From Hydractinia symbiolongicarpus (lineage: Eukaryota > Cnidaria > Hydrozoa > Anthoathecata > Hydractiniidae): a stretch of 64,000 nucleotides of DNA. Positions 1 to 64,000 of this stretch are shown here, one piece after another. The position numbers were made by a program, and so were the translations under genes. How positions within the stretch are numbered: the stretch's first letter is position 1; each line of letters starts with the position of its first letter. The notes beneath the pieces were generated by a model. That model was not told the DNA's origin and did not search any database. It saw nothing but the letters and a program-made list of their open reading frames with translations. The stretch spans positions 15,991,001 through 16,055,000 of the forward strand of contig NC_079875.1 of assembly GCF_029227915.1 (NCBI RefSeq), given 5' to 3'.

Positions 1-1086
1 AACAACTAAGATCAGGTATTTTGGTCTATTTCATACCATTCTGTTCCAAATAACTTATAAAATGTAAAAATTGAGTGGTAAAACAGAAATTTGCAAAATT
101 CCATTTTTTTATATGCATGTATATTATATGCCTTCTACAACAATAAGTTAATTCAAAATGTCAAAAAGAAGAAAAAAATAGCTTACAAAGAGTATAAAAT
201 TGAAATCAACAAAGTAGCTCTTTTGGTGTATTAAATATAAGTCATACGCACAAAAGTTTACACTAAATGTAAGAAAATGGTTGTGTTTAGTAATTCTAAA
301 TTAAGAAAAGTCAGTTCTTTTAGCATGCTGATTAAGGTTTTTGCCCACAAATTCTTACATGAAAATGTCAAAACCACAATTTGAAACAAATTAAATTTAC
401 ATTTTAAAAATAAGTAATTTCTGAACTTTATTTTCAGAATATTTGGAGGAAAAGAACTTCGCAAACCAAAAAAACCCAGGAAAATGTTTAAAATCTTCAG
501 GGTTAATAACGTTTGATGGGTTTTGTGGGAATATATATACTGGGAATCTTTAGTTTAAAGCTAGCATTAGCTAGCTACAGCAGCTATTAGCTAGTCACTT
601 AAATATAAACTGGAGACTTAGCTAGGTATAAAGAACATGGCTACATATATATATATATATATATTCCTAGCTAGCTAGCTAGTTGTTGGTGGTGGTTGGC
701 TTTTTATGATGCTAGCTATAAAACATGTCTGGCAACAATAATATAATCAAAACTGAAAATAAAACATGAAAAAACCTTACAGAACCTTGCTATGATTAAT
801 TTATAAAACCATGCTCTTCTTCAAATGTTTTTTTAAAGATTTATTTTGAATGAAAGAGTAGAGAATACTCAAAAAGAACAGCCATCTTTTTCGTAAACAC
901 AATATCCGTTCTATGCTAGGAACTTCATTTAACAGTCCGTATGCTTTGTGAATATCTAATACCGTTTCATATGTAGCGATACCTATATATATATACTAAC
1001 ATAGAGTTTTTTGGCATAAGGGTATATATATTTATATCGTTATTAGCAGCGGGTTATATATTTACACCTTATGTGCGATTTCTATA

Positions 1087-1712
1087 GGTAGGTACAGATG
1101 TAGCTTCACAAAAAATTTTAAAGGAGAGATATCCTGACCGATATGTTGCCCTGGTGTTTGTTGAAATGGACGAGTTTAAATAATGACTTAAATCTCTTTG
1201 AAGAGTTGTAGTATCGATGAAGGAATTGGTGTTGGATCTGCTTCGGCTTCTGGGCATAGACGTTAGAAGTGTTGTACCTGCAATCGAGACAAAAGATCTG
1301 CATAAGTATTGTGCTGGCCTTTAATGTGGTGTACCAGGAGGTTTATATTGTGTTCTGCTGTGTAGAAAAATAAAAAACGTACAAGATGCATGATGTTTGG
1401 ACAACGACACGACCCAGAGGACCACACATGAACAATAGCCAAATTATCTGTGTATAACACTAATTGCTTGTTTTTCCATGCCTCGCCCCAAGAAAAAACT
1501 GCCACAACTATGGCCAATAACTCAATGAAGGTGATACTATACTTATGAATAAGGTTTAAGGCAATTGAAAACCATGCACCAGAAAAAAATCCTCCTATGC
1601 CTACTCCAGAAGCATCAGTAAAAAGATTTATGGAAGAGGAGTCTAATGTTTCAGTGTGGATAATAGCGATGCCATTCCAAGTGGGGAGAAACTCACACCA
1701 AGAGGCTTACTG
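1087..1712 (-). mobile_element. DIRS-like retrotransposon fragment: RNase H end plus tyrosine recombinase start
   Basis: Read on the minus strand, about 1705-1263 encodes a retroelement RNase H: an upstream WNG block, then FTDAS, the acidic FIELLA and YTDN motifs, and a C-terminal HIKGQHN..ADLLSR block. All four signatures are typical of the RNase H of DIRS-type elements. An overlapping second frame (1257-1069) starts at once and reads like the N-terminal SAM-like part of a tyrosine recombinase (LNSSISTNTRATYRSGYLSF), the RT/RH-then-YR order known for DIRS elements. It is cut off at 1087, exactly where satellite sequence resumes. A stop upstream of the RNase H part and the missing reverse transcriptase and recombinase catalytic domain show that it is dead. 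Confidence 0.8.
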
Positions 1713-1948
1713 TGTTCTACTCCATATTTATACCCCCCTGCTTGTGGTATGGATCTATGACCTTAAGTAACAAGCTTAAGGCAGTTTAATGTTTTGGTTA
1801 AATTAATATAGTGTTGACTATTAGTCATAGGTCACCAACACATTTGTAAAATTAATAATGCAGAATGACAAAACACTAGTGAACCAGGTTAGCCTTATAC
1901 TAGGAGTCAATGGAGACACACCTTTCCTTCTGTAACCCCAATTAACAT

Positions 1949-1971
1949 GTGCTAAACTTTTAGTTTAGCAC
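1949..1971. repeat. Perfect 9-bp inverted repeat
   Basis: GTGCTAAAC and GTTTAGCAC are separated by five bases, close to the right edge of the segment unique to satellite unit 1. It could be a terminal hairpin of inserted DNA; no function is shown. Confidence 0.6.
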
Positions 1972-2721
1972 CATTTAAACAACAGCAATCAATCTGAATA
2001 TAAGTTCATTTTATGTCAATTTTTGCACCAATTTTGCAACACAAAATACAAATTCTAAATAATACTAAAATCTCTTATTTTGGTCCTTCGCATACCGACG
2101 GTCTCCCACAAAAGTTTAATCAAAATGTAAAAAATGAGAGGTAACGACAAAATCAAAGTTTGCAAAATTTAATTATTTCGGTACATATATCTACTGCATA
2201 TGCCCTCTAAAACAATATTTTAATCCAAAATGCCTAAGAAAGACAGTTTGCAACAAAAATCAGTTATTTCGATAATATTGCATACACTCTTTACTCACAA
2301 AAGCTTCACAAACTGTAAAAAAAAAGAATGGTTGTAGGGAGTGCTTGTGATTCAACAAAAAAAGTTTTTTTGACATATTGCATCTAGCCCTTACCCATTA
2401 AATCTTACACAAAACTAAATACGATTTATAACACATCAAATTTAAATGGAGAAGGATTAGTCATTTCGATATATTGCACGGAGTCCTCCGCAGTAAGAAT
2501 TTATACAAAATATAGAAAAACAAAGCTTGCAAGGTGTAAAATTGAATTCTTCTTCTGTGTATATATATATAGTCCTTTCTCGCAAAATTAACATAAAATG
2601 TCAAAAAGGTTCAGATATAACATCTAACACAACAAAAATCAGTCCTATCAGTATATGTCATGCCATTGTCTTCCACCAAATGTTCCCCTTAAAGTTTCAC
2701 AGACACAGCCTGTAAATTAAA

Positions 2722-5349
2722 AACAACTAAGATCAGTTATTTTGGTCTATTTCATACCATTCTGTTCCAAATAACTTATAAAATGTAAAAATTGAGTGGT
2801 AAAACAGAAATTTGCAAAATTCCATTTTTTTATATGCATGTATATTATATGCCTTCTACAACAATAAGTTAATTCAAAATGTCAAAAAGAAGAAAAAAAT
2901 AGCTTACAAAGAGTATAAAATTGAAATCAACAAAGTAGCTCTTTTGGTGTATTAAATATAAGTCATACGCACAAAAGTTTACACTAAATGTAAGAAAATG
3001 GTTGTGTTTAGTAATTCTAAATTAAGAAAAGTCAGTTCTTTTAGCATGCTGATTAAGGTTTTTGCCCACAAATTCTTACATGAAAATGTCAAAACCACAA
3101 TTTGAAACAAATTAAATTTACATTTTAAAAATAAGTAATTTCTGAACTTTATTTTCAGAATATTTGGAGGAAAAGAACTTCGCAAACCAAAAAAACCCAG
3201 GAAAATGTTTAAAATCTTCAGGGTTAATAACGTTTGATGGGTTTTGTGGGAATATATATACTGGGAATCTTTAGTTTAAAGCTAGCATTAGCTAGCTACA
3301 GCAGCTATTAGCTAGTCACTTAAATATAAACTGGAGACTTAGCTAGGTATAAAGAACATGGCTACATATATATATATATATATATATTCCTAGCTAGCTA
3401 GCTAGTTGTTGGTGGTGGTTGGCTTTTTATGATGCTAGCTATAAAACATGTCTGGCAACAATAATATAATCAAAACTGAAAATAAAACATGAAAAAACCT
3501 TACAGAACCTTGCTATGATTAATTTATAAAACCATGCTCTTCTTCAAATGTTTTTTTAAAGATTTATTTTGAATGAAAGAGTAGAGAATACTCAAAAAGA
3601 ACAGCCATCTTTTTCGTAAACACAATATCCGTTCTATGCTAGGAACTTCATTTAACAGTCCGTATGCTTTGTGAATATCTAATACCGTTTCATATGTAGC
3701 GATACCTATATATATATACTAACATAGAGTTTTTTGGCATAAGGGTATATATATTTATATCGTTATTAGCAGCGGGTTATATATTTACACCTTATGTGCG
3801 ATTTCTATGAAGTATATCCCTAATCTTTTTAGTTAAATTTTAGCGTACAGCCACGTCATAAGAAAGTGACCCGTGATTTCCGTGTCGTGGACTCACAGTT
3901 TTACTCACGCAAGGGAATTAACATATAAGACTAGCTGTTTCCCGTGAAAGAATCCACTGTATTCCATTTAATTTATGTAGCAGATATATGTCCATCAAAA
4001 AACAAACAATACAGCAGTGCGCATCTTACATCTGCATTATTATATAAATGACCAAAAAAATTAAAGATTTTCAACCACTGCAGTATATATGTGACATTTA
4101 AAATCTAAATCTACTAAAATTACTTGCTCTGACCATCTGACAAATGCGAAAATTATTCGGAAAAAAGTTTTTAAAAGCATTTCAACATACATCTCACCCA
4201 TAAAATTTAAACCACTCAAAACGCCACATATATACAAAAAAGCTGATCAATGTCAAACACAAATCTCTCTCATTGTATATGTTAAAATCAGTTAGTTTAT
4301 TGCAAACCCTGCCAAAGGTTGACACAAAATGCGAAAAATAAACAATAAATTTTGCCTAAGTAGAAATTTTTATCTAAGGTGTTACAAAGGGATTGCAAGG
4401 TTAAATTATATTGCAATAAAACGTTCTTTGATATAATGCATATGGTCCTTCCTCACCAAACTTTAGACAAAATGTCCTTTTAGCAATTTGCATGCTGTTT
4501 TACCATCAATAAAGCAAACAAAATTTCAAATCTCACATAGTATTCTGTCACAAATTTTCATAAAATATATATATAAAGTCATAATGAGTCATGTTAAACA
4601 ACAGCAATCAATCTGTATATAAGTTCATTTTATGTCAATTTTTGCACCAATTTTGCAACACAAAATACAAATTCTAAATAATACTAAAATCTCTTATTTT
4701 GGTCCTTCGCATACCGACGGTCTCCCACAAAAGTTTAATCAAAATGTAAAAAAATGAGAGGTAACGACAAAATCAAAGTTTGCAAAATTCAATTATTTCG
4801 GTACATATATCTACTGCATATGCCCTCTAAAACAATATTTTAAGCTAAAATGCCTAAGAAAGACAGTTTGCAACAAAAATCAGTTATTTCGATAATATTG
4901 CATACACTCTTTCCTCACAAAAGCTTCACAAACTGTAAAAAAAAGAATGGTTGTAGGGAGTGCTTCTGATTCAACAAAAAAAGTTTTTTTGACATATTGC
5001 ATCTAGCCCTTACCCATTAAATCTTACACAAAATTTCCAAAACTATATACGATTTAGAACACATCAAATTTAAATCGAGAAGGATCAGTCATTTCGATAT
5101 ATTGCACGGAGTCCTCCCCAGTAAGAATTTATACAAAATATAGAAAAACAAAGCTTGCAAGGTGTAAAATTGAATTCTTCTTCTGTGTATATATATATAG
5201 TCCTTTCTCGCAAAATTAACATAAAATGTCAAAAAGGTTCAGATATAACATCTAACACAACAAAAATCAGTTCTATCAGTATATGTCATGCCATTGTCTT
5301 CCACCAAATGTTCCCCTTAAAGTTTCACAGACACAGCCTGTAAATTAAA
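2722..5349. repeat. Higher-order satellite unit, copy 2 (complete)
   Basis: This is the complete unit, about 2628 bp, bounded by the same AACAACTAAGATCAG start that opens copies 1 and 3. Its segment 3808-4600 is absent from copy 1 but its beginning (to about 3928) is shared with copy 3. Degenerate ~95-bp monomers with the ACAAAATGT motif continue through 4100-4600. Near 3929 the sequence GACTAGCTGTTTCCCGTG looks like the start of an interspersed family found again at 31541, 37681 and 58849. No coding region is seen. Confidence 0.9.
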
Positions 5350-5990
5350 AACAACTAAGATCAGGTATTTTGGTCTATTTCATACCATTCTGTTCCAAAT
5401 AACTTATAAAATGTAAAAATTGAGTGGTAAAACAGAAATTTGCAAAATTCCATTTTTTTATATGCATGTATATTATATGCCTTCTACAGCAATAAGTTAA
5501 TTCAAAATGTCAAAAAGAAGAAAAAAATAGCTTACAAAGAGTATAAAATTGAAATCAACAAAGTAGCTCTTTTGGTGTATTAAATATAAGCCATACGCAC
5601 AAAAGTTTACACTAAATGTAAGAAAATGGTTGTGTTTAGTAATTCTAAATTAAGAAAAATCAGTTCTTTTAGCATGCTGATTAAGGTTTTTGCCCACAAA
5701 TTCTTACATGAAAATGTCAAAACCACAATTTGAAACAAATTAAATTTACATTTTAAAAATAAGTAATTTCTGAACTTTATTTTCAGAATATTTGGAGGAA
5801 AAGAACTTCGCAAACCAAAAAAAAACAGGAAAATGTTTAAAATCTTCAGGGTTAATAACGTTTGATGGGTTTTGTGGGAATATATATACTGGGAATCTTT
5901 AGTTTAAAGCTAGCATTAGCTAGCTACAGCAGCTAATAGCTAGTCACTTAAATATAAACTGGAGACTTAGCTAGGTATAAAGAACATGGC

Positions 5991-6027
<37 letters not shown>

Positions 6028-6572
6028 CTAGCTAGCTAGCTAGTTGTTGGTGGTGATTGGCTTTTTATGATGCTAGCTATAAAACATGTCTGGCAACAAT
6101 AATATAATCAAAACTGAAAATAAAACATGAAAAAACCTTACAGAACATTGCTATGATTAATTTATAAAACCATGCTCTTCTTCAAATGTTTTTTTAAAGA
6201 TTTATTTTGAATGAAAGAGTAGAGAATACTCAAAGAGAACAGCCATCTTTTTCGTAAACACAACTTCCGTTTTATGCTGGGAACTTCATTTAACAGTCCG
6301 TATGCTTTGTAAATATCTAATACCGTTTCATATGTAGCGATACCTATATATATATGCTAACATAGAGTTTTTTGGCATAAGGGTATATATATTTATATCG
6401 TTATTAGCAGCGGGTTATATATTTACAGCTTATGTGCGATTTCTATGAAGTACATCCCTAATCTTTTTAGTTAAATTTTAGCGTACAACCACGTCATAAG
6501 AAAGTGACCCGTGATTTCCGTGTCGTGGACTCACAGTTTTACTCACGCAAGGGAATTAATATATAAGATAGC
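5350..6572. repeat. Higher-order satellite unit, copy 3 (truncated)
   Basis: It follows copy 2 base for base, with scattered substitutions, from 5350 to about 6572. There the shared sequence ends after the GGGAATTAATATATAAGA stretch. The internal TA microsatellite (5993-6026) is longer than in copies 1 and 2. The end marks the right border of the satellite block. Confidence 0.85.
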
Positions 6573-6750
6573 AATAAAATCGTGACATGTGTATGAATTT
6601 TTAATCAGCAGCCGTGCTCGTCCTGTTCGCCCCTCCTTTAAGGTTACGCATCATTTTCTGAACAGTTGGTCTCGATCGTCAAGGATACTTTTAAAAGAAG
6701 GTAAAATAAATAATATATACATCACTAGGGCTGGACTTAAGCATCCTCCT

Positions 6751-6827
6751 ACCCTCGTCCTCAGGGTTTTTTGCCTTTTTGATATGAGAGATGAATCTCA
6801 TATCAATCGAAAAATACCCTGGTATCG
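6751..6827 (+). mobile_element. Small MITE-like palindromic element, copy 1
   Basis: The segment runs from CCTCGTCCTCAGGG to a terminal CCCTGG, with an internal GATATGAGA/TCTCATATC inverted repeat. The CTCGTCC..AGGG end and GCCTTTTTGA block recur in inverse orientation at 7893-7958. Short size, palindromic ends and recurrence are what non-autonomous DNA transposons show. The family is not named here. Confidence 0.5.
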
Positions 6828-7892
6828 TTTACCGGATATTGAAATATTATTGGCTGTCACATTTTCGCATAATTATTACGACTTTTTTCCTTAGTCAGCA
6901 CTTTTCAGGTCCAGATTAAAACAGCGCATTGAGCCATTGTTGATTATATTTGTATACAAAAAAAACTTTGTTATAAAGCTAGTTAAATTTATAAAAAACA
7001 TTTGGTTTTATTTTTTTAGATTTATTAAGATATCACTGACTAGTTCATGGTGTCGCGTTGTACATTAAGAAAAAAGATAGCTGCATGAAAAGAAGGCTAC
7101 TGATATAGGAAAAACAAGTGTCTAGTGTCTCTGTAAAATTCCTAAATTTTATAACTCCTAGTGTCTCTGAGAAATCCCGAGTTTTATAACTACCTTTACC
7201 GTATTCATGCAGGGGCAGATAGAATCAACCTACCCGCAGCTGACATTTGGTGACTTTTCTTTTATGAGCATCCTGCAACAGAATTTAACAAAACGAATAT
7301 AGAAGATTTTTTCAATATGAAGCTGGGTCGCAACAATCAAGAATGGCAAAAAAATTTATTTAGACCCAAACATAACACTTAGGCTCTGACATATTTCAAT
7401 CATGAAAATTGATCTTAATGTTTTTTGCACATGTAACTTTATCAAAAATGGCATAACTGTCAAAAATGGCTTAATGGTGTCCCTGAAAATGGTTAAAATC
7501 TCAAAAAAAATTTTCAAAACAGCCCAAAAACATGTCATACCAAGCTCCAAGCCTTTATTTCAAATTCATTTTTAGCAAAAAGTATAGTAATGAAAAGTAA
7601 GCATTTTTTTATAGCCCACTTTTAGCTTTATCCCTTTCAGTACATAGACTCATACTTGGTAATATATCCACATTAAGAAGGTATTTATAACAAGACACTA
7701 TGCTTTTTACACAACTCTATGTTTTTTAGTCAATATTTTTGAACATCTCTCATAGTCAAAAATCCTGTTATTTTTTAACATTTTTGTAACAAAATCTGCC
7801 ATCTTTATAGTAAATAGTTGCATATATTATGTAGCGCGAATAAATTATCTATGTTGGGATGTAAACCAATCACCATACAGATCTAACCAGCC

Positions 7893-7958
7893 TGTACCAG
7901 GGTTTTTTTCGCCGCCAGCCTTGATGTCAAAAAGGCAAAAGCCCCTTGGGACGAGATT
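7893..7958 (-). mobile_element. Small MITE-like palindromic element, copy 2
   Basis: On the minus strand it reads CTCGTCCCAAGGGG, then GCTTTTGCCTTTTTGA, then AAACCCTGG, parallel to the element at 6751-6827 but with a different, GC-richer centre. It may be a diverged copy. Confidence 0.45.
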
Positions 7959-9094
7959 GATCGAATTATATTAAGATAAAAATATTGTCACGTTTTTTAG
8001 CCATGTATAAATCTTAAACAAAACAATTTAAGATTTTTATAGTTTTATTTTTTTTAGTCAATATTTTTAAACGTTTTTCAGTGAGCCAAACAGTAAATAT
8101 GAAAGATGTTATTTTGGCAGATTTCAATTGTTGACATTTTGAATGAAAATAAAGTTTCTTTTTAAAGCTTTGTAAAAACACATGACTTTTAGTATTTTTT
8201 AGCCGGTTGAGAAAAGACATCTGGCTAGCGAACTAGCTAGCAATCTTGCTTACATACACATAGGCAGTCGTAATAAGCCTTTACTAAATGAAAAAATCTT
8301 ATTTTTATTCATTTTTGTACTTAAAAAACAAGTGCTCTTTCAAAAGTGTAGTTCAGTCAGACCAGTGATTCTTCACCAAGAATATTTAGCTTCAACAATT
8401 CTTCTTTAAGTCAAAGTGTCGTGAATTTAATCAATTCTGCCGACAGTGCCACTCGCCTGTGAAATTATACAGAAAGAAATAACATAATTATTGCGCATAA
8501 AGCAAAATTATACTCCGATCTCCATAGCGTCTCACCCTCTAACTTGGTGTAGCATTTTCTTTTTTCTTTAAAATTTTAACACAAAATTTTGTTTTTCGAT
8601 TTTAAATATTTTTCTTTTGACAGCGGCTAGATGCAGCCTAAAATGCTAATGAGACTTCTTTTAAAACAAACAAAAGGCTAGGTCGTTGCTTCAGCCCGCA
8701 CACTTCGCATACTTGTTGACTTCACATACACTTTGCTTATAAACCTGCCTTTACCCTGGTACAAGCAAGTATTCTTAGCGACACAAACTTCAAATCTAAT
8801 GCATTTACATCATCAGAGAAAAAAAAAACAACTTAATTAAATGTTGTCATTTTCAAATTGATCACCTTTCATCGACCCAAATTTCAAATCTGCATATCAA
8901 GAACAAGAAGATACAAGAATTACTGATAAAAAGAAATATTGGCGTAAATAAATTAGGGAAAATTGTTGAACAATTTGATTTGATAAAAAACGACGAACAA
9001 CATCTGCTGTGGAACATTTCAAGGAAAACTAATCGTGAAAAAGATCAAACAAAGAACAAAGAAAAGGTTAGTCTTTTTTCCTTGTTTTAACACT

Positions 9095-11430
9095 CATTTT
9101 CAGCCACCACACGAATTCTATGGAGTGAGAACTGTTTCGTCCGACCCTTTTTTATTAGTCTTTCTTGTCACCATCCGAAAAGCGACTGTTCATGCAAGCT
9201 TGATTGGGTAATTAGCTTGTCGCGAAATTCAATTTCAGTTGAAATTTAGCGAAGCCGCAAGTAGTACGAAACCGTAGATTTAGTGTTCCTTTTGTCGGAA
9301 AGACCAAGGACAAAATAAGAAATTACTCAATCTAAATTTTTGTCCCTGAGTATAAGGTATGTATCACACTATAGATTGCCTTATTCTTTTCGTTAATTAG
9401 CGGTGGTTGGGGGCAGTGTCCATTACGCAACAGAATAATATATACTGGCCTTCATTCGGTGTTTACCTTAGTTGTCAGCCACTACACGAATTCTATGAAG
9501 TGAAAACTTTTTCTTTCGATCCCTTTTTATTTCTCCTTCTTGTCATCATTTCCAAGTTTCGAAAAATGGCCGTTCATGTAAGCCTGATTAGATAATAAGC
9601 TTGCCGTGACATTCTATTTCAGCGGAAATTTAGCGAAGCCACAAATAGTACGAAACCGCGCAGATAATGGCCCTTTCGTCAAGCAGATTAAAGACATAAA
9701 AGAAACTTACTTAAAATACCTTTTTGTCCCTGAATATAAGGTATGTATCACATTATATACTGCCTTTTCGTTTTCGTTATTTCGCGGTGTATTTGGTTGG
9801 GGGAAGTATCCAGTACGCAAATGAATAATGCAAATCACCTTCTAAATTGGTCAAGGTCGGGGTAAATTGAAGGAAGTCTACCCTCATTTTCCGCCACCTT
9901 ATGAATTCTATGATGTGGAAACTATTCCGTCCATCTCTTTTGTATTTCTCCTTCTTATCATTTTTCTCCAGTTTCTAGAAACGGCTGTTTATTAAAGCTT
10001 GATAAAGTAACTAGTTAGTCGTGAAATTGATTTTTCGCGGAACTTTGGTGAAACCACAAGTAGTACGAAACCGTAGAGTTAGTGGTCCTTTCCTCAGACA
10101 GATCAATGACACAAGAAAAAATTACTTAAACTATTATTCCGACCTTAAGTAAAAGGTATGTACAAAACTATAGACTACCTGTTCGTTTTTTTTTCCGCTG
10201 TCCTTGGTACAGGCCAGTATATCCATAAGGTAATAGAGTATTGTATATCGGCTTCCACTCGGTGCTTACCTGAGTAGGTCAACGTCAAGTTATACTCAAG
10301 AAAGTCTGCGCTTATTTTCAGCCTCCACACGAATTCAATTAAGCGAAAATATTCCGTCTATCACTTTTTTATTTCTTTTTCTTGCCATCATTCTTCAGTT
10401 CCAAGAAACGATTCTTTATTAAAGCTTGGTTAGGTAATTAGTTTCTCGTGAAGTTGAATTTCCAAGGAAATTTAGCGAAGCCACAAGTGCTACGAAATCG
10501 TAAGGATTGCTCAAACTACTATTCAGTCCTGAGTATAAGCTATGTATCAAAATATAGATTGCCTTATCGTTTTCTTTATTTTTCGGTGTATTTGGCTGAG
10601 GCAATATCCATTACACCACAGAATTATGCAAATCGCTTTGCATTCGACGTTTACCTAACTTGGTCAACATGAGGGTACATTCAAGGAAGTCTACGCTCAT
10701 TTTCCGCCACCTAACGAATTCTATGATGTGAAAATTATTTAATCCAACCCGTTTTTTTCTCTTTGTCTTCATCATTTCACAATTCCAAAACACGGCTGTT
10801 CATTCAAGCTTGAGTAAGTAATTAGCTAGTCGTAAAATTTTATTTCAGCAGCAATTTAGCGAAACCACAAGAAGAACAAAACACTAGTGATAGTGGCCCT
10901 ATCGTCGACCATATGAAGAAAAAAATAAAAAATTACTCAAACTACTCTTTAATCCTTGAGTATAAGTTATGTATGAAGTTATAGATTGGCTCGTCCGTTT
11001 CGCTATTTTTCGGCGTGTGTGATTAGCGGCAGTATCCATCACGCAACAGAATAAAGCAAATAGTATTCTTTTCGACGTTTACATGAGTTGGTACTTCAGG
11101 GTACATTCAAGGAAATCTGCGCTCATTCTTAGTCACCACACTAATTCTATGAAGTGAAAACTGTTCCGCCAACGCTTTTTTATTTTTCTTTGTCGTCATC
11201 ATTTCCCAGTTTCAAACAACGGCTGTTCATTCAAGCTTGAGTAAGTAATTAGCTAGTCGTTAAATTCAATTTCCGCGGAAATTTAGCGAAACCACAAGCA
11301 TAACGAAACCGTAGAGAACGGTAGCCTCTCGTGACAGAGATCAAGGACACAACAAAAAGTTACTCAAGTTACTTTTCAGTCCCTTAGTATTAATTACGTA
11401 TCAAGTTATAGATTGGGTTATCCTTTTCGT
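9095..11430 (+). repeat. Six-copy tandem array with an exon-like core
   Basis: Six diverged units of about 383-428 bp follow each other. Each opens with a CCACACGAATTCTATG-like anchor (near 9098, 9474, 9890, 10316, 10701 and 11130) and has a core around AATTTAGCGAARCCACAAG (near 9242, 9625, 10040, 10467, 10851 and 11279). In several copies the core is preceded by TTTCAG and followed, about 120 bases on, by AAGGTATGT, i.e. splice-acceptor and donor-like signals. Between them copies 2 and 5 are open and similar (NLAKPQ at the start, LEYK or PEYK at the end). Copies 1, 3 and 6 contain stops, and the donor is lost in copies 4 to 6. The peptide was not recognised. Confidence 0.8.
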
Positions 11431-11439
11431 TGTTATATA

Positions 11440-12790
11440 GTTTAATCTTCGTACAGTATTCTAACTTGGGACGAACGTTTTTAGAATCCAAAAGTGCAAC
11501 TATTTCGTTTATTCTATTCTTAATTATTCTTGTTCTTTCTACTCTTGATTCTTTTCACAAGTGCTATCGCGTAGTACTTTAAAAAGAAGCTTATTTCTTT
11601 CATGTATGCCAAGACAAAGGTGCAAGTAAAAGCAAAGAATATATAAACAAACCAAAACATGCCTTGATTTGTACAATTTCTGTTTTTAACACATTTGTCA
11701 TCAAAGTAGTTGACTCGATAGCCTGATAATTACAAGCAGAAATTAATTTACAAGGTTAGTCGGAATAGCAATAATCTTCAGGGCGGAGGATGTACGAAAC
11801 AATATTTTTTTGTTTAAATCCCCCAAAATTATCTTTACTTTTAATTTGGCCTTGGCATTCGGCTCCTGGCGGGAAAAGTAAACACTGACCACGCTGGTTG
11901 CTTTGATGTTATCAATTGGATGAGCATAAAACGTTTGAAATTCTTTTTTAGGTTGTACATTCCTCTGTCACATTCTTTGAAATATTACTGTGCCAGAACA
12001 ATTCTTTAATACAAAAGTGTTTTTACTCTGGTTTTTCCGATACTCATCCTTCTAAAAAAGATATTGCTTTCCTTAACGTGTAACGTGTTTATAATATCCG
12101 TATCTTCTACTGCAGCTAAAAATTTAATTGAAGTTATCTTCAATTTACAACTAATAGCGGAGACATTCTTCAAAATTATTCTTGCCATGCCACCAATCCA
12201 TAAAGAGATTGTAGTTCGCATAGCGGCGGTGTTCGTGATAACCATCAATAATTTCTGCGGCGACGTGCTATTTTACAAATAATTCCGCCCGGTAAACTGG
12301 GTGTTAATAAGAACACACGATGTTATATTATGGCACACAATGGCCCTATAAGGACACACCTGTTAAGGAATTTTTTCCGATTGAAATTTTTTACTTGATT
12401 GGCGGTAGGAACAGACTGATCGAAATAGTTTGAAAACTGCCACGATAACTTAGAAGACTTGATGCACTAATGTTCAGTGACTGTAAGTGAACAGAAATAC
12501 TTTTTAAATGTCCGTTAAACAGAATCGTTGAAAGGTTTTAAGACACTTGTGGCTGGAAAATACTTTGGGGAGATTTGATAATCCGCAACTCTTTGGAAAC
12601 TTTCAAAGGTTTGTGCAACATGTATCTTTCACTTCGCGAGGTGCCTCCGTCTAACATGATAGTATCTCCAACTTCTTGTTTATCAATAGCATACTGTATA
12701 CTTTGACACTTTAATAATAATGTTCCACTATTATGGATATCTTTTTCAAATGTTAGTAAATATAAAAAGTACAGATCCTTTATCAACGTT
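11440..12790 (-). pseudogene. Truncated paralogue of the beta-helix membrane protein gene
   Basis: Read on the minus strand, this tracks the intact gene at 19630-23144. It begins with a copy of its exon 2 start (TFEKDI, GDTIMLDGGTSRSERY, IKSPQSIFQP), passes a stop at 12538, resumes in LQSLNISASSLLSYRGSFQT, then ILKNVSA (about 12160), then jumps over the whole GGAI-type repeat region to CDRGMYNLKK (about 11960), the Cys-rich part and the first membrane segment (about 11640-11560), ending near 11440. The splice acceptor AG before exon 2 is lost, there is an N-terminal deletion and a further gap in the Cys-rich part, and frames shift repeatedly. It is therefore a dead copy, in inverse orientation to the functional gene, and abuts the tandem array at 9095-11430. 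Confidence 0.9.
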
Positions 12791-12799
12791 ATCCTGCCT

Positions 12800-15700
12800 A
12801 TTATGCGTTCTGGGGTGCAACCTTTTGACTCAGATACAGAGCTCTCTGGGACCGTCTAAAAATTTGATCGAAGCTTTGCTAAAAGCATATCTTCCCATAA
12901 ATTATTTAAAGGGAAGAAATTGGAAAGTACATTTGGCGGAACATATTTTCGCGAAAAATAACAAAATATTAAATTTAGCAGAGAGAAACAATAAAAATCT
13001 TTTGGTGATTTAGCCGGTGACGAAAGATTGTTGCGAAAAAAACGTGAAAGTTGATTTTGTCTTTAGCATAAACGCAACAACATTATTCTTTTATAAAGGA
13101 GAGGCGAACTGCGCACTGCACGGCTGCTGAATAAAAGTTCATGATGAAAGCGTGGATTTGTTAAAGACCAGATCGAATGGCTTGGTCTGCTCCATAATAA
13201 ATCAATTTACATGTTACAGCCAAAAAAGTCTTGTACAAAGACTAGGAGTGGTTTAATATTAAAAATATTCGTGGAGGTTTTTGAGGTTTTTTTACATAAA
13301 AACAAAAACTTTACAGAGCGACAACACACTAGAGACCCAAAATATAAAACAGTCTGTTAGAAATACCAGTTTTTGCTAACAATTTTGTGATTGCAAATTA
13401 TCTATAATTCAGCATTTTTACACATTTGTCAAACGAGTGGCCCAATTAAAAAACCATGAAATAGATTTTCCCTTATTGTGATGATCACAGTTCAATACGC
13501 ACAAAATAACGAGATAAGATCAAAATAGCAACAAATGTTGACCAACGTGTGACGAACATATTTTTATTATTATATACTAATAAGCTTACTAAACAAATTG
13601 ATATTTACTTTGAGTAAAGATAAAGAAAGAAAAAATTCGTGAATGAAGCCACCATATTGTGCGTTCGATTTGTTGTTGTTGAATGTTTCCGCCTGTATAT
13701 TTATTTAAATTTGGCACCATCTCATCATAACAAACTTTATCGTTCGAAGCTCGTAGTATGTTGTGGAAAAGGCATTCAAACCATGAAAAAATAGTTGTTG
13801 GTCATTACAGATATTTCTTAAGTTAAAAGAAGTTTAAACAAAGGTTAAATAATATAGTACGCTAAAGATACATGGTTATCTCAAGTCAAAGATTTTACTT
13901 TGGATGTTGATGTCCATCCAAATCCTACTTATGGTGCCATGAAAATATTTATTTGTTATTAATCTAGCTTTTAGCATTAAAAAATCTATAATTTTCTCAC
14001 TCGCTTAAAATTTATTTCCTGGCTCCCACAAAATAATTTTTTGTTTGCCTCTCCTGTAACTTTGGCGGCAAGGGCAATTTTGGCTTTTTACGAGATAAGG
14101 TAAGAAAGAAGGTCAGCGAATTAGATTTTCTAAATTTGTCAGAGGGCAAAAAAATAATCTTGACAGGAATTTATCTTAGCAGGATTTTTGCTAAAGCTTT
14201 GGGTCCACTATGCAGTTTTTTCATGCGCAACATAATGTATTGCATGCTGCATCAAAACATTGCACCGTAGATTTTTTCATGCGCAATGAAGCATAAATCG
14301 CCGAAAAATGTCAACTTAACTCAGGGCGACAGGCGTATGCAGTTTATGGTCAGATCTGTATTCTTATACTTTTCTCCCGTTTTGTCTGATTTACAGGGCA
14401 AAATAACCTTGGCATGATAAACTCAGAAAACTTTTACTGTTTTTTTAGAATTATTACAGGCTATTAAGTCACGGCTAATGAAGTTCTGACATGAAGCTAT
14501 TGCAACAGAGTAGAAATATATTTTGCTGGAATTTATTTAACTAGTCGTTAGCTCGAAAAAAATACCACGGTGGATCGCCAGTCGTACATATGTCTCACAT
14601 GTCTTTTTCGTGCATTTTTGCCGCCTGTTTACATGAAGTAAGGTTATTACTATAATTATATGGGTGATTACAATTTCGATTTCAAACCCCCTTGTTTTAT
14701 AAATAAGCTCACAGACACGCAGATAGCGAGTATTATAATTCATATTTTTGCGCGTTGTACAATTTCTATCAGTATTTCGTGACCTTTGTCCCCCTGTTAA
14801 CACGAAGTAATTAAATTACGCAGACGGGGGTTAGAAAAAAGCTGTGGGGCAGCCATTTTGAGTAGAAAGACAAAATATTATTATGGAGATTATTATAGAG
14901 ATACTTTGTTTCGTATGAGAATTTTATTTCTAGCACAAGTTATGTAATAACTTTCATAAAAACGATTTATAGTAGTTGTTTATATTTCCTCATGCAAATA
15001 TAAACGCATAAAAATCGGAGTATTTTACCACTTGACCTCTGACTTTCAATATTTTTTCCCCAAAATTACCCAAAAATATACTCTCGGCAAACGTAACTTC
15101 AAACTACAGCTATGCTTATTGATCTAATAATTCCAATTCTTATCTGATCGCTTACAGACAATATATTTAAAATTCAAAGAAAAAACAAACCTTTTAAAGC
15201 GAGAAAAAACAATCGTCTACGTGTCATCCAATGCCAATGCCAATCCGTACCAAAGATTTTTGGTTCCTTGTTACTATTTGGATTTAGACTTAGATGCTTT
15301 TATTTAGATCATAATATGCTTTTACTTAGATCAATTTAGCAATCCTGATATGCCATCTTCAGGAAGTATCCTTATGTTTTATGATAAAGTCAAGTCGTTT
15401 TGGTATTATTTACCACCACTAATAATTAAAGTTAAGGAGGCAATTAAAATATATGTGAATCTATTTTCCGTGCGTACATCAGTCTAAAATCAGAAATGCA
15501 TTGGAAAAATTATGCGTTGGTAAGATTGGTTTGCACGTGAGTTAACTAAATAGTTTGTATGTTTTTACGCTTATGACGTTACCAACCCAGATGGTGATTA
15601 AAAACAATGCTCCATAATTAAGTTTGCTATGTTGAACCACATAAAGTAACCACGATTTCCATGTCAACTCCTGAAATAAGATTTTGAAAAGTTTCTACAA

Positions 15701-18342
15701 AAACTTTCTGCCTAGATAAATGCTAAAATAGAACAAGTTTTAGCTCTTTTTAAACAGTACTTCAGGGGTTGATAAAAAAAGTGGAGTGAACCCACCTACG
15801 ATTAAAAATAATCCTCTTGCATGTTATGAAGGATTAAATGTTTGCTATGTTTCTTTTCTTAAACTGTGGGCCTTATTTTGCTTTTTTTAAAAGAAGCTAG
15901 CTACCAAAATACCAAATTAAAGGATAATGTTAGCTATTGCGAGCGTTTATGTAAGCAGATAAGCACTATAAACCGAAACAATGATAATTATAATGTTTTA
16001 CGTACTACTGTTACAAAACAATGCAAGTAAACTAAACATTATCACTGCAAGCTTAAGATTTCCTTACAAATTTTCTAGTTTTAGTTCGCATCGTTCTCCT
16101 TTTTGCATATTTACCAAAAAGGAAACTGGTATGAATGAAGATTTGTGCTTTCAGTTAAAATACATTGCAGCAAACATTAAAAAGGATGGATGCCGTTTAC
16201 GAATATGATAATTAAAATGAGATTTTGGAAAATTGAAAGTGAAATATGCTACATAACGTAACATAAAGCATAAAGTAACGTAAAGAAACGAACGTAACAT
16301 AAAGTAAACTTTTAGAAAAAGGAAATCTTTAATCTATCTATTGCTTCCATCTGGGTCCGTGAAAAAGTTAATTACTTTAATTGCTGTGATCTGATTGGTT
16401 AATTTCAATCCTTTAATTATCTCCTTAACTAATAAATAGACAAAGATGATTACGATCATTGCCCGTCAATGACAATTGCAGTTGTCGAAGCGTAGTCTAA
16501 AATAAACTCGCTTTTTCATGACATGATAATATCTAATATCCAAATTATTCAATGAAATATGCTATTAAATAATTTCACGAAAGACCAGAAAAAAATGTTA
16601 CAATTAATCTGACTAAGATTATAGGAACTAAAAATAAGTAAATCAATCTTGCAAAATCGACATTATTGATCAGTACCGTAGGAATTCACAAAAAAGAAGG
16701 ACTTTCAACGTGTGACACATTGATCTTTATTGATCCTTTCCAAAAAAAAAGGTGCACCATTTTAAGTTTTCACAATCTTAATATTACTAAATTGTCCCGT
16801 TTCAAAGCAGATAAGATTTATCGTTGAACAGACATAGCTAAAACTCAATGAAAAAAAATTCTTGTATATGCTATATAAACAGTGTTTAGCTGAAAGTAAT
16901 TTAATTAATTTGGGTTAAAAATATAATATTTATTTTCGAAAATGTTGTTTCATCCTTAGTAAGTGCTTATAGCCTAGCTGTAAAAGGATCTCAGTTGTTT
17001 TCGTGCTCGTCAAGCTGATGTTATCACAAGCAGTGTTCCGCCAACTGCATTGCGTAGATCAGTATAAAGGCTTGGTACAAGTTAATTAAATTGGGATGAC
17101 TTTTAGATTTACATTCCATGATTGACTTCATAGTTGCTTTTTTAACATCGTATATAGAAATTCATATTCAAAGAATTCGTGGAGTTTATTGCGAAACTAA
17201 AGATGTACAGCATATCAGCTGGCCATAAAATATGACATAAACCAACCTTGGTATTTGATACTTTTCGGGAAATTAGCCGACACTAACTTCTTACGTCATT
17301 AAAGCAATCTTAATGGATTTTTTCCAGAAAATTCATAAAAGAATTGTTCATTGCATGTACTTCCAAATCAATTTGGAAAGGAAGTAGAAGTAACTAGCTC
17401 ACTACCCAATACTTAGGTAAATGTAAAATGCTCGCCGTTTTTGTTGTTATCAGAGCAGCCTTAATTTTATTAACGGAAAAAAAAATTAATTTGTATTTCC
17501 TGTTAAAAATTTTGCGGAAGCTGAAATTGAATGTGCACAATAACTTGTTATTAAACTTTTCGTATATTTCTGCCTCCTTATACTTATAATAAAAGGCTTA
17601 GGTGAAATTATTGATCAGATTACTTTTATCTCTTTCTCTTCAACACCATCACACATGTCAAAAATGTATAAATAAAAACAAAGTAAATGCCATTAATATC
17701 ATTAAACGAACCGTGTATTATTATCAAAGAGAGGAAAAACACTAAAAAGAAGCGATTTAAAACACACATAGGACATGCTGATGAAAGTCTAATAAAAGTA
17801 TTGCTTATATTGCCACATATTTTGCTTCTGGTAAGATAATCTTTTGAACTATATTATGTTTTTGCACTGGCTATCCATTTTGCAATTAAAATATGTTTCT
17901 TTTGATTTTCGAACGTCTGGACATTCTCAACTTCGACCAACTGTTTTTTCGCTTGAAAAGCTCTGAGTACTTCTTTGGTTAAACGAAATGTCTTAGCCCT
18001 CCATTCATCTTTTTAATTTCCCTTGGCATTCATTTACAAGGTGAGTTTTATCATATGCTTTATAAATAACAAGTGCTGTACTTACATTTTTGTCAATTAA
18101 TTACCCTCTTAATTTGTATTTTTGCCTAGTAACCTATTTGTTTCTAATAATTGCGTTGAATAGTAACTACAGAAACCAATTAGAGTTATATATATGTAGC
18201 ATGGTTTTCTTCTAATCCGTTGTAGCACTGATAACAAACGTAAACGTTTGACAAGCTTTTTTTAAATACTTATAAAAATTTTATAAAAGATAAAAATTTA
18301 AGTTGGTGTAAGGATTGACATGAAATAAATAACAGATAAAAA
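12800..18342. other. Gene-free stretch
   Basis: No protein-coding exon was recognised in about 5.5 kb. It contains an interspersed repeat copy near 14812-14890, a short degenerate tandem of AACGTAACATAAAGTAA-like units at about 16250-16310, and otherwise AT-rich sequence. Distal regulatory DNA or 5' untranslated exons of the gene starting at 18343 could be here but cannot be seen. Confidence 0.5.
14812..14890 (+). repeat. Interspersed repeat copy shared with 59015-59100
   Basis: The block GCTGTGGGGCAGCCATTTTG followed by an AGACAAAATA run matches GCTGTGGGATGCCATTTTGA plus AGACAAAATA near 59040. Two copies 44 kb apart indicate a dispersed repeat. Element boundaries are not determined. Confidence 0.5.
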
Positions 18343-18382
18343 ATGATTGGAATCATTGGATTGTTCGTACTTGCTTTTAAAG
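18343..18382 (+). CDS. Candidate signal-peptide exon of the beta-helix gene
   Basis: ATG begins a 13-codon hydrophobic stretch ending in one base (G) before GTTTGT. The acceptor TTTAAACCTAG at 19629 opens with TA, so the join makes one Val codon in frame with the long exon. The phase agreement and hydrophobic content support it. The donor is weak, so another first exon is possible. Confidence 0.55.
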
Positions 18383-21300
18383 GTTTGTTTCTTATGCAGT
18401 GTTAAATACGCTTTTTTGTTAAGGCATAACTTCCACTTAAAACAAGTTCATTTTATATGAGAAAAGAGCTTGAAAAGTTGTTTATGAGTCCTTCTTTTTT
18501 TTGCTATTTATTGAATTTCGAGATAAAAGTTTCGCCAATTGTGCAGAATTATGACATCAATACGTATCTTTTAACAAACAAGAAACCTAGACGGTTTGGA
18601 GAATCACACTCTCTTTGCCTTTGTGTAAATGTTCTATTGTAAGGGTTAGCAGCAGTACTTGCATTTAAAGATAGAACATTGGCTAAGCGAAAAGATCGAT
18701 TGCAGCAAAAACATAGATAGCCAATTCATATTTGTACCACCAGCGCGAACTAATTTGTAATATGTTATAACTCGTACTTAATTCCGCCTCTTCATATACA
18801 TGTGTTTATTACTGCGATTTGAATAACTAGGGACAACCTGGAACTAAATTGGGTAAGTTTTTTAAACCTTCGTCGTCAAATCTGTTTCAGAATGAACGGG
18901 TTAATGACGTCACCAAACAACATTTAAACCTCAATATCTTTGCAACCGTTTGTCAAAAGTTACAAATTTCTAAAAAAAAACTTTTTAAACCCTTTATCTT
19001 CTTAGGTGTTAGTAAAAAGCACATGATTCTATACATTTCCAGGATCAGCATTTCAATCTCTCCACATTATAGGCAACAAATAAACAAATTTCGCAAATTG
19101 CTTTTGTATATGCATTGCTGACGTCAGCAAAACACCTAAAACAAACCTATGTTCCTCTGCCAAGTGAAGTTTTCCACGGGCCTTATCGACTAGTTAAATG
19201 GTATTTCGTATTTCGTTTCATTGGAATCATTTGAGATATTAGTTATTGCACTGAAGTTTCGTGTAGAAGGATCGAAAAATGGCCAGACAAAATATCAGAA
19301 CCCGAAAAATATATACCATATTGTACTCCGTACCAGGCGATAACTATTGTCTTGTAATTTGAGTTGCAGCAAAACGATAAATTTAGTTGCAAAATAACCA
19401 ACTTGACTTTAGCACTGCTAAAAATTGTTTTATTCAATATGGTCCTTTCTGATAGAATCCAAAGAATTAAAATCAAGTTGCCTCTTTTATACTAAAAACC
19501 AAGAAATGTCACCAAATCAACAACCAGGATTATTTTACTAAGTGCCTAAAACTTTCACCTTCGAAAAAGTCGTTTCCTTTTTTGTAAATTAGAAGTTATA
19601 ATGTAAAGAATATTTTTTTTTAAACCTAGTAACATTTGGAAAAGATATCTATGTATCAAGCGACGGAGTTGGTCTACCAAATTGTGGAAAACCAACAGCA
19701 CCATGTCAAACTCTACAGGAGGCTGCCATGAAACAAGCAAATGGAGATACTATTGTTTTGGATGGAGGTACCACACGAAGTAAGATATACACTCTAGTTC
19801 AACCTTTGGTTATTCTCAAAGACTTGAGGCTTGTCAAGTCTCCACAAAGTGTTTTTCAGCCGACTATAGTCGGATATAGTTTCTTATTGATTAACAAATT
19901 AAAACATGACTTTTCTATCCGCTTACATTCCCTGGACATCAGAACAAGACACTTGATCAGTGGTCTTGGCAGTTTTCGAAATATTTCGTTCCATATGGTC
20001 AATTGCACCCTCTCTCCGCAACCGAAGGCGATTCAACCCGCCAGATTTGCTTCAACAGGCAATTTCTTATTCAAAAATTTATTTATAAGTATAATATCTT
20101 GTGTTATTAAAAACACGGATTTTATCATTAATGACATGTTTGTAGAGAGAATACGCGAGATAAAAAGAACAATAATGATTATCACTGACACTGACATGAA
20201 AATGACTAAAATAATCGCATCGCGTTATGTGCCGGGAATAATAATTATGAAAAATGTTTCTGCTTATCAATGTACCTGGAAAGTACACTCAAATGAAAAC
20301 GATCCGCTCATTAAAAGTTCAAGACCCTCGATTATCGATAGTAAATTTCAAATCACAAATTGCACGTTTCGCAGCACGCATACTGTATTTCAATCGCTTG
20401 ATGGACACCTCTTGATTACAGATAGTAAAATAACAGACGAGAATTCACTACTCATTAGAAAAAGCAATTTTTTGCTAAGAAATGTAAATATCAAAGGAAA
20501 TAGAGCCGCAATGTCTATGAAATTCGAAGAAAGCACTGGCATAATAGCATTTAGCAATTTTACTAATAACAAAGTCACTGACAATGGCGGTGGCGTAGCT
20601 CTTATTAACAGTGAAATAAAAATTACCTCATCTGTTCTTGCCAATAATGCGGGTGTTAATGGTGGAGCCATATACATATCCAATTCTGTGGTGAATATAA
20701 GTGATAGTTTATTCAAAAATAATCGTGCGGATATATCTGGTTCTGGAATTTTTATTGCTAAAGGTAGCGATGTTGAGTTTCAAAATTGTGAGATGAAGAA
20801 CAACAATGCAGGCGACAATGGAGGAGCCATTTTCGCAGAAGACAGCAACTTGGAGGTAAAAAAATCCGTTTTTAGATACAACACAGCCACTGCGGCGGGA
20901 GGGATTATAACAAAAAATTGCAATTTAAGTATTACAGAGAGCTCATTGATTGATAACAAGTCCTTTCTTCGTTCTCCTAGTGCCGTTAGCTACAACGTAG
21001 ATAACCAAGTTAATGCAAGCTGTGAAATGAGAAATGTTGTGGTTAATGCAAGTGGAATGTCACCCTCGATTCATGCTATTTGGATAACAACCTCAGTTGA
21101 AAATGTAAGAATTAAATTAGTTGACATCAATATTACGTTGAATCAACCACTTCAAAGAGCTACTGCCCTATTTGCTTCATTACACACTACTTCGAATGTA
21201 AATATAGATGTTTCTTATAATTGCCCAACAAATTTCAATGCGACTTTTTCAGAGTCCAAACAAATGATATCAAATGCTTACACCTACACATACACCTTGT

Positions 21301-23144
21301 ATTGTAGAAAATGTGACAGAGGAATGTACAACTTGAAAAAAGGGTTTCAAAAGACTCATATTCATCCAATTGACAACATCAAAGCACTCCACCAGCGCGT
21401 TCAATGTTTACTTTGTCCGCCAGGAGCCGATTGTCAGGGCCAGATTAGAGCTAAAGATAATTTTTGGGGATTTGAACAAAATAATTCTGTTTCGTGCATC
21501 CCCTGTCCTGAAGATTATTGCTGTTCCAACAAAGGTAAACCTTGTAAATCAATTTCTGCTTGTAATTATCATCGCACAGGGAAATTATGTGGTTCGTGTG
21601 AAAAGGGCTATCCAGTCAACTACTTTGATGACAAATGTGTTAAAAACAGAAATTGTACAAATCAAGGCATGTTTTGGTTTGTTTATATATTCTTTGCTTT
21701 TACTTACACCTTTGTCTTGGCATACATGAAAGAAATAAGCTTCTTTTTAAAGTACTACGCGATAACAATTATGAAAAGAATCAAGAGTAGAAAGAAGAAG
21801 AATTCAGAGGAAGTAGTTGTATTGGTGGATACTAAAAATGTCCGTTCGAAATTAGAATATTGTATGGAAAAGGATGACTACATAGTTGTGCATGGGTCAC
21901 CACCAGTTAAAGAAGTGGAAGATTCTTATGCATATTTTATTAAGCACAATAACAGAGTATCAGGAACATTTAAAGTGCTAATTAGTTTCTATCAAATCAA
22001 ATCGTTGGTTTATGTCAAAATGACAGAAGAATCGTCTGGATTGCCAAATGTACTAGAGTCAGCCATGTTATCAATTTTTACCTTAGATATTCCGAAAACG
22101 TTACAAGAAATCTGTCCATTTGTAGGACTTGGAGCAATTTCTAAGATGGTCATAAAAGAACTCTTATTTATAGGCCTGATGCTTTTAACAAGTTCAACTT
22201 TCATTATTGTGGCAGGGCTGTGTTTTTGCTACGGAAAGAAAAATATTTACTGGCAGATGCGTCGTTTCATACTCAGAGGAACTCTGTGTTATATTCAAGT
22301 GATCATGATTGGTTATACAATTTTGACTAGATTCTCTCTCCAACTCATAAATTGTCAAAGGATAGGCAAAAATGATGTTTTATACATAAACGGAGATGTG
22401 GTGTGTTACACGTGGTGGCAACGAGTTGACATAGTATTCTTTTTTTGCTGGATATTGCCCTTACCAGTGTCATTGTTTGCTTCTGTTCGAATGCTGGAAT
22501 ATAATCAAATCAACATCAAACAATTTTCCTTTTCGTTATTTTGCCCACCCATGGCTTTTTCTTATTTTGTAATGTCGTGTTGTAAATGCAAGCCAAAAGT
22601 AAAAACACGGTCTTTAATAACAGAATATATATGTCGTATGTTTGAAGAACCATTCAGGGCTTATAAAAATGATAAAACCTGCTTTCTCTTTTGGGATGCA
22701 TGGAAACTTTACCAAAGATTGATAATTGCTGTACTGGCTACGTTTTTAATCAATCCAATTCAACGTCTTTGCTTTATCCTGCCAATCATGTTATTGTTAC
22801 TAGTTGTTCACTTACGAGTAAAGCCATATAAAGACAACCTAGTGAACTGGATGGAGACTGCTTCACTTGTCAGTTTGTGTTTTTTGGTGGGTGTAAATAT
22901 ATTTAGGGCGTTCCTATATATATACGGTTTTCAACATCAACCAACGATCGTCTTAATTTCAAAGGCTTTTTCTTTTATGGAATATTTCAGCACACCAGTT
23001 TTTGGATTTTTTATGTTTGTGTTCATCAAAGCATTTTTCAAAGTAGTTGAACTGCTTTTGTGTTTTTTTAAGTCACTTCAAAAACATATTTTGGTATGTA
23101 GGATTTTTTTAACAAGTCCACGTAATGCTCCATTTTTTGTTTAG
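18343..23144 (+). CDS. Beta-helix ectodomain, Cys-rich stalk, multi-pass membrane protein
   Basis: Proposed exons are 18343-18382 (signal peptide MIGIIGLFVLAFK, donor GTTTGT) and 19630-23144, joined in phase 1 to give about 1184 residues. After the VTFGKDIYVSSDG start, residues about 210-460 form repeated short strands with GGAI/GGGV turns (NGGAIYIS, NGGAIFAED), the pattern of right-handed beta-helix (pectin-lyase-fold, Pmp-like) proteins. Residues about 560-690 are Cys-rich (CLLCPPGADC, CIPCPEDYCC, GKLCGSCEKGYP). From about 694 to the end there are seven or eight hydrophobic segments with basic loops, so an outer-facing beta-helix on a polytopic membrane domain is likely. The membrane part did not match a named channel or receptor family. 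Ligand and function are unknown. A broken paralogue lies at 11440-12790. The main exon is certain; exon 1 rests on phase and hydrophobicity. Confidence 0.85.
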
Positions 23145-26100
23145 CCAGCTAACCTTTAGAGAAGAACCAAATCAGTGTGTGTGTTGCTTTTGTTTCTTTT
23201 ATCACATACAACAAGCAGAAAGAAAAAAAGAAAACATTGTCAATAAGAAATTCATAAAACAGTTACTATTGCGTTCAAAACAAGACAGCTGTTCATAAAG
23301 TACGTCAACGATATTGTTGTTCAACTCTATGTATACAATAAGCATACGATGCATGCTTTGACATATGGCAATCGTTGAATACTAAGATTTATTCAGTCAA
23401 AAATGAAAAGTAATATCTTAAGAGATGCAACCGAATGGAATAGTATCTTATTGAGGGTGGATTACTCTGATATTCGAAAAAAATGGACATGCAATATCCG
23501 TTATATTGTATATCATTTGATCTTTAATTGTCTCCTTTTTGACGTAAATCTCTCTTTTTCCAAAATTTAACAGTTTAAAGTTTTGTTAAGAAATATCATT
23601 AGTTTTCATATTTTTGTATGGTTCATTTTCGCGCCTTTAGGGAAATTAATACAAATATCAGAACGAGAAAAATATTTGTCGCATTGTACCAGGCTTAAGT
23701 GCTATAACTAGTTTATCATTTGTTCCTAAAATCTCAAAATGTAATAGAAAAATCTGATCAGTGCAGTGCTTATAAAACGTGTATTTACGTCCTCTTCTCA
23801 ACCAACCACGTTGGTGATGTCTTTTGTGCTAATGATAACATTATTTATATAAATATAAAGTGTCATAATCGTAGAATGAAAACGCCATTATCTAACTTCA
23901 CGTAATTCTAATCAAATGTAAATGATGCATTTACTTTTTACGTCAAAGTTTTGGCGAGCAAAAAAAATTGAGAAATTACAAATGACTTCATCTGTTCATA
24001 TGGTGAGAGCGACGCGCATTTATTAAAAGATGAATAAAAATTAAATGGCCATGTTTGGATTTGGATATAAATTTGCATTTCGACTTTTTTTAAAACCTAA
24101 TATATTATACCATGCGTCATGATATTATTGACAAGTGTTTTTTTGTTTTTTGCTTATTCATCCTCATATTTGATTATTGTTTATTAGTTTAGCTTTTTGA
24201 TTATAATATTATATATATTTATATATTTATACATTTTACCTTATTCATATTTTATCTTTTGTTTATAAATTTATTATGATTATTATTTACACTTTTTACT
24301 TCTTTTGTTTTAGTTTTCTTTATACATGTTTGTTTGTAACTTTTTGCACAATACAATGTATTATATAACGAATACGGAGATATTCCGGATTTTTCGAGCT
24401 TTGATTTTTTCATTTTCTCCATTCCCAACAAAATTTTCGGCAAAACGATATCAGGGAATAATGCGGTTAAAATTGCACTGTCCAGTTTTCTGCTTAAAAT
24501 ATTGTTTTTTCGTCGAAGATTAACAAAAAAGGTTTAAAAGCAGACGTTCAAACAACGGAATAAAGGATATGAAAAACACTAAACCTGCCTATTCCACAAA
24601 AGTTTCATCCCAGAGCTCTTTGAGATACATCTTGAAGGTATCTTGAACCTGTCTGGTCAAGTTATGGATTCTGATTGGTGTTAAACAAACATGGCGGTGG
24701 AGAGACGAAGAATCGAAGTATGCTCGCGTTTGATTATGTCGTAACTAAGCTTGATATAGGCTATATATATTTATCAAGAACATAATTCCATTCTTCCTTT
24801 TAAAACATTCACTACCAATATTTGATCTTTTTTTACATTAGCTAGCTTAAAGTCCCTCATATGGCCTACCATCCAGGCTAAAGCGAGCTGATCTACTAAC
24901 TAACGTGATAAAGGACCTGACTTTCTTTTTCATTCTGTCATTAGCTAGCTAAAAGTGTTACTGCCTGCAAATGACGTGACAATTTTACAATTAGTTGTTA
25001 ATTAACCAACTATCAACTTAAAACGGTCCTCCACGTTTAGCAAACTAAGCTAATCAACTGGTTTATAATTGAACTGTGTTTTATTATTTCTTTAGTGTGC
25101 GTCTTTGTACTCGAACTTTGTTCGAAAATTTTAATCTTCAAATTTAAATTAAAATTAAATGGTCTTAGGGTTGCATGCTTTACCAATCATTGTTAAGTGC
25201 ACACCAAGCAGAAATTTTTTAAACATTAACCCGGTAGCTTCGCTTGGCTTGGCTAAAATGCATTACAATGTTTTAATTGCAAAGTGAAATTGCTTTGGAA
25301 AATATGAAGATTCCCGAAATGTGGAATATGCGTAAGAAGAGTAAAAATGCAACAACAGGATTTTTTCTCTTTTTTTACGAAGAAATTAATAAAAAACTTG
25401 TTCCTTGTGGTTTAAATTATCAAAATTAATACCATTAAGAAAGTAACGTACTCTTAATTAACAGTTAAATGACCTTATCTCAACTGGGTGCGGTAAAGAA
25501 GTGTTTACATAAAATCAATTCAGCAAACAAAATTAACCATTAAAACAATCCAATGGAGACATAATGGCGACGACAAAACAAATTTTTATCTACCAGGCGC
25601 CCCTCACTAATTAGTTTTTTCGTGCTATACTATATTCCTACTGAATATATGATACAACAAAAAACAAACAAACAAACAAAAAAGCAATCAAAAAAACAAT
25701 ATAAATAAAAATCAGCAACATAAAGCTCTTGCCATTGTTGTTTACCAAAAATAAGTGTCACATCATATTTATTTACTTTTGCTAATACAAATATTAATGT
25801 ACATCAATTAACAAAGCTAATGGATAGCAAAAAAGACAGCCAATAAAGCAGATTTGCACAGAAAATAGGGTTTGGTCAAGTAACATTAATTTTTACTGTC
25901 AACTAAAACTCAATCACAACAATGTCGTTATTTTGAAGATTTATATATTTATATACCCAACCCCCCTCTAATAACTAATGGAAAAATAAAATATTTACAA
26001 TTTTTTTGGAAAAATATTGTAAAAATCTTTGCGAGAAAATATAGTAACTTTACCTCCATGATCTATTAAGTGAAAAGATAAAGTTGTTACAAGAAGGAGT

Positions 26101-26764
26101 TTAACTTCACGCTCTGTTTGTTAGTATGTTATTTTAGCCTGTTTTGCCATCGGCAATAACAACAAAAAAGAACAGGTGATTTCGAACTCAATTCCTTGTC
26201 TTCATCGGTCAGTGAACAGGGCCGGCAAGTCGTTTGTCAAATGAGAAGGGGGGAAGGGGGCAAGAATCAAAATAAAGATTGTCTAACGCTATCATTGTTT
26301 TCGTTGCATCAAAGTTCTTTTTTAGAAAAAAATGTGTGACATCATATCTCCCCCCACATTATCTTTCCTCTGTCTCACCGGGTCTGGTGCAAATGTAAAG
26401 ATAAAATTAAATGTACAGCTGAGAAACATTAAACTCCTTCCAAAACTTATTAAAACGTTAACACAAAACACAATAAAAAGATCTTCGTTCCTACTGGATG
26501 TACGTGCGTATTATAAAATAAAAGGAATTGAAAACACCAATATCTTTGTATACGTGTTTAAGTGCATAAAAAACCTTAGTCTGGTTAACAAAATGAGTTT
26601 GAGAAATTATTTCTTTCGAAAAACACATAATTCAGCGATACTTTAAAATTTGGAATTCTGATATGGAACTGCGTATAGAGTGGTCTTAAAAAAGAAAAAA
26701 ATTCAATACTGTTACACCATAATTTAAATTAACAAGTCTAATTAATAGTTTAGCTACAATACTT
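23145..26764. other. Intergenic stretch between two converging genes
   Basis: This holds the 3' flanks of the beta-helix gene (left, plus strand) and the convertase gene (right, minus strand). No exon or RNA gene was recognised. There is an A-rich simple stretch (AAACAAACAAACAAAC near 25665) and otherwise AT-rich sequence. Confidence 0.5.
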
Positions 26765-27860
26765 TTACCTTCTTTGTCTTTTACTATGTAACCTAGCTAA
26801 CAATTGTATCAAGGAGTTCATTTTTTTCTTCTTTTCAATTGCTTCTTCTTCAGCAGATCTTCTAGCATTTAGATGTCCAAAAAAATCCCATAAATTTGCA
26901 TTAGGGTCTGTGTACACTTGCATACTATTTGGGTTAGGTCTAGTCCATGTTACAGAGCGACCAACTAAGGTTGTACGAGGATTAGTATTAGCTTGCTGAT
27001 ATAGCTGCGCGTTATTAACTTGGTTATAAGCTGGTTGACCAGTAAATAAACTGGCATAATTATGGTTATTGTCATAAGCAGGGTTATTAGTACCATAATT
27101 AGGAGCAGTGTATGACGGTATATTATTTCTCTGATAGTTTCTGTAAGCATTTGTATTGTAGTTATATTCACCTCCCATCATCCCATTCGATGCCGTGTTT
27201 TGAAAGTTCTGCTGTAGACCAGCGTATGGATTTAATACTTGACTCGGCATTATCGATGGTTGGTTTTGCACAGCAACTTGTTGATTTTGCAAAATAGCTT
27301 GTGTTGGCGCCCCATGGCTATTATATAAATTTGGTACATTGTTTGGCGGCACTATTGTTCTTGATGGAGCGCCATTTTCACCAAAAGTATATGTAATTTG
27401 CGTGATTTGTACAGATGATTTGGCGTTCGTTTTTGTGTCGTCGGCAACAGCCTTCTTGTGCAACGGGTTTTCTGGATGTGTTACGTTTTGATGATGAGGT
27501 TTCTCTTTGGTACCGTGCAATATTAATTGCCAGTCTCTTAGAGTACCCGTGTTAGACCTTGACTCTCCGCCATCTTTAATCTCCAAAATCCATTTCCCGC
27601 GCGGATCTTCACCCCACGCATGCGTCGTCATAAAAGCCCATTTCTTAAAACCTTCATCCGATGAATCTTCGCTTCTTACTGGAAGCAAACATGATCTGGT
27701 GCCCATAGGAGTTACTAAGTATATCGTTAGGTCACCACGTCGTGTGTATTCAATAGTTAAAATTATCTGCACATGTTCTAAGTACCTAATTTCATCCTTT
27801 GAACCCGCACAGCCATTTGTTTCTATCTCCACTGACAACGGTTGGTCCCAGCGTAGAGCC
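26765..27860 (-). CDS. Convertase exon 10: P domain and long C-terminal tail
   Basis: The P domain runs from [12 protein letters not shown] through RRGDL and MGTRSCLL to [11 protein letters not shown]. About 220 residues of low complexity follow, rich in Asn, Gln, Tyr and Pro, with no Cys and no hydrophobic segment. The end ([20 protein letters not shown] to KRQRR) could form a basic amphipathic helix, as the granule-sorting tails of PC1/3 and PC2 do. The stop codon lies in AGAAGGTAAAAG, which also reads as a splice donor, so an alternative C-terminus is possible. Confidence 0.9.
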
Positions 27861-30800
27861 CTAAATAGAATAAACAATGATAAAAAGAGGTTTTGTATGA
27901 AATGACATTGACATTACTTATGCCATTAAACAGGTAGAAAATGTTGTAAAAATTAAAAATTAACGTTTGGGAATTAGAATAATTGAAATGAAGAGGGTTT
28001 AAATTAAAAGTAGATATTTCAAAGAAAACATTTTACGGTTTTTCCATTCAGTTAAATTTTTTTTACCCCATGCAGGTGTCCTTAAGGGTGCCCGTAATAT
28101 TCAATGGAAAAACTTTGTGACTTTTCCGGGATAATCGATTGAATGAAGTATCATTTCTTGTAGTTAATTAAAAAACAACAGGGACTAACTCAGTAATGCC
28201 AGTTATTGCCACTCATAGAGAATATAGTTGCGATGGAGTTAACTTTTAACTCACATAGGGGGGCAAACAAGCTGGAATCGTTCTAAAATGGCATTCAAAG
28301 CTAGCAGTAGGCTTTTTTAGAGAAAATAGATTAGTGCCAATGGAAATATTGGTAGTTTTCTGTGATGTTTTACCTGGAAAATGAAATGATAAAAAAAAAA
28401 ATGAAATGCTATACTTTATTACATTTTGTTAAATTATAGCTTAGATATAAGTGGTTTTAAAAGAAACTATAATTCAGAAAATTTGCTATAACGTCTACCA
28501 CCAAAACGATTTTTTATTTATATGATGCCAAATGACATCATTGGGAAAAACCAGTCATATTTTTTAGAAATGTATATTCTGTATATACGTAATTAGTTGA
28601 TGATTTAAACTAATTCATTTGATATTTTTATTTTTTTTATAGATGAATAACTTTAAGAACATAGAAGATATAATTGACTTGTTAACAATGCTGATGTTTT
28701 AGATATATTTGACTTAATAGTTAGTACAATATTAATGAAAACGTTTATTTGCAACAAATCTTCATAGGTTTGGAATTAAAGGGTAAAAATCATTGGGGGA
28801 ACAAAAAAAAGAGAGAGTGAAAAAATTATAAGGCAGGTGGGCAACTAAACAAATTTTGTATTGAACAACTCATTGAAAGAACTACACAACTCACTTTGCA
28901 GTGGTCATCACTTTCTCCTTACACTCCTTTTTCTCGGGTACATTTTGAAATATTTTTCTGTCAGCCATACGAACTAACCGGTCAGCATCTAACAAACCAA
29001 ACCCGAATTTTTCATTCATATGCAAACCAATCCCATTCATTCTCCAATCAGGATCATGTCTTAAGGGAAACCAGTTGGCCGTGTGCACTACTAAATGCTG
29101 TACGTCACGCCACGTCAGCTTTGGACTAGAAAAATATAAATTTAAACGCTAGATAATGAATAACAGTAAAAACATATTACGATATGGAACAAGCAAAAAC
29201 GAAAGACGCTATTTTTTGCAAAGAAGTATAGGCGATCAATTTATGGTTGCTACAATGTTAAAAGTTCTTTGACTGTTAACTCCAATGTTAAGGCTTTATA
29301 AATATTTTTTATGCGCACCATTCCTGAACATACTGTGCATATTGTGAAAATTGATGAAAATGAGCATGAATTCAGCAACGGTTTATTCGTGTGTCCATGC
29401 TATTCTCCATTAATAAAATATATTTTTATTTCCTCTCCGTGTAAGCAGATAATGAACGCTGAGCGCTGTGTACAAAACAGCCTTAATGTAGATCATTCTT
29501 AATACTTATTTCCTTTTATTTAATTTGATTCTGACTTAGATTGGTCTTGTATTATCAGAGTATCTATAGGTAACCTACTTCTTTTCAAGCGCCAGTGCGA
29601 TTAGTCCTCCAGCTAAAGGTGCTGAAGCTGATGTACCAGTGTGACGTTCTGTACATTGATTGTGAAGATCAGTTGTCACCTAAAATGTCATTTTTTAAAA
29701 AAATATTTTGTTAAAACGATTCGAATCATTTTGCATAATACCTGGCATTGTATAAATATGTAGTTTTAAGTATGCATATGTATTGGGATCAATTTAAATC
29801 TTACTCCCAGATCTTTTCTTATCTCTACCAAGTGTTTTACCTTTCCATCAGTTTATTTTTGAAAAGATATTTGTAAAAAACAGTAATTATTAAACTTACA
29901 AAGCTATACTGTATGAACGTTCTTTAAATAAGTAAATAAAATAAACACGGATTGGTTAATTAATATATACTGTGCCTTGACGAGATGTTTTAGAGCAGAT
30001 TTTATTCTCCAATACCCAGGAAAAATTAAATAAATTTTTAACAAAACTTTGAAACAACATTTATTTAAAATTTGCAAGGTCTATATGTTTAAAACTTACA
30101 ATTCTCTGTTCTCCATGTGCACCGCTACTGAGAGTAGTAGCAAGAGTAGATGAACATGCTTCACTATACCATGGACTTTCACCATGATCAGAACTTGAAC
30201 TTATTGAGAGGGTGTATATACTGGCTGTGTAACCATCACAATTACAGCTGTCGTCATGACGGCCACCATTTCCTGAGGCCCACACATATATTGAACCGAG
30301 ACCTCCCCGACCCTAAGATGAAAAACATAATAAATTGTTAAAACGTAGGATTTGCCTACAAATTTTCCGCTAAAATATTTTTCGATAATATATTATACCT
30401 TTGTGATGCCGTTAAGGAAGGCTGCTGATGCCAAGGTTCCTGGTCCTTCAACTGTCATACCATCATCACTAGGTCCCCAGCTAGCGCTATAGATGTCAAT
30501 GTATTGCGGATTTAAACTTAATGATTCAGCTTCAACGCGATCTGTGACTCGCCCATCCAGCATTCTTACACCACCAACTTTTGCGTTGTATGCAACGCCG
30601 ACTCCACATTTAGTATTATTAGCTTGCGCTGCAACTTCGCCAGCACATCGAGTTCCATGCCTACAAAATCACTCCAAATTGTTACGTGGAGTCCTTAACG
30701 TTCTTCTTATTCTGTTTACTTTCTACAGAATCGATATTTTAGCTTCATGATTATTTTCATATATTTCACTAGTGCACAAGTTCACGTAGATACAAATAAC

Positions 30801-33800
30801 ATTCGAAAAAGTCGTATAGCATTAAAATGGAATGCGTAATATCATTCTGTGGTGAAGTGAGAGAAACTGCAAACTAACAATTTATCCAACCAAGGTACTG
30901 CAGTAACTACTAAAATCTCACTATACTTAGTTCGTCAAAGTTTATTAGGATTTATTTGTGAGAATTGTAGTCTAGGGTACGTTTATTTTAACCCTTTTTT
31001 GTTATTAGTTTCTGGATAAATAATCAATCTCCGGAAACTAGTTTATCAATTGTTTTATTTTCAGAATTTAATTGACTATTATGTGCAAATCTGGTAATAT
31101 GAAGGCTATACCATCATAACACTTTTTTAACTCTCCGTCTTTAAAACGAAAGTATTGTTACACTCTTCACACTCTTCTTTGTAAATAATTTTAGTCTAGA
31201 ATATTGTTTAGCGCCATTCATTTATTTCTTCAAAGCCTTTTTTCTTGTCTGAGTAGCAGATTTGGAAGAAAACTGTCTTGAGTTTTTGTAATGATTTTTG
31301 TAATAAATATTATTTACCAAAAAGCTTTTTCTTGACAAAACTTAAGACAAATTTAATGACCAATTTAGTTATTTGACCAAATGAAATTTTTTTCATTGCT
31401 GGACGTACCTTTATTTTCTTAATTATGTTAAAAAACCACCGAAATGTTTTTACTAGATATTTAAGAAACTGGTTGTAGCATAAGGCAATACATCCGTCGA
31501 CAAAATCTATGGTAATACGCCTGCACTACTCCTAGCTACTGCTAGTCATTAATCCGTGGAGATATTCACGGGGTCGCCCGTTCCTTATATATCACATTTC
31601 GTGTTTCCTTAGTACAACTTCCTTTCCGCACAAACCAACAGAATAAGAGCATTATAAATACAGAGATAAATAATGTCATTAAACAATAATTTGAAATAAT
31701 ATATAGACTGAAAAGAGAGCCAAGAAAGCAACAATCTCTTTTTTTTTGAAAAGTCAAAAAAGTACAGTCTAACATCTACATCGACGGTAGACTTACTTGT
31801 TTTCATTTGTTGGATCATATCTTGGGAATGGATCAGGATCATTGTCATTTACATCCCAACTTGCTGCAGGATCCTAGGATTTAGCAGTGAACACAAAAAT
31901 AAAAAGGAAATGCCCACTAATTTTAAAACGAAAGAGCTTCGCAAGAATATTTAGAACAGGTTTTTGTTTACACTGTAATAGTTATTTTTATTTTCAGTCG
32001 TGAAATATTAAAATATTAGTATTCTATATATCAAAATATATCAAAGTTTCCTGAGTTGTAGATTAGGTTATTTATATATTAGTTATCTTTCTTAGGGAAA
32101 ATTAGTGGTGGACGGAAATTTCAATCTGGGAGTTAAATAATTCAGCTTGTTCTCTTCTTGTTACAACGTTGATTGTGATTATTTAATGGTCTTGTGAGTA
32201 ACTAACACTTCACGGATCAAAAATTGTTACTCACATAATTTTTCTCTAAATCGGTATGATTGTGTTCAATTCCATCATCAAGAATTGTTACTACAACACC
32301 TTTGCCTGAAATGCCAGCATTCCAGACAGGTATTACATTAACGTCTAAATCCATCGAAGAGCGTTTGTCGTCCTAAATATAGCATCGTTTATTTTAGTCT
32401 GCAGTCTCAAACAAAATGTTATAGAAAAATGCATCTCTTTTGCTTCTCTGCAATTATGGCCGAAAAACAGCCAATAGTCTGCAGTCACACATTACTACTT
32501 TTGAACATGTGCAGATCAGGTAAAGAGTATTAAAAATCTACTAGTTGCATTTTCTAGCTTGGCTGTATTACAGCATAATCCATCTTTTTTGGCACAAAGT
32601 CTCCTATATTTAAGAAAAATGACCATGCTGACGTCAGCAGTGATCACCACCAACCAAATAACCCAAGATCATAAGCTCGCTCTTAAAACTGACAAGTTAA
32701 CGTTGATAAGTTCTTAGGGAGTAAACCCAACGTAGAAACAGCCGACATAAAGGATAGAACTTCGAAATTGATGATTTTGTCTGCACATATTTTGGCCGAG
32801 ATTGTATACAGAAAGTAATCGCTGGAGATATAAAGAAAGTAATATTAAACAGGAAGAATAGTGTCCGTTTTGAACTGAAGATGAAATTAATAAATTTAGT
32901 AAATTTTTGATTGCTTTAAAAATCCATACGTTGTCTCTATTTACAACCTAAAAGCTGTGTCTCATTTTTTGAAGATCTCTAAAGTTCCCTAAATTTTATC
33001 CGACATTTAGTAACTACAAAACACCAACAGGAAACATTAAATATCTGAAACGAAAAACTTCTTTCATACTAGGAACACTACGCTTAACCTTCAGTCCTTT
33101 CTTGTAACATTAAACGTTCAGTAATGAACACACAGACTTACAAGGTACCATTGTTCATCCCATAGTGGATCAGCAAATCTCGGTTGAATACCTCTTGTCA
33201 CTACATGTTCGTGATGAAGTCCGCGTTTTTCTCGCTTATATTCATGTTGTTGTTGCACCCATTTCACCTGAAATGTGATATGTTCATTTAGTTACCTTGT
33301 GGTTTCTGTTATCAAATGATATAGGCAGAGCAGAATATAAGCGTGTCAGGAAATGCTTCAAAGTAGATTTTATAGTGGTTTATTAGTTCTGTAGTAGCTT
33401 CCATATAAGAAATAGCCATTGGTACAAAGTTATAGAAAAACAAATCAAAGGAATACTGAAATTTTAGCTAGAATAAAAAAAGCGTACATCATCTTCTTGT
33501 TTCAGGAGATCTGTTTTGCTGTCCGCAGTTCGTTTTGATCTTTCTGGATGATGTGGGTGTTCCAAATGGTAGTAACCTTCCAATGTACCAATCTGGAATA
33601 AAAAATGATATTATGTAAGTTGCGTAATGAAGTAAAACCACTGGACATAAGTTTTCTCATTTTTGATAACCCCGTAATATGTTTTGAAGTCATTTTAAAA
33701 GGAACGCCAGTCGAATACAATCTTAACATGTAAATTTTCTTCAATGTTATATTTGCTTTATCAATAGTTTTGATACCACTGTTCAGACGAGCCTTGATTA

Positions 33801-36397
33801 TTTATTGAAACATCAGGATAAAGAAATTTTATCATTGTTAATCTGTACAGTCATTTTAAGCAATCGCCTTTTGCTGAAATTTATCAATCAATTTTTTTTG
33901 TGGCAGTTTGAAGAAAGATAATTAAAGGTGTGTTGATCAAAATTATGGAACGAATTAAACAAATTGCTGTCAGGTTGCCAGTGAGGCAAACAAAAAATGT
34001 GGGATCTGTAAAGTCACATATTTTAATGTTGTTGACACTATAGAACGCTATAGAAAGTACATGGTTGTAGCACTTACAATCGATTTATATGTTCCAACTA
34101 AACGGATAATTTTAAACTTTTTGTGAAGTGACGTTTATAATGTTTTTAAATTTCAAGATAAATTTTTTTATAATAAAATCTTTTATAAGAATGGTAAGGA
34201 CGGAATTGGTTAAATATTAAAAACAAAGTAAAAACATCTAGAACCCTAGATTTTCTCTTTTTTTTGAAAAAAGTATAAAGAATAATGGAGAACATTGATA
34301 AAGGAAGAGATGTAACAATGTCTAGCTGCTTGTGTTAGAAAAAAGAAAAAAAGCACATTTAGACCAAAACCAAATTTCCTGGTTCTTATATAAGTGCATA
34401 ACATTAACTTATATTTAATTATTTAATATTTTATAGTTTCCTACAAGCCTTGTCCTGCCCTGTCCTGGCCTAAGAAATATTCGAATCTGTGAGTTTTTCT
34501 AGCTCAAATTTCTATAGGTTGCATAGCTAAGCGTTCACAACTGCTGAAAAATCTACTACAATTATGTTGCTTCTTAAAGGTTGACTATCACATTACTGGC
34601 ACGTTATTCAACCTACAATGATAAATCAAAAAAATTAGTTCCCGATCATAACCGTCTTAATTTAAAATCACGGGTGCGCAAAATGTTTGCGTTTTAAATG
34701 TTAAAGTTGCTGGGAGACAGTATATGTAAGATATAAACGATAAACATTATTTTTTCTAAACAAACAAAAACAACCTGATCAAAGTTTTTTTGTTGTAATT
34801 TCTCATTTTTTTTAATTAACCGTTTATTTTAATTTAATAAAGTAATTATGTAAGTTCATAAACTTTAGAGAAGTTTAGCTAATTTTTTATCTTTATTTTC
34901 ATGATAATTGATATCCGTATAGAAATGAGCTTGTTGCTACTTTACCATTGGCGTGGTTGTCTTGAAGAATAAGGAGAATTAGAGCACTGAGGTCCTTGCT
35001 AAACCATTACGGGAGAAAATTTTGATATAAATGATTTTATATGCGTATTCAATTAAAAACACCAACGACATAAAAATAAATAAATATAAAGTAAAATAAA
35101 TATGAACAAACTATAATTAAAACGTGAAAAGATTTTAATCAGATTTTTTTATACAAAAACCTGAAGTAATTTCACAATCTCAACATTAAGACTGATCAGA
35201 ATTTCTCAACGAAAAGATAGAATATAAAGATCCAAAAAAGTTTTAAAAAAATATTAAACAACAACAAACAACAACAACAATATCAGTACTTTTTAAAGTA
35301 CTGATACCACTTTATTATAAACCTATTTCTTATTTAAAAAAGTGCAGTGTCTGCAATGCTTATACACAATAATTTTTTTCATAAGAAACTGTACTAAAAC
35401 TCGTTAAATTACCAAGCAAATTAAGCATATGTAAAACATTACAGCGCGTGCGCGTGGCTTTGTGGTTATGGAGTTTGCTTCGTAATCACAAGATCTGTGG
35501 TTCACTCCACCACGCAAGCATGTTTAGCAAGTGCCTTCACCTCAGCTGCGGGTCAACCCATGCCATATTAGGAAAGTTTGGTAAGCAATACCGGTGTATA
35601 CCTAATTTATACATTTCGAACACAGGACTCGCATTGATAACAGTGTTTTCAGTCATGTGGCTATAGCCTGCATATATGTTCGGAATAATAAAAATAGTTC
35701 AAGTATTTTTTTTGCGTCCACAACAGCACGTATAAGCATATTCGTTACCGAAGATGCACGTATAAGCATATTCGTTACCGAAGATGCACGTATAAGCATA
35801 TTCGTTACTGAAGATATAGATTAGCGATAGAATAATTATAGAACTTAGAAGGTTTATAACTGAATAATTTAATGGGCAAAGTGACCAATGTTTTTGTAAG
35901 AGCAAAAAAGTTTTTCAACTGCTATATGACATCATTTGTTTCTCTAGAAACACGTATGCTGATGATATCTAAAGTGGTTGAAAAAGACATTGCTTTAGGA
36001 CCTAGCTATAACCAAGGATGTATAATGGAACTATGGACGACAAAAGTTTATTATAAACTTTACCAATAAATTTAATGATAAAACAGCGAAAGAGCACTAT
36101 CCTTGCTTTAATATAACTCATAGAGCTCACTTCCATACACTAACCATAAACGCTCAAAAAATTATACGGTTCGATTACCTTTGATACTTTTTCAAAACCA
36201 TATTTTTCAGCTATTCTCTTAGCTCTTTTGTAACTATCAGAACCTTCAATATGTATAGCCCAGCCATTTGTGTAATATTTATCGGAACTGTCCGGTCCAT
36301 TGTCACTAATTTCCTCCAAGAGAATATGATGAAAACTTGATAGAATTATAAAACAAGCGAATAGCCATGTTTTATCATGTTGAACAGAGTAAACCAT
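26765..36397 (-). CDS. PCSK1-like: Proprotein convertase, PC1/3-like (subtilisin/kexin type)
   Basis: Ten exons, all phase-compatible: 36397-36179, 33592-33488, 33267-33142, 32372-32235, 31873-31797, 30660-30399, 30312-30100, 29679-29579, 29125-28895, 27860-26765, giving 855 residues. It is a Ca-dependent serine endoprotease that would cleave prohormones and other secretory precursors after paired basic residues. Order: signal peptide, prodomain (autocleavage at YKREKR-G), S8 catalytic domain with Asp182 (ILDDG), His223 (HGTRC), Asn324 (ASGNGG) and Ser397 (GTSAS), then the P domain with RRGDL. Spacings of 41, 101 and 73 residues equal those of furin. VPEKKEC and the FGFGLL block are closest to PC1/3, and there is no Cys-rich region or membrane anchor. 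The tail is Q/N/P-rich and ends in a basic amphipathic stretch. Start 36397 puts the hydrophobic core near the N-terminus; an upstream ATG at 36442 would add 15 residues. Confidence 0.94.
28895..32372 (-). CDS. Convertase exons 4-9: S8 catalytic domain
   Basis: Exons 32372-32235 (Asp, [13 protein letters not shown]), 31873-31797 (DVNDNDPDP), 30660-30399 (His in [16 protein letters not shown]), 30312-30100 (oxyanion Asn in WASGNGG; CNCDGYT), 29679-29579 (Ser in [13 protein letters not shown]) and 29125-28895 ([11 protein letters not shown] to VPEKKEC). Every catalytic and structural motif expected of the family is present and no stop interrupts it, so the enzyme should be active. Confidence 0.94.
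31541..31690 (+). repeat. Interspersed hairpin-headed repeat, copy B
   Basis: GCTAGTCATTAATCCGTGGA, a short loop, TTCACGGGG, then CGCCCGTTCC and a TTTCGTGTTTCC block. The hairpin plus CCCGTTC-block layout recurs at 37681 and 58849. It lies in the intron between convertase exons 5 and 6. Confidence 0.5.
33142..33592 (-). CDS. Convertase exons 2-3: rest of prodomain and cleavage site
   Basis: Exons 33592-33488 and 33267-33142 carry two basic sites: HPERSKR, placed like the internal secondary site of other convertases, and YKREKR followed by GLHHEH, the expected primary autocleavage site. WDEQWYL at the end opens the catalytic domain. Intron phases are 0. Confidence 0.9.
35281..35306. repeat. 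Perfect inverted repeat, 12-bp arms
   Basis: TATCAGTACTTT and AAAGTACTGATA are separated by two bases, after a CAA-rich simple stretch. Symmetric and able to form a hairpin. No gene context beyond the intron. Confidence 0.8.
35452..35690 (+). mobile_element. tRNA-derived SINE-like element
   Basis: The first 64 bases fold like a degraded tRNA: GCGTGG pairs with CCACGC as an acceptor stem, the box B-like GGTTCACTCC lies in a GTGG/CCAC arm, and a CTTCGTAA loop resembles a Thr anticodon region. A non-tRNA body (CAGCTGCGGGTCAACCC) and an AT-rich tail (GAATAATAAAAATAG) follow. The shortened arms argue against a working tRNA. Confidence 0.6.
35727..35815. repeat. 30-bp minisatellite, three units
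   Basis: Three nearly identical units beginning CACGTATAAGCATATTCG (35727, 35757, 35787) lie head to tail directly after the SINE-like element. The length is a multiple of three, so the minus strand shows a repeated ten-residue open frame with no other coding support. Confidence 0.9.
36179..36397 (-). CDS. Convertase exon 1: signal peptide and start of prodomain
   Basis: The exon encodes a hydrophobic segment ([13 protein letters not shown]), then [11 protein letters not shown], the conserved opening of convertase prodomains. It ends at AAG before GTAATC, phase 0. The next exon opens with [12 protein letters not shown], matching the GxxYHF block of the family. Confidence 0.85.
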
Positions 36398-37118
36398 CGC
36401 ATGCTCTTTTGACGTTTTCTTTCTTCGATTCGACTCAACCAAGTGTTAAGTAAATCTTTTTCATTTCATTATTTTATATATTTACTTTACATCTTTTCTC
36501 TTCCCATCTAAACAATATAAAAATGATTTCGTAATAAGATTTTTATTTTGAAATATCTAATACAAACTTGCTATTTCTTTCTCTCTATTTATATATTTTT
36601 ATTATTTCATCTGTAAATTTATTTTTTCAGCTATGCTAACAATGAGTTGGTTCTACCCATCATGCCGAAGCATTCTTCGTTGTTTTTGAATTATATCATT
36701 CAACTGCACTAACACTTACGCATGATTGGTTGAATTTAAAAATACAGCTTTATGATTGGCTCAACAAAAACAATAGGTTTTGTATGCATTAAACCAGCTA
36801 TGTTTGAGGTCATTCAAAAAAAAAGTTTAACCAATAGCGTACACAACTGCGACAAACAATCTTAAAGGTAGGGGGAACGCTCAGTAAAGAATAGAAACGA
36901 GATTCAGTAAGAAAGGTAGAGCTAAAACATAGCCAGCTTTTCACTGTCGGTTTAAAGCGGCTTTTAAAAAGTTTTTAATCAAATTACACAATTTGAAGTT
37001 TAATTAAACTTTCTGATGAAAAGAACGTAAAGTTGATAAAAAATGAACATTTAAAATGCAAACAAATATCTATGGTTACAAATAAGGGATTTCAACAGTA
37101 AATTATTTAAACAGGAGT

Positions 37119-37185
37119 GGAGATATTGTGGCGCATTTAATTTGTAGTCGTCGTTTTCAGGTTCGAGTACCCACCCCGAATCTCC
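37119..37185 (+). mobile_element. tRNA-like sequence, probably a SINE head
   Basis: GGAGAT at one end pairs with ATCTCC at the other, and a good box B (GGTTCGAGTAC) is correctly placed. Box A is only loosely matched (GTGGCGCATTT) and the 67-base length is short for a tRNA, so a decayed tRNA or tRNA-derived element is more likely than a functional gene. Confidence 0.5.
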
Positions 37186-37680
37186 TAAACTGAGTGTTAA
37201 TACTGTTGTCACCCCATTTGGAGCCATCTACCAAGCGGAAATTGGCTTGTTTGGCAGGCAAAGAAGTTAAAGTAATGTTATAGGTACTCTTGGGTAACGT
37301 GATGTAGTTACGATTGGGACAATGAAGTTCCAAGAAATCTCAACTTTAGAGAGACGTTGCTTTATAAGAACAATTAGGCCAGTAATTTATTAAAATCTCA
37401 AACAAATTTTTATTACTCAGGGAAAAAAGAAGAAAATATTACAGATTTTCTACTTTCAAATGATATATCGTATGTTCGTGTATACAACAAGTCATACTGT
37501 ATAATACTCAGACATTCTTAACTTACTAACCGTTAGCCCGTGTTTAAATCCGATAGTTCGTCCGTCGTACACAATTCGGGACTCAGACTTTCACCCGTTG
37601 TGAATGGTTATTTAATGCACCCTTAGGACAAAGCTGCAAGTCGGCTACATTTTGAACAGAATATTGGTATTAATAAAAGA

Positions 37681-37800
37681 GACTAGCCTGGACCCGTAAA
37701 AACATCCGACGGGTTTGCCCGTTCTTTACACATCTTGTTTCCGGTAGACGGATTACGGATGTTAATAAAGGAGATAAAAATATTCAAAATTATAATACAA
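37681..37800 (+). repeat. Interspersed hairpin-headed repeat, copy A
   Basis: GACTAGCCTGGACCCGT, loop, ACGGG, then TTTGCCCGTTCTTTACA and CTTGTTTCC. Same layout as copies at 31541 and 58849. The stem bases differ between copies but remain paired. Confidence 0.55.
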
Positions 37801-39544
37801 AAATATCCAGTTAAGTTACATTTCTTCGCAGGAAGGTATTAAGAACATTTAAGGCAAATATTAGACAAAAATATTCCGTCTAATCAAATTTGGATTATAA
37901 TGTAAAAAATCATGTGCTTTGTATCGAGAATTGCTACTTTAACCCCCAAACGTTTTTGCGTTTTATTTAAAAAAATAAAGCAAGTTGTAAAATACAAAGA
38001 TGCAAGACACTATCAGTTTAACAAGTAATCCTTTTGATTTAAAAACATACTTTTTTGTTTTCCAAAAACAACGTTCAAATTTTATTTTTATTATTCTAAT
38101 TGGTTGCAATTTTGCTTGATACAATGTCGCAGAACTTGATTGGTCAACGATACATTTGGCAAATCAAAAGAGTTAAATTTTGCAAATTTTCTAAATGAAA
38201 AAAAAGGTTAAAACGCGATCGGATTAGTCCAATTGACGAATTGAGTTCGACAAAACGATTGGCATGTATTTTGAATCATTTAAAGGAGGTTGTACAACAA
38301 AAATTCAATTTTGATATTTGACAAAACAAAAGTGAACAACTTCACAACTTCATAACTCTAACAGTAAGAATTAATTAAATCAAGTTTCTCTTTAAAACTT
38401 TCGATGAAAAATTCAACTCCTTTGAAAGTAGCAATAAAACTGGATTTAGCGCGGTTTATAACGTAAATGTTGTCAATCTTTTGTTTCCTCATGTACCCAA
38501 AATAACATCGAACGGCCCATGCTCAAATATTTTGTTGTTCCCACGCCAGGTGTGCATTTTGAACGTAAGCTTAATAGTACGCTGAACACAATACGAATAT
38601 AAGTTTGTCTTGTTGTGTTATTAGCACGTGCTTGTTTCGAAAAGTTTTAATTTAGCAGTAAGCAAACTTAGAGTCAAGAAAAGCATAACTAGTTGCATGC
38701 TCACAAAAAGAAGATATTATGTTTTGGTTAATTGACTTAATCTTCTTCGAATTGCTCGGAAACTTATCGTGTAAACTTATCGTGTTGTAGCCAGCAGACC
38801 CAGCATAATTTTTCTTACCACCGGAAAACCGGAATAGTTAAGGTGGAAATTATTAATAAGGATCGCAAACGAATTTCTTGAGTTCAGATTAATAACCGCG
38901 CTTTTTAATTGGCTACGTCGAGAAATCCATCGTTTTAAACACGAATAGCTGCACTCACCCGATCAAATATATTTAATTCTCCTATGATTTAAGAGGAAGA
39001 AATGCAACCACCCAGCTTTGTGCTCATTGATTAACTTTAATTCAGAGTTTGCTCTCAGGTTGATTTGGATTTTTGGGATTTGCTCTGGCATTCGTTGGCG
39101 TCTAAGCTTTCGCATAAGAGAAACTAAATTTATTAACCTCGAAGAAAGCTTAGTTAACTAGGCTAATCCTGTTGCTGTTGTGCTCATAATAACTAGGTTT
39201 GACATATAGCATTTTGAACTAGACATGTTGCTTTCAAGAAATAATATACATTATAGCTTATTCCAGTCTATGCTTTTCGACTATACCCAATCTTATTATT
39301 TTTTGTTTTTGAACTTCTTTACGTCATTATCGTTGCTCCGCTCCGATCATTGATATAAAACGCGTTCCGCGAAAAACGACAACAACAATTCTTCGAGGCA
39401 AAACAGAAGCTAGTTTTCGATGCAAACACAAAACTTATGGACTAGGTCGGATCAACTATCAAAGAATAATTTTTTGGGTTGACTTTTCCTTTTTAATTAA
39501 AACATACTGTTTTTAAAAAAAATCATTTTTGTCATGTAAGATGT

Positions 39545-39760
39545 GGTCAATGTCTTCGCTGCAGAATGAACTCAACTCAGCTCCCATTTGAGCTACAGAA
39601 GTCTTGCAAGCACAGCATTTTCTCAACCAGACAACAAGACAAGACATCTAAGCATAAGGAATTGATTCACTTTTATATTATCTGGCATGACTCAGTCGGT
39701 GTTTGAACCCAAGACCTCCCGCACTTAAAGCGCATCAGTCGGGTTGCCCACTTTGTACTA
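39545..39760 (-). mobile_element. tRNA-derived SINE-like element, copy 1
   Basis: On the minus strand the head (39760-39692) reads GATGCGCTTTAAGTGCGGG, then box B-like GGTTCAAACACC. The body shares CATTTGAGCT(A/T)CAGA and TGTCAATGTC-like blocks with 47545-47790. Two copies with a tRNA-like head suggest one SINE family. Confidence 0.5.
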
Positions 39761-42700
39761 TTCTTCTAGGTATTACATATAACGGGGAAGAATGAATCTG
39801 CACAGACTGTGCATAAAAAACTACTTTCAAAAGTGGCAGTCTTGTAATAATGTCGACATATGAATAATGTCAAATTGTGTCGTATCCGCATTTACTGTAG
39901 AGATTTCTGTAAACAAAAGCTCGCTAGCTACAAAAAAGTATAGGTTTTAAAGTTTATAAGATTCCTGAAGTTAAAGTTATTATAAAAACATATATGCTTC
40001 AAAAGTACTGTCCTTAATGCTTTTAAAAAAGGGAAACTCTGCCTAAAATTCAAGCGCAGGCGTTTAATAAGACATTTGTTTTCGTGCATGCAAGCTATGC
40101 AAATATATACTTGTTCTGGGCGGTCGCAAGCTTTAACAATATCGGTTTTGTCATGTTAAATTGGTGTGGGGGCGATGCGTATGCCTCCCTTACATATACC
40201 GGCGAAAGGTTAGAAAAAAAATATGGTTTCCACTTCAAAATATTTTAAATTCCAGAAATTTTATTGTACTTAGTGGTTCAAAATGAGTTTAAAAGCATTT
40301 CGTGAAAAAATAGATATGCCATAATTAGCTGGAGACATGTTTTTGAAGCTTTTTTAATTAATAACTACAGCTGCAGGCAATGTTCACAACAAGGCGATGT
40401 TCTCGTATTTAAATTTGGACAACTTCATGGCCCGCATTCAAATTAAAGATTAATGTAAAAAATATGGTACATTTAGATTCTCTTTAAACTTTTCGTTTTA
40501 TCTTTGCTTTTTTTCGTTTTATTAAAGAAAAAAATGGATTCATCATAAAATTGAACTAGCTTACAATTAACAGTGAAACACCTGAAACTGAAAAAGAAAA
40601 CAACTGCCTCTCTATCTGTTATGCGGTAATTTTTTTTATAACTTACAATACCTACCTGCCTAATATGATTAAAATCCCCACTCAAAAAATATTTTCTGAG
40701 TTAAATTCCAAATTTAAGATTTTTTTGAGAGATGTTCGTTTAATTATGACTTATCTTTACTATATATAAATAAAGAAAAGAAATACTATGGTAGGGTTTG
40801 GTTTGGTGAAAATAATAATAATTAATAAACGCATGATTTGAAAGAGAGTAACGTGTGTGTTAAGAGATCAAGTCAGTGGCATGTAAATATCACAGTTTTT
40901 GTTGTTTACCTGGTTCTATTAAATTGATTTTCTTGCAGATGTTTTTTCTGTCTCACATATTTTTGCATGCAATTATATATGTTAGCTATTTTTTTATTCA
41001 TTCTATGTTCATATTACGTACTTTAATTAGCCTGGGAAGTTATAAAACTTAACTGTTCAAACTTTCACGTCTAATATACCTCTATTATTCTCGTTTTCCA
41101 TTTTACACCAGAAGATTAAGGAGGATACTGGAAATTTCGAATGATCTAATGGAGTAAGAAAAAGAATTTATAAAAACCTGCTTGAAAGTAACTTTAACTT
41201 TATTATGAATTTTAAACGAAAAAGCTTGTAAAAAAGGTAAGCTAACATAGAGACTTGATTTTCTGTTTCCTTAAAATTTATTTTCAAAGAATGAATTTTT
41301 TTGGTCTAGTTTTATGTATTGCTATGTCAGTTTGGTAACAAAGAATGATAAATACTGCACAAAACTCAGTTTTATTGAGAAGATTCTCGAAAACAATTTA
41401 TAATTTATAAAAGTCAGACCGTCAAAAATTACACGGTGGCCGCAACTTACCTATTTCCAGCATCGGTGTTTACTTCACGGGGGTTAATACTATGATAATA
41501 TGTGCGATTGTAACGCATTTTAAATTTACAATACCCCCGGTGCTTTAGTTGGCTTACAGACAGTTCAAGCATTTTTCGGAAGTTGATTGTGACTTATTGT
41601 AAATTATTTCATAATGTGTGAATATTAAAAAAAGAAAAGGTAATCAGAAAAATTTAAAATCTCCTAAAAAAATATTAGAGATGAAAATCTTAAATTATTC
41701 AGCACTTTTGCAGCTTTAAATGAGAAGGCTTCTTTTGCCAAAACTTTATGTTAAAAGGATTGCTGTTTTTAGAAGTTATTTTATTTTCGTGACTGTGAAA
41801 ATTTTTTGCCAGAAGAAATTTTGAGCATATGTCAACAGCAACAACATGAATCGTTGTTTCCAAAACAAAAGCTTCTTTTCAAAACACAATAAGAATTTTG
41901 ATATGGCTATTTATAGCTAATTATCTTTCTTTTCCAAGATTTTCATAATAGTTAATAATGTTATAGTTTTAATAACAGCTTTTCCGATATGCTTATATTA
42001 CAAACCCATGCCGAAGAGCGGTAGTTGGAATATGCTAAGTGCATTAATTAATAGATTTTTAGGTCATTAATGTGATTTTCCCGTTACATTTTTTGATCAT
42101 TTTCCAAAATATTTAAATTTTTCGCTCCTTTTCAAAGGAATACCCATGTAGTGTTTGTAAACTGTTGAAGGTGCTAAAAAAGATGTATTTGTCCGTAAAA
42201 GTTTTTACTTTCCAGTCAGATATGTGAGAGTATCCAGATTTTTTATGAGACAAAATGATTATAGTATTATCTTTATTGTCCTGTTTTATTTTTTTTGAAT
42301 TTTAAAACTTCATAAATTAGCTCTAGAGTAAACAAGAATCCTTCAAGAATAATTAAAATGTAAGAAAAATAGGAAAAATATAACCTACATAGTATAACTC
42401 CACTTTCGGTTAAGTTTAATTAAATAAATTAGAAAAAGTGAAGAAAATATAAAAATGCAAAGAAAATAGCGAAGGAACAAAAACATATAAATGAAATTAA
42501 CGTGATTGCTTCGAAAAGCAAACAGAAGAATTAATTTGTGTGTTTTTATCTAAATTTTCACGACAAACATTTTAAAAATTAGTGTTTAACTTGTAGATTG
42601 GTGTTTTTCTTTTAGTTCTAAAATTATTGTCAAGATAACATTTTAAACATATATACGTAACTTCAAAATACAAGCTCCGTTGCTATGTTGAATTGTATGT

Positions 42701-42920
42701 TCCAAATTTTGTGGGAAAGGAAAACTGCAGAGACGGATTTAAAAAAAATATTAAAGGGAAAGGAAGAATATAACGTTCTGAGAATTGAAAAAATTTAAGT
42801 AGAGAAGTTTTTTTTTACAATGTACAAAATTTGCTTACATTATGTTTGTATTTTTGGTTTATACTTGTGCTTTTACAACATAACACATGTCAACGTCTTT
42901 TGGATGTTTACATCTGCCAC

Positions 42921-42928
42921 TATATAAG
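42921..42928 (+). promoter_or_regulatory. Possible TATA box of the receptor gene
   Basis: TATATAAG lies 455 bases before the receptor start codon. About 40 bases on, AAAAAAG before GTAATA could end a short untranslated exon that joins the acceptor TTTCTTTAG just before ATG 43376. In AT-rich DNA such a motif is expected by chance, so this is weak. Confidence 0.2.
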
Positions 42929-43375
42929 ACAAAACTAATAAGCTTCATTTTTGACATTTTCAAAAAAGGTAATATGCAATTAAAGTTAATGAGATTATTG
43001 TCACTAAAAAAATGCTCCAGTGAAAGAAAAAGTTAAAGTTAAGCAGGAATGATATGGAAAAATAAGGAAATACATTGACTTTTTTCTTCTAAGAAAGGGG
43101 TAGCATAGAAAAAAGACTGTACGCTGCTATTGAAGCAAATAAATTCTTTAGTTGGTTACCTTACAACTTACAATAAATGAATTTTGTTTGAATTAGTATC
43201 TTAGTAGTCTTCACCGGATCACTTGAAATAAGAACGCCCTCTGTTGCTGAATAGAAATGTTATAAATTTCTGAAACATATAAAGATTTAGGCTTAAAATA
43301 GAAGTGTTGTCTCAACGAACATTTTGTAAAATTGCAACTCTCACATGAATGTACTAATAAATATTTCTTTAGGAA

Positions 43376-43424
43376 ATGACTGCCATCATTTGGTTGCTAA
43401 TCATCATTCCATTCTGTGCTGCAG
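43376..43424 (+). CDS. Receptor exon 1: signal peptide
   Basis: MTAIIWLLIIIPFCAA, a short, strongly hydrophobic leader ending in small residues, then one base (G) before GTATGC. The ATG follows an acceptor-like TTTCTTTAG by three bases, suggesting an untranslated upstream exon. Confidence 0.8.
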
Positions 43425-46400
43425 GTATGCGTTGTTACTGTAAAGTTTGCAGTTGTTTTCATCTATGAGAGAAGCAGGATTACCGGGACAGAAGCACCAG
43501 AGAGGACAGGAGCACCAGAGAGACGGGAATATAAGTGTTGGAATATTGCAATGTGGCTACTATTCTCATTCTAATGTTACAGTGTACAGTCGTGGTGTAT
43601 ATTTAAGATCACTTAACTAATTTTACACAAGAGAATAATAATCACTCATTATTAGAAAAAAACTTATAAAAAATTACCTGGTCTAATAAAAAACCAAATA
43701 GGAAATGAACAAATAAACGAACCATTGGTATGAACATAACCTGAATTCGGATTCGCCTGATTCAATCATTTTTACTGGCTGCAATATTTTTGCTTAAATT
43801 CTTTAGAGTTAGAAAGTTCTTTTCTTTAGAACTTTGCGATTTGAAAGCAGATGGCATGTACCAAGATCCACACAATTGCAATGGATTCATAGAATGTTTA
43901 AATTATGAAACTACAGAGTGGAATTGTCCTCGTCCTGATTTGTTTTTTGATCCAGTCTTACAAACATGCACCAATTTTAAATTTCCTGGTTGCGAAGAAG
44001 AGCAAGGTTAGAGAAAAATATCAATTTAAGACGCAATAAATTGTCCTGCAGAAATAATTTCCCCAACGTTAAAAGTTACAAACCAAAATGAATATGTAAA
44101 TGCAAATAAATTATAGATTCAAGCAATAAAGGGAATTGACTTGTCATATTCGTATATTCTCAACTTTGAGATATCAAAGGCTATCCATGCAAAAAAGAAT
44201 TGGATTTTCCATCCAGCAGTGCTCAGATTAGAAGGTGGTCAGGAATAGACTTCAATCGCGAAACCTTGCCGGCGAAAAAATAGTGAAAATTCGAGGTTCT
44301 TTAAAAATATCATCGTATTTTAACTTTTAACATCTATGTTGTGTTTGTACAGCACGATGCTCTACTGCCTACTAAAATAGTGATTATTAGAATGGGTTTG
44401 TTTACTATTTCAGTTACCATTGTGTTTTAACACGAGAATGCAAAAAATGAAAAGATTAGACTTACATAGAATTTTGGTCCTACCATTAACATTTGATCCT
44501 ACTTTTGGCTCCTTTAGTAACTGATAATTAGTCTTCTTCTTAACCAGATCCATTTAATCTTTCTTAGTCTGCCTGAAGCTTGGGCGTATCCCATTTCGCA
44601 TGTCAATTCTTTCATTTGCACAGTTATAACTGCTAATAACTGCTTATACCTGCTTATACATGTCTATATCACCTCCATAGTCATTATTGATCTTTCTAGA
44701 AGTTCGGCATGCTTTATATTACAAATCAGTGGATGGTAACATCAAATGTATTAGGAATGTCAGTTCAACTGTGGTAAAATCACATCCTTTGGGTTGTTGC
44801 TCTATCAATGAGAAAGTACGACACCACAAGGGAGATATTTTGTACTGGTACAAGGGAAAAGCAAGTGAAAACTGCTTTAAAATCCAAACTGGTTATTTTG
44901 CCTTTATCCCTACACTATTAGGTACGTTCTACTTTTAGAAGGTAGTGTAATTTTCACATATTTGATATATATGTATATATATGCACAAATCGTATGACTT
45001 TATCAATATGTAATTATGAAATAATAAGCTATACACTTCGTCAAAACTTTAGAATGCACTGTTTTTTTTCCAATTGAGGTTCATTTTTGCTATTTTCTTT
45101 CGTTAAGATAACCTTGGCTTACTATCTTGTGAACTACTTCTCAACTTATGTTACAGCATCTTTTTTACATTGGCTATAACATTCAAGCTTGAGGTTTAAA
45201 TTGTGATGGACTTTAGGCGCACAGTGTCTAAATGGAGGCTTGTATAATAGGAATATGCAGGTATCTAGGTTATAAAATAAAGACTTTAAAGGAAGTAACC
45301 AGGACCTATTGTTATAAATAAAAACGCAATTTAATATCTTAGGTGACTGCACAAACATGCTTGCTGATGTTTGTGTCAACGATCAAGCAAATAAATTTGA
45401 AATTGTATCAAAATGCCGACAAGGTTTCTCAAGGTTAAATTCTGGTATGTGCGTAAGTTAGATCGAACGTTACTAAGCAATTTCGTATGTTAGTGTTTTG
45501 TAAATAGTTACGATGAACAATTTTTTATATAAAAAATAAACATGTAACTGAATTTCAATTACTTTTAATTTTTTCTTAATTTTAGTTACCTGCATGAGGC
45601 AAGGTGGGGTTTCTTTTTTAATATTACCACATACTTTATTATATATATATGTAGTAATTACTAAGGTTTGAAATGCGTAAATAGAAAAAAAGTTTATTTT
45701 GTTCTCCAGCCCGCTGTTACAGTCCTCCTCACAAAAAAACTTTGACATCTTTTTACCCTTCCAAATTGCATTGCATTTTTATGAAAAAAATATTTTACGA
45801 AATATCTACTATTAATTTCAAATTTTACTTTATTATAAAAACTTTATTTACTTTCAGTAAAAATAGTTTCATCTTAAAGGCGAAAAAAAACTTTCTCAGC
45901 CTTTTATATTACGTCATCCAATTCGTCACCTAACAATCAGAAATGTTTTAGAAATTTACTTCTGTTCTATTTTTACAGTCGATGTAATATAAAACTAAAA
46001 ACAACGGAGTTATTGAATACTTACACAATTTGTGTTCCAAAGCGCAGTAGTACAGTACAGTTAATCCCAATATATCTAGCTCGTGTGAAGTGCCTATTCT
46101 ACAACCATATATGTAATGTCTAGGCTAAAAAACAACTGCTTTCCAGAAGTCAAAACAAAATGCTGTTTTCCCAGCTATTATTTGTGCTGGAAAACACTTT
46201 CATCTTAAATATACTGAGGATTTTTGTTAGGCAAATCTTTTGCGTCTTCGTTACCTGGTCTTCTTCCTCGTTTGGCATTATACCATGTACCAGCGATGTT
46301 AACATATAACCATGTTAGCACCATTTTGCATCATAATTACATGAAATAAATTATACTTAATCGTTAGAAGAGTCAATTAGTTTTTTGGCCAAGATATAAT

Positions 46401-49400
46401 TTACTGCACTGTTGTCATTTTGAGTAAAATCCAAAAAGAACACACAGTTAGTCTTTTGTTATATCTCGCTCTTATCCTAATACGCATGCTTACCATGCAC
46501 ACTCCTAAACAAGAAATTTTATTTCCGATTATCTTGCGAACAACTTTAATGCCGCATTTTTAAGTATGGTACGACGGTAATGTCTCATGTAATTTATGTT
46601 TTAATTGTCTTTAATGTTGTGGTCTCTTAAGAGTCACATTTTTTTTGCTGGTGATAGTTTCCAAGTTTAAATTTTAGCGTTTATTTTTATAGTTGCCCTA
46701 TGGAACAAAGATCACTGCTTATTAAAACCTGTTGAGAAAAAAAGAGAAAATTGTTGTAACCTAAATTTGAAGTGGTATATGCGAATGAATAGAATATACA
46801 ATCAAAATGGATTATGCTGGTCAATTGCAGGCGACACGTCGCAAATACTTTTGCAGCGTGCAAAAGACGGTATCATATTTTAATATAATAAGTTCTTCTG
46901 TCAAATATGTCTAGTATCTACTGCTCATTTAACTTTCTGTGCATTCAAAAACGGGTGCATAATGTGTCCCTCCCCTTAACGCCTGCCCTGCAACCGCTTG
47001 ACACATTAAGCTACTCAAGGTTGCAATGCATCAGTATAACTTTAGGTATTTTAAGTTAACCATAGGAAATGCAGCACAAGAATTATGCGACGTCGAGGCT
47101 TTCAAAAGAAGAATTAACACATGATTAAGTTATAGATAACATAGAATATCTAGTTTTATAAGAATAGATAAAATCTTTTGTAAGCTAGAGTTATAGTGTT
47201 CACTCATCATTCGTTTCTAAAATCAGCCTTCCCACATGTGTTAAAATTTGGCGATTATTAAAACTTTCCAACCATGATAATTCTTTTTCAAGTTTAGATA
47301 AGAAATGTCATCGATTTACTGGAAACAGTGAACATTTTTTGACATCGTTTAACGATCCTTATTACAGATGCTTCACTAATGACAGCCAAACAACTCTAAA
47401 AAGTTGTGGATCACAATCAGTAAAAGTGTGTACGTACTCTTAATTAATTTTGAATCCAGCGTATATTGGTTTCTCTATTCATTTTATGTATTTCTTACTT
47501 AAGAAATGCGAAAAACAAAGATGACATTTACAGTTCCTGTTCCTAATGTTGTCAATGTCCTTAAAAGGAGGTCTTGTTTCATGTAGAATTTCCATTTGAG
47601 CTTCAGACGTCGTGTAAAAACAGCAACCAATCATTAAGCAATCCTTTAGTTTATAAAGTTATATTCATGCTGAAAGCTAAGCAGATAAGGCTGGTTCAAA
47701 CTTCTATAGCCTGCTGCTAGGTCTTGAACCAGCGAATATCCATAAAAAAACAAAAGCCTCAACGCAGGCCAATCAGTCAGTAAAGAATAGAAAATTAAAT
47801 TAAATTATGGATTAATGTTATTTGTATATCACTTGTTTCTGTTATTTAGATGCATGTGAAGATGCATTCGACGTTCAGACAAAACCTACACTTAGAATTA
47901 AGCCACAAGGTATACGTCAATACAATATTGATATTAGTTTCTTACAATACAAATTCTTAACTGCTGTAATTACAACAGATGCAAAAAATGCTGCATAATA
48001 CACAAATGGAATAAAGTGTCCTGAAATTTATTTTAGATACATTTAATTTAAATTACCAAAGATTTTAGAACAATAATTTTGTGGTTTCGATTATTTTAAA
48101 TATTGTTTCCTTGATGTAATGTTCCATAATTTTATAATGTTATAGCGACACAATTTTAATGATTTTTTTGTTTTAAATTATTTTTATTGTCAACTGAAAT
48201 AAGAATATATTTAAGTACGTCGATTAAATACTTTATACACTGTCATTGAACATATTATTTCTGTTTGTCTCTTCAGTATTCGTATTTTTGCTGAACGTTT
48301 ATCATTTCTTGACCATAGTAGTTTAGTAGCGCTTTTTCAGGGTTGGAGATAATTTTGGTAAAAATTGGCCTTGAATTAGAACTAAAGTCCACAAATAATG
48401 TATTGGAAATATTACTGTTAAATTGTGCAACTCTTAGATTTTTGCACATAATTTTTAAAGACCAAATACATTTTTTCAATTGTTTAACTATTCTATGAGG
48501 TGTCTGATTATTAAGTGTATTTTTGTGGAGGAGGTATTTAATTTGAAATTAACTTTTCATAATATAACCTTTTATAACAGACAAAAATTAGAAATTGGGT
48601 TGTGATTATGTTAACACATAAACAGTTTTATTTCGACTCGAATTCTACATGGCCAATGTTGATCTAGCTACTAATTTGTTTCTGGCAAGGATATTTCTGG
48701 CAACTATTGGTTTGACTTAAAGCCTATTTTAAAAGTGATGGTTATTAGAAAAAAGCGTTAAAAACATGTAGGAACTCATCGAATTTTTTTTTCAAAGGAG
48801 GCGTTTAAGAAAAAAGGCTTTTAGTGGAAACATTACGTATTATTCGTGGCGTTAGAAACATAAAATCACCTTGTCTTTAGAATTTGTCTTCCTTTATAAA
48901 CAAGCTGACAACACAAGTAATTGCGTGATCCGAAATTTACAAAGCTTTGAAATATCATCGCCCTTCTCATTGCAATGCTGTTATGGCAATTCAAAGATGA
49001 AAGTTTTCTCAAATGGAAACGTGATAAATAGACAAGAATATTTACACGTTACCCCAGAGAGCCTTTTAAAATTCAGCCGTAAGTAACTAAATTTTAATCT
49101 GGTTTATGATAAAAATCAACTTATCTTGATTGTTAAAAGTGGTTATCAGTTGCTACTAACTGCTGTAAATTACAGACTGACTAGCAGAAAATATTTGCAA
49201 GAATATGACGTCATTTTTGTTCCAAATGACGTCATAATAATGCTTTTATACCTTGATCATCTTTACTTTCAATAATCAACATTCGTACCCTGTTTAATGA
49301 CATTCGAATTAATACTGCCTTATGGCGTCATTGTATTAGTTGTGTTTTTTTTACCTAGAATGATTTTGTATGAATTATTTATACTATTAATTAAAATCAG

Positions 49401-52400
49401 CTGTCTGGGAAAATTAAAAGACGTCTTTTAATTAACGTTATGTTTTATCATGCTATTTATCAGCAAATATATCCACAAGGTATGCATGCATTCATAACCT
49501 TAAGTGGATATAAATGTAGGTCCATTTTTAAGCAGCGTTTAATGGATCGTAAATATGTTAAGAATTGAATTCTTTTTAGAGATACACCAAACTGCATTCA
49601 GAATCTTAGATGATGGTATTCTTCGTGTTGTAAACTTTGCGAACTGGTATAACTTCAGATACAATAAATACAAGAAAACGATTCATGTCGAGTCATTCAA
49701 TGCCAGTAGTCAGATTAACTTAATGACACTTCAATGCCCTCTTACAGTTAGTAAGTTCACAGCTACTCTTATATAACATCAGTTCTGTAATTTATGTTGA
49801 CAATAAGAGAGATTATTCATTTATAATTGCAAGGACAAACACTTATTTCCATCAAATTAATCCTATAAAAGTTTGCTAAAATCTAATAATTTACTTCGCA
49901 GACTTAACTCAAACTGGATCATGGTATGTTTTTGGATCAAGTTCGTATATTTATGTAAAAGAACCTTTGACATTCGATCAAGCTGAAAAGTATTGTGCAA
50001 TATTCAGTTCAACTCTCACTAGTATCACAAACTACTTAGAACACGTAGCAATCAATCAAATTGTTACGAGTCTAGAATTTTGGATTGGCTTAGTAAAGCG
50101 TAGTAAAGGTTGGGAATGGTTAAATGGTGAAAATGTTAGTAGTGAGTACATTCCCAAGTATGCGTCTCACATATGTGGTGCTGGTAACTCATCAACATTG
50201 ATGTTGCACAGCGATGACTGTATGAAAATGAAATCATTCATTTGCAAGCGTGCTATAAATGGTATGAGATTTTTTGCATGGAATTGTTAATATGCACGAT
50301 AAATAATTTTGTATGTGTACTTGTTGAATAATGGAATGGTGTTTCATTTGCTAAGCAGAAACAACTGAATAGGTCCTAAGGCCTTACATTAATGTTCACG
50401 TTTGTACAATTTTGAAATCTATGTAGGTAGTTATGGATAAACATTTTGTGTGCTGTCTTACAGCATAATAACAATATTTCAATGTATAAATCTCGAATAC
50501 GGATGTTTTTAAACTCGATTTGACTAATCTAATCTAAGATGCAGTATATAGACCTAAAATAAATATGTACTTTACCTCTTATAGACTCACAAACAAACAT
50601 ATGTGGCCGCAGTTGGATTCCACACCTTTCTGGTTGTTTTGCCTTGTTTAAGCATAACAAATCGTGGACAGAGGGTCGTAACTTTTGTCAACTGGCTGGT
50701 GGTCGTTTAGCGGTTCCCAACACTGAATGTGAGAAAAACTTTATAGACGCCATTGCGAAGAAATATAAACGAAAATATTGGATTGGTTTATCTCGTAAAG
50801 GAAACAGTAGTGTTTTCACGTCTGAAGATTCATCCAAAGTATACAAGCTAGATCCTACCTTAGATCTAAATTTTACAACTTCAGAACAACAATATGTGTA
50901 CATTGATTCGAGCAGGAATTATGAATGGAAAATTTCTGTATTTAGTTCGTCTGAAACATATTATTCATTATGTGAAAAACGTGAGTTTGTGGGGTTTCAT
51001 TTTGCGTTTATATATTTTGGTTCATGTAAAATGTATTTTTCTTTGTCTTTAATTTAATACTATATTGGTGTTATTTTTGTATTTCTTTGTACTTCTAGAT
51101 CTAAATGCGACAAATTCGAAAAGAAATAACATCAGTGAAACACCGCAACCAGATAAAGGTACAAAGCAAAGCTACATAAGGATTGCCTTTATGTTTTCAC
51201 CGAAAATACATTACTTCAATGTTTACATTTAGAACATAAATATTGGATTGCTTACCAGAATAATTCTTACTTATTTGTCAATGAGAATGTCACTTGGTTT
51301 CAAGCGGAAAGAATATGCAGAGACTTGAGCAGTAACCTAACTAGCGTATTGACTGCAGATGAAGAAGACTTTCTGGTCAACGTTTTGTCGAAACATACTC
51401 CTATTTGGCTTGGCTATGTTAAAGGAATGTCTAGCTGGACTGATGGTAAAATATTTGAACAAAATTTTTGGGCAACCACAAATACATCTGATGCAGGGAA
51501 AATTTTTTTGATTAAAACGAAATGTGGTATGGTATATGAAAGGAATGAAAATAAGAATGCGTTTGTATGTAAAAGAATAAGAGGTAAGGTTGCCACTAAA
51601 TCCATCCGAATATTTGGAATATCCATATTTTTCACGTTAAAAAATTGAAATTTACACAAAGTTACGAAACAAAAAACTGTGATTGATATTAGACTGATTG
51701 ATTTGTAAAAAAACACTCTTAATGACATGTTGGTTTTCATCTAGAAAATTACCTGCTGGGCGACAAGAAAACATGTTCGACATGGTCACACAATCTTGGT
51801 TATTGCTACTACATGTCTGAAATTCATACAACAAAAACAATGGCAAAATATCTTTGCATAGCAGGTGGTGGCAGTCTTCTTGATGTAGAAAACGAATGTG
51901 AAAAGCAGTTTGTTTCGTCAAATACATTCTGGGTTAAAGCATCAGCAGACAGTGTGGATTTAAAGAGGAAATTTGTTTGTCGCAAACCTGCAGGTGTGTT
52001 TACTTTCATAATTTCGGATTTGCCATCTTAATCATTAGCAGATATTAAATAAACAATCTGTTTTTCCTTTCTAGCTAAGACAGCAATTCTGGGGAGTGAA
52101 AATAGTACTGAAGAAACTGGTGGCCATTATAAGCTAGGTATATCTTATTTTTAAAAAAACGTTGTGGCTACCTGTGGATAATGTTGCTTACTTATTTTAG
52201 CTTTTGGTTTTTAAACAATCGCTATAAATTTTCCTCCAAACCTTTGCAAATAAAAAAAGATTGATATCTGCAAGTTTTATTATTCTCTTTTTAGATAACG
52301 GCTGGTTTGTCTATCAAAACTCCCAATACTTTTTTGCGAGACTAGCTCTAAACAAAAGTGCATCGCAACAGCTGTGTGAAGCGTTAGGAGGCGCGTTACC

Positions 52401-55400
52401 CTCTATTACAACAATAAGTATGTTGAACTTTGTGCTTAACGCGAGTGGCAGCGAAAGTATATTTTGGACTGATTTAGCAAACTCGACAAAACATCAGCAC
52501 TCATTATGGGTTCTTGGAATACCTGATTATGGGAATGATCAAGACATTATGGCGACAAGGTGTGGTTTAACATCATCAACTAATATTAAAACTAATGCAC
52601 AGGTTTGCCAAAGAGGTGAGTATATTTTCTTCGCAGTAAATACAGAACGCGAACAGGACAGTCACCATGATATATAAAATAAAGGAATAAAAATATGGTA
52701 TGAAAATATGGAGCAGCGTTGGCGAATAGCACCGGTTGAGAAGACTATAGACTTGTTTGTCTCATTTGCTCAGATGAGACCACTTTAAATAAACGCAATT
52801 TAAATTTGATATTCTTTTCTCACAGAATACTAAATTCATAGTATTACTGAAAAATAGAAGTTGGAGAGTAAAAGAATATGAATCTCATTAACATTTATTT
52901 CATTTAATTTTTAGTAGTATCTACATGCACATTTTTACCATATTCATACCGTATCTTGATAATTATGTTTATTTTCAACAGGTAACAAACCTGAATATAT
53001 AACTCACTGTGTACCGCCATCTTTGACATACAATTCCTCTTGTTATACTCTAATTCCACTGGATATGACATGGCAGCATGCTGAACTAGTTTGCAATAAT
53101 ATAAAGGCGAGTGTATTAACGTTACCGACGAGACACGAATGGCATTACCTTCTGGGGAATTTTAAGGAAACAACAGTTACTGGTTCTTGGTTGGGTATGT
53201 GTGACGCCATTATATTTTTGATGAAGACACGTATACATATTATGTTACTAAAATATATTATATTAGATCTGAAACAAGAACTTTACTTGATTAAAATAAG
53301 ATTTAGAAACAAGGAAGATATTTTTTCTTCGCAAAAAATTGCACGTTCGACTAGAACTATGTGAAAAGTAAGACAAAAACAAAGATGTCCTTAGTTTTTA
53401 ACTGAATCTAAGCTCAATTGTTTTTATAAACTACACTGCTAATGCAGAATTGTACGATATTTGAATCACCTTAATCCCATTTTTTATCTTCTTCAAAGCA
53501 TCTTCGTCAGAACAGCGCAACAAAAGTAATCTGTGTTTATATCTGGACGCTTTTGGAAAGACTGGTAACATATCATGTCAACTCAATATGAAGTTTATTT
53601 GCAAGAAAAAGATGCACAGCATACTTGGTGCTACTTTAGGTAGATATTTTGCAAAATCATTGAAAAAATCTAGGAAAAAAATTTATATGGAATAAACTAA
53701 TACTTGCATACTTCACCAGCATTCATTTGCTTTTAAAGTGATTAGCTAATTACCTGGACTGGCAATCATATCACTGAATTTTTTCCTTTTTCTAAGCTAA
53801 TTTTTTTTGTATTGACAAAGGTCGCAAAACTAGTTTGGTTTCTCCAAACATTTCGCAAATGGTCTAACAGAAAAAAGTTAAAAAAAGACTGCCAACGCTT
53901 TCTCCTACTACTACTGTTTACAAATATTATATTTAAGAGCCAACAACAACACGCTCAACAGGACCAGGGATATCAATTAAAACACAGCTTCCCTCTGATG
54001 TCGGTAAGTCTTTAAGGTAGAAGAATATTCACCAGATCAGATGATCAGATTTATGAATAAGTTACATGTTCTTACAATGACCACCTTTTTTTAAAATTAC
54101 ACACATTTGCATCTGTGCCAAATGAATGAAGCTGTAACAAAAATTATGGTGCGCAATGTTCCTTCTGATGCATAAACTTTCCAAGATGTATTTCGCAAAA
54201 AATAGCAGCCTTGAAGTTCGAGCTTTCGCAGAAAAAAGCGCGTGTGTTTTAATGTAAACAAAGACGTTTTAGGTATAATGCGAAGAAAGCAATTCCATTC
54301 TTAGACAAGTAAGACTTGTTCTTCTTCTCACTCATGCAAAACTAAAGCTAAAATAAATTGCATTAAATATACTTATACATAAGTCTCTAATTTAAAACAG
54401 TGGGCACGCGCAAACAAAATGCTCTTGAGCTGCGCTATAGCAGAATATGCAGTCAAATGGAAACGAGCCTTTATACACTAGCACAAAAAAACAAAACAAA
54501 AATAATGTAAATTTGAATAAATAAATTTAATTTATGGAAATATGTTTTGAAATAAATTTTTGAACGTTATTTTTGAAAAACCAGAAAGCATGCATGTCAC
54601 AAAATAAACATTTTCACTGTTTTCCCCACAACGTGAAACAGCTAAGTTTAACATCTAATTCACGAAGATGACGGCACTTAACATAGGTCTCCCCTACAAT
54701 ACGCATGTGCTGTAAGTAAAAACTGCCGTATTCTGTCGCTTCGCTGCTTTGCGTAAGGTCTACTATTATGGAAAGGTGGTGGTTATTGAGGAGCTATAGG
54801 TTTTTGCAATAATTTTATATTGCCTAATTTTATACCTATCTTTCTTTCTGTGTAACAAGAATATTCCGGAAATATACAAACTCTATGCTTAGGTCAGTGG
54901 TCAACTTGGTCGCCATGGTTACCTTGTGATGTTCTTTGTGGTTCGGGCAATCAAATTCAAACACGTGAATGCCTGAATAATCAAGGCAGAAAGATTGACC
55001 CAGAGTTATGTACAGGAAAAGCAAGAAAAGAGAAAAATTGTTTGGGCTTTGGTGACTGTTCAAAATTTTATTCTGCTGGCGTTAGTCAAAGTTGTGCAGA
55101 TGTTTGTGAAAGCTTAGGTAACAAGATACATCTAATGCAGCTACTAGAGTCAACCATAGTTTAATTCAGCTTTCCCGTATTTATTCATATTTTTTATCGC
55201 TTTTACTCACGTTTTTGTCCATAACGACTCTGCAAAAGGTTTGGGAAATATTAGGTGTAAAAGTAGTTAGAAAAACGAACGCATTTATAATAACATCAAT
55301 GACGTCATGTTTATTTAAAAAAAAATATTTATCTTATCAAGGAAATGTGCATTAGAAATTTCATGTTTGTAGCTTTTCCGGACCCCTATATCCTTCTTTT

Positions 55401-58400
55401 GGCGCAAGAAGCTCCGCTAGTTAAAACGAAACACTGATTTTTTAAAGATATTGGTTACTATAATAAATCTTTTACTATCATTAATTAATCACTTATTGTT
55501 TTGCAATTTTCATATTCTTTAGGAAAAATTTGTGACAAACGAGTTCAAACCGGAGATACAAATGAGTTATTTCGCGCGACTGGTTACCAGTGCTCCAACA
55601 ACATTTCAAGGGTTTTATGGACAGGTGGATTTCAACCTTATATTGACATCAACACTTATTTGTGTGTTGGTTACATGAAACTGCCAAATGAAATCAACTG
55701 TGAAGTAAAACCAAGTAAACCGGATTTTAGAAGAATATGTAAATGTATTAACCAAGGTAGGTAAACTGTGTATTTAGCAATAAAAGTTTAAATTTTCACT
55801 TTATTCTACTTTTAGTTATAATGCAAGGACCTGGATAAGTTGTTCTTGGAATATATATTCAGACTTTTCATGGTTTAAGGATTTTTTTATGGATTTTGAT
55901 AACCAGATAACAAAAAGGTATTAAATTTTGGCGGTAATGTAATTTGGCGAAAAGCAAAGATAAATAACCTTAGCTTTTTGGCGCGAATGCATTATAATCG
56001 TATTTTCTTATCAATCAGATTTTTTAATATCCACAGAGAGTGCAAAATAAGTTTTAAGGGGATTTTAATTTGGGGGATTTTTGAAAAAACCGCTAAATCC
56101 GCTAAAATTTCTTCCCTTACGCTAAATTATAGGTAGATCTAATTTTGTATCAAATATTTTGCTAGATGATGTAGGTATGACAACGTGGACACCATGGAGC
56201 AAATGTTCCTCAACGTGTGGTGGTACATGTTTTCGCAGGAGGACATGCGCACTAAGCTTTGATGGGCCTTGTTCCGCAAATAGAAAAGAAGTAAAGAAAT
56301 GTGGTCATTCGGATTGTCCAGGTGAGACTTTTGTATCAATGGTTATCAACGTAATGTCTCTGTGTCAAAATGCAGTAAGAAAAGTTTTCTCAAAACACTA
56401 AGTTTTGCATGTTTTCATGACCATTGGACCTAAAATTTTTGTTGACTTTTCCAAATTTACCTTAGTTCGATCACTTTTGACTTCTTTTGTTATTTTTTTG
56501 TGGTGACTATTAAACCTATGGACTTTTCCATGGGCAGACGGTTACTCTCCATCATAACAACTGTTGTTTCTCCTTGAGACAAAGATTGCAGCTGTGAATA
56601 GCGAGAGTACGAGTCCTGTAGATTTTTATTAGGCGAATTGACAGGCCAACTAGTTTTTTATAGGTTTTGATATATTTATTGGCTTTCTAATGCTATTCGA
56701 ATTAAATTAAACTATTTCCTCACTGTATGTTTTTAAGTTCACGGTGAGTGGACAGCCTGGGCTGCTTGGACGCGCTGTAATCAAACTTGTGGTCACGGTG
56801 TACAAAGTAGAAATCGCAGCTGCTCAAATCCTTTCCCATCCCTTGGCGGTGAGAAATGTTTTGGCGAAGAGAAACAATACCAAGCCTGTTACGTTACCTG
56901 CACTGGTATGTATACTAAGTATTTTTGGTACGTGTCTGTTATGATTTCCTGTTTTACTGACACAAGCATTACCCAGCCAGCAAGGGGAAAGAATGTCAGT
57001 TAGGCGGTAAAAGAAAAGGGAATGCGCAGTCCATGAACAAGTTTGTGTAACATTACTTTTTCGGAGTTTGCAATAAATTTAGTCCCTAAAGAATTTTAAA
57101 GAACTGAACCTGTTAAGAATTACTAAGCAAAAAATAATAAATTTTTTAAGGAATAATTTGTGTGTATACAACCCGAGAATACATAATTTGAATAAAAATA
57201 ACACAATGTGTTTTACCTAAATGATTTTGCGCTGCTGACCATGTTACACATGCAAGTTATAATACAGTGGACTCTCCATTACTCGAACTCTCACGGCCAA
57301 TCAGAAATCGTTCGAGTTATTGTGCGGATCGAGTTTAAAGGGTTTCGAGTTATGGAGGGCCAACTGTCCATTCTAACTCAACTTTTCACAAATACACCGT
57401 AACATGGCAGCATTTTCTTTTATTTTCTGAATCGACAGTTAATATTATTATTAATTTTTTTCCAAACGTGTAGTTAATGGAAGTTGGTCAACGTGGACAG
57501 CATGGTCTGCTTGCAACAAACCGTGTGGTCATGGCAATTATGTTCGAACAAGAACTTGCACTAACCCATTGCCCTTATATGGTGGTTGCATTTGCAAAGG
57601 AGTGTCAAAAGAAGAAACACCATGTGGGACCGCTACCTGCCCAAGTACGTAAGCAATGTGATAGATGTTTGGAAGTTGTAAGTTTACTAAAAAAATTGAC
57701 AAGGTTTATCAAATATTCCTATTAACGTTTTGGTAGCGTATTTTTTTTACAAAGCTCCTTCAGACTTTGTTAGTGAATCGGCAATTAGACATATTGTTTT
57801 TTCCGAGAAAATAATTTTAAAAATCGTTAGTGTAGTTGTAAAGTAGTCGTGGCAAAATAGTGTTTTGCAAAAATAAAAAAATAATATTGAAGTTGACATT
57901 ACCAAAATATTGCAAAATATAACATTTCGTTTGAAAATCTCGGGTATATTTTATTAAATTTTGTGGTATTTATTTTTCCCAACCCTTTAAGCAAATTAGG
58001 ATTATTGATTTAAAAAGTTTATGTCTAATTCCCAGTGCAATTTCTCATCATTGAATACTATTTTAGAAGTGACGGTGCAAGTTTCATGTAAGCTTGACAG
58101 AAAATATACATTCGATTTAACACACGGTAAAATTCCATTCGCAAAGTTGGAAGATGAAATACGTCACGAAGTAAGTTTTGTACGCACACCTATGTTTGTT
58201 AAAGGGACTACGGAACTGCTGTTGGTTTTCGACTTTAGTGACTTACACGAAAGTCGAGCTGATGGCGCAGAAAAACAAAAATTGCTATTTTTTCGGCATG
58301 TATGTAATTTACAGACTCGAACATCTAGAATTTTTATCCTCTACAGCCTCGGTCATGTTTTCATCCAGAATGAGTCTTGCTGAAATATTTCTTTGTAATA

Positions 58401-61400
58401 ACTTTTCAAAAAAAAATATTGAACCAGCAAGGAAAGTGCGCTGATCTGTTCATTGTGCAAAACGCGGTTGCCGGATTTTTAATATGTGCGCGGGGTATAC
58501 GGAATGTGCGCATGTTAACCGGTTCGTAGCCCCTTTAATGTCGTTACTAGCTACCTCTTGAATAAACCTTTATAATTGAAGTTAAGCAATTTGAGTGACT
58601 GAACTGAAACTGGAAAACGTGAGCAACACAACTTATAGCTTTTCTTTTCCGTTGGTTCTTAATTCCTGTCACTTCTCTGTGATTACTAGATAATGAGCGA
58701 CAACACTATTGGAAATGTGGAAAAGGTTACCTTGTTAAAAGCATCGTATGTTATTTCTTAAATTTTAAAATAGTGTTAGCATATAGCTAGGTTACATTCG
58801 TGTGATAGTTTATATTGTATGATTTATACTCGTTTAATAACATATTTAACTAGTAATAAGCCTGTGAAAAAATCCACAGGAATTTGCCTGCAACTTTGTC
58901 TTACAGACGTATGGTCAGGTATTATGATATAAATAGTCATCGCGTTTCGTATGTTTTTCCCGCATTAGTATTTTGTGCGTCTTTGCTTTCCTTTTGGCTT
59001 TAAGTAATAAAATTAGAACTGCAGGGTGTACGAAAAACTGCTGTGGGATGCCATTTTGAACATACAGACAAAATACAGATATAAGAGATAGTGATTTCTT
59101 TCATTCTATAAATAATTGGTTATTCTAGTATTGCTTTTGCAATGATTAAAGGCTTTTCAGGAAAAAGTAAAAATTCTATAAATGACTTACCTGAACTTGC
59201 GAAAATGTTATTTTTTATGAAACTGTTCCACGTGCGAAAAGATAACTTCCAGGGAGCTTTTACAGAGTTAAAGTTGTTTTATCAGTAGCGTATTATATTG
59301 TAGACCCGGAAGCATTGACGTGGTGTTCTCCATTGAATTCACGAAACTGAATAATTTTGAACTCTTGTCGCTACAAGACAGCATAGATGTGAATCATGCA
59401 ATCGGAAAAATACCCATCGTTCCAAATACCATAGCTTCATTTAAAGCTGATAAAGGTAATTAAATTAAAATTCTAGAATGTTCCTAGCATCATGAAACGG
59501 AAATGGTTGTAATAATTCCATATGTTTTACAGAAAAAAAGTTTTTTGTGCGGAAGATATCAGATATTCTTGTAATAACATTTTACGAAAAATATTTTTGA
59601 AAAATATTTCAAATTAATTTTATATCGTTATGACTTTGCTCTCAATACAAGCTTAATACTTAATTATCTCAGTACTTGATAAAGAAAAAATGACGATTTT
59701 GAGCACTTTACCGTAAATCAATTAAATTCCACGCTTTATCAATTTTATACAATTTTAAATAAAGTGGTCTTTCCGTCTTTTTATTTAAAATTAACCCATA
59801 GCAGCAAATACAGAACGTTATATTTTTATAAACAAGAAAATTGCAAATGCCAAATCTTTTCACCATAGTTGCTGATATATAATCCTTCCCCCAAGATATC
59901 TTAAAAAATTAAAGAGTTAGCAGAGTATATTCAATTTTTAGTTCCTACCTCACCGCCAAGCAATATCACAATACGAACTTCATCGCCAAATTCGCTAACC
60001 ATATTATGGAAAGACGTCAACATACGTGGTTTGGAGATAACATCTTATATCCTGTTCTATCGAGAAAAATCCAAGGTCTCAAGCATGTATGATACATTGA
60101 GTACGAACCAAACATCCGCGGTTCTTTCTGGTTTAAAGGCTGGAACAAGATATGTGGTGAGAATATTGGCCAGCACCAAATCAGGAAATGGTATCGCCTC
60201 CAAGGAAATGGTTGTTCAAACAGAAGAAGATGGTAGGAATACTAGTAGCATGCTTGTGATTATTGACTGTTAACAAATTTTTGAAAATTTGGCTTTATTT
60301 ATTTTAAAAATAATATTTCGTCGGAAAACATTATTATCGAACGAAATATTTCGTTCGTACATATGTTGTTGGAATAAATTTTTCCTAGCTTAGAGGATAT
60401 TCGATACTGTTTTCTTTAAAAAAATAAACGTTTTTGCTTGAGCCTAAAATCATTTTCTATATTTCTTGTTTATAAAAATATAAAAATTATACCACAAATG
60501 TTAGACCTAAAACATTTTTGGCAATTGGTGCATTTATATGCGACAATTAAAAGAATTCTTCTTCACTTTTGGCGCAATTTATAAATATTTTAATGACGAC
60601 TTTCAAATCATTGCTCTTATATATAACACTGGTCATGGTTGATGTTCTCAAATATGTTTTAGTTCCAAGTCTTACGCCTGGTAATGTTACCGGTATCAGC
60701 ATATCTTTTGACAAGATATTCATCCAATGGAAAAGAGTGGACGAAGGTGCCATGAATGGAGTTTTAATTGGTTATGATATAATTCTTGATGAAAGTATGA
60801 ACAGGAAGAAAATATTTTTCCCGCATGAAAATACGAGTGTTATATTAGACAAGTTAAAGGGTGATACTCAATATGTTATCTCGGTGTGTGCGGTCACGAA
60901 GGCTGGCTCCGGACCGTGTGGAGTTACACAAGTGCGAACAAAAACTTCAGGTTTGTCGTTGAAGGATATTTATCAATCTTTACTTGTTTACTGTTCATGT
61001 TGGTAACTCCTCACTTCAGAAACTAAGTTCTAATTTTCGAGTTATTATATTGGCACATCTCGAATAAATTTTTACTGCAATTAAAATAATTTGAGTTTAG
61101 TAAAAATACCAGAAAAACAAGTCATCGTGTTTCTTGAGCTTTGTACTAAATCCTATCCTTATCATCCCTACATTACTAAATTAAAAAAAAAACAGCACAT
61201 GAGGTTTTTGTCTTACACTATGAATCTGGGTAACTTCACAAGTAAACACATGATTCGCTAGAAGTGTGTCGTAATAACAAGAGTAAAAACTACGATGTGC
61301 ACCATAAAACAATGCACTAGTCCGTGCCTTAAAAAGGTTTCACAGATTGAAGAAATGAATAGTAATTGCATTCATTTTTATACCTTAGCACCAACTGAAT

Positions 61401-64000
61401 CGCCGATGAATCTTACAGTAGTGAGGTACTTACACAATAGCCTTTCAATACAGTGGAGACCAATACCAGCATATGCATTGAACGGAGAACTCATCGGTTA
61501 TAAGGTACTATATAAGCCGATGGATACTCACGAAAAGGCCACAAGGTATTTAAGACTAGATGTTGCACCATGGCAGACATATGCGAAGTTAAATATTTTG
61601 TTACCTAATTCAAAGTACATGATACATGTGCTAGGTATTAACGCATACGGGGATGGCATTGGAGCATCAGTTACTGCCAGTAAGTTTTCGTTTAAACTTT
61701 CCTATGGCAGACACTACGTATTTTTTTCTCCTAATAAGATCGTGAAGGAATTATATTGACTAAATTTTTAAAACTGATTACTTTAGAAACTTGTAAATGT
61801 CCAGAAGTTATCTACAGTAACTATTACATAACTAAGCCATATACAACTCGTCTAAGAATGTTTTTTGATGGAATATTTCCCACAGTTATAAGAGATATGT
61901 TCACATTTGCTTGTGGGTTTTGTCCTGATGCCAACCAGAACACAACTACTGTTGACTTGACGTCAAATGGTAAATATGAATATGCCAGTAAATCAACGCT
62001 AGAGAGAGTTGTGGAAGATATTGATGATTTTACGCAATTAAGTTTCCCACTTTCAGCAAGTGTGAAAGCCAAAGATTCGATGGACATGGTTTACGTACCT
62101 ATATTGAAATATCCGGGTTCTTTATTTATTATTCGCCAGTACGACATACATGAACACGTGATGCACGTTGTGGTACAAATTCTTCAACTATGGCCCCTGT
62201 TTGTGATAAATTTTATGTTGATCGTGTTTGTGGGAGCTGCCATTTGGCTTTTGGTGAGTTTTCACAGTTATGTTGTTAATTTTCAGAATGTGATTAAAGT
62301 TGAGCAACAACATTAAAAAAGTCGTATTTATTTCATACTTTTCAGGATGTAACAGGTAGTGGAAAAAATCATTTTTCCTTAAACAAATGGGATGGTATAA
62401 GAGAGGGTTGGTACTATGCCTATGTTACACAAACTACCATAGGGTATGTCTGCGTGAATCTTTTTTGTTTGCTACTTTATTTTTGACACCATTCTCGTTG
62501 CCGTGGCGTCGTGGTAGTATTAGGTACAAAATGCGACACTTGAATACTCGCTTTCTTAACAGTTATTTTTAAGAAAAGCTTTCTTTTCTAGAACGTTCTG
62601 AAAATGTTTGCAAGAGATGTTGTGCCAGTTGGTTGTTAATGTGTAGCGGAAGGGGTAAAATGGCGCATTATGAAGGCAACTCAATTAAGAAAAATAAAAA
62701 TAGAAAAGCGAAGAGTGTTTTATTGATCAGTGTATTGTGGTGCAAGATTATATTACCACCACAAGGAACAAAATAATATTTACGTTACCCTTTGCGGCCT
62801 TAACCAATGTTTTTCTGGTGATATTGACACACAAGTGTGTGTTTTTGTTTAGATATGGTGACTTTACCCCCAAGAGGTTTCTTTCGAGGTGTTTTGCGAT
62901 CGGGTGGATGTTTCTAAGCATTATTATGTCATCAGTGTTGTTAGTAGGCGCACTTACCACAGCTTTTACCACTTCTGCGTTGGAGGAGGTACATACCATA
63001 TATGGAAGGAAGGTAATTTTTTCTCTCAAAGCTTGTTAAAAATTTTAGGATATAAAAGTGGTAAACTGGGCGCTTATAAAAAACGAAAGACAATGGAAAA
63101 TGGAGCACTAAGGTAGAGTGTCACTTTTTTTAAACTTTATTTTTTAGATTGCTGCGTTGTCTGGCTCTTTTGAAGAAAAGTTAGCTACGTTGAGAAATGG
63201 AAAGATTAACAAAAGTACGGTCAATTATTCTATTTATAAACTCATGCCTGCTAAAGTATTATGCCATATGCCTTATTATATATTAATAAATTATATATTT
63301 TTTGCATGGAGGAAATGCAGTGTTAAAGCCGGCAAATCAATTCTTGAAATTTTTAAGGGTGGGTGAGTGATAGGAAATCAATGTGAATAGTCGTAGATCT
63401 ACATTGTTCTAGGTGTTGTTTTTGCATAACAAACATTTCAAAAGTCGTTTAAACCAAAATAAGGGTGGGGCATGGCTTTTTGCCCAACCCTTTGTCTTCC
63501 CCGGATTGTGTCTTTGTATTTGTATCTATGAATACTACCGGTTAATTCTTATTCTATTTAAACATTCAAATATACTACGACCTTATTCAGGAAACAAAAA
63601 CAAAAACAATTTGATAATAAAAAATGAGAGTATTCAATCTGCCTCCCTAAAATACTTCCTCGAAAACTAGCATCCACCTTCCAAGTCGGCTTATAAGAAT
63701 TAAAATAAATAATCTAAGAACTAAAAACCGATTGAAATAACCTTATTTTCTAGATAAAACTTATTCAACAGTATCATCTTTGGTTAATTCACTTGTTAAC
63801 CATGAAGTCGATGGTATTCTATTAGATGCTTATACTTCAGGCTCATACAAATCCTTTTTAAAACAAGCTGGTGTTCAAGAAACGAGCTTAGTGGAATTTC
63901 CAAGAACTTATGGTGTTGTATTATCTGGTGGCCTAGCACGAGTAAATGAGGAAGTCCGTGATTATGTAGCTTCAAATGAAGACAAAATATTAAAAGTTCT
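43376..64000 (+). CDS. Giant lectin/TSP1/FN3 receptor with iGluR-like core and K+-channel filter (3' end outside window)
   Basis: Thirty-four exons, all joining in phase, give at least 2168 residues: 43376-43424, 43830-44006, 44700-44921, 45343-45444, 47298-47429, 47850-47909, 48881-49078, 49580-49750, 49902-50261, 50585-50980, 51099-51158, 51233-51583, 51745-51993, 52075-52137, 52295-52615, 52982-53194, 53499-53639, 53938-54003, 54893-55117, 55523-55756, 56166-56321, 56738-56905, 57474-57644, 58067-58170, 58690-58745, 59304-59455, 59942-60232, 60663-60950, 61389-61679, 61787-62253, 62346-62443, 62853-63012, 63148-63214, 63754-64000 onward. Order: signal peptide, ChtBD2, Cys-rich modules, six CTLDs, four TSP1, SEA, three FN3, S1 lobe, M1, pore TTIGYGD, M3, S2 lobe. 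It is likely a plasma-membrane ligand-gated potassium channel with an adhesive ectodomain (inference). Exon 53938-54003 is the least certain; two fused gene models cannot be excluded without transcripts. Confidence 0.82.
43485..43527. repeat. Short purine-rich tandem repeat in receptor intron 1
   Basis: Two units resembling GGACAGAAGCACCAGAGA follow each other. It is GC-richer than the surroundings; no function seen. Confidence 0.6.
43830..44006 (+). CDS. Receptor exon 2: peritrophin-A chitin-binding domain
   Basis: About 59 residues with six cysteines in the ChtBD2 spacing: C-DLKADGMYQDPHN-C-NGFIE-C, then WNC, a PDLFFDPVLQTC block and a final PGC. The YQDPHNC..F.EC and LFFDP motifs are diagnostic. 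Known members bind chitin or glycans. Symmetric phase 1-1 exon. Confidence 0.9.
44700..45444 (+). CDS. Receptor exons 3-4: unrecognised Cys-rich modules
   Basis: Exon 44700-44921 (74 residues) has CIRN, PLGCCS and NCF around hydrophilic stretches; it resembles exon 48881-49078 in the LYK..D, C.IRN and L.CC..N.K positions, so it is probably an internally duplicated module. Exon 45343-45444 (34 residues) has three cysteines (CTNM, DVCVN, SKCRQGF) but fits no EGF pattern exactly. Both are phase 1-1. Families not identified. Confidence 0.7.
47298..47909 (+). CDS. Receptor exons 5-6: degenerate ChtBD2-like and linker
   Basis: Exon 47298-47429 reads CHRFTGNSEHF, DPYYRCF and LKSCGSQSV, loosely like a chitin-binding domain that has lost cysteines. 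The donor is GTACGT at 47430 after GTGT. Exon 47850-47909 is a 20-residue linker (YACEDAFDV). Phases fit; the domain name is a guess. Confidence 0.6.
47545..47790 (-). mobile_element. tRNA-derived SINE-like element, copy 2 (intronic)
   Basis: Shares the CATTTGAGCTTCAGA block and a TGTCAATGTCCT block with 39545-39760. The minus strand carries a GGTTCAAGACC box B-like motif near 47745. It lies in the intron between receptor exons 5 and 6. Confidence 0.45.
48881..49750 (+). CDS. Receptor exons 7-8: repeat of the Cys-rich module and a spacer
   Basis: Exon 48881-49078 (66 residues) parallels exon 3: FLYKQAD, NCVIRN, LQCCYGNSK. Exon 49580-49750 (57 residues) has one cysteine near its end (LQCPLTV) and IHQTAFRILDDG at the start; it may be the second half of the same fold. 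Both phase 1-1, and both contain no stop. Families unknown. Confidence 0.7.
49902..50261 (+). CDS. Receptor exon 9: C-type lectin-like domain 1
   Basis: 120 residues in one phase 1-1 exon. CTLD marks: LTFDQAEKYC, EFWIGLVKRSKGWEWLNG, HICGAG, DDCMKMKSFICK. There is no EPN or QPD and no WND motif, so calcium-dependent sugar binding is unlikely. Confidence 0.88.
50585..50980 (+). CDS. Receptor exon 10: C-type lectin-like domain 2
   Basis: 132 residues, phase 1-1. CGRSWIPHLSGCFALF, KSWTEGRNFCQLAGGRLAVP and KYWIGLS are good first-half CTLD motifs; the second half (YVYIDSSRNYEWK, YYSLCEK) is diverged and lacks the usual WxD..C pair. Its fold is clear, its ligand is not. Confidence 0.85.
51099..51158 (+). 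CDS. Receptor exon 11: linker
   Basis: Twenty polar residues (NATNSKRNN, ETPQPD) joining two lectin-like domains; phase 1-1. Confidence 0.65.
51233..51583 (+). CDS. Receptor exon 12: C-type lectin-like domain 3
   Basis: 117 residues: VTWFQAERICRDLSSNLTSV, IWLGYVKGMSSWTDG, KCGMVY, NAFVCKR. Complete CTLD pattern without the calcium/sugar-site motifs. Phase 1-1. Confidence 0.88.
51745..51993 (+). CDS. Receptor exon 13: shortened C-type lectin-like domain 4
   Basis: 83 residues: CSTWSHNLGYCYYMSEI, TMAKYLCIAGGGSLLDV, NTFWVKAS, RKFVCRKP. The middle (WIGL to CG loop) is missing compared with its neighbours, so this is a minimal or degenerate CTLD. Phase 1-1 and open, so still likely translated. 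Confidence 0.8.
52075..52137 (+). CDS. Receptor exon 14: linker
   Basis: Twenty-one residues (LGSENSTEETGG), phase 1-1, between lectin-like domains 4 and 5. Confidence 0.6.
   Translation, partial: LRQQFWGVKIVLKKLVAIIS
52295..52615 (+). CDS. Receptor exon 15: C-type lectin-like domain 5
   Basis: 107 residues: NKSASQQLCEALGGALPSI, SIFWTDLA, TRCGLTSS, AQVCQR. Phase 1-1. The WIGL block is altered to FWTDL; no calcium-site motifs. Confidence 0.85.
52982..53639 (+). CDS. Receptor exons 16-17: C-type lectin-like domain 6, split
   Basis: Exons 52982-53194 and 53499-53639 together make one CTLD: CVPPSLTYNSSCYTLI, MTWQHAELVCNNI, SWL, then NLCLYLDAFGKTGNISC and MKFICKK. It is the only one of the six split by an intron, placed just after the SWLG position. 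Confidence 0.8.
53938..54003 (+). CDS. Receptor exon 18 (tentative): Thr/Pro-rich linker
   Basis: PTTTRSTGPGISIKTQLPSD between the lectin and thrombospondin regions. Acceptor ATTATATTTAAG is weak, donor GTAAGT is strong, and phases (1-1) fit both neighbours, which would also join directly to each other without it. Confidence 0.4.
54893..55756 (+). CDS. Receptor exons 19-20: thrombospondin type 1 repeat 1 plus Cys-rich module
   Basis: Exon 54893-55117: QWSTWSPWLPCDVLCGSG then TRECLNN, a typical TSP1 (WxxWxxW, CxxxCGxG), ending in CADVCESLG. Exon 55523-55756 continues GKICDKRV, YQCSNN, YLCVGY, RRICKC, so the SCADVC..RICKC span is a separate Cys module of about 95 residues split by the intron; its family was not recognised. 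Phases 1-1. Confidence 0.85.
56166..56321 (+). CDS. Receptor exon 21: thrombospondin type 1 repeat 2
   Basis: TTWTPWSKCSSTCGG, RRRTCAL, CGHSDCP: a compact TSP1 with all six cysteines, phase 1-1. Related repeats bind glycosaminoglycans and other matrix partners. Confidence 0.9.
56738..56905 (+). CDS. Receptor exon 22: thrombospondin type 1 repeat 3
   Basis: GEWTAWAAWTRCNQTCGHG, RNRSCSNP, CYVTC: complete TSP1 with the WxxWxxW core and CGHG. Phase 1-1. Confidence 0.9.
57264..57362. mobile_element. Small palindromic element in receptor intron 22
   Basis: CAGTGGACTCTCCATTACTCG on the left is partly mirrored by TTTCGAGTTATGGAGG on the right, about 100 bp in all. The CAGT..ACTCTC start resembles ends of pogo/Tigger-like elements; family assignment is a guess. 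Confidence 0.4.
57474..57644 (+). CDS. Receptor exon 23: thrombospondin type 1 repeat 4
   Basis: GSWSTWTAWSACNKPCGHG, RTRTCTNP, CGTATCP, with extra cysteines in GGCICKG. Exon ends in A at phase 1 and continues into the SEA domain. Confidence 0.88.
58067..59455 (+). CDS. Receptor exons 24-26: SEA domain
   Basis: Exons 58067-58170, 58690-58745 and 59304-59455 join in phases 0 and 2 to one domain of about 104 residues: YTFDLTHGKIPFAKLEDEI, then PGSIDVVFSIEF. The length, the central helix and the PGSxxV strand match SEA domains; G-S in that position is the autoproteolysis site of mucin and adhesion-receptor SEA domains. It is the first part of the gene where introns leave phase 1. Confidence 0.75.
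58849..59115 (+). repeat. Interspersed hairpin-headed repeat, copy C (in receptor intron 25)
   Basis: AACTAGTAATAAGCCTGTG, loop, CACAGG, TTTGCCTGC, and later the GCTGTGGGATGCCATTTTGA block also found near 14841. This links the hairpin head and that block as parts of one element. Confidence 0.5.
59942..60232 (+). CDS. Receptor exon 27: fibronectin type III domain 1
   Basis: 97 residues: PPSNITIRTSSPNSLTILWK, ITSYILFYRE, LKAGTRYVVRILASTKSGNG, MVVQT. The Trp in strand B, the Tyr in C and the LxxxTxYxVRV pattern are all present. Phase 1-1. Confidence 0.9.
60338..60357. repeat. Perfect 20-bp palindrome
   Basis: CGAACGAAATATTTCGTTCG, in the intron between FN3 domains 1 and 2. No gene context known. 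Confidence 0.85.
60663..60950 (+). CDS. Receptor exon 28: fibronectin type III domain 2
   Basis: 96 residues: PGNVTGISISFDKIFIQWK, LIGYDIIL, LKGDTQYVISVCAVTKAGSG. Phase 1-1. The donor is GTTTGT, weaker than most in this gene. Confidence 0.88.
61389..61679 (+). CDS. Receptor exon 29: fibronectin type III domain 3
   Basis: 97 residues: ESPMNLTVVRYLHNSLSIQW, LIGYKVLYKP, LPNSKYMIHVLGINAYGDG. Ends in A before GTAAGT (phase 1) and joins the receptor core. Confidence 0.9.
61787..62253 (+). CDS. Receptor exon 30: S1-like ligand-binding lobe and M1 helix
   Basis: About 156 residues (1823-1978). It starts with CKCPEVIYSNYY, then FDGIFPTVIRDMF, where ionotropic glutamate receptors have GYxxDLL, and later VEDIDDFTQLSFPLS and VPILKYPGSLFII, the place of the family's FxxP-to-GxSIL block. 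It ends in a clear membrane helix (LWPLFVINFMLIVFVGAAIW), phase 0. The likeness to iGluR S1 is positional and distant, so the ligand cannot be predicted; two CxxC-type cysteines (CGFC) are unusual. Confidence 0.7.
62346..63012 (+). CDS. Receptor exons 31-32: pore loop with TTIGYGD and M3 helix
   Basis: Exons 62346-62443 and 62853-63012 join inside the filter (GG|A, phase 2). The product reads REGWYYAYVTQTTIGYGDFT, the full pore-helix-plus-filter signature of potassium channels, followed by a membrane helix (FAIGWMFLSIIMSSVLLVGA) and TTAFTTSALEE. Placed between an S1 and an S2 lobe, this is the topology of ionotropic glutamate receptors with a potassium-type filter, as known for bacterial GluR0 and rotifer AvGluR1. 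Confidence 0.85.
63148..64000 (+). CDS. Receptor exons 33-34: S2-like ligand-binding lobe (incomplete)
   Basis: Exons 63148-63214 (IAALSGSFEEKL) and 63754-64000 join in phase 1. Motifs VNHEVDGILLDAYTSGSY and FPRTYGVVLSGGLARVNEEV lie where iGluR S2 lobes have the acidic-residue strand (VDAF..D) and the YGI..PKGS-VNxA segment. The final M4 helix expected of eukaryotic iGluRs is not reached before the window ends. GTACGG is a weak donor; reading through would extend exon 33 to a stop at 63366. Confidence 0.75.

Follow-up and report, generated by a model that had tools for sequence, protein, structure and literature searches.

A predicted Hydractinia gene family joining an adhesive ectodomain to a GluR0-like receptor core with a potassium-channel filter

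Results

Exon structure and gene content of the locus

The window, a 64,000-nucleotide stretch of the Hydractinia symbiolongicarpus genome (C1:15991001-16055000), carries at 43376-64000 of its forward strand a gene that was reconstructed by hand as a chain of 35 exons, encoding 2249 residues without a stop and extending past the window end. All 34 donors are GT and all 34 acceptors AG, with phases compatible throughout; 26 of the 35 exons are in phase 1 on both sides, and in exons of testable length, 59 of the 62 alternative frames over the same intervals are interrupted by a stop. With the core as query, we retrieved an independently predicted protein encoded by the window (P0002, 2389 residues), which inside the window is identical to the hand-built chain but for a 6-residue mini-exon (45586-45603), absent from the chain, and two exons starting 11 residues later (exon 20 at 54893 instead of 54860, exon 22 at 56166 instead of 56133). 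As P0002 was predicted independently and agrees with the chain, the fusion is not an artefact of the hand reconstruction, and the single phase-consistent exon chain from ectodomain to channel proposed in an earlier sequence-only reading is borne out.

The predicted protein runs from a signal peptide through a chitin-binding domain, an unassigned region, lectin-like domains, TSP1 domains with a Cys-rich insert, a SEA-like segment and FN3 domains to an S1-M1-P-M3-S2-M4 core and a tail, with M4 and the tail encoded beyond the window end. Above their Pfam cut-offs in P0002 are CBM_14 (one), Lectin_C (five stretches), TSP_1 (four), fn3 (three) and Ion_trans_2, and the signal peptide, M1, M3 and M4 are the sole hydropathy segments over threshold. 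We regard this predicted anatomy, an adhesive ectodomain followed by a channel core, as very nearly certain.

Elsewhere in the window, a single 1180-residue open frame (19602-23141, forward strand) has transmembrane segments by eye and represents a putative membrane protein, with a Chlam_PMP repeat that barely exceeds its threshold (21.0 against 20.6 bits). The reverse strand carries exons of a subtilisin-like proprotein convertase at 26771-36445 (Peptidase_S8, P-domain, pro-domain just under cut-off), a reverse-transcriptase RNase H fragment at 1266-1706, and three near-identical 98-residue open frames spaced by ~2.7 kb (261-554, 2982-3275 and 5610-5903), perhaps part of a longer repeat. A tandem array of 2.2 copies of a 427-base unit lies at 10506-11429.

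An ectodomain of adhesive modules

Exon 1 (43376-43424) holds the start codon and the signal peptide MTAIIWLLIIIPFCAA, seen as a hydropathy peak over residues 1-24, and exon 2 (43830-44006, phase 1-1) the chitin-binding peritrophin-A domain (CBM_14, E 1.4e-8), reported before as ChtBD2. Exons 3-9 with their introns (44700-49750), mini-exon included, encode an extracellular region of ~350 residues with no assigned domain, in which the Pfam search found no family over its cut-off. The first three C-type lectin-like domains each occupy one exon (exon 10, 49902-50261, open frame, Lectin_C E 2.3e-14; exon 11, 50585-50980, E 2e-13; exon 13, 51233-51583, E 2.6e-9). The fourth, short and read by eye, is in exon 14 (51745-51993), the fifth in exon 16 (52295-52615, E 3.7e-4, alone just under cut-off) and the sixth, again read by eye, is split by an intron between exons 17 and 18 (52982-53194, 53499-53639); exons 12 (51099-51158), 15 (52075-52137) and 19 (53938-54003) are linkers. 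Hence the six lectin-like domains of the sequence-only reading can be traced by exon, one of them short and one split, whereas Pfam gives five stretches.

Four TSP1 domains follow in exon 20 (54893-55117 with the P0002 start, TSP_1 E 2e-9), exon 22 (56166-56321 with the P0002 start), exon 23 (56738-56905) and exon 24 (57474-57644), the first two separated by a Cys-rich insert in exon 21 (55523-55756), recognised by alignment and conserved in paralogues. Three FN3 domains in exons 28 (59942-60232, fn3 E 5.3e-15), 29 (60663-60950) and 30 (61389-61679) complete the ectodomain. Both counts, four TSP1 and three FN3, had been given correctly and are recovered over the Pfam cut-offs in P0002; the Cys-rich insert and the exon 3-9 region had been omitted and extend the domain list.

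Between TSP1 and FN3, exons 25-27 (58067-58170, 58690-58745 and 59304-59455, with fitting phases 1-0, 0-2 and 2-1) encode a SEA-like segment with a GSI motif. No Pfam SEA match was found in the window gene or in three distant family members, and the adhesion GPCR ADGRF1 (E 0.74) is one of only two matches of the segment to PDB profiles up to E 10. The GSI motif is kept in P0002 and in the two paralogues described below, P0003 and P0004, and two of the distant members (L065 and L066, not L067) have GSV at its position. The earlier SEA assignment is therefore not matched by Pfam and stands as SEA-like on the motif, its conservation in relatives and the weak ADGRF1 profile match.

Module types of this kind belong to families known to bind glycans and matrix. 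No LIVBP-type amino-terminal domain was found by Pfam up to E 1 in P0002, P0003 or P0004, in agreement with the earlier reading of an ectodomain built of glycan/matrix-type modules, and none of the GAIN/GPS, PKD and 7TM families appeared up to E 1 in P0002.

A receptor core with a K+-type filter

The S1 segment and M1 are encoded by exon 31 (61787-62253), as judged by hydropathy and family alignment. Exon 32 (62346-62443) provides the pore helix, the TTI of the filter and two bases of the first Gly codon; the last base of that codon, YGD and M3 follow in exon 33 (62853-63012), and the split codon is also present in relatives. Family alignment places the start of S2 in exon 34 (63148-63214), and exon 35 (63754-64000), with an S2 profile match to GluR0, runs off the window end, M4 and the tail following in P0002. 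An intron thus interrupts the filter, and splicing of ACC ATA GG/GT to AG/A TAT GGT GAC yields T-T-I-G-Y-G-D, the K+-type filter of the sequence-only reading. Consistent with this, Ion_trans_2 exceeds its cut-off in P0002 (E 1e-8, 35.3 against 22.5 bits), being the sole Pfam family to do so in the window's core, and the filter reads TT[IL]GYGDF in P0002, P0003 and P0004.

Hydropathy and family alignment give an S1-M1-re-entrant P-M3-S2-M4 topology, in the presumed orientation. Pfam Lig_chan stays below cut-off in the window core (E 0.46), the best chimeric protein reaching 18.2 bits against 30.8. The proposed glutamate-receptor-like core is hence not recovered through Lig_chan, and we base the assignment on S2, topology and family. 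The alignment of chimeric cores with 17 K+-filter relatives spans 359 columns between S1 and M4 (hhalign E 5.6e-35), reflecting a similarity that is largely pore-driven. S2 was also compared alone. Profile comparison of S2 from 16 relatives with that of GluR0 gave a score of 43.5 and a probability of 93.8, and S2 from the three chimeric cores a score of 27.0 and a probability of 38.1 (P 0.00033); in 30 column shuffles each, the maxima were 17.4 and 13.9, respectively. On these comparisons, S2 is homologous to that of bacterial GluR0 independently of the pore. Among three PDB matches of S2, a substrate-binding protein of an ABC transporter ranks first (E 0.057). S1 alone had no recognised match in profile comparisons, and a two-lobe structural match of S1/S2 appeared only when GluR0 rows were in the alignment. 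M3 of the chimeric core resembles that of GluR0 in the family alignment.

In S1, where the alignment is weak, PISVTPER of GluR0 is aligned with PLSVNPAK in P0003, PLSSNPSK in P0004 and PLSASVKA in P0002; in this alignment the carboxylate-binding arginine has no counterpart in these three proteins, Lys or Ala standing in its place. In S2, the chimeras retain a GS pair, the aspartate in GIL[LIV]DAYT and the Y/F in R[TS][YF]GVVLSG. The GS pair, the aspartate (at the place that binds the amino group) and the later Y/F are what we take to be the amino-acid contact positions of iGluRs. The available part of one source (PMC12226733) states in part the contact roles of such S2 positions. Because the carboxylate-holding arginine is without a counterpart, a ligand of the core, if bound, would probably not be glutamate held in the canonical GluR0 manner, a conclusion that depends on the weak S1 alignment.

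A family of chimeric genes

Two paralogues, P0003 and P0004, listed as uncharacterized Hydractinia symbiolongicarpus proteins LOC130633755 and LOC130633709, were the other two matches to the core query. From the lectins on they share the order of lectin-like domains, TSP1 with the Cys insert, SEA-like segment, FN3 and core. Both are without a chitin-binding domain and have four and six Pfam lectin stretches; their cores are 48% (P0003) and 46% (P0004) identical to that of the window gene. These paralogues differ at about half of the core positions, most of the pore helix and M3 being conserved. P0004 (C1:5.772 Mb) and P0003 (C1:5.808 Mb) are 92% identical in FN3-1, 60% in FN3-3 and 58% in the S1 exons, and the disparity between FN3-1 and S1 suggests gene conversion or recent exon exchange.

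When the P0003 core was used as query, a genome search yielded 91 exon matches. We defined an S1 exon locus as a match beginning at query residue 1 or 2, which yielded 21 loci: seven on C1, six on C8, two on C11 and one each on C4, C6, C9, C10, C12 and C15, four of the 21 matches being short (48-69 residues). The SEA and FN3 part of P0003 gave 36 matches, 33 of them within ~5.5 kb upstream of cores (14 loci) and three elsewhere; at C8:10.626 Mb, FN3 upstream of the core was additionally seen in fetched DNA. FN3 exons thus precede the core at 15 loci, all of which belong to the 21 S1 exon loci except C8:27.66 Mb.

Upstream DNA was read for one distant member each on C9, C8 and C15 (L065, L066 and L067). 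The order Cys insert, TSP1 repeats, SEA-like stretch, FN3 and core is found in all three, with TSP1 and FN3 over their Pfam cut-offs in each. A TSP1 domain precedes the insert on C9 only, the insert being the first recognised exon on C8 and C15, and no lectin domain was seen in these three upstream stretches. The S1 exons of the C9 and C8 members are ~26% identical to the P0003 query. In the C9 member, a 943-residue, Ser/Thr-rich, mucin-like open frame (L065:2-2830) immediately precedes the TSP1 exons.

The pores of the three distant members read TTVGYGD, ATVGYGD and STVGYGD, and that of a member at C1:6.53 Mb TTLGYGD; in all four, the first filter Gly codon is split identically by an intron. 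The YGD exon is present at 10 of 10 chimera-type loci examined, including C1:4.80 and C1:24.18 Mb, where no TTxG exon was recognised in front of it. A near-identical second copy of the 3' part of the window gene at C1:12.460-12.465 Mb (L039, L047) shows no substitution in 1371 exon sites and eight in 2088 other sites over one stretch, and three in 572 exon sites over an overlapping stretch; it is either a recent duplication or an assembly duplicate. As read from the genome, the combination of an adhesive ectodomain with a K+-filter GluR0-like core is the mark of a conserved hydroid gene family and not of one odd gene.

Short K+-filter relatives

Lig_chan has 51 matches in the genome, of which 21 are covered by 20 stretches fetched for their long open frames or odd profile coverage; ten more stretches accompanied the search and 20 places were left out. 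In the 20 stretches, a K+-type filter is present in 19 frames that are 250 residues or longer (18 GYGD, one GFGD); 16 of these are full-length single frames with S1, M1, pore, M3, S2 and M4, and they were used in the alignments. Three more full-length GYGD frames (L052, L061, L063), checked for the filter only, came from the P0003 core search, bringing the full-length single-frame K+-filter genes to 19, again 18 GYGD and one GFGD. These short genes (L015-L031, L052, L061, L063) are found on C4, C5, C6, C7, C11, C12 and C13, and no long ectodomain was seen in any single-frame relative. Lig_chan reaches E <=0.01 in all 16 frames, which were themselves chosen by a Lig_chan search. The pores of nine canonical iGluR frames of the same genome, from the ten accompanying stretches, do not have a K+ filter. 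Two multi-exon K+-filter iGluR-like genes with GFWWAF[IV]SMTTVGYGDRAPKS pores were also noted at C1:21.98 Mb (L055, with a long Lys-rich tail) and C4:17.49 Mb (L064). The set of 19 short single-frame genes is possibly a more important finding than the chimera.

A tree built on the pore and part of S2, pore-driven and with long branches, unites the chimeric cores (100/99) and separates canonical iGluRs from K+ types, chimeras and GluR0 (100/100); it does not gather the K+ types into a single group.

Discussion

We propose that the window gene encodes a giant surface protein with a GluR0-like, K+-selective receptor core and an adhesive ectodomain, a reading that we consider moderately probable. 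The sequence supports one gene, the domain order, the K+-type filter, the homology of S2 to GluR0 and a conserved family.

It is hardly credible that two distinct genes, one for the lectin/TSP1 part and one for the channel part, have been joined in error. The join is known here from genomic sequence and predicted proteins alone, but the independently predicted P0002 spans it, P0003 and P0004 have the same join, FN3 precedes the core at 15 loci, as does TSP1 at all three distant loci fetched; at the level of predicted proteins, the one-gene reading is upheld. The core could otherwise be a plain K+ pore with unrelated extracellular loops, mechanically or constitutively gated beneath the adhesive ectodomain. 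The unrecognised S1 and the restriction of Pfam hits in the window's core to Ion_trans_2 would agree with such a pore, which we nevertheless hold to be decidedly improbable: S2 alone matches GluR0 above the shuffled controls, its best PDB match of three is a substrate-binding protein of an ABC transporter (E 0.057), and the M1-P-M3-M4 order with a GluR0-like M3 fits an iGluR.

Delta receptors are relatives of glutamate receptors able to act without ion flow. With this precedent, and with the ligand-site arginine missing in the alignment, the protein might be an adhesion receptor with a non-conducting core that anchors it in the membrane or helps it to assemble. A core that had ceased to conduct would not, however, be predicted to retain the YGD exon at every one of the ten loci examined, nor to keep the filter and largely conserve the pore helix and M3 while about half of the core positions differ, and this possibility appears rather improbable. 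It is also conceivable, but unlikely, that the channel is gated by a soluble ligand and the outer part is a mere tether, with no coupling of adhesion to gating. Cores of this plan and filter do exist without a long ectodomain, namely in the single-frame relatives; against this, the order of TSP1, SEA-like, FN3 and core is kept in the C9 and C8 members at ~26% S1 identity, and such an arrangement in distant members suggests constraint on the whole.

In the proposed adhesive receptor channel, ~1,870 extracellular residues of chitin-binding, lectin, TSP1, SEA-like and FN3 modules would lead into the GluR0-like core, where S1 and S2 probably form a bilobed ligand-binding module split around the K+-channel pore M1-P-M3, followed by M4 and a cytosolic tail. 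Because of the filter type and the GluR0 precedent, the core is expected to assemble as a tetramer with a K+-selective pore, and K+ conduction is quite likely. On activation, the cell would then be hyperpolarised or quietened. For the outer part, possible binding partners are glycans, matrix, neighbouring cells and microbes, and such binding could place the channel at the contact or tune its gating, a coupling that we put forward tentatively and with some doubt; the SEA-like segment may permit shedding of the outer part. More speculative still, and somewhat unlikely, is a hydroid multigene class of recognition channels in which GluR0-type K+ pores with variable ectodomains and a non-canonical clam-shell ligand read surface, microbe or colony contact as hyperpolarisation.

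The 21 chimeric-core loci (ectodomain exons at 15) and the 19 short relatives would make the K+-filter state common in one animal, and offer many natural examples in which to study the long-standing question of the relationship between glutamate receptors and K+ channels. The family suggests that contact or chemical recognition may turn directly into an electrical signal in a colonial marine hydroid, if true a direct path from adhesion to inhibition without a second messenger. Hydractinia is a laboratory animal with genetics, in which the proposal is testable.

Among the open-access papers listed by full-text searches, no title or abstract opening describes such a protein or a cnidarian K+-filter iGluR family. 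An LIVBP-type amino-terminal domain is usual, not universal, in ionotropic glutamate receptors. The window protein shares with canonical animal iGluRs (AKDF, NMDA, epsilon) the topology with M4 and S1/S2 but differs in having a K+ filter and no amino-terminal LIVBP domain. Polycystin-1 and adhesion GPCRs likewise combine a long adhesive outer part, containing lectin or SEA modules, with a signalling membrane part, which in their case is TRP-like or 7TM. The K+-filter iGluRs named in the available parts of PMC12226733, PMC13335744, PMC12464821 and PMC12332018 are GluR0 and AvGluR1. GluR0, described in the available part of PMC12332018 as glutamate-activated and K+-selective, is similar in its S1-M1-P-M3-S2 plan, T-x-G-Y-G-D filter, homologous S2 and M3; it differs in having two transmembrane domains only (PMC12332018) and no long ectodomain, and in retaining the arginine of PISVTPER. 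AvGluR1 of the rotifer Adineta vaga, an animal iGluR with a K+-channel signature, has the architecture of eukaryotic iGluRs (PMC12332018, PMC12226733); compared by description, the available parts of these sources mention no lectin, TSP1, SEA or FN3 part for it. The known kind here is hence the K+-filter glutamate receptor, and the window gene family is a variant of it with an adhesive ectodomain.
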